Shown here piece after piece: positions 1 to 52,321 of a DNA stretch of 52,321 nucleotides. The first letter of the stretch is position 1. Every line of letters starts with the position of its first letter. The position numbers and the translations under genes are program-made. This DNA comes from a bacterium BMS3Abin11 (GTDB taxonomy: Bacteria; Pseudomonadota; Gammaproteobacteria; BMS3Bbin11), in the NCBI GenBank assembly GCA_002897635.1, contig BDTD01000020.1, positions 1 through 52,321 of the forward strand, written 5' to 3'. Below the pieces are notes generated by a model. The model made no database searches. It worked only from the letters and a program-made list of their open reading frames with translations, and was not told the origin of the DNA.

Positions 1-266
1 TTATAGCTTTTACCATCCTGAGCAGTTAGTTCCATTTTGGAACTAACTGAATCCTTCACCAGCTCACCAGATGCAAAAATATTATTCAAGTGTTTGGTGA
101 TTGCAGGCCGCTGCACCCCAAAAAGCTCGGCAATTTTATCCTGAGTCAGCCAAATATTCTCATCCTTTAGAAATATCTCAACCTTCACTTTATTATCTGG
201 CGTGGTATAGAGAAGGAACTCAGTAAAAGAATTTTCAAGGCTATTGTTAGTTTTTATTCTGCTCAT
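1..266 (-). CDS. RhuM-family protein, N-terminal part (runs off the window)
   Basis: The minus strand reads an open frame from an ATG at 266 to the window edge, about 88 residues. It begins MSRIKTNNSLENSFTEFLLY and contains a winged-helix-like stretch, NIWLTQDKIAELFGVQRPAI, followed by TKHLNNIFASGEL. This is the typical N-terminus of the virulence RhuM family (DNA-binding N-terminal domain, sometimes fused to Fic/Doc). RhuM genes are frequent in accessory and defence-rich regions, but their function is poorly known. The gene lies downstream of cas3 on the same strand with a gap of about 70 bp. The C-terminal part is outside the window, so completeness cannot be judged. Confidence 0.75.
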   Translation of the reverse strand, partial: MSRIKTNNSLENSFTEFLLYTTPDNKVKVEIFLKDENIWLTQDKIAELFGVQRPAITKHLNNIFASGELVKDSVSSKMELTAQDGKSY

Positions 267-336
267 TCGAGTCGTCCTTGGTTTGGTAGATGAGGAATTG
301 GGAGTTAGAATTTAGCACTAAGCTACCCTAGAAGGT

Positions 337-2703
337 TTAAATAATACCAGATTTTGAATTAATCAAATCAGGCATAATGCCAAGAAAACTAGGGTCGTAT
401 TCATAAGCATCTGTCCATGAGAAAATATTATCTTGAGAGCAATTAACAATAGGCCGTAAGTTTAATTTCGCTATTTTCTGCATCCAAAGTTGTACGGAGT
501 TATTTTGCAAGTCTTGCCAATTCACAGGAAATCCATGTTCAAGTTTTTCTACTAATTTGGCGTCAATAATAACCGTAGCTGTATCGGAATCGATAACTCG
601 ATAAGTTGTTGATACCTCCTGGAACCCCTGTTTTTGTTCTTCAGACAACAGTAGTTCTGATTTATTTCTTTTCTCTGGAAACCGAGAAAGCTCTTTACGA
701 ATAGCTTTACTACAAAGCTCACTACTATCCACTTCGTCACTAACTATTTCTGACCACAGGTTATTCAAAATATCTGATGATTCAATAAAACCCGGATGAT
801 GATTGAGACCATCTTCAGAAAAAATAGAAAAATCAAATAACCGACCAAAAGATCGTATACCATGACGATTAATTCTCCCTGACACTTGCAAAAAACTGGT
901 TACTGAACAAGTTTCTCGAAAACCAATGGCGAAGTCCAAATCGACACCTGCTTCAACACAACTGGTGGCAATTAAATACCAGGGACGGTGATTCCAGTCG
1001 CTATCACCTTGTCTATGGATTATTTCCTCCAGCATTCTATCTCGATCCTTGGGTGCCAGAACAGTCGATAGATGCAATACGACTTTATTGGATAATTTAT
1101 TTTTCTTATCATCTAAGCTTTTTGCCAACGTATCTGCAATAACCGCTGCCGATTGCACTGTATTTAAAATCACCAAACACGATGGTTTGTCTTGATCGAT
1201 AAATTCACCCCAAGTTTCATCTGATTGTATACGTTCAACTAGATCATCGCGCTTCAAAGGATTTCTAATTCGGTCAAAAATAACGCGTTGCCTTTCAAAT
1301 TGTTGTGTTTTTATCCTCAATGATTCAGGCAGTAGGTCAGGCAAGGTACGCATACCTTCTTCACTAACTAAATAATCGTCTTTCCAAAATTTGACCATTG
1401 ATCCTGATGAAAAAACAATGTTGCATCGCCAAATATCGACTAACTGTCTCATCCAATACCAACTGACATTTAACAGTTCAGCAGGCAGACAAGCATGCGA
1501 TTCATCAATAAATATGGCAGAACCAACCACATTATGTAGCTTTCGAAGTTTTGAGGGGTTGGATGCAGCGAGTGTTTCAAAAAACTGTACAGCAGTGGTA
1601 ACTACAATGGGCGCTTGCCAACTAGCGGCATATTTGCGCATATCTTTATCGCTGAACTCTGCTTTATGATGATGCGCAACAACAACTGATGTAGCATCTT
1701 CATTATTTAGAACGATAGCTTTGCGTAAAACTTTGACGGTTTGATCTATAATGTTAGAAAATGGTGCAATGACGAAAATTCTGCTGGAATTATCTTTAAT
1801 TGCACAACGAAGCAAGTAAGCCATTACCGAGGTTGTTTTTCCTAAGCCTACCGGTGCTGAACAAGCAACTAGACGAGATTCAAATAAGTCTGTATCAAAA
1901 CAGTGTCGATAAAATTCTCCCCGCATCAGGTTACGATCGCTTTGAGGGTCACTGCTCGAATCAACTATGCTTAAAATATACCTATCCAAAGCCAATAAAC
2001 GTTGTGTCCAGCAAGTTTTAGCTGGCTTAAAACGTGTCATGAGAATATCTTGGCTATAGCAAGCAGCACTGCTGTGATCAGCATCGACTAAACAAGACAA
2101 CATCAAACGAGACGTTAAACTACTGGAGAGTAATTGCAAACTAAGCTGCGGCCATTGGCCACAAGATTCAATCTGTCTCTGTTTATAAACTTCAATCCTT
2201 TCATTCGTGGTGATTATAGCCTCTTTGTGCTTATCAAAATCAGCCGTGAGTTTGTCTCGGTGATGGCGCCGACCTCTTAGGCTGTAAGGCGACAAAGTTA
2301 GATGGGATTTTTTCCGTAGTTGTTTGATGAAATATTTTTCAGTTTTTTTACTCGGTAACCCTGGTGCATGATGACCGCGGATCAACCAGGCCAACAACTC
2401 ATTTTTCATTTCATCAGCAACTGCAACCCCTGCATCAATATGATCCACTGGCAAACGACCTGAATCCACGCCACGAAATATTCGTTGAATTGACTCATCC
2501 AGTTTACCCATGTCGTGCAACATCAGTGCTGCTTTGAATGTTATTCGTAGCTCAAGTTTTTCCGAATCAACCAACGTATAAAATGACAGCAGGTAGTCAA
2601 ATAAATCTAATCCATAACCCAACACCTCCTCAATATGATCAGTATATCGATGAGCTTCCAGCTCAGGTTTTGCCCTGGGAGGTGTATGAGCAAGGTAATA
2701 CAT
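337..2703 (-). CDS. cas3: Cas3: HD nuclease-helicase of a type I-C-like CRISPR system
   Basis: The 788-residue protein has an N-terminal HD nuclease domain (H18; HDMGK at 63-67; HH at 111-112; DAD at 207-209) and a superfamily 2 helicase domain: Walker A VGLGKT (about 285-290), DESH box at 400-403, SGS in place of the usual SAT/SGT motif III (about 433-435), motif V ATSCVEAGVD (about 579-588) and motif VI QVSGRINR (606-613). In type I systems Cas3 is recruited to the Cascade R-loop and degrades the non-target strand. All key residues appear present. Its ATG overlaps the cas7 stop codon (TAATG), so the two are translationally coupled. It is the last gene of the operon, whereas in canonical I-C loci cas3 comes first. 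Confidence 0.93.
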   Translation of the reverse strand: MYYLAHTPPRAKPELEAHRYTDHIEEVLGYGLDLFDYLLSFYTLVDSEKLELRITFKAALMLHDMGKLDESIQRIFRGVDSGRLPVDHIDAGVAVADEMKNELLAWLIRGHHAPGLPSKKTEKYFIKQLRKKSHLTLSPYSLRGRRHHRDKLTADFDKHKEAIITTNERIEVYKQRQIESCGQWPQLSLQLLSSSLTSRLMLSCLVDADHSSAACYSQDILMTRFKPAKTCWTQRLLALDRYILSIVDSSSDPQSDRNLMRGEFYRHCFDTDLFESRLVACSAPVGLGKTTSVMAYLLRCAIKDNSSRIFVIAPFSNIIDQTVKVLRKAIVLNNEDATSVVVAHHHKAEFSDKDMRKYAASWQAPIVVTTAVQFFETLAASNPSKLRKLHNVVGSAIFIDESHACLPAELLNVSWYWMRQLVDIWRCNIVFSSGSMVKFWKDDYLVSEEGMRTLPDLLPESLRIKTQQFERQRVIFDRIRNPLKRDDLVERIQSDETWGEFIDQDKPSCLVILNTVQSAAVIADTLAKSLDDKKNKLSNKVVLHLSTVLAPKDRDRMLEEIIHRQGDSDWNHRPWYLIATSCVEAGVDLDFAIGFRETCSVTSFLQVSGRINRHGIRSFGRLFDFSIFSEDGLNHHPGFIESSDILNNLWSEIVSDEVDSSELCSKAIRKELSRFPEKRNKSELLLSEEQKQGFQEVSTTYRVIDSDTATVIIDAKLVEKLEHGFPVNWQDLQNNSVQLWMQKIAKLNLRPIVNCSQDNIFSWTDAYEYDPSFLGIMPDLINSKSGII

Positions 2704-3605
2704 TATTCGTTCGCTAGATCAAGAACATCTTTAAACCGATCTAACAGATCACCCAAATCGTCTCGCTCAGGAATAGCGTAATCATTTGCTGATGTAGATT
2801 GTGTCAACCCTGATTTTAATTTAGGCGTTAAGGCATTAATAAACAGATGCTCAGGACAGGAACCCAAGGTATTTTTATGCTCAGCAAACCACGCATGTAA
2901 AACTGAGATTTGTGGACGAATTGCTGAAGCTGTATGCTGATAAACATACGGCAGCATGAATTTGAGTAGCTCTAAATCTTCGGCAGTTGCCCCCGTTTTT
3001 TTAGCAATACTTGGATTCACAAAAATAGGAATGCAATAGATGCCGTGCTGCACCACTCGAAAGGCCAAAGGTGCCATACCACGATCTTTACCAGCCTCTA
3101 CACCAGACTTGTTGGTATTGGTCATCCGAACAACCTCAATAGGTGCAATCGACATTCCCACGCCCATTTGGGTTGTTCCTGTATTAATTAAATGAGCATA
3201 ACCCCCTTCTTCTTTTTTCTTCTTTTGCTCTTTGCTTAGTTCAGAGTCTTTCAATGATTCCAAAAAGGTATTGCCAAACATGCGAGCATCCCAGTAGGTT
3301 TTCATAAACTCTTCTTTATCCATTGCTTTGATGGCATCTCGATCACGCCCCTGCTCTTCCAATATTTTGAATTGATTTTTCGTTTCTGCACCCAGATTTA
3401 GCTGCTTCTTGGCCACAGCAAAAACCTCAGAATCGTCACTAATTAAATCCCGTAACTTACGTTTCAGCGAAACAGGTGAGATCATTCCCAGGCCGTCTAG
3501 CTCACGAGTTCTTGGTTCTGATTCCATATCTGGATCACCATTCGGGTTCGACATAGTGACATCTAAAACCAATAAGCCAACATGGCGATTAAAAGGTGCA
3601 TTCAT
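2703..3605 (-). CDS. cas7: Cas7 (Csd2-like), Cascade backbone subunit
   Basis: A 300-residue protein with the Cas7/Csd2 hallmark near its N-terminus: LLVLDVTMSNPNGDPDMESE followed by PRTRELDGLG and VSLKRKLRDLI. Cas7 forms the helical backbone that coats the crRNA spacer in type I interference complexes. The NPNGDPD loop is shared by the I-B and I-C groups; with a Csd1-like Cas8 and a Cas5d-like Cas5 alongside, I-C is favoured. The start overlaps the cas8 stop by 4 bp (ATGA) and is preceded by AAGGAG. A lysine-rich insertion (KEQKKKKEEGG) lies near residue 130. The length is normal for the family. Confidence 0.93.
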   Translation of the reverse strand: MNAPFNRHVGLLVLDVTMSNPNGDPDMESEPRTRELDGLGMISPVSLKRKLRDLISDDSEVFAVAKKQLNLGAETKNQFKILEEQGRDRDAIKAMDKEEFMKTYWDARMFGNTFLESLKDSELSKEQKKKKEEGGYAHLINTGTTQMGVGMSIAPIEVVRMTNTNKSGVEAGKDRGMAPLAFRVVQHGIYCIPIFVNPSIAKKTGATAEDLELLKFMLPYVYQHTASAIRPQISVLHAWFAEHKNTLGSCPEHLFINALTPKLKSGLTQSTSANDYAIPERDDLGDLLDRFKDVLDLANE

Positions 3606-5725
3606 GAGTTTTCTCCTTGATTATTACTTGATTCGGTTGATGTTTTTTTCTGTTCAAAAGGGCGCCCCGCTAAATAGCCGAGCATTAGTTCGGCTTTGTA
3701 TGTGTCGGAGTTGGCTATAGGGCTTGACAGGAATTCGTTTAAAGACTTGGCCTGTTTACTCATCCAGATTTGAGCAAAAATAGCCGCAGTTATCGCCTTA
3801 TCTTCTGATCGAATATTTTTAGCCATTATTCGCTTAACCCATGAGTCATAGGGTTTTCGACGAGTTGCTAAAATAGCCATCGCTCTAATCGGGTTTTGTA
3901 AGGCCATGCCATAAATCTGATTCCCTAGCAAAGAACTTGGAATATCACCTTTGCGTTCACTTTTGCAATAACCGATATGCAGCTCATCCATCGCAGAACA
4001 TAACTGCCCTAGCTGAAAAGCAAAATCTTTCATATAGTTCTCCTTTCTTCGTCCAATTTTAAATAAAAGTACAGTCATCAAAGTGACCGCACTCAAAGCT
4101 TGTGTGTTATTTATAATGTTGGTTTTTACATGAGCCTTGGCTTGCAATACCCACTGCAACCTGCTCAAAGCACAATAGTTTAATAAGGGCTGATATTGCT
4201 CCGCGATACGTTGCAAACTACGTTTTGCCAAAGCTTGGTTATCTTGCCCAAGAAATAACTTCATCACATCAGCAAAGCTAATGCCGGGCAGATTTGTAGT
4301 GGCACTGCCATCACGAATATATTTTTGACGTGACAAATACATCACCTGCTGCGGGCTAATCGCCCAGGGTGAACACATCTGTTTTTCTTTTTTGTGTGTC
4401 AGAGCAAGTAGTTTGAAACTGGGCGAATTTTGACAAGCCTGTTTCCACTGTTCAGCCGCATGTTTCAATTTCCCAACTTTGGTCGTCGTACTGAAATTGA
4501 TTTTACGGTTAGCTTTATCTAAAACTATGATCTCGGCAAAATCGACCACCGCATCAAGACTCAAGTTCTTGCCCCTGAACGAGGCTAGCACCGACTCGGT
4601 TGCATCAAGGTAATCATCAAAATCATCGACTTCTGACTCACCTGTAATCAAGGGTGTAAGCGTCAGATCCCATTCCTCCTTGCAATAGGCCAGCAACAAA
4701 CTGGGTGATGCACCAAGGGTTGAGGGCAGCTTTGCCCAATTTTTATCTTTGAATTTTGCTGAATTAATAAAGGCGATACTGGCCGCCAGCTCCTGGCTAA
4801 GTTTGTCGGAAATAGGAAAAGCCGCCCCGCCCGAAACACCGTATCGTTTAACTGTAGGGCCGCTGGTTGTAGCATTTTTAGCAAATAGAGTAGTGCTTCC
4901 TACAATGTTTAATTTTTCTTTTGGAAATATATCATATACAACCTGCCCAATATTTCCTGTTAGGGCGCACTCGTCATTTCGAATCTTCTTATTGGTTTTC
5001 GATTCTGCTGCGAATAATGCCAAAGAAAGACCCGCGACCCTATCTCTGGATGATGCGTAGATATCGATGTCAACGTCCGGAAAATAATCGAGCATCAGTG
5101 TAACTCGCTTACCATCTTTAATTTTACCTTTTGACGTTACATCATCGCCAAATAACAGGGTGCAAATATCTTTTAAAGTGTATTTATCTGCCCCTTGTAG
5201 AGCTGATTCAATCAACAGGCTTGCAACTTGCTCAAGTATCTCTACGCCAGTTTCTGTTTGGCTGTATCGTTCAAATAACTGATAAACTTCTTTGCAATCA
5301 TCATTGCCAGCTAATTGATCTTTACGCGCCAACACTTGCTTGCGATAACTAGGCCAATTACCGATAAGGGATAAATCAACTAAATAATTTTGTGAGGCGC
5401 ATTTAATTAATTTTCGATAATCTTCTTCGTCAGGGTTGCTGATTTGTTTTTTCCAGGCAAGATATTCCACATGCCCCTCTGCCAAGAGCAAGGGATAAAC
5501 AACCTTAACCGCCGGAAACTGGTTTTTGTTACCATTCCCCAGTGACCAGCTATTCTGTATTTGCTCTTTGGTCATTAATTTAACCGAGGTCACTTGGCCT
5601 TGCTTATCCAGCATCACTCGAAATGTTGTACCCATCCCAGGCGATTGAATATCGTTATGTTTAATCGCTGGCGATTCTCCGATAGCTTTCAATCCCTGAT
5701 AGATTGAATAGAGTTCATTCAGCAT
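3602..5725 (-). CDS. cas8c: Cas8c/Csd1-like large Cascade subunit
   Basis: From the ATG at 5725 the protein has 707 residues. The frame stays open to a further ATG at 5791, but 5725 is preferred: AGGGGG lies just upstream and it gives an 11-bp overlap with cas5, whereas 5791 would overlap cas5 by 77 bp. Residues matching the conserved centre of Csd1/Cas8c are visible: a CALTGN segment, then IVGSTTLFAKNATTSGPTV and RYGVSGGAAFPIS, equivalent to the CAVTG / GxxSxGASLVSFN / YGxxQGxNAPVS region. Cas8c recognises the PAM and is the large subunit of I-C Cascade. Sequence conservation to typical Csd1 is low by eye and the protein is longer than usual (about 600), so this is a divergent member. Confidence 0.85.
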   Translation of the reverse strand: MLNELYSIYQGLKAIGESPAIKHNDIQSPGMGTTFRVMLDKQGQVTSVKLMTKEQIQNSWSLGNGNKNQFPAVKVVYPLLLAEGHVEYLAWKKQISNPDEEDYRKLIKCASQNYLVDLSLIGNWPSYRKQVLARKDQLAGNDDCKEVYQLFERYSQTETGVEILEQVASLLIESALQGADKYTLKDICTLLFGDDVTSKGKIKDGKRVTLMLDYFPDVDIDIYASSRDRVAGLSLALFAAESKTNKKIRNDECALTGNIGQVVYDIFPKEKLNIVGSTTLFAKNATTSGPTVKRYGVSGGAAFPISDKLSQELAASIAFINSAKFKDKNWAKLPSTLGASPSLLLAYCKEEWDLTLTPLITGESEVDDFDDYLDATESVLASFRGKNLSLDAVVDFAEIIVLDKANRKINFSTTTKVGKLKHAAEQWKQACQNSPSFKLLALTHKKEKQMCSPWAISPQQVMYLSRQKYIRDGSATTNLPGISFADVMKLFLGQDNQALAKRSLQRIAEQYQPLLNYCALSRLQWVLQAKAHVKTNIINNTQALSAVTLMTVLLFKIGRRKENYMKDFAFQLGQLCSAMDELHIGYCKSERKGDIPSSLLGNQIYGMALQNPIRAMAILATRRKPYDSWVKRIMAKNIRSEDKAITAAIFAQIWMSKQAKSLNEFLSSPIANSDTYKAELMLGYLAGRPFEQKKTSTESSNNQGENS

Positions 5726-6371
5726 AATTAAACGCCCCCTTTTTAATCCAGACTTCTTCACCTTGCTGGAATCGTGGTTTGTACCGTCCATTCACGGCTT
5801 TATCAAAAACCTGATTAAGCACTGATACTAAATCCAAATTAATTTCAGTATCAACCTCAGTTGCATCAGGAAGAGATTCATCATCACGAAGTGGCCCCCA
5901 ATAACTGGGTACAAACTCATTCCAGCCAAGCGCAGGTGTTTTGTGACATTGTCCTTTTTTTAATCGACGTTTAAAGATTGCTTCCAAAGCATGACAAGGG
6001 TTGTTGCCATTTTTTAGATGCTGACCACTGCCATTCTCGACAACACCATAAATCCGATAACAAACATCAGTCAAGATTAAACTCGAAAATTGAAAGTTAA
6101 CCTTTTTCTTATCCTTCAGTGGGCCACGATAATTATTGGTATAACATTGAAAATTCATCACGCCACCCGATGAGTCTTTCCTCTTGCATATCTCCACTTT
6201 CGTAGGTCGAATCCATGCCTTGCCATCATTAAAAAATGCCACCGATTCAAATATTCCCTTCACTGCAGACCATGTTGGTACTGGGTAGCTTGTCGGTGTT
6301 GCCCCAGTATCAGGTCGAGACCACATTGCAAAAGGGCCGGATATTTCCATTGCTATTTCGTATTTGCTCAT
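5715..6371 (-). CDS. cas5: Cas5 (Cas5c/Cas5d-like) subunit
   Basis: The 218-residue protein shows the Cas5d pattern: an N-terminal ferredoxin-like strand (EIAMEISGPFAMWSRPD), the segment YPVPTWSAVKGIFESVAF, the core strand SLILTDVCYRIYGVVEN, then FKRRLKKGQC and ALGWNEFVPSYWGPLRD. In I-C systems, which lack Cas6, Cas5 both caps the crRNA 5' handle and cleaves the precursor. By eye the residues described as catalytic in Bacillus halodurans Cas5d (Tyr, Lys-His) correspond to F46 and C126-H127 here, so processing activity is uncertain. It is the first gene of the operon; the start at 6371 has a good AAGGAG. No cas6, cas4, cas1 or cas2 follows. Confidence 0.88.
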   Translation of the reverse strand: MSKYEIAMEISGPFAMWSRPDTGATPTSYPVPTWSAVKGIFESVAFFNDGKAWIRPTKVEICKRKDSSGGVMNFQCYTNNYRGPLKDKKKVNFQFSSLILTDVCYRIYGVVENGSGQHLKNGNNPCHALEAIFKRRLKKGQCHKTPALGWNEFVPSYWGPLRDDESLPDATEVDTEINLDLVSVLNQVFDKAVNGRYKPRFQQGEEVWIKKGAFNYAE

Positions 6372-6427
6372 TTAGGCACTCCTTATGTTGAAATACTCAG
6401 TCAAACAATTCACGGTTCTTTAGCTTC

Positions 6428-6455
6428 ACTATAATAAACTTATTCATTCTACCAA
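6428..6455 (-). promoter_or_regulatory. Candidate promoter of the cas operon
   Basis: On the minus strand TTGGTA (6455-6450) and TATAGT (6433-6428) are separated by 16 bp, about 57 bp upstream of the cas5 start and just after the end of the neighbouring ATPase gene. This is a plausible sigma-70-type promoter read from sequence only. Confidence 0.4.
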
Positions 6456-6463
6456 CCCGGTAT

Positions 6464-7651
6464 TCATTCGCTTTCCGGTTTTGTTAACAACTGAACATCC
6501 CGCCAGGACAACAATCGCGCATCCGAACGCTGCTGGGTTGTTTCGCCGCCGTAAACCAATTGTTTTGTAATGCTGCGTTCACGGTTTTTATTTTGTTTCA
6601 GGTTGGCAAAGGTGTTCAGGTTTTTGAAGAAATAGGTGTTGACGGTGGCGGACGATTTTATTTCGATGGCGTTGAGTTGTTCGCCACAGTCTATGATCAA
6701 GTCTATTTCTAGTCCGCGTGTTTCTCTGTAGTGATACAGGTCGGGTTGTTCTCCATTGTGAACCAGTGCTTTGCAGGCTTCTGCTGCAACCCAGCTTTCA
6801 AAAATTGCACCTCTTTGTGGATGATGACGAAGTTGTTCTGGTTCTCGTATGCCGAGCAGATAGCAAACCAGGCCACTATCTAGAAAATGTAATTTGGGCG
6901 CCTTGATAACCTGTTTCCTTACGTTAGTGTGCCACGCGGGTAGTTGTTGAATGATGTAACTGGTTTCGAGGATGGATAACCATGCGCGGGCGGTGTTATG
7001 GCTTATACCAGCATCGTTACCGAGTGACGATAAATTTATTTCCTGTGCGGTGCGGCCTGCGCAGAGTTTCAGAAAGCCTGAAAAATGCTGCAAGTCACTA
7101 ACGTTAATGACTTGACGGACATCTCGCTGGATGTAGGTGGCCACATAATCGGCCAGCCATTGTTGTGGGGGGATTTTCTGGTCGTAAATTCTGGGGTAGG
7201 CACCTTGCCATAGTGTGGTGAAGAATTCATCGGGTGCATTCTTAAAGGCGAGCAATTCTTCCCGATTGGGTGGCAATAAAGTGAGTATGCCGCAGCGCCC
7301 TGCCAATGATTGTGCTATCGATTGTGATAAGCCGAAATGCTGTGAGCCGGTGAGTATGAACCTTCCGGGTTCTGGCCGGTCGTCCACATCGCTTTGCATA
7401 TAATTGAGTAGTTCAGGCGCATGCTGAACTTCGTCGATAATGGCACCTTCGGAATATTCGGCCAGAAATCCTCTGGGGTCATTATGTGCGTAGTCTCTAT
7501 TGTCTATGGCTTCCAGCGAGACATAGGCTTTGTCTGGAAAACTTGCCCGGCACAGGGTGGTTTTACCGGACTGGCGTGGACCGGTAACCACCACAACGGG
7601 GTAATAAGTCGCGAGTTCTGTTATTTTTGTTGCTAATTTACGCGGTATCAT
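6464..7651 (-). CDS. AAA-type ATPase with DUF4143-like C-terminus
   Basis: A 395-residue protein of the common AAA_14/DUF4143 family. Walker A GPRQSGKT is at residues 24-31, Walker B AIIDEVQ is at about 70-76, and a sensor-like FILTGSQHF follows. The C-terminal half has the DUF4143 pattern (HFLDSGLVCYLLGI, GAIFESWVAAEACK, then a nuclease-fold-like stretch with ETRGLEIDLIID and AIEIKSS). These proteins are widespread in accessory DNA; a role in defence or DNA metabolism has been suggested but no defined reaction is known. The gene ends 93 bp upstream of cas5 and shares its orientation, but a promoter candidate lies between, so it need not be part of the cas operon. Confidence 0.85.
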   Translation of the reverse strand: MIPRKLATKITELATYYPVVVVTGPRQSGKTTLCRASFPDKAYVSLEAIDNRDYAHNDPRGFLAEYSEGAIIDEVQHAPELLNYMQSDVDDRPEPGRFILTGSQHFGLSQSIAQSLAGRCGILTLLPPNREELLAFKNAPDEFFTTLWQGAYPRIYDQKIPPQQWLADYVATYIQRDVRQVINVSDLQHFSGFLKLCAGRTAQEINLSSLGNDAGISHNTARAWLSILETSYIIQQLPAWHTNVRKQVIKAPKLHFLDSGLVCYLLGIREPEQLRHHPQRGAIFESWVAAEACKALVHNGEQPDLYHYRETRGLEIDLIIDCGEQLNAIEIKSSATVNTYFFKNLNTFANLKQNKNRERSITKQLVYGGETTQQRSDARLLSWRDVQLLTKPESE

Positions 7652-7702
7652 GATTTGAGTCTGATCCGATGTGCATGGATTGTCAATCCTGCTTACAATT
7701 AA

Positions 7703-7915
7703 TGCATAAAACTTATATCCTCTTTAAATGTCGATTGCACTAAAAAACCAACTGTACGTATCGAAACTGACGAAAATATCAAGGCAGATATAAAAAACAC
7801 AGCTAAAAAGGATTTGTATTCCGAATTAAAAAAACTAAAGCAGTTAAAAGATGATGGTCTTATTACGCAGCAAGAATACGACAAAGAGAAGAAGGAACTT
7901 TTAGAGAAATATTAA
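7703..7915 (+). pseudogene. SHOCT-domain remnant in a probable integron cassette
   Basis: An open frame without a usual start codon ends at 7915 and encodes DLYSELKKLKQLKDDGLITQ followed by QEYDKEKKELLEKY, a clear SHOCT domain (short C-terminal domain found on many small membrane and lipoproteins). The frame upstream reads CTKKPTVRIETDENIKAD, possibly the part following a lipobox cysteine. An ATG at 7702-7704 opens a different frame (MHKTYILFK), so a frameshift may have separated a signal peptide from the domain. It ends 7 bp before an attC-like site, as cassette genes usually do. Whether it is expressed is unknown. Confidence 0.5.
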
Positions 7916-7921
7916 ATGGCA

Positions 7922-8021
7922 ATATAACAATCTCATCCAGTCGGACAGTCAAAAGGCTCACGATTTTTGCATCCGCAAAAAATCGCGCCCCTTTTGCCTG
8001 CCGCTGATGAGGGCGTTAGCC
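7922..8021 (+). other. attC-like recombination site (integron cassette)
   Basis: An imperfect inverted repeat of about 100 bp follows the SHOCT remnant. The left arm ATAACAATCTCATCCAGTCG then GACAGTCAAAAGG pairs with the right arm CCTTTTGCCTGCCGCTGATG then AGGGCGTTA; the apex is a second hairpin (CGATTTTTGC / GCAAAAAATCG). The right core GTTAGCC (8015-8021) matches GTTRRRY at 6 of 7 positions and the left core ATATAAC (7922-7928) matches RYYYAAC at 6 of 7. Recombination by an integron integrase would occur between G8015 and T8016. Size, core boxes and position after a stop codon fit an attC site; no integrase gene is in the window. Confidence 0.65.
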
Positions 8022-8057
8022 CTTGCAAAAAAAACAATAACTTGTACAATTGTCTGC

Positions 8058-8447
8058 ATGAAGATTATATCTGACACAAATATCCTATTGGCTGTAGTAT
8101 TTAATGAACCTGAAAAAGCAAATATTATCCAGCTTTCATCTGGAAACGAAGCAATAGGACCAGAAATACTTCCATATGAAGCTGGAAATGCTTTATCAGC
8201 AATGATTAAAAGAAGACAAGTAACACATAAAGAGGCGTTGGATGCGTATAAATTACTAAGCAATATCCCAGTGCGCTTACTTAGTGTAGATATTATTCAA
8301 GCATTAAAAATAGCAATGGACTTTAACATTTATGCATATGATGCTTACTTTCTACAGTGTGCTATAGAGCAAGCCAGCCCCTTACTTACGCTTGATAAAG
8401 GCATGAAAAAAGTAGCAAAAGCACTAAATATTGAAGTTATGGAGTAA
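8058..8447 (+). CDS. PIN-domain toxin (VapC-like ribonuclease)
   Basis: A 129-residue PIN-domain protein. Acidic residues expected at the metal centre are visible: D6 (ISDTNIL), E41 (PYEAGNAL), D95 (AYDAYFLQ) and D113 (LTLDKGM). VapC-type PIN toxins cleave RNA, usually tRNA or rRNA, when free of antitoxin. An upstream in-frame ATG at 8007 exists but would start inside the attC arm; 8058 matches the normal PIN start (MKIISDTNILLA). The gene precedes its partner by 4 bp, toxin first, which is the reverse of the usual order. It lies between two attC-like sites and is therefore probably cassette cargo. Confidence 0.85.
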   Translation: MKIISDTNILLAVVFNEPEKANIIQLSSGNEAIGPEILPYEAGNALSAMIKRRQVTHKEALDAYKLLSNIPVRLLSVDIIQALKIAMDFNIYAYDAYFLQCAIEQASPLLTLDKGMKKVAKALNIEVME

Positions 8448-8451
8448 TAAA

Positions 8452-8670
8452 ATGAAAGTATTCACATACTCAGAAGCACGTCAAAATCTGTCTAAACTCC
8501 TGATACTCGCACAAAAAGAGGAAGTAGAAATACGCAGAAGAGATGGGACAATATTTTCTTTAAAATCAAAAAAAAAGAAGAGACCATCTCCTTTTGATGT
8601 CCCAGGAATTCAGACAAAAGTAACCACAGAAGATATTCTTGACGCAGTTAAAGAATCAAGATTGGGCTAA
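8452..8670 (+). CDS. Phd/YefM-like antitoxin of the PIN toxin
   Basis: A 72-residue protein starting MKVFTYSEARQNLSKLLILA, the usual Phd/YefM N-terminal fold (F-T-x-S-E-A-R-xx-L). A basic patch, SKKKKRPSP, lies at about 39-47, and an amphipathic tail TTEDILDAVKESRLG probably masks the toxin. The ATG at 8452 has GGAG 7 bp upstream; an in-frame ATG at 8431 lies inside the toxin gene and is less likely. Such antitoxins bind their own promoter, but here no operator was identified upstream of the toxin gene. The stop codon lies inside the left core of the second attC-like site. Confidence 0.8.
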   Translation: MKVFTYSEARQNLSKLLILAQKEEVEIRRRDGTIFSLKSKKKKRPSPFDVPGIQTKVTTEDILDAVKESRLG

Positions 8671-8732
8671 CAACACGCTTAAATTCGTTCCAGCCTACGG
8701 CCTCCACCGGACGCGTGAACGCGCCGTTTAAG
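8665..8732 (+). other. Second attC-like site, degenerate
   Basis: Directly at the stop codon of the antitoxin lies GGCTAAC (8665-8671; RYYYAAC at 6 of 7), followed by AACACGCTTAAATTCGTTCC. This resembles the left arm of many environmental attC sites. The right side GGACGCGTGAACGCGCCGTT pairs partly with it (mismatches are normal in attC), but the right core reads GTTTAAG and departs from GTTRRRY, so recombination competence is doubtful. Together with the first site it delimits a cassette of about 710 bp carrying the toxin-antitoxin pair. Confidence 0.5.
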
Positions 8733-8734
8733 GA

Positions 8735-8843
8735 AAAGGGGGACGGAGTTAAAATAATAAAATAAGGACTTTCGTGCGGTGAATAACAATGAAAACGGAA
8801 AGAGAGGATATCTTATCTTATTATTTTAACTCCGTCCCCCTCT
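8735..8843. repeat. REP-like long inverted repeat
   Basis: Two nearly perfect inverted arms of about 30 bp, AGGGGGACGGAGTTAAAATA (about 8737-8756, continuing to 8766) and its complement (8812-8841), enclose a 45-bp loop. A further partial copy of the arm end (ACGTCCCCCTCTTTT) follows the right arm. The element sits about 170 bp upstream of a decayed REP-associated transposase, which fits a REP/REPIN-type element. Confidence 0.6.
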
Positions 8844-9015
8844 TTTACGTCCCCCTCTTTTCACTGGCGTTTTGTTAATGATGGTATCTTGTCTTGCATT
8901 GCTTTCTCCTGATTAAATAGTCAGAGAGAGCTTCGTGCAAGGTGAATCAGAATAATAGTGTGTGGTTTATTTTGCGCTTACTATAAAACAACTCAAATCC
9001 ACACGGAGGTGGACA

Positions 9016-9297
9016 ATGGCTCGACTACCAAGATTTACGATACCAGGTGTTCCGCAACACATCATACAACGTGGTAATAATCGCCAGCCCTGTTTCTACG
9101 CAAAGGAAGATTATAGGCGATATCATAACGATTTAACTGAGCCAATAAAAACCAGGCGATTGTTCATGCCTATGTGTTCATGAAGACATAAGCTAAATAC
9201 GCATAGAATAGAGGAAATGACAAATAGACAAACACGCCCACGGTCTTTAGGTCGTCCTAGGGTAGAAGAAGATGAAGCTGTATACTATTTTATTTAG
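9016..9297 (+). pseudogene. REP-associated tyrosine transposase (Y1/RAYT), decayed
   Basis: The start is typical of RAYT proteins: ATG at 9016 after GGAGGTGGAC, encoding MARLPRFTIPGVPQHIIQRG then NNRQPCFYAKEDYRRYHND. Frame +1 stops at 9183. A neighbouring frame continues AIVHAYVFMKT, which corresponds to the AIHAYVLMTNH segment of intact enzymes, so there is a frameshift followed by loss of the HUH motif and most of the body. A short frame at 9217-9297 (MTNRQTRPRSLGRPRVEED) looks like the C-terminal tail. Intact RAYTs mobilise REP palindromes; this copy cannot be active. Confidence 0.75.
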
Positions 9298-9430
9298 TAT
9301 ATTAGAGGAATCTGTGTTCTGACCCCGATTCTGCTGCCTGGGATTTGTCTTATAAAGACAGAGGCTTAAGTTGAGCTATTGGCATTTTTTAGTGTTATTC
9401 TTCATTTCATCTGAACAGTAGAAATAGTAT

Positions 9431-10339
9431 ATGACTGTTTTACTAACATATATGGTCTTGATTGAGCCTGATCTGCAGCAGCTCTCCAAATTTGTCCTGG
9501 AATCGGCAGAAAGGCTGGACGCCAATCAGTTTAAGGCATCAACGGCCTTGATTGGATTATTGGAAGAGTTGCGCAAGGCCAGCCGAGGAGGGGACTCTGC
9601 ATTAGAGACACAGCTTGTTATCAGGGACAAGCGACTGGAGTTGTCATGGAATGGGGAAAAACACCTCGTGGTGCAGTTGGAAAGTGATCCTGCCTCTGTT
9701 GTTATTGATGAGTTAGGCAGGCAATTAAAATATGAAAGTGAACTGGCCGACCCTGAACTGTTGCGAGTACGGAATGAAAAAATAAGCCTGAATCTGGAAA
9801 ATGCTAAAAAAAAGGCAGCAGAAGAAATGGCAGAGCTTGAGGCAGATCTTGCCAGTAAAAAGAGAAAGCTTTGGGTAGCCTCGCATCGGGCAGAAACCGA
9901 TAGTTTGACCGGATTACTTAATCGGGGTGCCTATGATGCACGACTCAAGGTAGCAATAAAATCCTGCCAGAAGGAAAAATCACCGCTTTGCCTGATATTG
10001 CTGGATCTTGATAACTTCAAGGAAATAAACGACTCTCAAGGTCATCAGTACGGCGATAAATATTTAAAAAACATCGCAACTATCATGCTTGGTTCATGTC
10101 GACATCAGATCGATTATGCCTACCGTATTGGTGGAGATGAATTCTCCATTATTATATTTGCAGAAATGAAGGCAGGATATCGTATTGCCGAAAAAATACT
10201 TGTCGAATTTAGTTACAAGGTCAGTATTGGTATCGTTGAAATGGGTGCGTCTGACGATGTTGAAAAGCTGGTATCACGTTGTGATAAAGCGCTTTATGAA
10301 GCAAAAGAAGAAGGTCGCGGTCAGGTTATCGCAGCCTGA
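9431..10339 (+). CDS. GGDEF-domain protein, probable diguanylate cyclase
   Basis: 302 residues. Residues 1-115 form a domain I do not recognise, 115-150 are a charged helical linker, and the GGDEF domain runs from about 155 to 300 (DSLTGLLNRGAYDA, LILLDLDNFKEINDSQGHQY, GGDEF at 234-238). An intact GGDEF motif predicts synthesis of c-di-GMP from two GTP. The inhibitory RxxD site is imperfect: the residues are R224-H-Q-I-D228, one position off. There is no membrane segment, so the protein is cytosolic. It is the first of four genes with RsbT/X, RsbR and RsbS-like products, which suggests the cyclase is the output of a stressosome-like switch. The ATG at 9452 is an alternative start. Confidence 0.85.
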   Translation: MTVLLTYMVLIEPDLQQLSKFVLESAERLDANQFKASTALIGLLEELRKASRGGDSALETQLVIRDKRLELSWNGEKHLVVQLESDPASVVIDELGRQLKYESELADPELLRVRNEKISLNLENAKKKAAEEMAELEADLASKKRKLWVASHRAETDSLTGLLNRGAYDARLKVAIKSCQKEKSPLCLILLDLDNFKEINDSQGHQYGDKYLKNIATIMLGSCRHQIDYAYRIGGDEFSIIIFAEMKAGYRIAEKILVEFSYKVSIGIVEMGASDDVEKLVSRCDKALYEAKEEGRGQVIAA

Positions 10340-10371
10340 GCTACTCATAACTTTATTTTTCCTGTCATTTT

Positions 10372-11397
10372 ATGAAATTGTTGTATGAACATACTATCCG
10401 TGATGAAGGCGGTCTGATTTTATTAAGATCTAAATTGCGAGCTGTTTCGAGAAGAATGGGCTACACAGACATTCAAAGAGAGCGCATGGAACTTGTTTAT
10501 AATGAGATGGTAAGCAATCAGCTGAAATTTGCCCAGGGCAGCGGCCTTGTTCAATTATGGGAAACTGATACAACAGGTCGTGCACTTGAGTTGTTTGCAC
10601 TTGATTTTGGGCCGGGCATTGCGGATATAGAAAACGCAGCCAATGATGGTTATACAACAGCCGGAACCATGGGAAAAGGCTTGGGTACGATAGGCCGCTT
10701 ATGTAATGAGAGTGTTGTTTATTCCATTCATGAGGATAAAACCGAAGAATCATCATGGCATGGTGTTTCTGTTTGGGCCAGATTTACGCTGGCAAAGAGC
10801 AAAAAACGTCAATTACTGGAATATGGTACCTATACAAGATCCTATCAGGACAGTATATTCAACGGTGATCATATATACGCTTGTACTATTGGCGATCAGA
10901 TACGTTGGTTACATCTCGATGGATTAGGGCATGGCAAAGAAGCGGCGGATGCAGTAGATGGGCTACAGGATATTATTCAACTCGATAAACCCATAATTGA
11001 GAGAATGGCTATATTGAATGCCCGAATGCAGGGAAGTCGTGGTGCGGTTGCAATCATGGTGGATGCGAATAAACTGGATAAAACGCTTGATATAAGTGGC
11101 ATTGGTGACATGATATGTTACCTGATTTGTGATGGTGTTCGCCAGAATGTCAGTTTCCCCCAAGGTGTATTGGGACATGCGCATAGATCGATTAATGTTG
11201 TTAATTTACCGTTTCCTCAACAGGCCATTCTTATGACGGCATCAGACGGGATTAGAAGAAGCTGGACATTGGAGATGTTCCCCAGATTATGGAGAATGCA
11301 TCCGCAGTTTATATCATTATTTCTTGGTTATATCCTTGGGCGCAATAATGATGATAAGTCTTTAATGGTGCTTCGTACGGCACCTCAAACTAAATAA
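10372..11397 (+). CDS. RsbT-like kinase fused to an RsbX/SpoIIE-like phosphatase
   Basis: The 341-residue protein combines two activities usually on separate proteins. Residues 1-140 are a GHKL/HATPase domain: N box YNEMVSNQLKFA (43-54), G1 LDFGPGI (77-83), G2 MGKGLGTIGR (100-109), as in RsbT. Residues 150-335 are a PP2C-like domain as in RsbX: LDGLGHGKEAADA (182-194), TASDGIRRSW (289-298) and DD at 327-328, all expected metal ligands. The predicted role is to phosphorylate the STAS proteins encoded next to it and to reverse that phosphorylation. It follows the GGDEF gene by about 30 bp and precedes the RsbR gene by 10 bp, so one operon is likely. Confidence 0.85.
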   Translation: MKLLYEHTIRDEGGLILLRSKLRAVSRRMGYTDIQRERMELVYNEMVSNQLKFAQGSGLVQLWETDTTGRALELFALDFGPGIADIENAANDGYTTAGTMGKGLGTIGRLCNESVVYSIHEDKTEESSWHGVSVWARFTLAKSKKRQLLEYGTYTRSYQDSIFNGDHIYACTIGDQIRWLHLDGLGHGKEAADAVDGLQDIIQLDKPIIERMAILNARMQGSRGAVAIMVDANKLDKTLDISGIGDMICYLICDGVRQNVSFPQGVLGHAHRSINVVNLPFPQQAILMTASDGIRRSWTLEMFPRLWRMHPQFISLFLGYILGRNNDDKSLMVLRTAPQTK

Positions 11398-11407
11398 GGG
11401 AATCACT

Positions 11408-12292
11408 ATGGTCAAAAAAGAAACCAAATCGACGAATCAGTTACTTGTTGAGTTGTTGATGACGCGAGTAGCGATAATATCCAATGTGATTGAGGAGCGC
11501 GGCAAAGATATCTTTGGAAAAGATAACCTGCTATCAACTGAAGAGATATCTGATTACAGCCTTGAATTTCTGGAGCTGTTTGTGACCTTGTTGCATGCAG
11601 GGAAGACAATTGACAGGCGCAGTTCCGAGTATAAGGCGTTGCGCCGATTTTTTGCTGAATTCTCGCATCAGATCCAGGTTAGAGGCAGTAATCTGGATGA
11701 ATTTGTACGCTATGTACAATTTCTTCAGCAAGTATTTATTGAGGGACTGGAAGAGACATCCAGCTTGAAATTCGAGGAGATCAGGTCAATTTTACTTTTG
11801 ATTGCATCTGTATTTAACGACATTCTGCTGGATGTATTCCATGTCTATCTGGATAAAAAAGAAAGTACAATACAGGCCCAACAGGATGAACTTAAAAAAA
11901 CTTCAACACCGATTACAGAAATCTGGGATGGTGTGCTGACATTACCCATTATTGGGACATTGGACTCTTCCAGGACACTGATGGTAATGGAGAAGCTTCT
12001 GTCCAGAATAGAAACCGAGAGAGCTCAGGTTGTTGTTATGGATGTGACCGGGGTGTTGGCTATTGACTCACAGGTTTCTCATCACCTTATCCAGATGATC
12101 AGGGCTATTGGATTAATGGGCGCCAAGGCGATCCTGACTGGTATTCGGCCTGAAATTGCACGTTCCTTAACCAGTCTGAACATTGATCTGGGTGATGTTA
12201 GTACACGTTCAACTTTATCAGAAGGACTGAAAGAAGCTTTCGTTCATCTTGGTATACATGTCGATTCCACGGATAGAAGAGAGATCGTTTAA
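11408..12292 (+). CDS. RsbR-type stressosome protein (RsbRD_N + STAS)
   Basis: 294 residues. The N-terminal ~150 are helical and match the RsbRD_N domain; a short coiled linker (about 150-165) leads to a STAS domain (168-285) with the RsbR pattern: ITEIWDGVLTLPIIGTLDSS, VVVMDVTGVLAIDSQVSHHL and AKAILTGIRPEIARSL. The two phosphorylation positions of Bacillus RsbRA (T171, T205) appear to correspond to S221 (IDSQ) and T244 (ILTGI) or nearby residues. RsbR paralogues form the stressosome core with RsbS and hold the RsbT kinase until a signal arrives. There is no haem or PAS motif in the N-terminus, so the signal is unknown. Confidence 0.85.
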   Translation: MVKKETKSTNQLLVELLMTRVAIISNVIEERGKDIFGKDNLLSTEEISDYSLEFLELFVTLLHAGKTIDRRSSEYKALRRFFAEFSHQIQVRGSNLDEFVRYVQFLQQVFIEGLEETSSLKFEEIRSILLLIASVFNDILLDVFHVYLDKKESTIQAQQDELKKTSTPITEIWDGVLTLPIIGTLDSSRTLMVMEKLLSRIETERAQVVVMDVTGVLAIDSQVSHHLIQMIRAIGLMGAKAILTGIRPEIARSLTSLNIDLGDVSTRSTLSEGLKEAFVHLGIHVDSTDRREIV

Positions 12293-12338
12293 TCTGTTTA
12301 TATAAAATTAACCAGAAAATATCAGTGGATTATTCCGT

Positions 12339-12689
12339 ATGAGAGGAATGCACTTAACCGCAATAGGAGAGGGCAGTATATTGCTCGAGCCCGGGGCGGG
12401 TCTTGACCCCCATAATACGGATTTATATCTTGAACCTTTGATGTCTTTTTTGCAGCAGAAAAAAGCCAGGAAATTAATTTACGATCTGAAAAATGTGCCA
12501 TTGATTGACACTATTTATTATAACTGGCTGGTTCATATTCACCGTTTATGCAGTATATCTGGAATGGTATTTATTGTTGCCAATATGCAACCTACCGCCG
12601 CTTTTGCCTTATCTACCACGATCAAGGAAACACCACCCTTTATATGTGCATTAGATGTTGAGAGTGCCCGGTTAAGCGGGCCGACCTGA
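12339..12689 (+). CDS. RsbS-like single STAS-domain protein
   Basis: A 116-residue STAS protein with KLIYDLKNVPLIDTIYYNWL around residues 45-63. The D57-T58 pair sits where RsbS carries its phosphorylated serine (IDS), so T58 is the likely target of the upstream kinase. The protein probably completes an RsbR-RsbS stressosome scaffold. It starts 46 bp after the RsbR gene; M4 is an alternative start. It is the last gene of the module; what follows is a transposase remnant. Confidence 0.7.
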   Translation: MRGMHLTAIGEGSILLEPGAGLDPHNTDLYLEPLMSFLQQKKARKLIYDLKNVPLIDTIYYNWLVHIHRLCSISGMVFIVANMQPTAAFALSTTIKETPPFICALDVESARLSGPT

Positions 12690-12707
12690 CTTCTATATTT
12701 CAATATA

Positions 12708-12971
12708 GTGTGTCTTCAGAATATAGATCATGATGAATTCAAGGGGTCGCCCATCAGAGAAGACAAACGGGGATCGATCTCTCAGGGCTTACCGAAGATA
12801 CTGGAGCGGATCAATACCGATCCGGATCAGTGGCAACAATTGATGCAGCCCAGAGCTAAGCTATTCAGCAGTGCCATAGGCCGTATAGATACGATGCGAC
12901 TGTATGCTCAGTCAATCGGGCAGTCCTGGTGTCAGGGCATGAAAGTCAGTCAAGCCTTGTTTCCGACTTAG
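12708..12971 (+). pseudogene. C-terminal remnant of a large Y1-type (IS200-like) transposase
   Basis: The frame reads FKGSPIREDKRGSISQGLPK then ILERINTDPDQWQQLMQPR and ends AIGRIDTMRLYAQSIGQSWCQG. This resembles the conserved tail of a family of long REP-like transposases (TGRxIRxDKRGAIPxxLPPILERL ... IGRxDxLRxxAxxxGxxWxxG). The catalytic HUH and tyrosine parts are absent, so this is a fragment; the nominal GTG start has no ribosome-binding site. The family assignment is from memory of the motif and not certain. Confidence 0.5.
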
Positions 12972-13282
12972 GAGGTTCAATACAACCAGCAGCCACCCCA
13001 CCATCAGTACGGCTGAGAATATCGCCTGCCTGCTATTCAACGATTTTCGATAAAAATCACACTATCGGCGATATATTCTGCCTGAACCGACAAATCCATA
13101 AGCTTGACCAGTGAGCTAATGATCTTGTGCGGATTTACATAGAGGTGTTTGTATGGGTGTCTATTTTTTTCACTATTAGCGCCATCTGCTGGTAGTCAGG
13201 TTCGTTAGAAGCTATCATCAAAGCAACATTTTTTCTCGAACATTTCATGAATTTTCGGGATAAACATAAAAGAGGTCTGATA
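12972..13282. other. Intergenic stretch, nothing recognisable
   Basis: About 310 bp between the transposase remnant and the beta-barrel gene. I see no RNA gene or long repeat; it presumably contains the promoter of the downstream gene. Confidence 0.3.
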
Positions 13283-14107
13283 ATGCACAGTAGAAAAATT
13301 ACAATACAGTGCCAGCTTCTGATGTTAATGGTTATCGGCTTTGGCTTGAGTACCCACACCGCAGCGCAGGCAGCCAGTGACGCAGGTCTTGCACAAGAAC
13401 TTACCAACCCTATTGCAAACCTCGTGACGATTCCGATCCAGATGAACTATGACAACAACATTGGCCTGAATGATAAGGGGAGTAAAATCATCACTAACAT
13501 CCAGCCGGTAATCCCCGTTGATGTAAATGAAGACTGGACACTTATAACCCGAACCATAGTTCCGATTATCTCTCAGGATAAAATATTTCCCGATGGAAGC
13601 TCTCAATTTGGCCTGGGTGATATCAATGAGCAATTATTCTTCTCGCCCAAAAAACCGACTTCCGGCGGTATAACCTGGGGTGTAGGGGCGGCTTTACTTC
13701 TACCAACGGCAACGGATTCCAAACTGGGCAGCAAGAAATTGGGCGCAGGGCCGTCAGTGGTCGCAATTACCATGCGTGGCCCCTGGACATTTGGTGCGAT
13801 TGCAAACCATGTCTGGTCCTTTGCCGGCGATAAAGACCGCATCGATATCAGCAACACCTTTATGCAGCCCTTCATGGCTTACACCTGGCCAAATACATGG
13901 ACTGTTTCCGCACAAACCGAAACTACCTACAACTGGAAACTCGAAGAGTGGGCCATACCGGTCAATGTCGCAGCCGCCAAACTGGTCAAATTCGGCAAAG
14001 TACCTGTCAGTCTACAAGCCGGTGTCGGTTACTGGCTGGAGTCTCCAACAGCCGGCCCTGAAGGTGTGCGCTTTCGACTACAGGCAAATATTGTCTTGCC
14101 CAGATAA
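13283..14107 (+). CDS. Outer-membrane beta-barrel protein, transporter-like
   Basis: From the ATG at 13283 the protein has 274 residues and starts with a signal peptide (MHSRKITIQCQLLMLMVIGF, cleavage probably after THTAAQA). An upstream ATG at 13247 would add 12 charged residues before the signal and is less likely. The mature part alternates polar and hydrophobic residues and includes IANLVTIPIQMNYDNNIGL, GLGDINEQLFFSP and a final aromatic-rich strand ending in R (FRLQANIVLPR). This is the pattern of the neuromedin-U/MetA-like outer-membrane family commonly annotated as transporter. The substrate is unknown. Confidence 0.65.
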   Translation: MHSRKITIQCQLLMLMVIGFGLSTHTAAQAASDAGLAQELTNPIANLVTIPIQMNYDNNIGLNDKGSKIITNIQPVIPVDVNEDWTLITRTIVPIISQDKIFPDGSSQFGLGDINEQLFFSPKKPTSGGITWGVGAALLLPTATDSKLGSKKLGAGPSVVAITMRGPWTFGAIANHVWSFAGDKDRIDISNTFMQPFMAYTWPNTWTVSAQTETTYNWKLEEWAIPVNVAAAKLVKFGKVPVSLQAGVGYWLESPTAGPEGVRFRLQANIVLPR

Positions 14108-14421
14108 GCATTTCAATGCTGATAAATACGATAGCTGGAAAACATAAATCTGAATTTTTTATTTAGTGAATGCTCCATCGGTTAAAGCCGACTTTCAAAC
14201 ACGCGCTTGTCCTCTTCATCGATTACAACCACAATGTGCTTGTTTGAATGTAAATCAATTCTGCAGTAATGTGACATGTCAGTACAACGATTCTTGATCT
14301 GATCCCGCCGGGATTAGCAATTTCCTCGCCCGTTTGGGTGCTAGCTCGATAGAGCGCATGACGTCTACAGGAATTAGGCATACTCAGCAATACAATCAGA
14401 CAACCAGGGAGCATCAACATC
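14108..14421. other. Intergenic stretch before the DUF1254 gene
   Basis: About 314 bp without a convincing gene. The only clear signal is AGGGAG shortly before the ATG at 14422. Confidence 0.3.
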
Positions 14422-15840
14422 ATGAAACCGACAATAATGAAAGTCTTTATTTATACACTGACACTTATTGCATGGCTACCGCTGGCAACAGCCAGTGCAA
14501 AGACGGACAATGAAGTTTCCGAGCAGGAAGCCTACGAAATCGCCGTCGAAGCTTACCTCTACCTTTACCCGATAATCTCCATGGATGTGACGCGGCGCGT
14601 GATAACCAATCTGCCCGCAGGAAAAAAGAGCGGCTTTGGGCCGGAAAATGCTTTCCATCACAAGAGAACCTTCCCGTCGGCCGATTCTCGTGAAGTCGTA
14701 CGACCGAACTTTGATACGCTTTATTCATTCGCCTGGCTCAACCTGACGAAGGAACCGATGGTGGTTTCCACGCAGGATACGCACGGCCGGTACTTCATGC
14801 TGGAGATGTTGGGCATGTGGACTGATGCCTTTGCCGTGCCGGGTTCGCGCACCAGTGGTAATAAAGCTCAGCATTATGCCGTCGTCCCACAAGGATGGAA
14901 CGGCGATTTACCAAAAGGTATGGAATCTATCGTTGCACCCACACCTTACGTATGGATCGTTGGTCGGACCCAAACCAACGGAGTAAAAGATTATGAAGCT
15001 GTTCATAAGGTACAGGATGGCTTCAAGATTACACCACTTTCCCAGTGGGGCGGGAAGAATTTTGCCGTAGACACATTCAAGAATGATCCCGGTGTAGATA
15101 TGAAAACACCGCCGGCAAAACAGGTAGAGGCAATGGTTGCGAGTAAATACTTCAGTTATGGCGCGGAGCTGATGAAGGTCAATAAGCCACACGTAACGGA
15201 CTGGTCTATCCTGGCTCGCCTGGAACGCATTGGTATCGTAGCCGGCGAAAGCTTTGACTTTGCCAAGGCTTCGCCTGTGGTAAAAAAGGCGCTTGAACGC
15301 GCCATTGTAGATACACCCAGGTTGATGCAGAAAATATTTCCCACTGTGGCACCCGTCATTAACGGCTGGCAGATGAATACCTCAACAATGGGCGTCTATG
15401 GTAACTCTTACATGAAGCGCGCCATTGTCGCCCTGATTGGTCTGGGTGCAAATCAGCCTGAAGATGCAATCTACCCGATAAATATTAGCGATGCCGATGG
15501 CAATCCCGTAGAAGGAAACAATCAGTATGTCATGCATTTCACCAAGGCCAAGTTGCCGCCCGTAGAAGCATTCTGGTCCCTCACCATGTATGACGCCGCT
15601 GGCTTTCAGGTTGCCAACAAACTCAACCGGTTTGCCTTAGGTGATCGTGACAAATTGAAGTACAACGCCGATGGCTCGCTCGATATCTATATTCAACACA
15701 AGTCACCAGGTAAGGACAGAGAGTCTAACTGGCTACCATCACCGGACAAAGGCACCCTTGGTTTAACCATGCGTCTGTATGCACCAAAATCTCAGGTGCT
15801 GGATGGCCGCTGGGTACCACCAGTGGTTAAAAAAATGTAA
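14422..15840 (+). CDS. DUF1254/DUF1214 periplasmic protein
   Basis: 472 residues with an N-terminal signal peptide (MKVFIYTLTLIAWLPLATAS from residue 6). The DUF1254 domain covers about 35-180 (AVEAYLYLYPIISMDVTRR, VVRPNFDTLYSFAWLNL, RYFMLEMLGMWTDAFAVPGS) and the DUF1214 domain occupies the C-terminal third (AFWSLTMYDAAGFQVANKLN, LPSPDKGTLGLTMRLYAP). Length and domain order are normal. The family is widespread in Proteobacteria but no reaction is established. It follows the beta-barrel gene on the same strand with a 314-bp gap, so co-transcription is possible but not shown. Confidence 0.85.
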   Translation: MKPTIMKVFIYTLTLIAWLPLATASAKTDNEVSEQEAYEIAVEAYLYLYPIISMDVTRRVITNLPAGKKSGFGPENAFHHKRTFPSADSREVVRPNFDTLYSFAWLNLTKEPMVVSTQDTHGRYFMLEMLGMWTDAFAVPGSRTSGNKAQHYAVVPQGWNGDLPKGMESIVAPTPYVWIVGRTQTNGVKDYEAVHKVQDGFKITPLSQWGGKNFAVDTFKNDPGVDMKTPPAKQVEAMVASKYFSYGAELMKVNKPHVTDWSILARLERIGIVAGESFDFAKASPVVKKALERAIVDTPRLMQKIFPTVAPVINGWQMNTSTMGVYGNSYMKRAIVALIGLGANQPEDAIYPINISDADGNPVEGNNQYVMHFTKAKLPPVEAFWSLTMYDAAGFQVANKLNRFALGDRDKLKYNADGSLDIYIQHKSPGKDRESNWLPSPDKGTLGLTMRLYAPKSQVLDGRWVPPVVKKM

Positions 15841-15942
15841 TAGATTTATTGGGGGCTTGATGCTGAAAACAGGGATCAGGTATTGAGTTATCTTATCTAA
15901 CAATCCTCAAGTGATAAGCCAACACCTGCCCCTGAGCGCATA

Positions 15943-16461
15943 TCAGAATACGGGGACGAGTGAGTACCCCTGTGCCTGGTAGCCGATGGCGGAGATGAAC
16001 CCATTGCCGACGGGTGTGACGTCCGGGATCACATCAGCTGGTGCGATGTCCATGCCCTTGAGTGCCACACTACAGACTTCGCTGCGGATGCCAAGGGTCT
16101 TGAGTTTGTGTATGCCTTTCTGTATGGCGGCCACGTTCCGTTGGTCCATGTAGGAAATGCCGCGCCGATCCTTGGTGAGAAAGGCAGCGGAGGGACCGAT
16201 GAAGACAACAACGATCTGGGGTTCTACCCCTTGCGCACGCATCCCCTTTTCGGTTTTTTCTATAACACGGAGTACATGAGACAGGCGACGAGCATCCTTG
16301 ACGTTGAGCATGAATACCGCTTTTGCACTAGTCAATCCCTGTAGTGCCTGAGTGTCCCTGGGTTGAGTAGCCGGTGGGGCGGCCGAGACAGCCGTCATCG
16401 TCAGCAGTAAAGCCAACAGGGTGAGTGTCGGGAACAGAACATATCTTCTAGCAAGGTGCAT
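15943..16461 (-). CDS. Periplasmic DsrE-like protein
   Basis: 172 residues from the ATG at 16461, which is preceded by a strong TAAGGAGG. The frame extends upstream to 16539, but the signal peptide (MHLARRYVLFPTLTLLALLL, cleavage after AVSAA) begins at 16461. The mature domain has a DsrE/DsrF-like alternation: AVFMLNVKDARRLSHVLRVI, VVVFIGPSAAFL and a single cysteine in SEVCSVALKGM. DsrE-like proteins are small sulfur-carrier or structural folds; exported members are common in sulfur-metabolising bacteria, but the function of this one cannot be read from sequence. Confidence 0.7.
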   Translation of the reverse strand: MHLARRYVLFPTLTLLALLLTMTAVSAAPPATQPRDTQALQGLTSAKAVFMLNVKDARRLSHVLRVIEKTEKGMRAQGVEPQIVVVFIGPSAAFLTKDRRGISYMDQRNVAAIQKGIHKLKTLGIRSEVCSVALKGMDIAPADVIPDVTPVGNGFISAIGYQAQGYSLVPVF

Positions 16462-16648
16462 TATACCTTCCTCCTTATGTTGTGGTTTCGTCCATTGTGT
16501 GTGAGCGAACATCCGCTTGTGTCTCCATGACCCGATCAATATAGCATAGTTTACGGGACATGGGTCTGCATAAACAATAGTCCGGGAGGCATAAAGAGAG
16601 AGTGCGACAGGCTCTCAAATACAGACAAAAGAATAAAAAATATCAACT

Positions 16649-16882
16649 CTACCGAAAGGACGAAACGATCCCCCTGATATCTTTCTCATCAAATGGCCAA
16701 CCAAGTTCCTTTTCCCCATTGTCATAAGAAATCACCGGAATACGCAGCAGATAAGAGTGATATTTCTCAACATCCTCCTCAACATCAACAATGCTGACAT
16801 GGATTTCAGGGAAACGACGTAATATTGACAGCCCCTCGTCACACAAGGGACAGGCATATTTTGTATAATAGTCAATTTTCAT
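16649..16882 (-). CDS. Small glutaredoxin/DUF836-like thioredoxin-fold protein
   Basis: 77 residues from the ATG at 16882 (GAGGTG upstream). MKIDYYTKYACPLCDEG carries a CPLC redox motif near the N-terminus, followed by SIVDVEEDVEKY and a cis-proline-type loop RIPVIS, then ELGWPFDEKDI. This is the DUF836/YruB-like glutaredoxin fold. The in-frame extension to 16987 runs into the divergent gene and lacks a ribosome-binding site. The start lies only 16 bp from the start of the divergent CARDB gene. Confidence 0.8.
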   Translation of the reverse strand: MKIDYYTKYACPLCDEGLSILRRFPEIHVSIVDVEEDVEKYHSYLLRIPVISYDNGEKELGWPFDEKDIRGIVSSFR

Positions 16883-16898
16883 CAAAGACACCTCAAGA

Positions 16899-19190
16899 AT
16901 GTACTGCCGAAAGCAATCAAACATAGCCTGTTTTTTCAGCATAGTGTGCCAGCTATATCTGCTGTCTATGCTGATGCTGATAGGCACAACAGCCTCTGCC
17001 GCAGAAAAAAAACAAATCAGAATCGAACAGTTCTCGCTGAACCGCAGTGTCGCCTATCTTGGTGAAGAAATCAGTGCCGACATCACTGTCAGTGCGCAAG
17101 CTTCCTTACGAAGTAAAAAACTGCGTTTACGCTACTATCTTGACGAAAAAGAAATTGGCAGGCAAACCATTACTGCCTTTGATCCAGCAGGCAATGCCAC
17201 AACCATTTTTACATTTAAGGATTCTCCTGAAGGACGTTACCAGTTTCGTGTCGTGCTGGATATCGAAAACGAGAAAATCGAAGCAGATGAAGTCTCCCGC
17301 CAGCTTGCCATTCTCTCTCTGCCGACTGGCATGACAGAACAGCCATTGTCTACCGGGGTTGATGAAAAAACAATAACGGATGGCCCTGTTTCAGGCAAGC
17401 CTGACCTGGCGGCTGAGGAAATAAACTTCGATATCGCCTCTCCTCGTGTCGGTGAAAAGGTCCGAATAATTACAAAAATCTCTAATGCCGGTACCGTGCA
17501 GGCTGACAATGTAAAGATCCGTATATTTATCAATGGCCAACCCTATGGCAACGATATCACCATGAATATTGCCGCTGGTTCCCAGGTCAGTATTAATACC
17601 GAATTTAAAGCCACCCGTCAGGGTAAAAAGGATGTCCTCATCTTTATCAACCCGGATGGGAAAATTGATGAAAAATCCAACCGTAATAATCTGATAAGCA
17701 AAATGTTGATAGTTCGGCCTGCTGCAAAAGGGAAAAAATCCGGCACTATCATCGCCACACCCGAAGCCAGGGCAAAACAGGCCCGCTTGGCCAATCTTGT
17801 CATCTATATTGAAACCATTTCGGGTACGCATTACATCAGTGATGGAAAAGTGCGTTTCTACATCACAAATAATAGCCAATCAGCAACGACAAGGCCTTTT
17901 ATGATGGGTGTACAGCGGTTACAGGACAGCCCGGGCAAACTCTGGCTGATACGTAAACCGGTAAAAAGCCTGAAACCCGGTGAAACCGTAACTCTTGCGA
18001 TCAAATGGCCTAAAGATCAACTGTCTTCATCCAAACTGTTTGTAGCCACAGTAGACATCGAAGGTAAGATAGATGAGACAGATATCAGGGACAATCACAG
18101 CAGGCCCTTTCGTGTGTTATCCACATCCCCGATTCAAATAGCACCTAAACCAGGGCCAGTCAGGGCTAGCCCGGGGCCTGAAATCATCATCACCAGCCCG
18201 CGTACGAATGGCCGCCTGGCTGACAATGGAAAACTGATTGTAAACTGGCAGTCCAGTGGAGATGTCGGCTCGCTAGTGCACATTACTGTACAAAATAGCT
18301 GGACGAAAGAAATAGTCCTGAGCTCTACCGGCAATAATGACGGTGCCTATTCCGCCGACCTGTCTACACAGCCCGAAGGCAAGTACATACTGACTATCAC
18401 GTCTGAAAACAGAACTATTTCCTCGCTAAAAAGAATATTTCGGATTGCCCGGAAAAAATCAGAAGTCATACCGAAATTTGTTTCACCTGCAAACGGCAAC
18501 TCCTACCGGGGTGAACAACAGCTGAAAATTGTCTGGCCAGCAAGTCTCAGAATAGTATCAGGACAACAGCTTGATCTTGTTCTGCTGGAAAGTAGCAGCA
18601 AGAAAATTGTAAAACTCAATAACAATCCTGTGGCAGCCAGGAAGGGGCAATTTATCTGGCAGGTTCCTGATGATGGCAGTGTCTTTGGTATCTATAAACT
18701 GCAAGCCCGTTCTGTCGATGGCAGAGTCCTTGCTGTTACCAATAAAATTGAGATACTGCCTAACTTTGTTAGTTTCGAACAACTGTCGTCAAAACGTGGT
18801 AAAGAGGAGATTCAGACTGACCTTGAAATTGCCAGGACCAGCTTCAAGGGGCAAAACATGGAATTCCTGATAATGAACAACGGCCCGGCAGATATTAGTG
18901 CATCCGGCATGTATGGCTACAAATTCACATCCTATTTTGTGCGTAAAATACCCATTACATCCGATGAGGACCTGGTCATTTGTAACAGTACGCTACTCTC
19001 AGAATTACCTCAGGGTGAAGGACAGGTCATCTCGCTAGGCCGCGACCCTGATTGCCCTCTCGGGGAACGTGAACTCGGCGCTAAGTTTGAGTATGTGGTT
19101 AACCGCTTTACCTTGCCAATACTTGACAATCAGTATCTGATAGACCCTAAGCCGCTGAACAATATTTCTAAATTTTACTGGCCTGATTGA
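16899..19190 (+). CDS. Large secreted CARDB-domain protein
   Basis: 763 residues with a signal peptide (CFFSIVCQLYLLSMLMLIGT, cleavage near TASAA). Several Ig-like beta domains follow: an N-terminal one (about 40-130), a CARDB domain (about 165-270, KPDLAAEEINFDIASPRVGE and SNAGTVQADNVKIRIFI), a second CARDB-like one (about 290-410, GKVRFYITNNSQSA, DIEGKIDETDIRDN) and two Kre9/Knh1-like repeats (about 425-515 and 525-620, each with a W-x-S/P-G-type start and a GxYxA/xL finish). No catalytic motif is visible. It probably acts in the periplasm or at the surface in adhesion or protein scaffolding. Confidence 0.7.
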   Translation: MYCRKQSNIACFFSIVCQLYLLSMLMLIGTTASAAEKKQIRIEQFSLNRSVAYLGEEISADITVSAQASLRSKKLRLRYYLDEKEIGRQTITAFDPAGNATTIFTFKDSPEGRYQFRVVLDIENEKIEADEVSRQLAILSLPTGMTEQPLSTGVDEKTITDGPVSGKPDLAAEEINFDIASPRVGEKVRIITKISNAGTVQADNVKIRIFINGQPYGNDITMNIAAGSQVSINTEFKATRQGKKDVLIFINPDGKIDEKSNRNNLISKMLIVRPAAKGKKSGTIIATPEARAKQARLANLVIYIETISGTHYISDGKVRFYITNNSQSATTRPFMMGVQRLQDSPGKLWLIRKPVKSLKPGETVTLAIKWPKDQLSSSKLFVATVDIEGKIDETDIRDNHSRPFRVLSTSPIQIAPKPGPVRASPGPEIIITSPRTNGRLADNGKLIVNWQSSGDVGSLVHITVQNSWTKEIVLSSTGNNDGAYSADLSTQPEGKYILTITSENRTISSLKRIFRIARKKSEVIPKFVSPANGNSYRGEQQLKIVWPASLRIVSGQQLDLVLLESSSKKIVKLNNNPVAARKGQFIWQVPDDGSVFGIYKLQARSVDGRVLAVTNKIEILPNFVSFEQLSSKRGKEEIQTDLEIARTSFKGQNMEFLIMNNGPADISASGMYGYKFTSYFVRKIPITSDEDLVICNSTLLSELPQGEGQVISLGRDPDCPLGERELGAKFEYVVNRFTLPILDNQYLIDPKPLNNISKFYWPD

Positions 19191-19236
19191 CATCTGAAGA
19201 CTCTACAAAGTTGTTTAGGGCACAGGGGGTAATTAT

Positions 19237-19286
19237 GTAGGTGAGAATTCATTCGCACAGCACTGTTCGAATGAATTCGAACCTAC
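19237..19286. repeat. Dispersed palindromic repeat, family A, copy 1
   Basis: Inverted arms GTAGGTGAGAATTCATTCGC (from 19237) and GAATGAATTCGAACCTAC (to 19286) enclose a short loop. The same element in longer form lies at 25790-25870. It resembles REP-type intergenic palindromes and lies 3' of the CARDB gene and convergent with the ABC operon. Confidence 0.7.
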
Positions 19287-19369
19287 AGTAATGTTCTATC
19301 TCAGGAGATTACTATTCCAGGACTAGCGTGAATACCAGAAAAATCGACAAAATATTATTGGGGCGACTA

Positions 19370-20185
19370 TTACATTTTACTTTGAGCTTTTACTATTTTA
19401 ACGAGCATCAGTAGTCCCGCTCCCAGTAAAACAATGGCAGGACCGCTGGGCAGGTCAAGGTAGAATGACAGTAATAAACCACCGACTGTTATCAGTACGG
19501 CACTGATAAAGGCATAAAACATTACCACACGAATTTTTGCTGCCAGTGCAAGACCAATCAACGGTGGGATGGTAAGCAGTGCCATAACAAGAATAATGCC
19601 TACTGCCTGGATCATCAGGACGATGGCGACACTATTCATCACCATCAGTATCAACAGAACTGTACCAACCGGTAACCCACGTAGGCGGGCAAATTCATCA
19701 TCGAAACTCACTGCAACCAGCTGGCGAAATAATATTATTGTCAGCAGCAGGTTAAGCATGCTGAAGCCTGCCATCCAGTACAACTGTGCCCTGCTTGTCG
19801 TAAGAATATCACCAAATAAATAGGGTATTAGATCCGGCGCATAACCCGGCGTTATCGATACAAACAGTACTCCCGCGGCCATGCCGGTCGCCCATAATAT
19901 GCCTATGGTCGCATCGGCAGGCTGGCTCTGCCTGAGGATGACACGAGTAATGGCTGCAGCCGACAGGATAGCGACGAACATAGCCCCCAGGAATGGATTG
20001 ATACCCAGAAAATAGGCCCCACCCAGGCCAGCAAAAGCACCATGTGAAATACCGCCACTTAGAAAAACCAGTCTTTTGATGACAATAAAGGTACCTGTGA
20101 TTGCACACAGAACTGACACCAGCAGACTGGCTGCCAGCGCATTCTGCATGAAGTCGTATTGCAATGCCGCTGACAGGCCGGTCAT
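19370..20185 (-). CDS. Metal ABC transporter permease (ZnuB/MntB-like)
   Basis: 271 residues and about 8 predicted membrane segments, with the ABC-3 family pattern: GTFIVIKRLVFLSGGISHGA, AFAGLGGAYFLGINP, FDDEFARLRGLPVG (cytoplasmic coupling helix) and MVMNSVAIVLMIQAVGIILV. It is the membrane channel of a zinc/manganese-type importer. The start overlaps the stop of the ATPase gene by 4 bp (ATGA), so the three genes form one operon (binding protein, ATPase, permease). Confidence 0.88.
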   Translation of the reverse strand: MTGLSAALQYDFMQNALAASLLVSVLCAITGTFIVIKRLVFLSGGISHGAFAGLGGAYFLGINPFLGAMFVAILSAAAITRVILRQSQPADATIGILWATGMAAGVLFVSITPGYAPDLIPYLFGDILTTSRAQLYWMAGFSMLNLLLTIILFRQLVAVSFDDEFARLRGLPVGTVLLILMVMNSVAIVLMIQAVGIILVMALLTIPPLIGLALAAKIRVVMFYAFISAVLITVGGLLLSFYLDLPSGPAIVLLGAGLLMLVKIVKAQSKM

Positions 20186-20979
20186 TTGTCTGAGCCATGA
20201 TGTGTACAGGCCGCGGCAGAAGGATCAGCATGATCCTGTAACACTCTATGCGGTACGCCATGAGCAACCAGCTCAACCGGGCAGCCGTAGGCCTCATCAA
20301 GACAACCGCTGGCAAGCTCCGCATCGCCATGATAAAAGAGGGTACGATTGACGCAGGCAATATGTAGGACATTCGATGCGAAAGATGTAATGTCATGCGT
20401 GACGACAACGATGGGGATGTTTTTGTTAAGCTCCGTCAGCATGCTTGATAACTTGAAGCGTGAACCCGGATCGATTGAGGCTATGGGTTCATCCAGAAAT
20501 AGAATGTCGGGATTACAAACGAGTGCCCGTGCAATCATTACCCTCTGCAATTGCCCGCCTGATAACTGCCCTACCGGTTTATCGGAAAGTGCATCCAGCC
20601 CCAGTTGATGCAGAATATCTGTAGTAAGATCCTGATCTCGGTCTGACACCCTCTGCCACCAGAGATGGCCGCTCATCCGGCCCATCAACACTACATCCCG
20701 CACAGACAACGGAAACTCGCGCTCAAAGGTCGCAAACTGGGGTACATATCCAATCTGATGCTGGGCTGAAAAACCGGGCCAGGTGATTTGTCCGGCATCA
20801 GGTTTCAATAAACCCAGGATGAGCTTCAGTAAGGTTGTTTTACCGCCACCATTGGGACCGATAATGGCCAGATAGTCTGTTGCATAGATATCCAGGCTTA
20901 CATCCTTCAGCGCAGGTTCATAACCATATGAGAACGATACATCACGCACAGAAATCAGTGGTGTTTTCCTGTCAGTCAT
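20182..20979 (-). CDS. Metal ABC transporter ATP-binding protein (ZnuC-like)
   Basis: 265 residues with Walker A GPNGGGKTTLLK (about 38-49), Q-loop YVPQFATF, ABC signature LSGGQLQRVMIARAL, Walker B DILFLDEP and switch histidine VTHD. The C-terminal ~50 residues (CVNRTLFYHGDAELASGCLD and after) follow the ZnuC pattern. It energises import of a divalent metal with the adjacent permease. Both ends overlap its neighbours by 4 bp. Confidence 0.9.
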   Translation of the reverse strand: MTDRKTPLISVRDVSFSYGYEPALKDVSLDIYATDYLAIIGPNGGGKTTLLKLILGLLKPDAGQITWPGFSAQHQIGYVPQFATFEREFPLSVRDVVLMGRMSGHLWWQRVSDRDQDLTTDILHQLGLDALSDKPVGQLSGGQLQRVMIARALVCNPDILFLDEPIASIDPGSRFKLSSMLTELNKNIPIVVVTHDITSFASNVLHIACVNRTLFYHGDAELASGCLDEAYGCPVELVAHGVPHRVLQDHADPSAAACTHHGSDK

Positions 20980-21836
20980 TTAGCTGCCTCCTTGAGTTTC
21001 TCCACGGCTGCTTTCATCTTGCGCATCATGTGCATCCAGTCCGGATCCATTGGATCGACTACCAGCACCTCTATCTGCAACTGTGCGGCAATGATACCTG
21101 CCAGGCGCTGATCTGCACCGGGCGAACTGATGATAAAACTGATGTTATTTTTTTCTGATCTCCTGATTAAGCTTGAAAGACTTCCCGGGTCAGGGGCCTT
21201 CCCTTCCACTTCAATGGCAAGCTGCCGTAAACCATAATCCTGACTAAAGTGACCCCAGGCAGGATGATAAACCAGCAGCTCACGAAACTGGCTTTGTGCC
21301 ACTTGCTCTCTGATCTGTTTATCAAGTTTTTTTATTGCTGTCTCCAGCTTAAGCAGATTTTTCTGGTAATACTCCGCATTTTCTGGATCAAGTCGCGCAA
21401 GACTGTCAGCTACAACACGTGCTGTAGCCATCATAATCGATGCACTTGTCCAGAGATGCGGATCGGTGCCCTTCAGTATCCATGCCGGCTGCATCTGTTT
21501 CGCCACATCAAACATGCTGATCCATGTAGCCTTGCTGTCGGGATTTCTATATGGAGTGATATACCTTGCTTCAAAAAATAGCGCAGGATGGCCAACAATA
21601 AATTGTATATCGGCCTGTCGGGAGCGGGCCAGTTTGCGCGGGCTGGGCTGCGCGGACTTCGGTACACGGCCTTCAGGGATCATTGTCAGCAGATCGACAT
21701 GATCGCCTGCAAGCTGATTCACCAGCCATGCCTGAGCCGGGACAGTGACTGATACCAGTAAGCGTGCGCTGGCATCAGACCATGGCGACAGGATGAAAAT
21801 AACTGCAAAAAGAAAGGATGAAAGTCTCAAGGGCAC
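20976..21836 (-). CDS. Metal ABC transporter substrate-binding protein (ZnuA-like), atypical metal site
   Basis: 286 residues with a signal peptide (LSSFLFAVIFILSPWSDASA). The fold is that of ZnuA/TroA: VTVPAQAWLVNQLAG, DPHLWTS (H127), YHPAWGHFSQDYGL (H191, H196) and a final DPMDPDW. The first ligand histidine, normally in P-H-x-Y-x-P, is missing: residues 59-64 read PKSAQP. There is no histidine-rich loop. The protein therefore probably binds a metal with a changed site, or another ligand. No Zur-type operator was recognised upstream. Confidence 0.82.
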   Translation of the reverse strand: MPLRLSSFLFAVIFILSPWSDASARLLVSVTVPAQAWLVNQLAGDHVDLLTMIPEGRVPKSAQPSPRKLARSRQADIQFIVGHPALFFEARYITPYRNPDSKATWISMFDVAKQMQPAWILKGTDPHLWTSASIMMATARVVADSLARLDPENAEYYQKNLLKLETAIKKLDKQIREQVAQSQFRELLVYHPAWGHFSQDYGLRQLAIEVEGKAPDPGSLSSLIRRSEKNNISFIISSPGADQRLAGIIAAQLQIEVLVVDPMDPDWMHMMRKMKAAVEKLKEAAK

Positions 21837-21877
21837 CCTATAGTTGTTGAATGAAAATTGTAAATCAAGGCATCTGT

Positions 21878-23329
21878 TTAAAAACTTTTTGCGTTGACCA
21901 GAAAATGTACCCAGATACTTGCGATATAACCAAGACCAATGGCCCAGCTCCAGCGTAAATGAACAAAAAATGTATAGTCACCCCGAGCCTGCCCCATCAA
22001 CGCCACGCCTGCCGCTGACCCGATCGACAGCAAGGATCCGCCAACACCTGCAGTAAGTGTCACCAGCAACCATTGTCCCTGAGACATGTCAGGTTGCATG
22101 GTTAATACTGCATACATTACTGGTATATTATCAACGATTGCCGAGACGAGCCCGACCAGAATATTAGCCCAGGTCGGCCCCAGGCCGGTATACAATGCAT
22201 CGGAGAGTAATGCCAGATACCCCAGGGTACCGAGACCGGCTACAGACAGGACTACACCATAGAAAAACATCAAGGTGTCCCATTCCGCCCGCTTCATACT
22301 AATAAAGATATCGAAAGGCTTTCTTTTCAGTTTGTAGTGTTTGGAGAGGAGTTCCTTATCAATATCAGCAACACTTTCAAGGAATGCCAGCTCTTCATCA
22401 TTTCTAACATCCTTCTTTTCATACATACGAATACGGTAACCCCAGAACTGCAGTAAACCAAGGCCAGTCATCATGCCCAGCACAGGCGGTAAATGCAGAA
22501 AATTATGCGCAGCAACAGCCAGGCTTATAGTGAGCACAAACAGGCCAATTATGACAAAACCACCAAATTTTACTTCGACCTTTTCTAGTACGGGATCAGG
22601 TTTTCCTTTTGATATAGTCAGGGAAAGAATAAATGCAGGAACAAGCCAGTTGACCAGTGAAGGGGTAAAGAGTTTGAAAAAATCAGCAAATTCAACTACC
22701 CCTTTTTGCCAGACCATAAGAGTAGTAATATCGCCGAAAGGACTGAAGGCGCCACCTGCATTGGCGGCGACAACAATATTTATAAGTGACAGAGTTACAA
22801 ATCGCGTTCGTCCAACACCTACAGACATCACCACAGCAGCCATTAACAGGGATGTCGTCAGGTTATCGGCAAGTGGAGAAATAAGGAATGCCAGCAGACC
22901 GGTAATCCAGAATATACTCCTGTAGGTAAAACCAGCAGAGCATAACCAGGCGCGCAATGCCTCAAAGATATTTCTTTCCTGCATGGCATTAATATAGGTC
23001 ATGGCTGCCAACAGGAATAACAACAGTTCTCCATACTCCAGCAGGGCATCGCTAACCGCTACTCCAGCCGTATGGTAATCACCCTGAGCGACATAGGCGA
23101 TACCGACCAGGGCCCAGATAATACCGGCAGACACCAGCACAGGTTTGGATTTTCGCAGGTGTAAAAACTCTTCACCAATAACAAGTGTATAAGCAATAAC
23201 AAACACCAGTACTGCAAGCACACCATACCAGCTTACAATCAGATCCAGTTGCTCCGCAACTACATTCGCCTGGCCGGCTGGTGATATGAATAAGATAGCG
23301 AAAAACATCGATAATTTGCTTAAATACAT
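21878..23329 (-). CDS. nhaD: NhaD-type sodium/proton antiporter
   Basis: 483 residues with about 12 membrane segments and an N-terminal signal-like helix (MYLSKLSMFFAILFISPAGQ). Characteristic NhaD segments are present: LVIGEEFLHLRKSKPVLVSA, LLFLLAAMTYINAMQERNIF, FLISPLADNLTTSLLMAAVV, NIVVAANAGGAFSPFGDITT and SAIVDNIPVMYAVLTMQPD. It exchanges cytoplasmic Na+ (or Li+) for protons, as expected in marine or haloalkaline bacteria. It is separated by 41 bp from the metal transporter operon on the same strand. Confidence 0.9.
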   Translation of the reverse strand: MYLSKLSMFFAILFISPAGQANVVAEQLDLIVSWYGVLAVLVFVIAYTLVIGEEFLHLRKSKPVLVSAGIIWALVGIAYVAQGDYHTAGVAVSDALLEYGELLLFLLAAMTYINAMQERNIFEALRAWLCSAGFTYRSIFWITGLLAFLISPLADNLTTSLLMAAVVMSVGVGRTRFVTLSLINIVVAANAGGAFSPFGDITTLMVWQKGVVEFADFFKLFTPSLVNWLVPAFILSLTISKGKPDPVLEKVEVKFGGFVIIGLFVLTISLAVAAHNFLHLPPVLGMMTGLGLLQFWGYRIRMYEKKDVRNDEELAFLESVADIDKELLSKHYKLKRKPFDIFISMKRAEWDTLMFFYGVVLSVAGLGTLGYLALLSDALYTGLGPTWANILVGLVSAIVDNIPVMYAVLTMQPDMSQGQWLLVTLTAGVGGSLLSIGSAAGVALMGQARGDYTFFVHLRWSWAIGLGYIASIWVHFLVNAKSF

Positions 23330-23398
23330 TCTTTTTTTCCTGCTATATAATCAATGAAGCACCGACCAAACGAGCGATTTTAAAACATTAAGCTGCCT

Positions 23399-24154
23399 GT
23401 GAATAATAATATTAAAAATAATAAGCCAATACGCCTGTCAAAACTGATGTCGCAGCAGGGAATTTGCTCACGCCGAGAAGCTGATCGCTACATTGAGCAG
23501 GGTCTAGTGATGGTTGATGGTAAGACTATCGACAAACTGGGCACTAAAATTTTCCCCGACCAGCACATCAGCCTGGTAAAAAGTGCCAGAGCGCAGCAGC
23601 AGTCCCGTATTACTATCTTGCTCAACAAACCTGTAGGCATTGTGTCCGGGCAGGCTGAAGTGGGATATAAGCCTGCAATACGCCTCATCCTGCCGCAAAA
23701 TCAGTATTTATCATCCCCCTGGGAAAAGAAAAAATTCAGCACACATATACTACAGGGTCTCGCTCCTGCCGGCAGACTGGACATCGACTCGCGCGGTTTG
23801 CTGGTACTAACCCAGGATGGCGTAATAGCAAAACAACTGATCGGTGCAGACAGCTTAATTGAAAAGGAATATCTGGCCTGGGTGCAAGGAAAAATCACGG
23901 ATGAAGGCCTAAGTAGACTCCGTCACGGCATCCAGCTCGATGGTAAAAAACTAAAGCAGGCAAAAGTCTATCAGCTGAACCCAACGCGCCTGAAAATCAT
24001 ACTCAGGGAAGGAAAGAAACGCCAGATACGGCGCATGTGTGAAGAGGTGGGTTTAAAAGTTACCGGGCTCACACGCACCCGTATAGGAAATATCAAATTG
24101 GGTGACATGCCAACTGGGCAGTGGCGTTATCTTCGGGATGATGAGGGGTTTTAA
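23399..24154 (+). CDS. RluF-like pseudouridine synthase
   Basis: 251 residues from a GTG start. The S4 RNA-binding domain occupies residues 11-60 (IRLSKLMSQQGICSRREADR) and the RsuA/RluB/RluF catalytic domain follows: ILLNKPVGIVS (73-83), AGRLDIDSRGLL (124-135, catalytic D128) and RQIRRMCEEVGLKVTGLTRT. It isomerises uridine to pseudouridine in rRNA or tRNA. The IEQG and NKPVGIVS pattern is closest to RluF by eye; RluB/RluE cannot be excluded. An ATG at 23447 would cut the S4 domain, so the GTG is preferred. Confidence 0.82.
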   Translation: MNNNIKNNKPIRLSKLMSQQGICSRREADRYIEQGLVMVDGKTIDKLGTKIFPDQHISLVKSARAQQQSRITILLNKPVGIVSGQAEVGYKPAIRLILPQNQYLSSPWEKKKFSTHILQGLAPAGRLDIDSRGLLVLTQDGVIAKQLIGADSLIEKEYLAWVQGKITDEGLSRLRHGIQLDGKKLKQAKVYQLNPTRLKIILREGKKRQIRRMCEEVGLKVTGLTRTRIGNIKLGDMPTGQWRYLRDDEGF

Positions 24155-24159
24155 AGACA

Positions 24160-24192
24160 GAGGAAAGGTTAAAGGGGAAAGGAAAATCAAAA
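24160..24192 (+). repeat. Dispersed repeat, family B, single arm
   Basis: GAGGAAAGGTTAAAGGGGAA and the following AGGAAAATCAAAA recur exactly at 35018-35050, where an inverted copy of the arm is also present. Here only one arm is seen, directly after the pseudouridine synthase gene. Confidence 0.65.
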
Positions 24193-24669
24193 ATGCAAAC
24201 CTCTCACATGGAAACTGGAACTTGAATCATTGATAAAATCATTAGAAAACACTAATGTACGACACTTACACACAAGCCGCGCAAGCCCGTCAGAGAGCAA
24301 TTGAAAATGTTTATCGTGGGTGTCGTCAAAATTGTTCAAATGAGATTTATTACAAGCACCTCATGAGAGAATATAAGTTATTAATAATATTCACTTAATA
24401 TGCTTTTTACACGATTGAAATTCTGCCGCAACTATGGAAATATTGAATTTGTATGCATATATCAATATAAATAGACTTTCGTAAATCTTCACAGAACGAG
24501 CACTTCGCAAATGCCGCTAAAGAAGAATACAATGCACTGCCAAATAGATGGGTCTGAACGAAAAAATTAATTTCATTCTCATTGAACTCACACGCATAAA
24601 AGCAACTAATTTATTTCCGAGGATAATTGTCAGGAATTTGCCAGAATCATGCAAAAATAGCACAGCCGA
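24193..24669. other. Intergenic stretch upstream of pyrD
   Basis: About 480 AT-rich bases. A 47-codon frame at 24255-24398 (MYDTYTQAAQARQ...) has no ribosome-binding site and no recognised relative. I see no RNA gene or regulatory element that I can name. Confidence 0.3.
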
Positions 24670-25773
24670 ATGTATAAACATCTTCTCCGCCCCCTGTTTT
24701 TCAGATTTGACCCTGAATTTACACATGAACTGACTCTGGAGTGGCTTTCCTGGGCAGGTAAACTCAGCCCTGTAATATCCCTGTTGCAGCGACTGTACGG
24801 TAACCGTGTGCATGAGCTGCCGGTCAATCTCATGGGAATACACTTTCCCGGCCCTGTGGGACTGGCAGCTGGCCTGGATAAGGAAGCACGTTGTATCACT
24901 GCATTAAGCACATTCGGCTTCAGCCACCTGGAACTGGGCACCGTCACACCTAAACCCCAGCCCGGTAATCCTGCACCAAGAATGTTTCGTCTGCCCAGAC
25001 ATCTGGCCATCATCAATCGCATGGGGTTTAACAGCGGCGGCATACAGCCGTTTCTTGAAAACATTGCCAGCACAAGAAAATCCATCCCCCTGGGAATAAA
25101 TCTGGGTAAGAATGCCAGTACATCTATTAAGCAGGCTGCCGAGGATTATATTTCAGGCCTCAAACAGCTCTACCTGTATGCTGATTACTTCACAATTAAC
25201 ATCTCTTCGCCCAACACAAAAGATCTGCGTGATTTGCAGTCTGAGGATGCACTGGATGACCTACTGAAGAAAATAATGAAAACACGCAAAGAACTGGCAG
25301 ATGATTTTAAACGCACTATCCCGGTCGCGGTAAAGATCTCTCCGGACATTGAAAACAGCAGTATTCCTGCCTTTGCTGCCCTGCTGGTAAAACATAAGAT
25401 AGATGCAGTCATTGCCACCAACACCACCATCGACCACTCCTCTGTTGCCGACAGCGAGCATGCCGATGAAGCAGGTGGTCTGAGCGGCATGCCTCTACAG
25501 GACAGAGCCAATGAGGTGGTCGCCCTGCTCTACCAGGAACTCCAGGGAAAAGTACCGATCATTGGTGTCGGCGGAATTTTCAATACCGAAGACGCCTGGC
25601 AGCGAATGCTCGCCGGGGCGGAGATGGTGCAGATCTACAGTAGCTTTATTTACAATGGGCCTGGCATTGTCAGGGAGATCGTCAATGGACTGGCGAAACG
25701 TGTTGAAGCGTCAGGTTTCAGCTCGTTGCAGGAAGCGGTCAGGTCAGCACGAGCAGTCACTTACGACTCATGA
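24670..25773 (+). CDS. pyrD: Dihydroorotate dehydrogenase (quinone), class 2
   Basis: 367 residues. The N-terminal helical membrane-associating part (FRFDPEFTHELTLEWLSWAG) marks class 2 enzymes, which pass electrons to quinone at the inner membrane. FMN/orotate-binding segments are visible: GLAAGLDKEARC, ELGTVTPKPQPGNPAPRMFR, INRMGFNSGG, NISSPNT (177-183, catalytic serine), KISPD, ATNTTI, and IIGVGGIF with GAEMVQIYSSFIY. It oxidises dihydroorotate to orotate in pyrimidine synthesis. It stands alone between repeats. Confidence 0.95.
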   Translation: MYKHLLRPLFFRFDPEFTHELTLEWLSWAGKLSPVISLLQRLYGNRVHELPVNLMGIHFPGPVGLAAGLDKEARCITALSTFGFSHLELGTVTPKPQPGNPAPRMFRLPRHLAIINRMGFNSGGIQPFLENIASTRKSIPLGINLGKNASTSIKQAAEDYISGLKQLYLYADYFTINISSPNTKDLRDLQSEDALDDLLKKIMKTRKELADDFKRTIPVAVKISPDIENSSIPAFAALLVKHKIDAVIATNTTIDHSSVADSEHADEAGGLSGMPLQDRANEVVALLYQELQGKVPIIGVGGIFNTEDAWQRMLAGAEMVQIYSSFIYNGPGIVREIVNGLAKRVEASGFSSLQEAVRSARAVTYDS

Positions 25774-25789
25774 ACTGGACTCGAATCCT

Positions 25790-25870
25790 GTAGGTGCGAA
25801 TTCATTCGCACAAGATTTTTCCGGACCATTGAAACACACGGTATCAATGTGCGAATAGATTCGCACCTAC
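25790..25870. repeat. Dispersed palindromic repeat, family A, copy 2
   Basis: GTAGGTGCGAATTCATTCGC (from 25790) and its near-complement ending ATTCGCACCTAC at 25870 form a hairpin with a loop of about 35 bp. It matches the repeat at 19237-19286 and lies between the convergent ends of pyrD and the DUF938 gene. Confidence 0.75.
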
Positions 25871-25905
25871 ATTTACTTCTTTCTTGTATATTGCGGAGAT
25901 GACTT

Positions 25906-26508
25906 CTAAGGTTTCACCCACCAGATAGAACGATTATTGGCCGGCATGGCAATATCTCCCTGTAGTTCAAAGCCGGCCCTTTTAGCCAGGCTGTCAACCT
26001 GGTCAAAATCCCGAATGCCACTAGCAGGATCCCTGTCCTTCAGCCAAAGGTCAAAACTTTCATTACTCTGTTCCAGGGGGTACTCTGAATATCGGTAAGG
26101 ACCATAAACATAGATCACACCACCAATCGGCAGAATCTCACTCGCCAGTTCAAACAACTTCTCAGTACCCTGCCAGGCCATGATGTGGATAGTATTAATA
26201 CAAACCATTGCATCAACACCAGTCAGGCTGGTTAATTGTTCATCAACTGGAGAAAGCAAATCCAGTGACATTGCCGGCGAAATATTTTGTAGCTGAGACT
26301 CTTCTCGCCAGGCATTAATACTGCCCAGGGATTCCTTATTGCTCGGTTGCCATTGCAAATGCGGCAGGCCTTCCGCAAAATAAACGGCATGTTGCCCGGT
26401 ACCCGAACCGATTTCCAGTACACAACGGGAGCACGCTAGAACTGGTTTTAGTACATCAAGAATCACCCGACTATTACGATCACAGGAGGGGGCGTATTCT
26501 TTCATCAT
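25906..26508 (-). CDS. DUF938 SAM-dependent methyltransferase-like protein
   Basis: 200 residues. YAPSCDRNSRVILDVLKPVL begins the family's conserved N-terminus and motif I VLEIGSGTGQHAVYFA is a SAM-binding loop; INTIHIMAWQGTEKLF and GGVIYVYGPYRY follow. The DUF938 family has a class I methyltransferase fold but the substrate is unknown. The start at 26508 (ATG-ATG) faces the tautomerase gene, whose start is 18 bp away on the other strand, so their promoters overlap. Confidence 0.85.
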   Translation of the reverse strand: MMKEYAPSCDRNSRVILDVLKPVLACSRCVLEIGSGTGQHAVYFAEGLPHLQWQPSNKESLGSINAWREESQLQNISPAMSLDLLSPVDEQLTSLTGVDAMVCINTIHIMAWQGTEKLFELASEILPIGGVIYVYGPYRYSEYPLEQSNESFDLWLKDRDPASGIRDFDQVDSLAKRAGFELQGDIAMPANNRSIWWVKP

Positions 26509-26526
26509 TTTTTCAGGAGTCTATCC

Positions 26527-26871
26527 ATGCCTTTACTAACCATTACGACCAATATATCACTCGATGACCAGGCTGCACAGACACTGTGCAGTAAGGCCTC
26601 TTCACATGTCGCCAGCTTGCTTGGTAAACCGGAAAGCTATGTGATGGTGAGCCTGCAGACAGACACCACCATGAGCTTTTCTGGTGACCCATCCCCATGC
26701 GCCATGCTGGAATTAAAGTCACTTGGCTTGCCTGAGTCACAAACAGCAGAATTTTCAGAATCGCTATGTGAATTTATAAATCAACAGGCAGAGATAAAAC
26801 CTGAGCGTGTCTATATACAATTTAGTAATCCTGAACGGCACATGTGGGGCTGGGATAAACGAACCTTTTAA
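26527..26871 (+). CDS. MIF/tautomerase-superfamily protein
   Basis: 114 residues starting MPLLTITTNISLD, with the N-terminal proline (P2 after Met removal) that serves as catalytic base in tautomerases. MVSLQTDTTMSFSGDPSPCA and RVYIQFSNPERHMWGWDKRT F follow the MIF-like pattern, including the D-P-x-P/A-M-L-E-L loop. It probably acts as a phenylpyruvate or dopachrome-type tautomerase. AGGAG lies upstream of the ATG. It is convergent with bioD. Confidence 0.85.
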   Translation: MPLLTITTNISLDDQAAQTLCSKASSHVASLLGKPESYVMVSLQTDTTMSFSGDPSPCAMLELKSLGLPESQTAEFSESLCEFINQQAEIKPERVYIQFSNPERHMWGWDKRTF

Positions 26872-26881
26872 AATCGCGGTT

Positions 26882-27574
26882 TTACGGTTTACGGTTACTG
26901 TTTACGTCAAAAAAAACAAATTCTCGAGAAATTGCCGTGGCATCCGGCTTTTCCTGCCAGGGGATATCCGCCAGTAGCAATCCCGGCATATGACTTTGCA
27001 ATGTACTTTTTACCTCAGAAGCCTGTTGCAATCCTGGATCAATTTGATTGAATATCCAACCTGCCACCGATAAACCAGATGCTATTACACCTTCAGCTGT
27101 TAGTAATGCATGATTAATACAACCAAGGCGGCCACCAACCACGATGACCACTGGCAGTGCCAGCTCAATGGCCACATCAGACATATATTGTTCTTCATTG
27201 ATCGGCACCTGCCAGCCACCGGTACCCTCCACTACCACCGCATCAGAACTGGAATTTAGCTGACTATAACACTGAGCAATATGGTCAATACTTATGTTGA
27301 TACCTGCCTTTTTCGCTGCTATATGAGGTGCAACAGGCTCGGAGAAACGGTACGGGCAAATTATATCGTAATCGGCATCGGCGGTACTGGCATTGAGCAA
27401 CCGATCGGCATCCTCGTTGCGAAAGCCGCTACCATTGTTTACGCAACCGCTGGCTACCGGTTTCATTCCAGAAACCCGCAAACCCTGATTACGTAATGCA
27501 ATTATCAATGCTGCTGATACCAGGGTCTTGCCAACGCCTGTATCCGTCCCGGTGATAAAGTATCCCTGTTTCAT
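26882..27574 (-). CDS. bioD: Dethiobiotin synthetase
   Basis: 230 residues from the ATG at 27574, which overlaps the bioC stop (ATGA) and has AGGTGG upstream; the GTG at 27583 is less likely. P-loop ITGTDTGVGKTLVSAAL, GMKPVASGC, PVAPHIAAKKAG and VVEGTGGWQVPI are the BioD signature. It closes the ureido ring of dethiobiotin from DAPA, CO2 and ATP. It is the last gene of bioBFHCD. Confidence 0.95.
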   Translation of the reverse strand: MKQGYFITGTDTGVGKTLVSAALIIALRNQGLRVSGMKPVASGCVNNGSGFRNEDADRLLNASTADADYDIICPYRFSEPVAPHIAAKKAGINISIDHIAQCYSQLNSSSDAVVVEGTGGWQVPINEEQYMSDVAIELALPVVIVVGGRLGCINHALLTAEGVIASGLSVAGWIFNQIDPGLQQASEVKSTLQSHMPGLLLADIPWQEKPDATAISREFVFFDVNSNRKP

Positions 27575-28425
27575 TCGACCCACCTGGCAAAGTCAATCGG
27601 AATCTCCATTTTATTTACAGTAGACCGCCCTCCCGACCAGGCATGACCATAAACTACTTCATAGCTGGCAGGCAGGCGTCCTTCATTGTTGGCAAACTGC
27701 TGGTATGCCTGCGCCAGGTTTTGTAAGGCATCACGTCCCATCAAGCCTGAACGGCGCCCCAACATGACATTGCGCGAGCCAATACCATGCAGGTCACGCA
27801 GCAAACTGAGCACATCACTATAGGTCAGGGTGAAGCGATCGACGTCCATTACTGGCTCACGGAAACCGGCCTGTAGCAGGGCATCACCGTGATCATGCAT
27901 GTCGGCGAAATCGATCACATGCGGTCGATCATCGACGGTCGTCCAGGACTGCCGCAGTTCCTTCAGTGTGTCCGGACCAAAACTGGAAAACATCAGTAAC
28001 CCATCATTGTTCAGCACACGCCGAAACTCAGCAAATACAGCAACGGGATCACACCATTGCAACATTAGATTGGAGAAAACGACATCGATAGACGCATCGT
28101 TTAATGGCAGGGAGACTGCATCTGCCTGGCAATAGGACTGCCGACTGAACCAGCCTTTCTTGCCACCGGCCTGCTGAAGCATGCCCGCCGCCAGGTCAAA
28201 ACCGGTGATCTGTGCCGCGGGCCAGGTTTTGTGCAGACTCCGCGTACAGAAGCCGGTTCCACATCCTACGTCTATCACATGAGCAGGCTTTATTGTGACT
28301 GTTTGTATCCGCTCCAGCATTTCTTCAGCTATCTGGCGCTGCAAAATGGCGTATTCATCATAGGCACTGGCGGCACGCTCAAAACCCAATTGTCTGTCGC
28401 CTTCAATATAGCAGTCAGTCTTCAT
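27571..28425 (-). CDS. bioC: Malonyl-ACP O-methyltransferase
   Basis: 284 residues, SAM motif VIDVGCGTGFCTRSL, then QADAVSLPLNDASIDVVFSN and LLMFSSFGPDTLKEL, the BioC pattern. It methylates malonyl-ACP so that the fatty acid elongation system can build pimeloyl-ACP methyl ester. It overlaps both neighbours by 4 bp. Confidence 0.95.
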   Translation of the reverse strand: MKTDCYIEGDRQLGFERAASAYDEYAILQRQIAEEMLERIQTVTIKPAHVIDVGCGTGFCTRSLHKTWPAAQITGFDLAAGMLQQAGGKKGWFSRQSYCQADAVSLPLNDASIDVVFSNLMLQWCDPVAVFAEFRRVLNNDGLLMFSSFGPDTLKELRQSWTTVDDRPHVIDFADMHDHGDALLQAGFREPVMDVDRFTLTYSDVLSLLRDLHGIGSRNVMLGRRSGLMGRDALQNLAQAYQQFANNEGRLPASYEVVYGHAWSGGRSTVNKMEIPIDFARWVE

Positions 28426-29120
28426 GCCATCGCCCTGATATGCTCTGCTACCTTGTCAGCCTGCTGCAGAAAAAAGGCATGTCCACCCGTCTGGAATTCA
28501 AAACGTCTCGCGTTGGGTAAATTCTCCTGCAACCAGGAACTGGCTGTGGCTGGCACCACCCGGTCATCCGCCGCATGCAGCAACAACACCGGCTGGTCGA
28601 TCTCTGTGACAACATCACGAAGATCAGTCTCGGCAAGCTCGGACATTCCGTGCTGTAGCGCATAGGGTGTTACTTTACTGGATAAATCCGACAAAACCAC
28701 TGTTGACTGCCCATCTGGCCTGCGGCCTGCATTCAAACGCACAAACTGTTGCATGGCAGTCACCGGATCATCAACCACCAACTTGTGGAAGACATCAAAC
28801 ACCTCATTGTCCATACCGAAAGTCCAGTCCAGATGATTGACAAAACACGGCGTCGTCGCAAGTAACACCAAACCTGTGACCATGTCAGGCTGCCGCAGCG
28901 CCAACTGCAATGCAGCCAACCCGCCTAGCGACCAGCCAACCAGCAATGCAGGTGAATCAAGTCGGGTAATCTCATACGAATCGCCGTTGTCAACATTGCC
29001 GCCATAACCGCGCCGGTCAGGCGCCCTGACCTCAAAATCTGTAGCCAGCTTATCTATCAATGATGAATTATAGACTGCGCCCGGAAAGCCCCAGCCATGC
29101 AGCATCAGTATCTGCCTCAT
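28422..29120 (-). CDS. bioH: Pimeloyl-ACP methyl ester carboxylesterase
   Basis: 232 residues, alpha/beta hydrolase with oxyanion-side LHGWGFPG, nucleophile elbow VGWSLGG (S64), acid D185 or D186 (HAADDRVVP) and H214 (TGGHAFFL). It removes the methyl group to release pimeloyl-ACP, ending the elongation stage started by BioC. The start overlaps the bioF stop by 4 bp. Confidence 0.93.
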   Translation of the reverse strand: MRQILMLHGWGFPGAVYNSSLIDKLATDFEVRAPDRRGYGGNVDNGDSYEITRLDSPALLVGWSLGGLAALQLALRQPDMVTGLVLLATTPCFVNHLDWTFGMDNEVFDVFHKLVVDDPVTAMQQFVRLNAGRRPDGQSTVVLSDLSSKVTPYALQHGMSELAETDLRDVVTEIDQPVLLLHAADDRVVPATASSWLQENLPNARRFEFQTGGHAFFLQQADKVAEHIRAMA

Positions 29121-30295
29121 GCTGACCCACCATCTTCCAGTGCATTCGCCAGCGCATCAAGTAGTACATCAATATCCTCTTCCTCGTGTGTGGCGCTGAG
29201 TGTGATGCGCAATCGTTCACTGCCTGCCATGACAGTCGGACTACGAATAGCAAACACCAGCAGACCCTGCTGCTTCAGGGTTTCCGCCACTGCAATAGCC
29301 CTGTCATTATCACCGATCATGACAGGCTGTATCGGTGTGGCAGATTCCAGCAAAGGGATGCCTCTCTGCTGGCAGCCTGTCCTGAAATATTCAACCAGCG
29401 AAGAAAGTTTTTCACGCCGCCAGCCCTCTATCATCATCACTTTCAGGGCCGCATAGCTTGCCGCAGCTACGGCAGGCGGCAGGGCCGTTGTGTAAATATA
29501 GCTTCTGCCCTGCTGGATCAGGGTTTCGATCATTTCTTCGCTGCCGGCAACAAAAGCACCGAAACTGCCCAGCGCCTTACCGAGGGTACACATCAACAGC
29601 AGATGCCCGTCACTATAGTCTTTGCTGCGTGTTTTAATGCTATCGACTATGCCTCGGCCCTGTTCACCCAGCACCGCAAAACCGTGGGCATCATCGATAT
29701 AACACAGCTTATCGTTTTGACGGCAGAGTTCAAGCATCTCTGTCAGCGGGGCCTGATCACCATCCATGCTGAACACACCATCACTGGCAACAATTCGTCT
29801 GCCACTCTTATGGCACTCGAGTTGTTTTGCCAATACATTCATATCGGCATGAGGATATCGCTGCAGCCTGGCACGCGAGAGTACGGCACCATCAATCAGC
29901 GAGGCATGATTAAGCCTGTCCTGATGAACAACATCGCCGCGTCCCACCAGCGAACTCAGCACGGCAAGGTTTGCCATGTAGCCAGTTGAAAAAAGCAGTA
30001 CTCGTTCCGAGTCCATGAACACGCTCAATGCCTGCTCCAGTTCTTCATGTGGTTCACTGTGGCCACCGAGCAGGTGTGAAGCCCCAGCGCCGACACCCCA
30101 GTTACCGGCGCACTCGCGCATGGCATGAATCAGTTCAGGGTGTCTAGCCAGTCCAAGATAATCGTTACTGCAAAATGACAAATACTCTCTGCCATCAATG
30201 ACCACTTGCACACCCTGCGGACTATTGCTGGTCATACGATTGCGGTAAAGGCCTAGATCCTTGCGTGTGGCCAGCTGGCTGGATAGATCAAACAT
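29117..30295 (-). CDS. bioF: 8-amino-7-oxononanoate synthase
   Basis: 392 residues, PLP-dependent alpha-oxoamine synthase. SNDYLGLA, GAGASHLLGGHSEPHEELE, the DDAHGFAVLG loop (D201) and the PLP lysine K240 in CTLGKALGSFGAF are all in place. It condenses pimeloyl-ACP with alanine. The gap to bioB is 35 bp. Confidence 0.96.
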   Translation of the reverse strand: MFDLSSQLATRKDLGLYRNRMTSNSPQGVQVVIDGREYLSFCSNDYLGLARHPELIHAMRECAGNWGVGAGASHLLGGHSEPHEELEQALSVFMDSERVLLFSTGYMANLAVLSSLVGRGDVVHQDRLNHASLIDGAVLSRARLQRYPHADMNVLAKQLECHKSGRRIVASDGVFSMDGDQAPLTEMLELCRQNDKLCYIDDAHGFAVLGEQGRGIVDSIKTRSKDYSDGHLLLMCTLGKALGSFGAFVAGSEEMIETLIQQGRSYIYTTALPPAVAAASYAALKVMMIEGWRREKLSSLVEYFRTGCQQRGIPLLESATPIQPVMIGDNDRAIAVAETLKQQGLLVFAIRSPTVMAGSERLRITLSATHEEEDIDVLLDALANALEDGGSA

Positions 30296-30330
30296 TGTGT
30301 TTCACTGCTGTCCCAAAATTTTTTACGATT

Positions 30331-31341
30331 TCAAGCCGATACTGTCTCTGCACCAATACCTGATTCCATTGCATACAGGCCGAGACGTTCAAACAACAAT
30401 CGATCGCTATCGGCTTCTGGGTTGTCCGTAGTAAGTAAGCGCTCACCATAGAAAATAGAATTGGCACCCGCTAGAAAACACATCGCCTGTGCTTCATCAG
30501 ACAGGCTCTGTCGACCGGCAGACAGGCGCACCAGTGAAGCCGGCATCAGGATACGGGCAACTGCAATACAGCGGGTGAATTCAAAAATATCCAGTTCCTC
30601 TGTTTCCGCCAATGGCGTGCCTTCAATTTTTACCAGCAGGTTTACCGGCACGCTCTCGGGGTGATACTCAAGATTGGCCAGTGTCATCAGCAGGCCCACC
30701 CGGTCGTTTTGCTCTTCCCCCATACCGACGATGCCGCCGCAGCAGACCTTCATGCCGGCATCACGTACGCAGGAAAGCGTATCCAGTCTGTCCTGGTAGG
30801 TACGCGTGGTAATCACCTTGTCGTAGTATTCCGCAGAGGTATCGAGATTATGATTGTAATAATCCAGACCAGCCTGCTTCAGTTGGTGCGCCTGCTCGGA
30901 GGTCAACATGCCGAGTGTCGCACAGGTCTCAAGTCCCAGTGATTTGACACCTCTGATAATCTCCAGAATACGTTTAAAGCCTTTCGGTGTCGGCGTACGC
31001 CATGCGGCCCCCATGCAAAAACGGCTGGCACCGTTTCTCTTCGCCTCTCTGGCGCTTTCCATAACGGTCGCTTCATCCATCAAGGGCTCTACTTTAAGAG
31101 AAGTATCATGTACCACGCTCTGCGAACAATAGGAACAGTCCTCTGCGCAGGCTCCGGTCTTAATATTCAGCAGGGTACTGAGCTGTATGGCATTGGCGTC
31201 AAAATTTTGACGATGCACTGTTTGAGCCTGAAATAACAAATCATTCAGCGGCAGATCAAACAATAACTGTACTTCTTCACGTCGCCAGTCGTGACGTAAA
31301 TCACTTTTCAATTTCATAGTTGATGCCATTACTTTTCCCAT
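30331..31341 (-). CDS. bioB: Biotin synthase
   Basis: 336 residues, radical-SAM enzyme with the CxxxCxxC cluster in [13 protein letters not shown], then [31 protein letters not shown] and [20 protein letters not shown] for the [2Fe-2S] site. It inserts sulfur into dethiobiotin. It is the first gene of bioBFHCD. Starts at 31329 and 31317 are also in frame, none with a strong ribosome-binding site. Confidence 0.96.
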
Positions 31342-31358
31342 CCTGCTGATTACCCTAT

Positions 31359-31377
31359 AATCAAAGAAACTTTGATT
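31359..31377. promoter_or_regulatory. Perfect palindrome upstream of bioB
   Basis: AATCAAAG-AAA-CTTTGATT, 8-bp arms with a 3-bp spacer, ends 18 bp upstream of the bioB start. It does not match the BirA operator. It may be an operator for an unidentified regulator or just part of the repeat next to it. Confidence 0.35.
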
Positions 31378-31383
31378 TGTTCA

Positions 31384-31467
31384 TCATTACGAGGGACGTA
31401 TTGACGAAGCAATCTCTAAACGACTGATTCTAATCAAAGAGATTGCCACGCTTTACTCGCAATGACG
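31384..31467. repeat. REP-like palindromic repeat between bioB and comF
   Basis: CATTACGAGGGACGTATTGA then CGAAGCAATCTC (31384-31415) is inverted by GAGATTGCCACGCTTTACTC then GCAATGACG (31439-31467). This is the widespread CATTGCGAGG...GAAGCAATCTC class of intergenic repeat. Confidence 0.7.
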
Positions 31468-31557
31468 GGTTTCTTTGAGTATTCAGCATTTCCCAAAATA
31501 TGACTGGATACGAAGTCTCAGTTTTTCGACTTGAATTGTCAACCTGGAGAACCATGG

Positions 31558-32256
31558 ATGGTTTACAACTCCGCATTCAAAAATCTTCTGAACAGCCTGC
31601 TGCCCGTTTCCTGCGGGCTTTGCAATGCATCAACAGGCAGTCATTTACCACTATGTCAGCCCTGCCGGAGCGAGTTGCCCCTTCTTGGTACTGCCTGTAG
31701 CAGCTGTGCCCTACCTGTCGGCAGCGCCGGCAACTGCGGAAAATGCCAACAGCACCACCCCGCCTATGACGAGACACAGGCGTTGTTTCTTTATCAGGAA
31801 CCGGTAAGCTTTCTAGTTCAGCAGTTCAAATTCAGCCGTAAACTGGAATACGGTTATCTGTTCAGTTCGTTGATGGCAAAAAAACTACTGTCTCTGCCGG
31901 AACAGCCAGATGTGCTTATTCCAGTCCCCCTGCACCCCAGTCGTCTGCGTAGCCGGGGCTTTAACCAGTCATGGGAAATCACACGCCAGCTGTCACGAAT
32001 CACCGGCATAAACGCCAGCCACAAAATCTGCCAACGGATAAAAAAAACCCCGCTGCAAACCGGGCTTAAAGCCAGTGAACGAAAACGAAACCTCAAACAG
32101 GCATTTGCCGTAACAGCAAACGTAAAAGACCTTCATATCTGCATCGTTGATGATGTAATGACGACAGGTTCAACACTGGAAGCTATAGCGTCAGTTCTTA
32201 AATCTGCTGCCGCGAAAAGAGTCAGTGGAATAGTTGTCGCAAGAGCTGTATTGTAA
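31558..32256 (+). CDS. comF: ComF-family phosphoribosyltransferase-like protein
   Basis: 232 residues from the ATG at 31558 (TGGAGA upstream); a TTG at 31531 is in frame but less likely. The N-terminal cysteine pairs (CGLCNAS, LCQPCRSE, CSSC, CGKC) form zinc-binding knuckles, and the C-terminal part is a PRTase fold with DVLIPVPLHPSRLRSRGFNQ and the PRPP loop IVDDVMTTGST. ComF proteins aid handling of incoming single-stranded DNA during natural transformation; the fold does not prove this role here. It is divergent from bioB, as in many gammaproteobacteria. Confidence 0.9.
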   Translation: MVYNSAFKNLLNSLLPVSCGLCNASTGSHLPLCQPCRSELPLLGTACSSCALPVGSAGNCGKCQQHHPAYDETQALFLYQEPVSFLVQQFKFSRKLEYGYLFSSLMAKKLLSLPEQPDVLIPVPLHPSRLRSRGFNQSWEITRQLSRITGINASHKICQRIKKTPLQTGLKASERKRNLKQAFAVTANVKDLHICIVDDVMTTGSTLEAIASVLKSAAAKRVSGIVVARAVL

Positions 32257-32283
32257 AAAAATCGAAGTCAGTTTTTTTTACAA
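32251..32283. terminator. Bidirectional terminator-like hairpin between comF and uppP
   Basis: TTGTAAAAAAA (32251-32261) and TTTTTTTTACAA (32272-32283) form an AT-rich stem that gives a U-tract in both directions. It spans the stop codons of the convergent comF and uppP genes. GC content of the stem is low, so strength is uncertain. Confidence 0.5.
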
Positions 32284-33075
32284 AAACAAATAAAACAAAA
32301 ACACCCCCAACACTAAACGATAAACAACAAATACCATCATCCCCATACTCTGGATCATTTTCAGGAATAGCCGGATACAGATGTAGGCAAATACGGCTGA
32401 CATGACAGCACCAATAATAAAACTACGCCAATGGATAGGATCAGGTGATTCTGCCAGATCAGCACCAAGCAGTATGCCGGGTAAGATGATCGCTGGAATG
32501 GATAATAGAAAGGAAAAACGTGCCGCCGCAGTACGTGTCAGGCCAAGCATCAATGCTGTCGTGATGGTAATGCCCGAACGCGATGTACCGGGTATCAATG
32601 CCAGTATCTGCGATCCGCCAATCCACAGTGCGTCCTTCCAGCTCAGGGAATGTTCATCTCTTTCCCGTTTACCGATATGATCCGCCCAGCCCAGTAGCAG
32701 GCCAAAGACTATTGTTGTAGTGGCAATTACCAGTGGGTCTCGTAATTCCCCACCGACAGCCACTTTCATCAGCACACCGCCTATGCCCAGTGGAATAGTG
32801 CCGATGACCACCGCCCAGGCCAGTTTCGAATATTTGGTGTTTGGCCTGCCTGCCAGCGTCAATGCCCAATCACGAATCATTGGAACAAGATCATGGCGAA
32901 AATAGAAAAGTACAGCGGTTAAACTGCCGACATGCACAGCCACATCAAAGGCCAGACCCTGATCCGGCCAGCCCAGCAGGCGAGGTAATAATATCAGGTG
33001 GGCCGAGCTGGAGATTGGCAGGAATTCGGTAAACCCCTGTACAGCAGCTAGCCAGATGGCATGGATATCAGACAT
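32278..33075 (-). CDS. uppP: Undecaprenyl-diphosphatase
   Basis: 265 residues, polytopic membrane enzyme of the UppP/BacA family. The two signature regions are present: QGFTEFLPISSSAHLILLPR near the N-terminus and LIPGTSRSGITITTALMLGL in the middle. It dephosphorylates undecaprenyl diphosphate for recycling of the peptidoglycan carrier lipid. Its start overlaps the stop of the upstream methyltransferase by 1 bp (TAATG). Confidence 0.95.
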   Translation of the reverse strand: MSDIHAIWLAAVQGFTEFLPISSSAHLILLPRLLGWPDQGLAFDVAVHVGSLTAVLFYFRHDLVPMIRDWALTLAGRPNTKYSKLAWAVVIGTIPLGIGGVLMKVAVGGELRDPLVIATTTIVFGLLLGWADHIGKRERDEHSLSWKDALWIGGSQILALIPGTSRSGITITTALMLGLTRTAAARFSFLLSIPAIILPGILLGADLAESPDPIHWRSFIIGAVMSAVFAYICIRLFLKMIQSMGMMVFVVYRLVLGVFLFYLFL

Positions 33076-34265
33076 TATAATTTCCCCCTCATATCCCTGA
33101 ATGAGAAACCGGACAGCTCATGTTCAATGCCTTTTCCTAAGGCAATTATTTTGAATAACTCACCCATTTCAGCCGGTGAGGTCAATAGCTGTATTTCATG
33201 GTTTTTCACCAATTGCTGTTTCGTTATCTTTTCATTGTCAATATCGCCAGGCATAACCAGATCTACCAACCCTGACCCGAGCAGAAAATTCGCCTGAGTG
33301 GTGTAGCCGAGCACATCCAGTGCTGACGTTATAGCTGCCTCAGCAACGGCAGTAAAATCAACATGCGCTGTAATATCCTGAATGCCAACAAGTGTAAGAG
33401 GATTGCAGTGTGCATGATGACGGTAATGACACATTAGTGTTCCTCCAGAGCGTTGCGGGTGATAATACTCATGCCTGGGGAAACCATAATCGATCAACAA
33501 AACAACCCCCTGATTCAGCCCTTGTGCGATCATCTCTACCCAGCCTTTAATGGCCGGGTTTAGCTCAGAACTGTAGCCAACTGGAAGTTCAAGTTCGCCT
33601 ATTTGTTCTGCAAGCCGTCCATCTGCCGGTCGGTAATTCCACTGAAAGCTCTCATCTACTGACTCCACCAGATACTGCTGTGCAATTCCTTCATCATCGA
33701 CAGCAAACATCTCTACCGGCATCGCATCGAGCACTTCATTGGCCAGTACCACACCAGTAATCGCCTGCTCCGGCATACTATCCAGCCAGACGAAACGCTC
33801 ACTATGCTGCGGCAGCTGCTCCGTTAACATCTGTCGCTGACGTTGTTGTAAATCAGCTGAAGTTTCCAGTATGTAATAGTACTCCGGCAAGGCAGCAAGC
33901 CTTTCCAGTTCATTCACCAGGGTCACTGCAAGTCGGCCGCTGCCCGCACCAAACTCAAGGATATTGCAGGGCGCATCAATTTCCACGAAAATCTGCGCCA
34001 GCTGGCGCGCCAGGCATTGCCCGAAGACATCACCCAGCTCAGGCGCCGTCACAAAATCCCCCTCGGCACCAAATCGACGCTGACCGGCAGCGTAATAACC
34101 CATGGCAGGCGCATAAAGTGCCAGATTCATAAACTCTGAAAATGGGATAGCACCACCTTTCGCTGCAATCACCTGCTTGATCTGTGCAACCAGCTTATCG
34201 CTGTGTTCAACAGAGATCTTATCTGGCTCGGGTAATCCTGTTATATTGAGTGGAGGAAAATTCAT
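33075..34265 (-). CDS. MidA/NDUFAF7-like SAM-dependent methyltransferase (DUF185)
   Basis: 396 residues. The DUF185 N-terminus (GGAIPFSEFMNLALYAPAMG, YYAAGQRRFGAEGDFVTAPE) and SAM motif ILEFGAGSGRLAVTLV are clear, with VVLANEVLDAMPVEMF and LLIDYGFPRHEYYHPQRSGG later. The mitochondrial relative NDUFAF7 methylates an arginine of complex I; the bacterial substrate is not established. The ATG at 34265 lies on top of the start codon of the divergent folM-like gene. Translation initiation signals are weak. Confidence 0.88.
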   Translation of the reverse strand: MNFPPLNITGLPEPDKISVEHSDKLVAQIKQVIAAKGGAIPFSEFMNLALYAPAMGYYAAGQRRFGAEGDFVTAPELGDVFGQCLARQLAQIFVEIDAPCNILEFGAGSGRLAVTLVNELERLAALPEYYYILETSADLQQRQRQMLTEQLPQHSERFVWLDSMPEQAITGVVLANEVLDAMPVEMFAVDDEGIAQQYLVESVDESFQWNYRPADGRLAEQIGELELPVGYSSELNPAIKGWVEMIAQGLNQGVVLLIDYGFPRHEYYHPQRSGGTLMCHYRHHAHCNPLTLVGIQDITAHVDFTAVAEAAITSALDVLGYTTQANFLLGSGLVDLVMPGDIDNEKITKQQLVKNHEIQLLTSPAEMGELFKIIALGKGIEHELSGFSFRDMRGKL

Positions 34266-35011
34266 TGATAACCGTTAAAAAAAATAATCCCGTTGCATTA
34301 ATTACCGGCAGTGCCAACCGGATAGGTGCCTGTATCGCCCGACATCTGCATCAGCAGGATTATCGGGTCATCATTCATTATCATTCGTCCGCAGAAACGG
34401 CACAAAAACTTGTTGACGAACTTAATCAGCAAAGAGCCAGTTCTGCAGACGCGGTAAAGGCCAATCTTACTGAGCCGGAAGAAGTTACTCAGCTCGCAGA
34501 ACGGGCTGTAAAGTGTTTCGGTCAGCTTGATCTGTTGGTCAATAATGCCTCACGCTTCTTCGCTACCCCTATGGGGGACGTGACAGTCGCACAATGGGAA
34601 AACCTCGTCAACACGAACATGCGTGCGCCATTCTTCCTTGCCCAGGCACTGCGACAGGAACTGGCAGCAAACAACGGCTGCATTATCAATATCACGGATG
34701 TCTATGGGCATCGTCCACTTGAACATCATCCGGTCTATTCTATGACCAAGGCCGGCCTGATTATGTTAACCAAATCACTATCGAAAGAGATGGGGCCCGA
34801 AGTCAGGGTAAACGGGGTATCACCCGGCGCCATTATCTGGCCCGACAGCGATTTATCAGACAAACGAAGGTCAGAAATTCTTGATAGCACCAGTCTGGAA
34901 CGCATTGGTGAACCGGATGATATAGCAGAAACGGTGGCTTTTCTCGCTAAAGCGCGTTATGTGACGGGGCAGGTTATTGCTGTTGATGGTGGCAGGCTGG
35001 TTAATATTTAA
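34265..35011 (+). CDS. folM: Pteridine reductase-like SDR (FolM-like)
   Basis: 248 residues from a TTG at 34265, chosen because TGGAGGA lies 7 bp upstream; the frame also permits GTG at 34250. ALITGSANRIGACIARHL carries the TGxxxRxG dinucleotide loop typical of pteridine reductases, followed by LLVNNASRFF, the catalytic YSMTK and VSPGAIIWP. It reduces dihydromonapterin or dihydrofolate with NADPH. folK and folB lie nearby, which fits pterin metabolism. Confidence 0.8.
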   Translation: MITVKKNNPVALITGSANRIGACIARHLHQQDYRVIIHYHSSAETAQKLVDELNQQRASSADAVKANLTEPEEVTQLAERAVKCFGQLDLLVNNASRFFATPMGDVTVAQWENLVNTNMRAPFFLAQALRQELAANNGCIINITDVYGHRPLEHHPVYSMTKAGLIMLTKSLSKEMGPEVRVNGVSPGAIIWPDSDLSDKRRSEILDSTSLERIGEPDDIAETVAFLAKARYVTGQVIAVDGGRLVNI

Positions 35012-35017
35012 AAACAG

Positions 35018-35136
35018 GAGGAAAGGTTAAAGGGGAAAGGAAAATCAAAAGTGGATTTTGATACTTACATCAGTGATTTCATCGTGCCGGAATGACAAAT
35101 ATTGTCAGGTTTTCCTCTCCCCTTTAACCTTTCCTC
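35018..35136. repeat. Dispersed repeat, family B, paired copy
   Basis: GAGGAAAGGTTAAAGGGGAA (from 35018, identical to 24160 onward) is inverted by CTCCCCTTTAACCTTTCCTC ending at 35136. The pair encloses about 58 bp. It may also act as terminator between folM and the convergent small gene. Confidence 0.7.
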
Positions 35137-35142
35137 TACCTT

Positions 35143-35403
35143 TCATCCCCTGAATTGAATCCCAGGATCTTCATCGATGCTCCCATCTTCCTCCAGCACA
35201 GCCAGCCTGCTTCCCTCAGGGTTTGACAGTACACATATAGACCGCTGAAATAAAGGTCGTCTGATGAACTTAATATACCAACCAAACCGTTCCACACCAT
35301 GGTATGCTATTATCTGGTCTTCATTGAGGAACTTCATCAGGTTATCAGGAACAGGATCTACCTCGCCCCGCTTGTGTTCGTATTCCATATTCTCTGCCCA
35401 CAT
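35143..35403 (-). CDS. Small conserved hypothetical protein
   Basis: 86 residues: EYEHKRGEVDPVPDNLMKFL, FGWYIKFIRRPLFQ and LAVLEEDGSIDEDP. It has no signal peptide or membrane segment and looks like a soluble acidic protein. The pattern recalls short conserved proteins of gammaproteobacteria without assigned function. The start has only a weak CAGG upstream; M6 is an alternative. Confidence 0.6.
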   Translation of the reverse strand: MWAENMEYEHKRGEVDPVPDNLMKFLNEDQIIAYHGVERFGWYIKFIRRPLFQRSICVLSNPEGSRLAVLEEDGSIDEDPGIQFRG

Positions 35404-35540
35404 AACCTGATTTTACTTGATACACCACCTACTTTCCAACATTAATATTTACATATAAAAAATATTGATGAGCAGGAAAATTATCAATTTTCCCGTGTTG
35501 ACACACAGGTAGTTATTACCCATTCCTGGTGAAAAAGAAA

Positions 35541-36023
35541 CTACAGCTCAACCTCCCACAAATCCTGTCCGGAAAAATCCCTCTCCTGCCACAGTCGAGA
35601 AAAACTCATCCCCAGTTCTGGATGAACATAGTCCGGTACCAGCTGCGACAGGGGTTTCAAAACAAAGGCATAACGGATAATTTCTTCACGCGGAATATCA
35701 TATTCATCATCGTGGCGAAGCAAATCGCCATAGATTAATAGATCCAGATCCATGGTGCGTGATGTGAACCGTTCTTCACTGTATCTGCGTCCGCAGGATT
35801 GCTCTATCTGGCCAAGTTTACCGGCCAGTTCGCAGAGGGATAAACCGGTTTCAAAGCCGACTACCAGGTTAAGAAAGTTTTCCCCGTCAAAACCGACGGC
35901 AACCGATTCATATACCGGCGACATGGTGACAGGTGAAAATTCCGATTTGATTGCATCAAGCGCCATAGGCACATATTGCAGAGCCTGCTGGTTACTGCCA
36001 ACACTGACATAAATCTGTGTCAC
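35541..36023 (-). CDS. folK: HPPK, 6-hydroxymethyl-dihydropterin pyrophosphokinase
   Basis: 160 residues with YVSVGSNQQ, the ENFLNLVVGFET strand, GRRYSEERFTSRTMDLDLL (metal-binding DxD and the R-x-x-x-R-x-x-D-x-D pattern) and IPREEIIRYAFVLKPL. It transfers diphosphate from ATP to hydroxymethyl-dihydropterin in folate synthesis. The start overlaps the folB stop by 4 bp. Confidence 0.94.
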   Translation of the reverse strand: MTQIYVSVGSNQQALQYVPMALDAIKSEFSPVTMSPVYESVAVGFDGENFLNLVVGFETGLSLCELAGKLGQIEQSCGRRYSEERFTSRTMDLDLLIYGDLLRHDDEYDIPREEIIRYAFVLKPLSQLVPDYVHPELGMSFSRLWQERDFSGQDLWEVEL

Positions 36024-36379
36024 ACGGCCCTGCCCCGCTCAATGATTACACCGACATCCCGTCCACCATTGATTGCTCCCTTTTTGTTCAACTTGATGCG
36101 ACACCAGGGGATCTCAAATTCATCCAGCAGAATATCGGCAATTCTTTCTGCCAGTGCTTCGACCAGATCAAAATGATTATCTTCTATAAAACTGACGACC
36201 CGCTTTGCCACTTCCCTGTAGTTCAGGGTGTCCTGAAGCCGGTCACTGGCAGCGGCGATGCGGATATCGGCACCCATATCCAGATCGATCATCAATTGCT
36301 GGGTGATCTGCTTTTCCCATTCCCAAACACCAATCTGCGCATTTACAACCAGGCCATGCAGGTAAATAATATCCATCAT
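36020..36379 (-). CDS. folB: Dihydroneopterin aldolase
   Basis: 119 residues: DIIYLHGLVVNAQIGVWEWE, LMIDLDMGADIRIAAASD, LNYREVAKRVVSFIEDNHFD and VEALAERIADILLDEF, the FolB pattern with catalytic Glu in the I-G-x-x-x-W/H-E segment. It makes the substrate of FolK. It is encoded 83 bp downstream of tsaD on the same strand. Confidence 0.94.
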   Translation of the reverse strand: MMDIIYLHGLVVNAQIGVWEWEKQITQQLMIDLDMGADIRIAAASDRLQDTLNYREVAKRVVSFIEDNHFDLVEALAERIADILLDEFEIPWCRIKLNKKGAINGGRDVGVIIERGRAV

Positions 36380-36462
36380 CTTGTTTGTCCTTAAAAAAAT
36401 ATTCTAAACTGCAAAGGCGTTCAGTTGAAAGTTGAACAAAACTGCCTGAGCCTTTTAACTTT

Positions 36463-37512
36463 TCACTTTCGACTTTTTGCTTCCCCGGGTTTCATCAATT
36501 CAGATATTTTCCATCTTGGCCTGACGGCTACTGCAATACCCTCTGACTCGCCCGCCAACAAACGAAGGCAGCCTGCATACGCAATCATTGCGCCATTATC
36601 AGTACAAAATTCCGGACGTGGGAAGTACACACTTATGTTTTCCTGTTCAGCCATTTCATTGAGCTTATGACGAAGCAATTTATTGGCACCGACACCACCG
36701 GCGACCACCAGTTGATCATGACCGGTTAGTTCAATTGCCCGTCGGGACTTTATTAGCAGAGTATCGGTAGCGGCATCCTGAAAAGCCCAGGCAATATCGG
36801 CACGTGTCTGCTCTGCTAATTGTTGATCATCATCTTCATGTCCACGCGCTGTGGTCAGGGTAAATGTTTTTAGGCCACTGAAACTAAAATCAAGACCGGG
36901 GCGATCTGTCATGGGTCGTGGAAATTCGAAGCGGCCCACCTGACCTTGCTCAGCTTCTTTTGCCACCGATGGCCCACCAGGGTAAGACAGGCCAAGCAAT
37001 TTGGCGATTTTATCAAAGGCTTCGCCGACTGCATCATCCAGTGATTCACCAAGAATATTGTATTCTCCTGGCCCTGCCACATCTGCCAGCAGGGTATGTC
37101 CACCTGAGACCAGCAGCGCTAGAAACGGGAACTGGGGTCGGTTCTTTTCCAGCATCGGCGCCAGTAAATGCCCTTCCATATGATGTACGCCCACAGCAGG
37201 CACAGCCAACCCTAATGCCAGCGCCTGGCCCATAGAGGCGCCGACCAACAGAGCACCGGCAAGGCCCGGTCCTCTGGTATATGCAATACCATCAATATCC
37301 TTCAGGCGATGCCCCGATTCCTCCAGCACCTCCCGGACCAAAGGCACCAGCTTGCGGATATGATCACGTGCGGCCAATTCAGGAACAACGCCGCCGTACT
37401 CAGCGTGTATGGCAATCTGTGAATACAATCGATCAGCCAATAGCCCCTGCACACTGTCATACAATGCGACCGCCGTCTCGTCACAGGAGGTTTCTATTCC
37501 CAGTACCAGCAT
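36463..37512 (-). CDS. tsaD: tRNA N6-threonylcarbamoyladenosine synthase catalytic subunit
   Basis: 349 residues from the ATG at 37512; a TTG three codons upstream is in frame. [32 protein letters not shown] (metal-binding HxxxH), [30 protein letters not shown] and [13 protein letters not shown] are the TsaD/Gcp signature. It transfers the threonylcarbamoyl group to A37 of ANN-decoding tRNAs. Its position near rpsU, divergent from it, is typical of gammaproteobacteria. Confidence 0.96.
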
Positions 37513-37554
37513 CTGTATCAATCTGATTCTATAAGTGTTTCTGGCGTACTGCCG

Positions 37555-38097
37555 CTATTGACCAAATTCACCGGGCAAACGCATATAGCTGCATTGCATC
37601 TGCAAAGAGCTGGCGGTATTACCGATTGACGCCAGACAGGCATCTTCCCGACCGGGCGGTATCCAGGCGGCAATCTGGATAAGATACTGGTTCTGGCCGT
37701 CATTGTTTAAACAGTCCGCATTCAAATGAACAATATTGGCATCAAACTCAATGAATACCTCCGTCAAGCGTGCAACCAGCCCAGGGTGATCTCCGCCCTG
37801 TATAGTAATGCGGTGAGTAATTTCAGTATTTTCTGCGGGTTTTGCAGAAAATTCAAAATCGACCACCTGTATTTCAGCATTAGCAAGCTCAGGCAATGAT
37901 CCCAGGGTTTCTTCAAGTGATTCCTTTGTGATCTCAGGGTCGGATTCGCAAACCGCAGTAAACTTTGCCCCGCTGCCAAGCACACTAAAGCTGGTGCTGC
38001 CAAGATTAATGCCAAGATCGAACAAACAGCCACTGATAGCAGAGACCAGACCTGTTTTGTCCGATGAAAGGACGCTGACGAGATAGACGTTTTGCAT
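37555..38097 (-). CDS. GcvR-like protein with two ACT domains
   Basis: 180 residues with two ACT domains: YLVSVLSSDKTGLVSAISGC (about 5-24) and HRITIQGGDHPGLVARLTEV (about 95-114), each with the D-x-x-G-L turn. This is the architecture of the glycine cleavage regulator GcvR. No gcv genes are in the window, so the role is assigned by family only. GGAG precedes the ATG. The gene lies upstream of tsaD on the same strand. Confidence 0.75.
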   Translation of the reverse strand: MQNVYLVSVLSSDKTGLVSAISGCLFDLGINLGSTSFSVLGSGAKFTAVCESDPEITKESLEETLGSLPELANAEIQVVDFEFSAKPAENTEITHRITIQGGDHPGLVARLTEVFIEFDANIVHLNADCLNNDGQNQYLIQIAAWIPPGREDACLASIGNTASSLQMQCSYMRLPGEFGQ

Positions 38098-38136
38098 TTT
38101 TTGCTCCGACGGGACAACGAAATACCAGATTCTACC

Positions 38137-38303
38137 TTAAGGAACCCCTGATCAATTCATGAACTCGTATTTTACGCCTAAAATATCCAGGTTTGAGGCG
38201 TAAATCGCACGTAATAGCTAGCTATTGCGAAGGTTTGCAACGAAAAAACTGGATATTTCAGATCGTAATCTACTTCGTCCAGAATTAATCAGAGGTTCCT
38301 TAA
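38137..38303. mobile_element. MITE-like palindromic element, family C, copy 1
   Basis: A 167-bp element bounded by 22-bp terminal inverted repeats with two mismatches, TTAAGGAACCCCTGATCAAT at the left and its counterpart ATTAATCAGAGGTTCCTTAA at the right. Inner inverted segments AATATCCAG and CTGGATATT and the word AGCTATTGCGAA are also present. It has no coding capacity. A related element is at 41010-41172. Confidence 0.65.
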
Positions 38304-38315
38304 CTTTTATCTTAG

Positions 38316-38465
38316 AAGTTTCAAGTTTCAAATCGCAAGACTGAAAATCAAAAAACTAAAGATTTAACCACCAGGGCGCAAAGACACTAAGAAACCTTTG
38401 AAATATTTTTCATAGCGCCCTCTGCGCCCTGGTGCTTCATTAGTTTTGGAACTTGAAACTTGATC
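38316..38465. repeat. Second intergenic palindrome upstream of rpsU
   Basis: Arms AAGTTTCAAGTTTC (from 38317) and GGAACTTGAAACTT (to about 38462), with inner arms CACCAGGGCGCAAAGA and CTGCGCCCTGGTG, form a long imperfect hairpin. It lies between the MITE-like element and the rpsU promoter. Confidence 0.55.
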
Positions 38466-38485
38466 AATTGTTTCTGTTCAGAATA

Positions 38486-38514
38486 TGTACAAAAATAAAA
38501 AAGGTGGTTATAAT
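38486..38514 (+). promoter_or_regulatory. Candidate promoter of rpsU-yqeY-dnaG-rpoD
   Basis: TATAAT at 38509-38514 is a perfect -10 box; TGTACA (38486-38491) 17 bp upstream matches 4 of 6 positions of the -35 consensus. The rpsU start is 44 bp downstream of the -10 box. Confidence 0.6.
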
Positions 38515-38557
38515 GCGCTGCTCTCAAAATTATTGATGTATTTAAAGGAACCATTGC

Positions 38558-38773
38558 ATGCCAAGTGTACGCATCCGTGAAGGCGAACCCTTCGATATCG
38601 TCCTCCGTAAATTTCGTCGTTCTTGTGAAAAAGCCGGTGTTTTTACCGAAGTCCGCCGTCGCGAATCCTACGAAAAACCTACTACCGTCCGTAAACGCAA
38701 GATGGCTGCTGCGAAAAAACGTGAAATGAAGCGCATTTCTCGTGATCGTCAACACCTTACCCGCAACTTCTAA
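38558..38773 (+). CDS. rpsU: 30S ribosomal protein S21
   Basis: 71 residues, [20 protein letters not shown] then [20 protein letters not shown], the full S21 sequence pattern with a basic C-terminus. It is needed at translation initiation. It is the first gene of the macromolecular synthesis operon; AAAGGA precedes the ATG. Confidence 0.98.
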
Positions 38774-38800
38774 TACCCCCGGCTAAGAAAGTTATCTGCT

Positions 38801-39247
38801 ATGGTTTCAACCAAGAAACGCATAGCCAGTGACGCCATACAGGCAATGCGCGACAAGGATGTTGTGCGTAAAGACACACTGCGCATGTTGCGTGCCGCCA
38901 TCCAGCGCCGCGAAGTAGATGAACGCACCGAGCTTGATGAAGCACAGGTGCTTGCAGTCATCGAGAAGCAGGTCAAGCAGGCACGTGATTCGATTTCCCA
39001 GTTCATAAAAGGTAGCCGCCAGGATCTTGCCGACAGGGAACAAAACGAACTTGATATCCTGATCGAATACCTGCCGGAACAAATGTCAGCAGAAGAAATT
39101 AATCAGCACGTTAAATCCGTAATCGAACAAACCGGTGCCAGTAGCATGAAAGATATGGGCAGGGTCATGGGAATGTTAAAACCACTCTTGCAGGGCAGGG
39201 CTGACATGGCTGCAGTCAGTAAAAGCATCAAAGACCTACTAGTGTAG
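38801..39247 (+). CDS. yqeY: YqeY/GatB-C-terminal-like protein
   Basis: 148 residues: KKRIASDAIQAMRDKDVVRK, LRMLRAAIQRREVDER, LDEAQVLAVIEKQVKQARDS and KDMGRVMGMLKPLLQGRADM. This is the YqeY family, related to the tail domain of GatB, and may act in tRNA-linked metabolism; the exact function is not known. Its place between rpsU and dnaG is common in gammaproteobacteria. Confidence 0.93.
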   Translation: MVSTKKRIASDAIQAMRDKDVVRKDTLRMLRAAIQRREVDERTELDEAQVLAVIEKQVKQARDSISQFIKGSRQDLADREQNELDILIEYLPEQMSAEEINQHVKSVIEQTGASSMKDMGRVMGMLKPLLQGRADMAAVSKSIKDLLV

Positions 39248-39263
39248 TGCCCCCAGGAGCCTG

Positions 39264-41012
39264 ATGGGCAGACGCATACCACCGGAATTTATTGACGAGC
39301 TGCTGGCTCGTGCAGACATTGTCGAAATCATCGACAGCCGTGTGCCATTAAAAAAGGCTGGTCGTGAATACAAGGGCTGCTGCCCGTTTCATGACGAAAA
39401 AACCCCCTCATTTACAGTCAGCCCTGGCAAGCAGTTCTATCATTGTTTCGGCTGTGGTGCACACGGCACAGCCATTGGCTTTCTGATGGATTACGACAAT
39501 CTAGGCTTCCGCGAAACCATCGAGGAGCTGGCCGGACGCTACAGTATGATCATCCCTGAAACAATCAGTGAGGATAATTCTGCCGAGCGACGCAAGCAGG
39601 CCGACCTGTATGGCATACTGGATTTGGCTAACAAACATTTCCAGCTGCGTTTACGCGAAACTGAATCAGCAAAAAACTATCTGATCGAGCGCGGCCTTTC
39701 GGGTGAAATTGCCGCCTGCTACGAACTGGGCTTTGCTAGAGAAAGCTGGGATGACCTGCTTAATTCTCTGACGGCAAAAAACATCTCCAGAAAAGACCTC
39801 GAGACTGCGGGACTTATTTCCTCCAACGACCAGGGACGTGTTTTCGACAAATTTCGCGACCGCATCATCTTTCCTATCCATGATCAGCGCGGGCGTGTGA
39901 TTGCCTTCGGCGGCCGGATACTCGGTGACGGCGAACCCAAATACCTCAACTCTCCAGAGACTCCTGTCTTTCACAAGGGCAAGGAACTATACGGCCTGTA
40001 TCAGGCACTCAGCGCCATCAGCAAACAAAATCAGTCACTGGTGGTCGAAGGTTATATGGATGTCATCGCGCTGGCACAGACCGGTATAGAGAATGTGGTC
40101 GCTGCACTGGGAACGTCTACCACACCCGGTCACATTGAACTGCTGTTCCGTCGATGCGATGAAATCATTTTCTGTTTTGATGGCGACCGCGCAGGACGCC
40201 AGGCAGCCTGGCGAGCACTGGAAAACTCCCTGCCGTCGATGCGTGACGGTAAACAGGCCGGTTTCCTTTTCCTGCCGGATGGTGAAGACCCGGACAGCTA
40301 TGTCAGAAAACTTGGACATGACGGTTTCTATGAGCAATTGCGCGAGAAATCTCTGCCCCTGCCCGAATACTTGCTGAACCATCTTGCAGAAGATATTGAT
40401 CTAAGTCGAATGGACGGCAAGGCAAAGCTGGCAGCACTGGCCCGACCACTATTAAACAGACTCCCACGTGGAACACTCAAAGCCCTGTTGATGCAAAAGC
40501 TGGCAGAGATTACCGCCATGGACAAACAGGGTCTGGCTGACTTGATGCTGGATCAGCCGAAACAGCTATCCGGGCGCCAAAAAGTTACTTCGCCTAACAG
40601 CAAAAAACACAGTTTAATAGGCAAAACCCTCACCCTGTTGCTAAATCAGCCGGAACTTGGGCGTGAAGTCAACAATCTGGAGTATCTGCGGTTGCTGGAA
40701 CTGGCTGGTATGGATGTTCTGAGTGAAATAATTGATATAATCAAAGGTCGCCCTAACTTGACAAGTAGTGCTATAATCGAGCGTTTTCGTCAAACAGTTT
40801 ATTACGACCGCCTTTGCGAGCTAGCCAGCTCAGGTATCGAACTTGGAGATGAAGCGGTAAAAACAGAGTTTCTTGATGCGATTAACCGTCTGCATTTAAT
40901 GGCCATCGATCAGGAAACAAAGAAAATAACCTCGCGCTCAACTAAACTAAGTGAAAAAGACAAAATGCGACTGCGTAGCCTGCAGCAGGAACGGCTTGTA
41001 CTCAAACATTAG
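39264..41012 (+). CDS. dnaG: DNA primase
   Basis: 582 residues. The CHC2 zinc ribbon is C40-H43-C61-C64 (CCPFHDEKTPSF, YHCFGCGAHG). The TOPRIM core follows (VVEGYMDVIAL, IIFCFDGDRAGRQAAWRALE). The C-terminal helical domain binds DnaB. It synthesises RNA primers at the replication fork. AGGAG precedes the ATG. The stop codon overlaps the start of a MITE-like element. Confidence 0.97.
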   Translation: MGRRIPPEFIDELLARADIVEIIDSRVPLKKAGREYKGCCPFHDEKTPSFTVSPGKQFYHCFGCGAHGTAIGFLMDYDNLGFRETIEELAGRYSMIIPETISEDNSAERRKQADLYGILDLANKHFQLRLRETESAKNYLIERGLSGEIAACYELGFARESWDDLLNSLTAKNISRKDLETAGLISSNDQGRVFDKFRDRIIFPIHDQRGRVIAFGGRILGDGEPKYLNSPETPVFHKGKELYGLYQALSAISKQNQSLVVEGYMDVIALAQTGIENVVAALGTSTTPGHIELLFRRCDEIIFCFDGDRAGRQAAWRALENSLPSMRDGKQAGFLFLPDGEDPDSYVRKLGHDGFYEQLREKSLPLPEYLLNHLAEDIDLSRMDGKAKLAALARPLLNRLPRGTLKALLMQKLAEITAMDKQGLADLMLDQPKQLSGRQKVTSPNSKKHSLIGKTLTLLLNQPELGREVNNLEYLRLLELAGMDVLSEIIDIIKGRPNLTSSAIIERFRQTVYYDRLCELASSGIELGDEAVKTEFLDAINRLHLMAIDQETKKITSRSTKLSEKDKMRLRSLQQERLVLKH

Positions 41013-41172
41013 GGGACACTCTATTAATTCTGGACATGTAAGCCTGTGATTCAAAACCTGCCATCTCAAGGCAAGGATCACACGTGAACTAGCTATTGCG
41101 AAAATTCTTAACATAAGGATGCAGGTTTGGATTCAAAATGATTATTCATGAATTAATAATAGAGGTGTCCTA
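41010..41172. mobile_element. MITE-like palindromic element, family C, copy 2
   Basis: TAGGGGACACTCTATTAATT at the left and TTAATAATAGAGGTGTCCTA at the right are imperfect inverted ends of a 163-bp element between dnaG and rpoD. It shares AGCTATTGCGAA and the general layout with copy 1. The dnaG stop codon lies at its left edge. Nothing coding is inside. Confidence 0.6.
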
Positions 41173-41317
41173 TTGCAACACAGATGGAATATGCGCAGTA
41201 CCATTTCCATCATTAAAAAGAATCAGGGTTATTGATATGCGGGTATTTGGCTCCATCTTTACCTGACCAGGATTATATTTATCTACTGCCAACTTTTCTG
41301 TCACGAGTCTCATCTGT

Positions 41318-43129
41318 ATGGATCTTGAAACAAAACGATTACAACTTAAAAAGCTGATTCTAAAGGGTCGCGAGCAGGGTTTTCTAACCTATAGCGAGAT
41401 CAATGATCATCTGCCGGAAGATGTACACGACACTGATCAAATAGAAAATATCGTACAGATGATCAATGACATGGGCATTGACGTCTACGATCAGCCGCCT
41501 GATGCTGACAGCCTTATCATGAAGGCTGAAACAACGGATGAGGCAGTTGTAGAAGAAGCTGAAGCGGTACTCACCTCTGCAGTGGAAAGTGAATTTGGCC
41601 GCACGACCGACCCGGTGCGCATGTACATGCGTGAAATGGGTACAGTTGATCTACTTACTCGTGCAGACGAAATTAAGCTGGCCAAGCGCATTGAGGAAGG
41701 CATTCGCCAAAGCATGGGTGCTTCTGCCACCAGCCCGTTTATTATTGAATCCCTGCTGGAAAAAGTTTCGCTGATCGAAAATGAGGAAATGCGGCTGACT
41801 GATCTGCTGCTGGGCTACATTGACCCCAACGAACCGGATGTTATCCCTACTCCTGCACAGGTAGCAATCGGTGCGGAGAAAAAAGACTCGGATGAAGACG
41901 ACGAACCTACAGGGCCTGATCCTGAAGAGGCAGTTAGACGCTTCAAGAGCCTGAAGCGCCTGTATAACCGCCTGATAAAAGCAATCGACCGGAAAGGCCC
42001 AGCAGACCCTGCAGTCAAAAAGATTCAGATGAAACTGTCTGAAGAATTTCTGGAGATTCGTTTCACCCCTAAACAGACCCAGATGTTCATCTCTGGCGTA
42101 AAAACCATGGTAGGTGAAATTCGTACCTGCGAGCGTGAAATACTGCGTATTGTAGTTAAACAGGGACGTATCACCCGGAAAAATTTTATTGAGGTATTTC
42201 CAGGCCATGAAACTGAAATCGAATGGCTGGATGAAATCATTGCATCCGGTAAAGGAGATGGCTCAGCTCTGACTGGTAAGCGAGACCGTATTGCCAGCCT
42301 GGCGGCCAGACTGACTGCTATTGAGGAAGTGGCCGGCCTGCCGATTCACCAGCTAAAAGAAATTAATCGCCTGGTATCTATTGGTGAAGCGAAGGCGCGT
42401 CGTGCCAAGAAAGAAATGGTGGAAGCCAATCTGCGTCTGGTTATTTCTATTGCAAAAAAATATACCAACCGTGGGCTACAGTTTCTTGACCTCATTCAGG
42501 AAGGTAACATCGGCCTGATGAAAGCGGTAGACAAGTTTGAATACCGACGTGGTTATAAATTTTCCACCTATGCAACCTGGTGGATTAGACAGGCCATTAC
42601 GCGATCCATCGCGGACCAGGCACGTACCATTCGCATCCCTGTACACATGATCGAGACCATCAACAAGCTGAACCGAATATCGCGTCAGATCATGCAGGAA
42701 CTTGGCCGCGAAGCGACACCGGAAGAGTTAGCTGAGCGCATGGAAATGCCGGAAGAAAAAATACGCAAGGTATTGAAAATTGCCAAAGAGCCGATCTCCA
42801 TGGAGACCCCCATCGGCGACGATGAAGATTCGCATCTCGGTGATTTTATTGAAGACAAAAACATCGAAGCGCCGATGGATTCGGCGACAGGTTCCGGTCT
42901 GAAGTTCGCCACTACTGATATTCTTGATACCCTGACACAACGTGAAGCCAAGGTACTGCGAATGCGTTTCGGTATTGGCATGAATACAGACCATACACTG
43001 GAAGAAGTGGGCAAGCAGTTTGATGTAACCCGGGAACGTATTCGTCAGATAGAAGCCAAGGCACTGCGCAAGCTCCGTCACCCTTCACGCTCAGAGCACC
43101 TACGCAGCTTCCTTGAGCCAAATCAGTGA
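41318..43129 (+). CDS. rpoD: RNA polymerase primary sigma factor (sigma-70)
   Basis: 603 residues with region 1.1 at the N-terminus, region 1.2 ([19 protein letters not shown]), a non-conserved acidic insertion (about 180-210), region 2 ([37 protein letters not shown]), region 3 and region 4 ([20 protein letters not shown]). It directs transcription of housekeeping genes. The stretch before it (41173-41317) may contain an extra promoter, but I could not define one. Confidence 0.98.
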
Positions 43130-43137
43130 TCACACAG

Positions 43138-43214
43138 GGGCCTATAGCTCAGTTGGTTAGAGCAGGAGACTCATAATCTCTTGGTCCGGGGTTCGAGTCC
43201 CTGTGGGCCCACCA
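43138..43214 (+). tRNA. tRNA-Ile2, anticodon CAU (lysidine-modified)
   Basis: Cloverleaf of 77 nt with encoded CCA: acceptor GGGCCTA / TGGGCCC, anticodon loop CTCATAA (CAU), T-arm CGGGG-TTCGAGT-CCCTG. The anticodon arm GAGACTCATAATCTC and TTGGTC variable part resemble the E. coli ileX/ileY type more than elongator Met, and location next to rpoD agrees. A TilS lysidine step is expected to change it to read AUA. The 3' half is duplicated at 46231. Confidence 0.85.
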
Positions 43215-43294
43215 ACATTCCTGATGAAGATCAGGTAGTTAAGCGGGTGTAAAATGCACCCGCTTTTTTATCCTTTTCTCCTTAAACGTGACCA
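43168..43294. repeat. Left direct repeat (attL) of the tRNA-Ile2 island
   Basis: 127 bp from the anticodon arm of the tRNA through its terminator to GTGACCA. It is identical base for base to 46231-46357. The left copy carries the complete, functional tRNA. Confidence 0.9.
43243..43270 (+). terminator. Rho-independent terminator after tRNA-Ile2
   Basis: GCGGGTG and CACCCGC form a 7-bp GC-rich stem with a 7-nt loop, followed by TTTTTTA. It ends the rpoD-tRNA transcript. An identical copy is at 46306-46333. Confidence 0.85.
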
Positions 43295-43304
43295 GATCGT
43301 GACA
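43284..43304. repeat. Possible recombinase arm-type site, left
   Basis: AAACGTGACCAGATCGTGAC recurs with one mismatch at 46107-46126; a shortened AAACGTGACCATACGTGACC is at 46347. The GTGAC words repeat near both ends of the island. Confidence 0.4.
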
Positions 43305-43541
43305 TCCGTCATCCTGTGATTTCAGGTAACACCCTAATATTTATACTAATTTCTTGCACTTCCACTCCATAAATAACTCGTTTTTGCTAAAGAGCAAGTG
43401 ATTATAATCTCCGGGTCTTTGTTCAGTTCAGAGACTTCTTAAGGAGATAAAACAAGAATAAAAAAAAGGGGCTATTATTTATTATTATTGATAAATAACT
43501 TATAATAACATGTGAAACAAACCATCAAGGAAAAACCCAAC

Positions 43542-43985
43542 ATGAACAACGACACGATTGAACACCCGGTATTGAAGCAATTAGCTGATGCCGGCACGAT
43601 CCAGCATGCCACGGCCGTGGCACTGGGCGAAAACTGGTCATTGATGTTCAAAATTGGCAAGGCCGAAAAAGTGCTGTCTACAATCAACGGCGGTCAGCCG
43701 CGCGTATGGCGGCACCTGGACAGTTTAGTGCGCTACCTCTCCTCTATCGGCATTGTGCATTTTGGTGTCGATGCCGGCCACTATGCGCCGGATAACACCC
43801 GCAAGCGCCCGGACAAGGCCGCTGTCCTCAAACAGGCACACGAGGCCGCCGCACACAACAAATGGTTCCGTCAAGAGGTCAAAAAAGCAATTGCGACAGC
43901 GGACGCCGATCCGGATGGCGGGATTCCCTGGGAAGAGGTTCGGGGTGACATGGAGCGCTGGATAAAAGACCTTGAATCGCATTAA
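43542..43985 (+). CDS. ParC-like partition/antitoxin protein
   Basis: 147 residues from the ATG at 43542 (AAGGAA upstream); a GTG at 43512 is in frame. HPVLKQLADAGTIQHATAVA, WSLMFKIGKAEKVLSTINGG, VWRHLDSLVRYLSSIGIVHF and HNKWFRQEVKKAIATADADP match the pattern of the ParC-family partition-associated proteins found on plasmids and islands. Encoded directly before a ParE/RelE toxin, with 14 bp overlap, it probably serves as the antitoxin. The assignment is from motif memory. Confidence 0.7.
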   Translation: MNNDTIEHPVLKQLADAGTIQHATAVALGENWSLMFKIGKAEKVLSTINGGQPRVWRHLDSLVRYLSSIGIVHFGVDAGHYAPDNTRKRPDKAAVLKQAHEAAAHNKWFRQEVKKAIATADADPDGGIPWEEVRGDMERWIKDLESH

Positions 43986-44256
43986 GTTTACGCGCCAGGC
44001 GCGTAAGGATCTTGTGCAAATTCGGGATTACATCGCAGAAGATAGCCCTGCTGCAGCCGCTCGGGTGCTGCGCATAATCATCCAGAAAACCAACCGGCTC
44101 ATCGATCACCCAAAACTGGGACGGCGTGGCCGTGTGGTGGGTACACGTGAATTGGTTATTACTGAAACACCCTATATTTCGGTCTATCGAGTTGAAGGTG
44201 AAATGATTGATATACTTCGTGTCTTGCACGGCGCCAGGCAGTGGCCGGAATGTTGA
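43972..44256 (+). CDS. ParE/RelE-family toxin
   Basis: 94 residues starting at a TTG inside the end of the upstream gene. RIKFTRQARKDLVQIRDYIA, LIDHPKLGRRGRVVGTREL and YISVYRVEGEMIDILRVLHG with a final ARQWPEC are the ParE/RelE pattern. ParE toxins inhibit gyrase; RelE ones cleave mRNA. Sequence favours ParE. The pair probably stabilises the island. Confidence 0.85.
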   Translation: MNRIKFTRQARKDLVQIRDYIAEDSPAAAARVLRIIIQKTNRLIDHPKLGRRGRVVGTRELVITETPYISVYRVEGEMIDILRVLHGARQWPEC

Positions 44257-44444
44257 ATCTAAATAGACACGGAGGGTGGACATGCCGAAAAATATTTATT
44301 GATGCATGCTTTGGGTTGCTATGGATAAATACAACTGCGACAGCAAACCCTGCTCTCACTGATCCAATTGACCAGAAGGAGCTGAAGCGTGTTCTAAGGT
44401 AAAATCACAGAGGAACAAAAATGCGCAGAATGAAGTGAAGCAAT

Positions 44445-45869
44445 ATGAGTAAACGACACGATACCGATAAAGCAATACGCAATTTGATGAAATGGCTGGA
44501 ACAGCCGGAGTTTCAGGAACTGCATGCAACTGTAATCGAGGAACACATGGCGCCTGTCTGCAAGCACCTCGGCATCAGTCAGGAAGAACTTACCGAGGAA
44601 ATTATAGAAAATGGTTTAGATGGCATGCTGTTCGGAATTATGTTTGAGGATTTTATCAGCAGCCCCTTTTTAGCAGATAACAGGACAGTGGTAGATGATT
44701 ATCTGAAGCGCCGTGGCTGGCGTGAAAGTGTTTCGGGTCGCAGGTACCTGCAAAAACTTTCTCAATCTACGCTCTCCCTGTATGAAATTGTAGAAATTAA
44801 CCCGGGCCAACATTGTGATGTGCGTGATGTCATACGTGGTGGGGATACGGTACGGGTGTTCGAAAAAATGGGCACTCAGAACCTGGTAAAATGGGATCGT
44901 CTGGCTGCCCGCATACTGAACAGTAATGGCAAGCATATATTTTCCGGCGGGATGTTGCCGTTTCGACAGGAAGCAGCGCAAAGCCTGCTTAGGGTAATCG
45001 ACAATACACGAAAAGAGTATAGAAAGGCTATCGATAAGTTAAAGGACAAACAAATCAAAGACCTGTCCTCGATAAACCACGAAGAAGATATTTTACAGGA
45101 TTCCTGTTACGTCTTCACCAGCACATGGCTCATACACACGTTAGATGGCTTGCATCAAGCTCAGCCTGAAATGCAAAACTTTGATGGCGAAGCCATTGAG
45201 TTTACAGAAACGCGCTTTCCTTGTCTGGACGAACAGGTTGAACCCATCATCGACAGGCTGGACAGCACCATCGAATGGGAACGGGATACTTCGGATGCCC
45301 TCCTGTGGAACTGGTTTCCGCCACAGCAGCAAAGCAATGAGAAAACAGGAAACACAAAAAAGGGCATGTCCATTGGGACACTGGATGCAGATCAGCATCA
45401 AATAAGCGGCATGCTGGAATTATGTCCGGGTGTACTGAAGCTCACCACCAATTCCAGGGAGCGGGCACAACGGGGAAAGGATGTGCTGGAATCACTGCTA
45501 GATGGCCTTATCGGCCCGCCCTTAAGCACCATTCAAACTCCTGAACAGGCCTTGTCCGAGAGAGAAGCTGAAAGGGACAATGGTGACGGCATGAATGCAA
45601 TGGATGATATCGATCCCGAGGTCGCTGCAAAGATGGTGAAAGACTACCTCGATCAACACTATAGAAATTGTCTCGATGAAACTATCCCGATGTTAGGCGA
45701 CAAAACTCCGCGGCAATGCGCGAGCAGCAAAAGGGATCAGGCCGAAGTCATAGAATGGCTTAAACATCTGGAAAACAATGAACACCGGCGAGTCGCCAGT
45801 CAGGGTGGAAAACCCTACGACAGCCGCTGGATGTGGGAAGAATTAAATCTGGAAAAATACCGACACTGA
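44445..45869 (+). CDS. 474-residue protein of unknown function, SEC-C-associated C-terminal domain
   Basis: The central part has SLYEIVEINPGQHCDVRDVI (about 109-128) followed by a strand-rich segment ending SGGMLPF. The C-terminus has DYLDQHYRNCLDETIPMLGD, KTPRQCASSKRDQAEVIEWL and DSRWMWEELNLEKYRH. This combination occurs in many poorly known bacterial proteins that often carry a SEC-C zinc motif; the motif itself is not visible here. There is no signal peptide or membrane segment. It is the largest cargo of the island; a defence or regulatory role is possible but unsupported. Confidence 0.6.
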   Translation: MSKRHDTDKAIRNLMKWLEQPEFQELHATVIEEHMAPVCKHLGISQEELTEEIIENGLDGMLFGIMFEDFISSPFLADNRTVVDDYLKRRGWRESVSGRRYLQKLSQSTLSLYEIVEINPGQHCDVRDVIRGGDTVRVFEKMGTQNLVKWDRLAARILNSNGKHIFSGGMLPFRQEAAQSLLRVIDNTRKEYRKAIDKLKDKQIKDLSSINHEEDILQDSCYVFTSTWLIHTLDGLHQAQPEMQNFDGEAIEFTETRFPCLDEQVEPIIDRLDSTIEWERDTSDALLWNWFPPQQQSNEKTGNTKKGMSIGTLDADQHQISGMLELCPGVLKLTTNSRERAQRGKDVLESLLDGLIGPPLSTIQTPEQALSEREAERDNGDGMNAMDDIDPEVAAKMVKDYLDQHYRNCLDETIPMLGDKTPRQCASSKRDQAEVIEWLKHLENNEHRRVASQGGKPYDSRWMWEELNLEKYRH

Positions 45870-46230
45870 CAATTACATCTTCGCCTGTCATCGCCTTTTG
45901 TAGCAGATCAATCGAGCCTGACCCGAATGGCACTAAGTTAAGCCTTCTTTGCACGATATTTTCTTCTTAAATTCATCTCTCTCATTTCGTCTCCTGGTGC
46001 GGTTAATAGTTGATGCGGTTATCTGAACCAAAATTTCCCACGGTTCACTCTTTATACTGGGAGGGCTGTGCTATCAGCAATCATTACCGTCCCGCAGTGC
46101 ACCCACAAACGTGACCAAATCGTGACACATATAGGTCACAACAGGTCATAAACAGTCACGTATAAGAGAATTAACGCGGGGCCATGTGCGCTAACCTGTT
46201 GTAATTGTTAAATGTTAGTATAGCATTCAG
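45870..46230. other. Non-coding right part of the island
   Basis: No gene longer than about 30 codons is convincing here. On the minus strand a short frame MREMNLRRKYRAKKA (46000-45940 region) could be a transposase scrap, but it is too short to name. GTGACC/GGTCAC words cluster at 46107-46160. Confidence 0.35.
46107..46160. repeat. Cluster of GTGAC-type words, possible arm sites, right
   Basis: AAACGTGACCAAATCGTGAC (46107-46126), ATAGGTCACAACAGGTCATA and CAGTCACGTA form a set of direct and inverted GTGACC copies. The first matches the left site at 43284 with one mismatch. Such sets are typical for recombinase or excisionase binding near attachment sites. Confidence 0.4.
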
Positions 46231-46357
46231 GACTCATAATCTCTTGGTCCGGGGTTCGAGTCCCTGTGGGCCCACCAACATTCCTGATGAAGATCAGGTA
46301 GTTAAGCGGGTGTAAAATGCACCCGCTTTTTTATCCTTTTCTCCTTAAACGTGACCA
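46231..46357. repeat. Right direct repeat (attR) of the tRNA-Ile2 island
   Basis: Exact 127-bp copy of 43168-43294. It contains only the last 47 nt of the tRNA, so it is not a functional tRNA gene. Confidence 0.9.
46306..46333 (+). terminator. Copy of the tRNA terminator in the right repeat
   Basis: Same GCGGGTG/CACCCGC stem and T-tract as at 43243; it may insulate the downstream genes from island transcripts. Confidence 0.7.
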
Positions 46358-46439
46358 TACGTGACCTTGTACCTTAGAATCGGGGGCAGTCATGTGTTTG
46401 GCCCTTCAATGCCTGTCTCATTGATGGATTAAGTCTCAT

Positions 46440-47876
46440 TCATGTAATTTCGTTTCCGCCAATAATGCTTATTCCTGGGTTGCTTAGATCAAGTATCTCA
46501 CCCGGACGCGCTGCGTGTACTGGTGCAGAGAGCTGTTGGCGCAGGCAGTTAGACAGCCCTGCAATTGCCCGTTCTTCCCCATGTACCAGGACTACGGGTG
46601 GCCGCCCCTCAAAGTTGGAATACCAGTTTTTCAGCGCAGTCTGGTCTGCGTGGGCGGACAGACCGCCAATGGTGTATACCGCCGCGGCTACACGTATGGA
46701 TTCGCCCCACAGTTTAATATGTTGCACACCGTCCAACAGGGCGCGACCCAGTGTGCCTTTTGCCTGGAAACCGGTAATTACAAGCTTGCATTCCCTGCGC
46801 CAGATATTGTGTTTGAGATGATGCTTGATACGCCCACCGGTGCACATACCACTGCCGGCAATGATGATTGCTCCACTACGGATGCGGTTGATTGCCATGG
46901 ACTGATTGGCAGTACGTGAGATATGCAGGTTCGGTAATAGTGTATTTTTCTTATGTTGACGCCATAGCCCAGCGGTATCGGCATCAAACAGATCACTGTG
47001 TTGTGTGAAAACGCGGGTGGCTTCAATAGCCATCGGGCTATCCAGAAATATATGCCAGCGATCCAGTCCCCATTCCTTATAGTGCCTGGCAAACAGGTAG
47101 AGAATTTCCTGGGTGCGTCCCACCGCGAAAGCCGGCATTAGAATGTTACCCTTGCCATGGGTGGCCAAGTTAAGCACTTCGTGGATTTCACATTGGGTAT
47201 CTTTCCAGGATCGGTGCAAACGATCACCGTAAGTGCTTTCCATTATTACCAGATCAGCCTGTTTGATCGGGACAGGATCTTCCAGAACTGGCATGCCGGA
47301 ACGGCCCAGATCACCGCTGAATACCAATTTTCGCGTTTCTTCTCCCTCGGCGAGCCACAATTCCACAATGGATGAACCCAGGATATGCCCGGCATCGGAC
47401 AGGCGCAGGCTCACGCCGGGCAGGATGCGCTGTTTTTTTGCGTAGACCAATCCCTTGAAATGGCTCATAACAACCCTGGCATCTTCCACGGTGAACAGTG
47501 GCTCTACAGGATCCAGCCATTTACGTGCCCGTTTTCTATTCTCCCACTCTGCGTCCTTTTCGCTCAGGAATCCTGCGTCTTTCAACATAATCCGACACAG
47601 GTCGCGACATGCACGATGGGTATAGATCGAACCACTAAAACCGGCTTTGACCAACAACGGTAACCGCCCGGAATGATCAATATGGGCGTGACTTAGCACC
47701 ACCGCGTCGATGCTCTTCGGATCAAAAGGAAACGGCTCTCTGTTACGTGCCTCATCCTTGCGTCCGCCTTGAATCAGGCCACAGTCAAGCAGGATCCGCT
47801 GACTGCCAAACTTCACCAGGTGGCAAGATCCCGTGACCTCGCCAGCGGCGCCAAAAAATTGAATGTTTATGGCCAC
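46440..47876 (-). CDS. Metallo-beta-lactamase/beta-CASP nuclease (CPSF-like)
   Basis: 478 residues. Metal motif HAHIDHSG (63-70), later zinc ligands in DAGHILGSS and SGDLGR, the beta-CASP region (LMPAFAVGRTQEILYLF, DSPMAIEATRVF, IIAGSGMCTGGRIKHHL) and the final LSAHADQ motif are present. Enzymes of this group (bacterial relatives of CPSF73) act on RNA as endo- or exonucleases. It is the last gene of a minus-strand cluster with a P-type ATPase and a stress protein. Confidence 0.93.
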   Translation of the reverse strand: MAINIQFFGAAGEVTGSCHLVKFGSQRILLDCGLIQGGRKDEARNREPFPFDPKSIDAVVLSHAHIDHSGRLPLLVKAGFSGSIYTHRACRDLCRIMLKDAGFLSEKDAEWENRKRARKWLDPVEPLFTVEDARVVMSHFKGLVYAKKQRILPGVSLRLSDAGHILGSSIVELWLAEGEETRKLVFSGDLGRSGMPVLEDPVPIKQADLVIMESTYGDRLHRSWKDTQCEIHEVLNLATHGKGNILMPAFAVGRTQEILYLFARHYKEWGLDRWHIFLDSPMAIEATRVFTQHSDLFDADTAGLWRQHKKNTLLPNLHISRTANQSMAINRIRSGAIIIAGSGMCTGGRIKHHLKHNIWRRECKLVITGFQAKGTLGRALLDGVQHIKLWGESIRVAAAVYTIGGLSAHADQTALKNWYSNFEGRPPVVLVHGEERAIAGLSNCLRQQLSAPVHAARPGEILDLSNPGISIIGGNEIT

Positions 47877-47897
47877 AGCACATCCTCCCTTTCTTTT

Positions 47898-50765
47898 TTA
47901 ATCCGGACTATTTCGATCCTTGTTATTTCGATCCAGGTACCGCACAAATGACTTCTCCAACTCAACCAGAAATAATACCGAGGAGGAGACGAGAAAAATG
48001 TGCAACCACACATTGAAGTCGATTGCGATGGTACCAAATAAGGACTGCATTGGCGTAAGGTAGGTAAACCCAAGCTGGAAGACGATGAGTATACAAATGG
48101 TAATCAGAACGTAACGATTGCCTGTTAATCCTGCCCAGTTAAATACCGATGCTGAGATATAACGAGAATTGAATAAATAAAAAATCTCGAACATGACCAG
48201 TGTATTCACAGCCACAGTGCGCGCATACTCGATGCTGGCACCTTGTTGTACCTCCCACAGAAACATCCCCATTGTTCCCCCCATTATGATGAAGGAGACA
48301 AATACAACCCTCCAAATGAGGTAATGAGTGAGTATTGGTTCATGAGCATCGCGTGGAGGGCGCCGCATGACATTCTGTTCGGGCGGTTCAAATGCCAGTG
48401 ACAGGGCCAGGGTAACAGCCGTCACCATATTCACCCAGAGTATCTGCACTGGCGTTAACGGTAGTTGGTGAAAACCAAACAGGATGGCGACAAGAATGAT
48501 AAGTGCCTCGCCACCATTGGTTGGTAAAATGAAGAGGATAGCCTTCTTGAGGTTGTCGTAAACCGTGCGTCCTTCTTCAACAGCGTGTGCAATCGAGGCA
48601 AAATTATCATCGGCCAGGACCATTTCGGCGGCTTCCTTAGCCGCTTCAGTTCCATTCTGGCCCATAGCGGTGCCGACGTCGGCACGTTTCAGGGCCGGGG
48701 CATCATTTACCCCATCTCCCGTCATCGCCACAATCAAACCCTGTTCCTGCATCAGTTTTACCAAAAGCAGCTTGTGTTCAGGATTGACACGCGCATACAC
48801 ATCAACATCCAGCACGCGGTGGCGCAACTCATCCTCTGACATTAATTCAAGTTCCTGGCCGGTGAGTACATCCTCGATATTAACCAGTTTCAGTTGTTGT
48901 GCGATAGCGCGCGCGGTGGCACCGTGATCACCGGTGATCATCTTCACTCGAATGCCCGCCTGCTGGCATACCTGCACCGCTTCGATCGCTTCCTTGCGAG
49001 GCGGATCGATCAAGCCGAACAGGCCCAGTAATATCAGGTCGTTTTCTACGTCACTGAATTTCAGTTCCGTCTTCTCGTGGCTTACCTGCTTGACGGCAAT
49101 GGCCAGTACTCGCTGACCTTGCAGTGCCATTTCTTCTATACGGGTCAGCCAGTAATTTCTGTCCAGAGGCTGGTCGCCTTCAATGGCCCGCTGATAAGCA
49201 CACATCTCCAATACGCGTTCAGGCGCCCCTTTGAGAATTATGAATGCATCACCTGCATGGCTGTGATGAAGCGTGGCCATAAAACGATGTTCTGATTCAA
49301 AAGGGATAAGATCGGTACGCGGATATTGTTTACCTTCAGCCTCAATATCCAGTCCGACCTTTGAACCTGATACTAACAATGCCCCCTCCATCGGATCACC
49401 GTGGACTAGCCATTCGTCGTTTCTTCGTTCCAGTGATGCATCATTGCAAAGCATCCCAGCCCTGACTACCTCCTGCAGAAGTGGCCGCTCTTCTGGAAGT
49501 ACATCCCTGTTCGACAGGGATATCACACCGTGGGGATCGTATCCTGTACCGCCCAGTTCGAACAGATTTACGACAGTGGCAATCGCACGCACGGTCATTT
49601 CGTTGCGGGTTAGGGTGCCAGTCTTGTCCGAACAAATGACGGATACCGCCCCCAGCGTTTCGACGGCAGGTAGCCTGCGAATAATGGCATTTCGCCGGGT
49701 CATACGCTGCACACCGATAGCCAGCGTGATAGTCATAATTGCGGGCAACCCTTCGGGAATCGCGGCTACCGCCAGGCTGACAGCGGCAAGAAACATTTCA
49801 GTGGCTAAATAATCCCGGACTAGCGAGCCGAAAGCAAAGGTAATAACGGCAATACCCAGGATGGCTACTGAAAGCCAAAATCCAAACTGGGCCATCTGAC
49901 GTAACAGCGGGGTCATCACTGTTTCCACTTCAGATACCAGTGTACTGATGCGACCAATCTCAGTTTGTGTACTGGTCGCAACAACCACACCGGCCCCCTG
50001 GCCATGGGTAATAAGGGTGCCTGAATATGCCATGCAACGGCGATCTCCGATCACGGCCTCCTGTGTGACAGGATTAGTGACCTTTTCTACCGCCATCGAC
50101 TCACCTGTCAGTACCGACTCCTGAATTTGCAGTCCCTTGACTCGAAACAAGCGCAAATCTGCCGGAACCTTATCGCCTGATTGCAACAAGACGATATCAC
50201 CAGGCACTAACTCTTCAGCCTGAATCGTCGTTTGTCGGCCATCACGCATAACAATTGCATTCGGAGAGAGCATCTGCCGTATTGCTCTCAAGGCATTTTC
50301 GGCCTTTCCTTCCTGCACGAATCCGATTAGAGCATTGAGAACAACCACACCCAGGATCACACTGGCATCCACCCAGTACTCCAGCATGGCTGTAACTGCG
50401 CTTGCGGCAATCAACACATAGATTAATACATTATGGAATTGGTAAAAAAATCGTGTCAGTGAACCACGCGTCTTTGGTTCGGGAAGTCGGTTCGGCCCGT
50501 ATTTGGAAAATCTGTCAGTTACATCTTCTTTGGATAGACCATCTGGGGATGTAGCAAGCGATTCCAGGACGGCTTTGATATTTTCGCTATGCCAACTTTC
50601 TGAGGTCGAAACCGGCTCACCTGACGAACCTTTTAGTTTTCTGTATGCTTTAAGTGACTGGTGTGTCACCACAGCACCCACAACAGATAAAATGACCAAC
50701 ATAACAAGGACAATCAGCCATTCTATGACAGCAATATCAAAATGCCATGTAAGATTATCGTTCAT
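47898..50765 (-). CDS. P-type cation ATPase (P2-like)
   Basis: 955 residues. An extra N-terminal membrane helix (about 11-33) precedes the usual cation ATPase N-terminus. Actuator TGES (220-223), M4 PEGLP (337-341), phosphorylated D380 in SDKTGTLTRN, nucleotide-binding KGAPERVLEMC and hinge TGDGVNDAPALKRADVG are intact. M5 ILFILPTNGGEALIIL and M6 LWVNMVTAVTLALSLAFEPP keep the M6 asparagine but lack the aspartate of calcium pumps (LWVNLVTD), so the ion is uncertain. The last ~100 residues hold four more membrane helices. The gene lies 21 bp upstream of the nuclease gene. Confidence 0.92.
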   Translation of the reverse strand: MNDNLTWHFDIAVIEWLIVLVMLVILSVVGAVVTHQSLKAYRKLKGSSGEPVSTSESWHSENIKAVLESLATSPDGLSKEDVTDRFSKYGPNRLPEPKTRGSLTRFFYQFHNVLIYVLIAASAVTAMLEYWVDASVILGVVVLNALIGFVQEGKAENALRAIRQMLSPNAIVMRDGRQTTIQAEELVPGDIVLLQSGDKVPADLRLFRVKGLQIQESVLTGESMAVEKVTNPVTQEAVIGDRRCMAYSGTLITHGQGAGVVVATSTQTEIGRISTLVSEVETVMTPLLRQMAQFGFWLSVAILGIAVITFAFGSLVRDYLATEMFLAAVSLAVAAIPEGLPAIMTITLAIGVQRMTRRNAIIRRLPAVETLGAVSVICSDKTGTLTRNEMTVRAIATVVNLFELGGTGYDPHGVISLSNRDVLPEERPLLQEVVRAGMLCNDASLERRNDEWLVHGDPMEGALLVSGSKVGLDIEAEGKQYPRTDLIPFESEHRFMATLHHSHAGDAFIILKGAPERVLEMCAYQRAIEGDQPLDRNYWLTRIEEMALQGQRVLAIAVKQVSHEKTELKFSDVENDLILLGLFGLIDPPRKEAIEAVQVCQQAGIRVKMITGDHGATARAIAQQLKLVNIEDVLTGQELELMSEDELRHRVLDVDVYARVNPEHKLLLVKLMQEQGLIVAMTGDGVNDAPALKRADVGTAMGQNGTEAAKEAAEMVLADDNFASIAHAVEEGRTVYDNLKKAILFILPTNGGEALIILVAILFGFHQLPLTPVQILWVNMVTAVTLALSLAFEPPEQNVMRRPPRDAHEPILTHYLIWRVVFVSFIIMGGTMGMFLWEVQQGASIEYARTVAVNTLVMFEIFYLFNSRYISASVFNWAGLTGNRYVLITICILIVFQLGFTYLTPMQSLFGTIAIDFNVWLHIFLVSSSVLFLVELEKSFVRYLDRNNKDRNSPD

Positions 50766-50794
50766 CTACATGTTCACTTAATCTCAGGTAAGTT

Positions 50795-50840
50795 ATATGG
50801 GCACCTCTATTTATTCATGAATAAATAGAGGTGCCCATAT
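50795..50840. repeat. Perfect 46-bp palindrome, probably a minimal family C element
   Basis: Arms of 23 bp with no loop: ATATGGGCACCTCTATTTAT then TCA, followed by the exact complement. The words ACCTCTATT and TTCATGAAT are shared with the ends of the element at 41010-41172. It lies 30 bp upstream of the ATPase gene, in its 5' region. Confidence 0.75.
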
Positions 50841-50936
50841 GTAAGATTCTAGATTTTACAATCTAAAATCATGGATCGTGCATCTTCCAGTGTTACAGGT
50901 TAGTCGCATAAACGAATACAAACACCCCATGGACAT

Positions 50937-51917
50937 TCACTCCTCCAACGTGACTGGCGTTACGAAGCCGGGAGGCTTGATTGCTAGAACTGAGCAATCG
51001 ATCTGGTTCAGAATCGTCTCCGCCGTATTGCCCATGAAGAATCCGGGAACACCGGTGCGGGCCACAGTCCCCATGACGACAAGATCGGCCTCGATCCGTT
51101 TGGCAAGTGCCGGAATTTCTTTACGGGCCGATCCCTTCAGCAGGTGTATTTGAGGTTTGAGGTAACCCACAGCGTCCTGACCCAGAGTGATGGATACCTT
51201 GCGCATCAACCCGTCCAAACTGGTCTGGTGCTGCTGTCTCACCTGTTCGACGTAGGCAATAATTTCCTCTTCTGGTGCATGCATAAACGCGCCACGCATA
51301 GCACTCTCTCCGATCACTTCCCACGCATGCGCAATATGCATCTCGGCAAAGTCGGATAGCGCCACGGAGCTGGCCATTTCAAGAATCTGCCGGTTCAACG
51401 TATGTCGTGATTCCTGCTCTGACTGGGGATACTCGTCACCGACATCAACCGCAGCCAGGATGTGGCGGTGGATTTTCGGTGCATGTGGCTTGATGAGCCA
51501 AACCGGGCACGGGCACTTGCGCAACAGGTGCATGTCATCACTGCCGAACAATCGGTTTAACCAATCCTGAGGTTCGAGAATCTTGATCACCAGATCACAC
51601 CCATTGCGCAATACTTCGCGGATGATCTCCAGGAAGGGAGTGCCTATCAATATATTGGTTTCTATCTTGATCTGCTTACGGTAAGGCTCGAGGAGTGTTT
51701 CCAGTTCCTGCGCATGCTCTTTTACCAGTGCAGCCTGCAGATCAGCGGATATTGGGCCGCCCTCCGGCATCCCGATACCTGCAGTAATTCGCGGCACTAA
51801 GTCGATGACTGTCAGCTCGGCCTGATTGTTTTTTGCCAGCGTGACGGCACGTTCCAGCATCTTCTTACATGCCTCCCCGGGTTTCGCCACGCAAAGAATT
51901 TTTTTGAATTGTTTCAT
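50937..51917 (-). CDS. Tandem universal stress protein (UspE-like)
   Basis: 326 residues with two Usp domains: residues 5-145 (KKILCVAKPGEACKKMLERA) and 150-315 (RHILAAVDVGDEYPQSE). The C-terminal domain carries an ATP-loop, GTVARTGVPGFFMGNTAETI, close to G-x2-G-x9-G-(S/T). Usp proteins respond to starvation and other stress. It heads the cluster with the P-type ATPase and the nuclease, but the 171-bp gap with a palindrome suggests separate control. Confidence 0.9.
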   Translation of the reverse strand: MKQFKKILCVAKPGEACKKMLERAVTLAKNNQAELTVIDLVPRITAGIGMPEGGPISADLQAALVKEHAQELETLLEPYRKQIKIETNILIGTPFLEIIREVLRNGCDLVIKILEPQDWLNRLFGSDDMHLLRKCPCPVWLIKPHAPKIHRHILAAVDVGDEYPQSEQESRHTLNRQILEMASSVALSDFAEMHIAHAWEVIGESAMRGAFMHAPEEEIIAYVEQVRQQHQTSLDGLMRKVSITLGQDAVGYLKPQIHLLKGSARKEIPALAKRIEADLVVMGTVARTGVPGFFMGNTAETILNQIDCSVLAIKPPGFVTPVTLEE

Positions 51918-52097
51918 CTCATTAAACTCCTTATGAAACCTTCGGGACTGTGTCGTATATCCGGGCCACGCTTTTGTCCACCGCCTCTTTGGTCCATTAT
52001 ATACTTCTTAGCGATAGATAAAATAGAACTTGCCTCTAAACAAAACTCAGCAGATAGCTTATAATACCAATAACTACAATAAGTTAGAGAGCAAAGA

Positions 52098-52321
52098 TGA
52101 AAAAGGAAGAAATGAGTTTTTTCGACTGGCAAGCACGATTTGATACCGAAGAGGCGTGTAAGGAATATTTATATAAAGAAAAGTGGCCAAACGGGTTTCA
52201 GTGTTCACAGTGTGGCCATAACCACGCCCATTATCTACCCAGTCGTAGTTTGTACCAATGCAGTGGATGCCATAAACAACACTCTGTGACGGCAGACACC
52301 GTTTTTCATTCAACCAAACTG
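52098..52321 (+). CDS. IS1595-type transposase, N-terminal part (runs off the window)
   Basis: Starts MKKEEMSFFDWQARFDTEEA, then KWPNGFQCSQCGHNHAHYLP and YQCSGCHKQHSVTADTVFH. The two CxxC pairs form the N-terminal zinc ribbon of IS1595-family (ISXO2-like) transposases, which use a DDE catalytic domain further on. The rest of the gene and the right end of the element are outside the window. Confidence 0.85.

Follow-up and report, generated by a model that had tools for sequence, protein, structure and literature searches.

A divergent type I-C effector operon with cas3 in last position, and evidence for in situ exchange of I-C effector genes among its relatives

The operon and the edge of the contig

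The window analyzed here is an entire contig (C20; 52,321 bp), and it carries a compact cas operon on its minus strand, with the gene order cas5-cas8-cas7-cas3. The first gene, cas5 (5715..6371, minus strand), encodes a Cas5c/Cas5d-like protein of 218 aa (PF09704, 1e-10; PADLOC Cas5c, 5e-18), and is followed by cas8 (3602..5725, minus), encoding a divergent Cas8c large subunit of 707 aa (PADLOC PDLC01562 Cas8c, 1e-180), and by cas7 (2703..3605, minus), whose 300-aa product, the backbone subunit, matches PF05107 (1e-50) and also Cas7b/c profiles. The last effector gene, cas3 (337..2703, minus), encodes an HD nuclease-helicase of 788 aa (PADLOC Cas3c, 4e-98). The cas5/cas8, cas8/cas7 and cas7/cas3 pairs overlap by 11, 4 and 1 nt, respectively; the start of cas8 was placed at 5725 by alignment to relatives, the listed open reading frame opening at 5791. 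Open reading frames and family matches thus agree with the first-pass annotation, which had described four tightly overlapping genes in this order. Its description of the motifs as largely intact is likewise borne out by four whole reading frames, by the retention in Cas3 of the HD, Walker A (GLGKT), DExH (DESH) and QxxGRxxR (motif VI) motifs, and by dN/dS values of 0.03-0.11 across relatives for all four genes (0.04-0.09 for cas5), indicative of strong purifying selection.

Both neighbors named in that annotation are present. Upstream of cas5 lies a gene for a DUF4143/AAA_14 ATPase (6464..7651, minus), assigned by profile matches and counted outside the system, and beyond cas3 are the N-terminal 88 codons of a RhuM-family gene (1..266, minus; PADLOC PDC-S05, 2e-29). 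Base 1 of the window is the contig end and falls within RhuM, the remainder of which is found nowhere in the 2.67-Mb assembly; therefore, sequence is certainly missing at the left edge. A search of the 52,321-bp window revealed no array, cas4, cas1 or cas2, in agreement with the annotation as regards the array; the accompanying statement that cas4, cas1 and cas2 are absent on both sides is not confirmed, because on the left the contig ends inside RhuM.

The 2.67-Mb assembly, from a bin scored 99.9% complete, contains neither cas1 nor cas4. Arrays were sought in it by matching the pattern of the I-C repeat, and no I-C-type repeat was detected at up to 3 mismatches.

A predicted Cas11 inside cas8 and the affinities of the effector proteins

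Expression of Cas11 from an internal start within cas8 is common to types I-C, I-B and I-D. In the window, an in-frame open reading frame internal to cas8 (3602..4033, minus) is predicted to encode this small subunit (143 aa), preceded by a Shine-Dalgarno motif, AAGGAG (4040..4045, minus). This motif and the ensuing ATG at cas8 codon 565 are kept in the window and three close relatives; the counterpart of the motif is GAGG in locus L011 and AGGA in locus L004. The site harbors the only run of 7/7 identical codons in cas8, against a background of 32% (permutation P of 0.001 at the Cas11 site and 0.08 anywhere in the gene). An AlphaFold2 model of the Cas11 region is all-helical (pLDDT 78), and a search of the predicted fold against the PDB yielded I-C Cas11 (8g9s_L) as the top match, at a non-significant E of 0.78; a model of full-length Cas8, five relatives included, was unusable (pLDDT 39). 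The conserved internal start predicted for Cas11 matches the arrangement reported for I-C (PMC7684278).

The remaining comparisons support the assignment of the operon, as the effector module, to a branch of type I-C that appears to be both rare and deeply divergent. Cas5 yields phmmer matches to the solved I-C Cas5 structures 3kg4, 8g9t, 3vzi, 8dex and 7kha, and is presumed to be the pre-crRNA nuclease because no cas6-like gene was found among the open reading frames of the window operon or of the L009 and L011 loci. For Cas7, the closest solved structures are those of I-C Cas7 (8g9s, 7kha and 9jhb); it scores 110 bits against TIGR02589 Csd2, under the 182-bit cut-off, and 60 bits against I-B Csh2. 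Cas8 has no match to Pfam Csd1 (PF09709) or to the four PADLOC Cas8c models that do match the Cas8c of Desulfovibrio vulgaris; hhalign detects a distant relationship to ordinary Cas8c (probability 96.7%, E 4e-10; I-B controls, 0.1-0.2%). PDLC01562 is the sole profile matching Cas8 of the window, and the same holds for Cas8 of L004, of L011 and of L074, a locus on a phage contig. This PADLOC profile, "Cas8c; CAS-I-C effector_LS", shows that the Cas8 family has already been collected and labeled I-C, and is silent on gene order, effector exchange, phage association and the Cas11 start. In both the Cas7 and the Cas3 trees, some placements in which rest on long branches, the variant relatives form one deep clade (100/100) separate from ordinary I-C.

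In type I-C systems such as those of D. vulgaris and Neisseria lactamica, the gene order is cas3-cas5-cas8c-cas7-cas4-cas1-cas2. The window shares with these systems the gene set, the lack of cas6, a Cas5c-like Cas5, the internal Cas11 start and a Cas7 nearest to the solved I-C Cas7 structures, and its complete relatives have a 32-nt I-C repeat and cas4-cas1-cas2 genes that nest within I-C. It differs in the last rather than first position of cas3, in the separate Cas7 and Cas3 clade, and in a Cas8 missed by Pfam Csd1 and by the PADLOC models matching the D. vulgaris protein. The standard order is found neither in the window nor in L004 and L008-L011; however, order varies in other I-C loci and therefore does not by itself exclude I-C. 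With the hallmarks retained (Cas5c-type Cas5, the I-C repeat in relatives, the internal start), the separate clades, the separate Cas8c profile and the common gene order in relatives, the suggestion of a distinct I-C branch in the first-pass annotation is supported. The I-C CAST has a Tn7-linked effector without the Cas3 nuclease, whereas Cas3 of the window is intact. We infer that the module would operate in the usual way of RNA-guided type I systems: Cas5 would cut pre-crRNA, Cas7, Cas8 and Cas11 would assemble into Cascade and locate a PAM-flanked target, and Cas3 would unwind and then degrade it.

Relatives and a probable exchange of effector genes in situ

The order cas5-cas8-cas7-cas3, sought in related genomes, recurs in L004 and L008-L011, and in L004 it is unchanged at 24% Cas8 identity. 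The L008 contig, similar in length to that of the window (52,421 bp), was considered as the same contig and rejected, because the operons are 80% identical in nucleotides and the flanks differ. Two relatives are complete: L009 reads cas5-8-7-3-RhuM-cas4-cas1-cas2, with at least 9 repeats, and L011 reads cas5-8-7-3-KilA-N-cas4-Bro-N-cas1-cas2, with at least 6, both arrays consisting of the ordinary 32-nt I-C repeat that ends in GTGGATTGAAAC. In L009, as in four ordinary I-C loci, RhuM separates the effector genes from cas4. The RhuM of the window resembles those of the cas loci L009, L042, L050 and L051, its relationship to the L009 protein being only distant.

The clearest new point of the analysis, supported by locus comparison, is that the cassette appears to have replaced resident I-C effector genes in situ. 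L009 shares 80% nucleotide identity from RhuM through the array with L051, a congeneric ordinary I-C locus, and the 32-nt repeats of the two are identical, whereas no DNA similarity was detected to the left of RhuM. On the opposite edge, two relatives retain the stub of an ordinary cas3 to the left of cas5: in L010 it is a 181-aa HD stub, 75-78% identical in nucleotides to ordinary cas3, which stops at the start of cas5v, and in L009 it is a 61-aa remnant. The Cas1 proteins of L009 and L011 nest within ordinary I-C at two separate places (99/96, 98/95, 100/99), in contrast to the single, separate clade of the variant in Cas7 and Cas3. An empty-site comparison within the genus gave no result, the neighboring gene not being shared.

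Exchange of effector modules in situ beside a fixed adaptation module is a known process (PMC6452270), and the present loci agree with it in that adaptation genes and array stay while effector genes are swapped; they differ in that two very distant I-C-type effectors are involved and in that both edges are readable, with the cas3 HD stub on the left and RhuM on the right. This instance of the swap, the gene order and the phage link look unreported. If the exchange is real, one kind of I-C adaptation genes, with identical repeats, serves two effector complexes so different that no profile matches the Cas8 of both, which would amount to a natural experiment on the compatibility of adaptation (PAM choice, Cas4, repeat) with interference and on anti-CRISPR evasion through effector exchange. 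It would also correct the picture of a fixed I-C gene order, and biochemistry and genome engineering would gain a second I-C Cascade, distant from the first.

Competing explanations and links to mobile elements

The most probable reading, in our judgment, is that of a divergent I-C effector module, with adaptation genes and array beyond RhuM, which as a cassette displaced resident effectors. The adaptation genes and array would then sit immediately to the left of the contig end, past RhuM, and the whole cassette would have displaced a resident cas3-cas5-cas8c-cas7 set, with the RhuM/KilA-N-cas4-cas1-cas2-array half retained. Against this stands the window genome, without cas1, cas4 or an I-C repeat; a second genome, that of L008, is also without cas1, and its contig stops at the same place. 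The distant relationship between the RhuM proteins of the window and L009 and the long branches in the trees also weigh against it. The near-complete bin would suit a truly stand-alone effector, as the first-pass annotation had it, in a species devoid of adaptation genes that takes crRNAs from an array belonging to a different system or element within the cell. So would L004, whose 9.8-kb scaffold carries the four effector genes and an adjacent integrase fragment but lacks adaptation genes, and L074, which has the order cas5-8-7-array-cas3 and, over the stretch covered, lacks cas1/2/4. This alternative is nonetheless considered unlikely: the contig is cut in RhuM, the very junction between effector and adaptation genes in L009 and ordinary I-C loci, and left-edge sequence is lost together with the rest of RhuM. 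The supply of crRNAs from another array in the genome, also proposed in the annotation, finds no candidate by the I-C repeat pattern in the assembly, and the cas4-cas1-cas2-array block left of the operon, which the annotation had set against a stand-alone system, is present in homologous loci.

The I-C-like character of every gene would also suit an ordinary locus in which a recent local rearrangement shifted cas3 behind cas7, particularly as the position of cas3 varies in I-C (divergent in L045, L085 and L090; last in the phage locus L083). The deep Cas3 and Cas7 clade outside ordinary I-C, the lack of a Csd1 match in Cas8 and the order kept in L004 indicate that the arrangement is old, not recent, and a plain rearrangement, very improbable, was rejected on the trees. 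Least credible of all is a decaying, functionless remnant: the assembly shows neither array nor adaptation genes, but all four reading frames and the Cas3 motifs are intact, selection is purifying, and conservation extends even to the ribosome-binding site inside cas8.

It is conceivable, though we hold it only tentatively, that the preferred displacement extends to a mobile I-C-like cassette, carried with or without an array by phages and integrating elements, which displaced resident effectors more than once and took over the adaptation genes and array of those loci, possibly evading anti-CRISPRs directed at ordinary I-C, with RhuM, KilA-N and Bro marking the splice site. Cas8 queries gave no match among plasmids or in IMG/VR and a single match, L004, among phages; spacers of L009 matched, among phages, only other arrays, via their repeats. 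L074, a sister cassette recovered by a Cas7 profile only, carries an array of its own and lies on a phage contig of 527 kb. It is comparable to the I-C variant of huge phages (PMC7162821), which is phage-borne, has an I-C-like Cas5 and lacks cas6 and adaptation genes; the published variant has another helicase in place of Cas3, whereas the window and L074 have a true Cas3. RhuM-domain genes also lie between cas9 and cas1 in type II-C loci of Bacteroides fragilis (PMC5704556), at the same effector/adaptation junction in a different CRISPR type and bacterial phylum.

Gene content and type I-C character of the operon

The four effector genes are encoded on the minus strand, beginning with cas5 (6371-5715) and followed by cas8 (5725-3602, with the start set by the equivalent codon of its relatives; the ORF as listed starts at 5791), cas7 (3605-2703) and, last, cas3 (2703-337). 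They overlap successively by 11, 4 and 1 nt, and their family profile matches are unambiguous, so that the single overlapping operon described in the first-pass annotation stands. The genes lack internal stops, dN/dS values of 0.03-0.11 were obtained across four close relatives, and in Cas3 the QxxGRxxR motif is retained together with HD, Walker A and DESH; these genes are therefore not wrecks, in line with the earlier impression of largely intact motifs. Further along the window, a gene for a PIN-domain toxin with a small antitoxin-like ORF after it (8007-8670) and then a truncated transposase-like fragment (about 9020-9190) were observed; the G+C content is 0.40-0.42 in the first 12 kb versus 0.46-0.52 in the remainder, resembling an acquired island.

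In trees that include ordinary I-C and I-B proteins, the variant forms one clade for Cas7 and for Cas3 (100/100 in each), outside the ordinary I-C set. This clade persists when phage sequences are added, the exact position of Cas7 relative to ordinary I-C then not being fixed by the tree. The variant Cas8 is matched solely by the PADLOC Cas8c profile PDLC01562, with no match to Pfam Csd1 or to the four Cas8c models matched by D. vulgaris Cas8c; together with the separate clades, this supports the suggested distinct I-C branch. Profile-profile comparison by hhalign nevertheless connects the variant Cas8 with ordinary Cas8c (96.7%, E 4e-10, 361 columns), versus 0.1-0.2% for I-B controls.

Like ordinary type I-C, the variant has a Cas5c-like cas5 and an operon without cas6, and the 32-nt repeats of its complete relatives, GTCGC-N13-GCGTGGATTGAAAC, are still I-C in kind. 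Known type I-C systems translate the small subunit Cas11c from an internal start in cas8 (PMC7684278), and the variant has a conserved candidate for such a start at codon 565, where AAGGAG followed by ATG is kept in the window and in the relatives L008, L009 and L010; L011 and L004 have weaker versions of it. This site is the sole cas8 stretch with seven successive conserved residues that are codon-identical in all four close genes (background identity 32%; by permutation, a run of this kind has P 0.001 at the site and 0.08 anywhere in the gene). The predicted 143-aa product is all-helical (AF2 pLDDT 78), and a fold comparison ranked an I-C Cas11 chain first, with a non-significant E of 0.78. 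By likeness to known I-C systems, we infer an RNA-guided mechanism in which Cas5 would process the pre-crRNA, Cas7 would coat the spacer, Cas8 would recognise the PAM, the predicted Cas11 would hold the non-target strand, and Cas3 would be recruited to degrade DNA.

Relatives and the contig edge

A three-sequence Cas8 alignment, used to scan 84,980 species genomes, yielded four loci, and a fifth (L004) shares the four genes, so that the order cas5-cas8-cas7-cas3 recurs in all of them. In L009, from a gammaproteobacterial MAG (G081), the operon continues as RhuM-cas4-cas1-cas2-array, and in L011, from a groundwater MAG, as KilA-N-cas4-Bro-N-cas1-cas2-array. The L008 contig ends 128 bp beyond the operon with a degraded RhuM-like start, and in L010 the operon follows a 181-aa cas3 HD stub, its own cas3 being cut. 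L004 (MT837094.1, 1231-8388) lies on a 9.8-kb scaffold from the human gut, catalogued as 'Bacteriophage sp.', on which no adaptation genes (cas4-cas1-cas2) were found. It adjoins a fragment of an integrase gene, and a further ORF there resembles the end of GMP synthase; given both, L004 may represent an integrative element and not a phage. The variant is rare: PDLC01562 Cas8 occurs in 3/369 genomes of the class and 1/398 of the phylum, compared with 23/229 genomes of the class for ordinary Csd1.

The first-pass annotation had regarded the module as stand-alone, with adaptation genes absent on both sides. The window is one complete contig of a 2.67-Mb assembly (38 contigs, 99.9% complete), and its base 1 falls within a RhuM-family gene that starts at 266, 70 bp past the end of cas3, and runs toward the contig edge. 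This N-terminal piece was the sole match in a RhuM protein search of the whole assembly; since the rest of the gene is found nowhere in it, sequence is certainly missing at the left edge. The reported absence thus describes a contig end and not the genome, and the stand-alone reading is not supported, while the genes, their order and the lack of an array hold, a search of the window for CRISPR arrays or similar tandem repeats having been empty. Across the whole assembly, no cas1 (PF01867 search), cas4 (a relative's cas4 as query) or I-C repeat pattern (up to 3 mismatches) was found.

Proposed effector exchange at the RhuM junction

RhuM lies between the effector genes and cas4 in L009 and in the ordinary loci L042, L050 and L051, and behind cas7 at the contig end in ordinary L054. 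In L011, KilA-N and Bro-N (15642-16397 and 17133-18002), which flank cas4 on the cas3 side and the cas1 side respectively, occupy similar places, and the Bro-N DNA is 78% identical to that of L050 (5352-5934). A RhuM-holding effector/adaptation junction is shared with Bacteroides fragilis type II-C loci, where RhuM-domain genes lie between cas9 and cas1 (PMC5704556). RhuM is possibly an accessory gene with a role, or a mere marker of a favoured insertion or recombination point.

G208, a genome of the same genus as G081, holds ordinary L051 (cas3-cas5-cas8c-cas7-RhuM-cas4-cas1-cas2-array). L009 and L051 have 80% DNA identity over the segment that begins with RhuM and reaches past cas2 into the array, and their 32-nt repeats are identical; left of RhuM, no DNA similarity was found. 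The cas3 of L051 (6700-8410, 512 aa), in which no HD domain was detected, is apparently start-truncated. At the other edge, L010 660-1204 matches the 5' end of ordinary cas3 (L054, L055) at 75-78% identity, this match ending about 20 bp short of the variant cas5 start, and L009 carries a shorter, eroded cas3 remnant at the corresponding position. The L010 stub (684-1229) retains its HD motifs and an ATGA overlap with the cas5 start, and could be a separate Cas3'' nuclease instead of debris. In the Cas1 tree, L009 and L011 nest within ordinary I-C at two separate points. The simplest reading of these sequences is that the variant cassette replaced resident I-C effector genes at least twice, or once with a reversal. 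In-situ effector exchange is known as a general process (PMC6452270), whereas here it would be between two very distant I-C-type effectors, with both splice edges readable. This instance, with its fixed cas5-cas8-cas7-cas3 order, looks new; a literature search, with most subscription journals outside its coverage, found no report of either.

A phage-borne sister

Scanning IMG/VR with a Cas7 profile identified L074 (IMGVR_UViG_3300005613_000001, 5481-12454, also 9048-9920) on a 527-kb phage contig carrying HNH-endonuclease and sigma70-decoy-like genes. Its order is cas5-cas8-cas7-own array-cas3, its repeats end in GCGTGGGTTGAAAC, and the stretch examined contains no adaptation genes. Its Cas8 matches PDLC01562 only, and it joins the variant clade in the Cas7 (100/99) and Cas3 (100/100) trees. 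A published huge-phage I-C variant lacks Cas3 (PMC7162821), whereas L074 has cas3. Given this phage sister, the cassette could plausibly have a mobile origin, the direction of transfer being unproven. Another phage contig, L083 (IMGVR_UViG_3300042471_001765, 5861-10805), encodes an ordinary-type Cas8c in the same cas5-cas8-cas7-cas3 order, so the cas3-last arrangement arose or was kept outside the variant clade as well.
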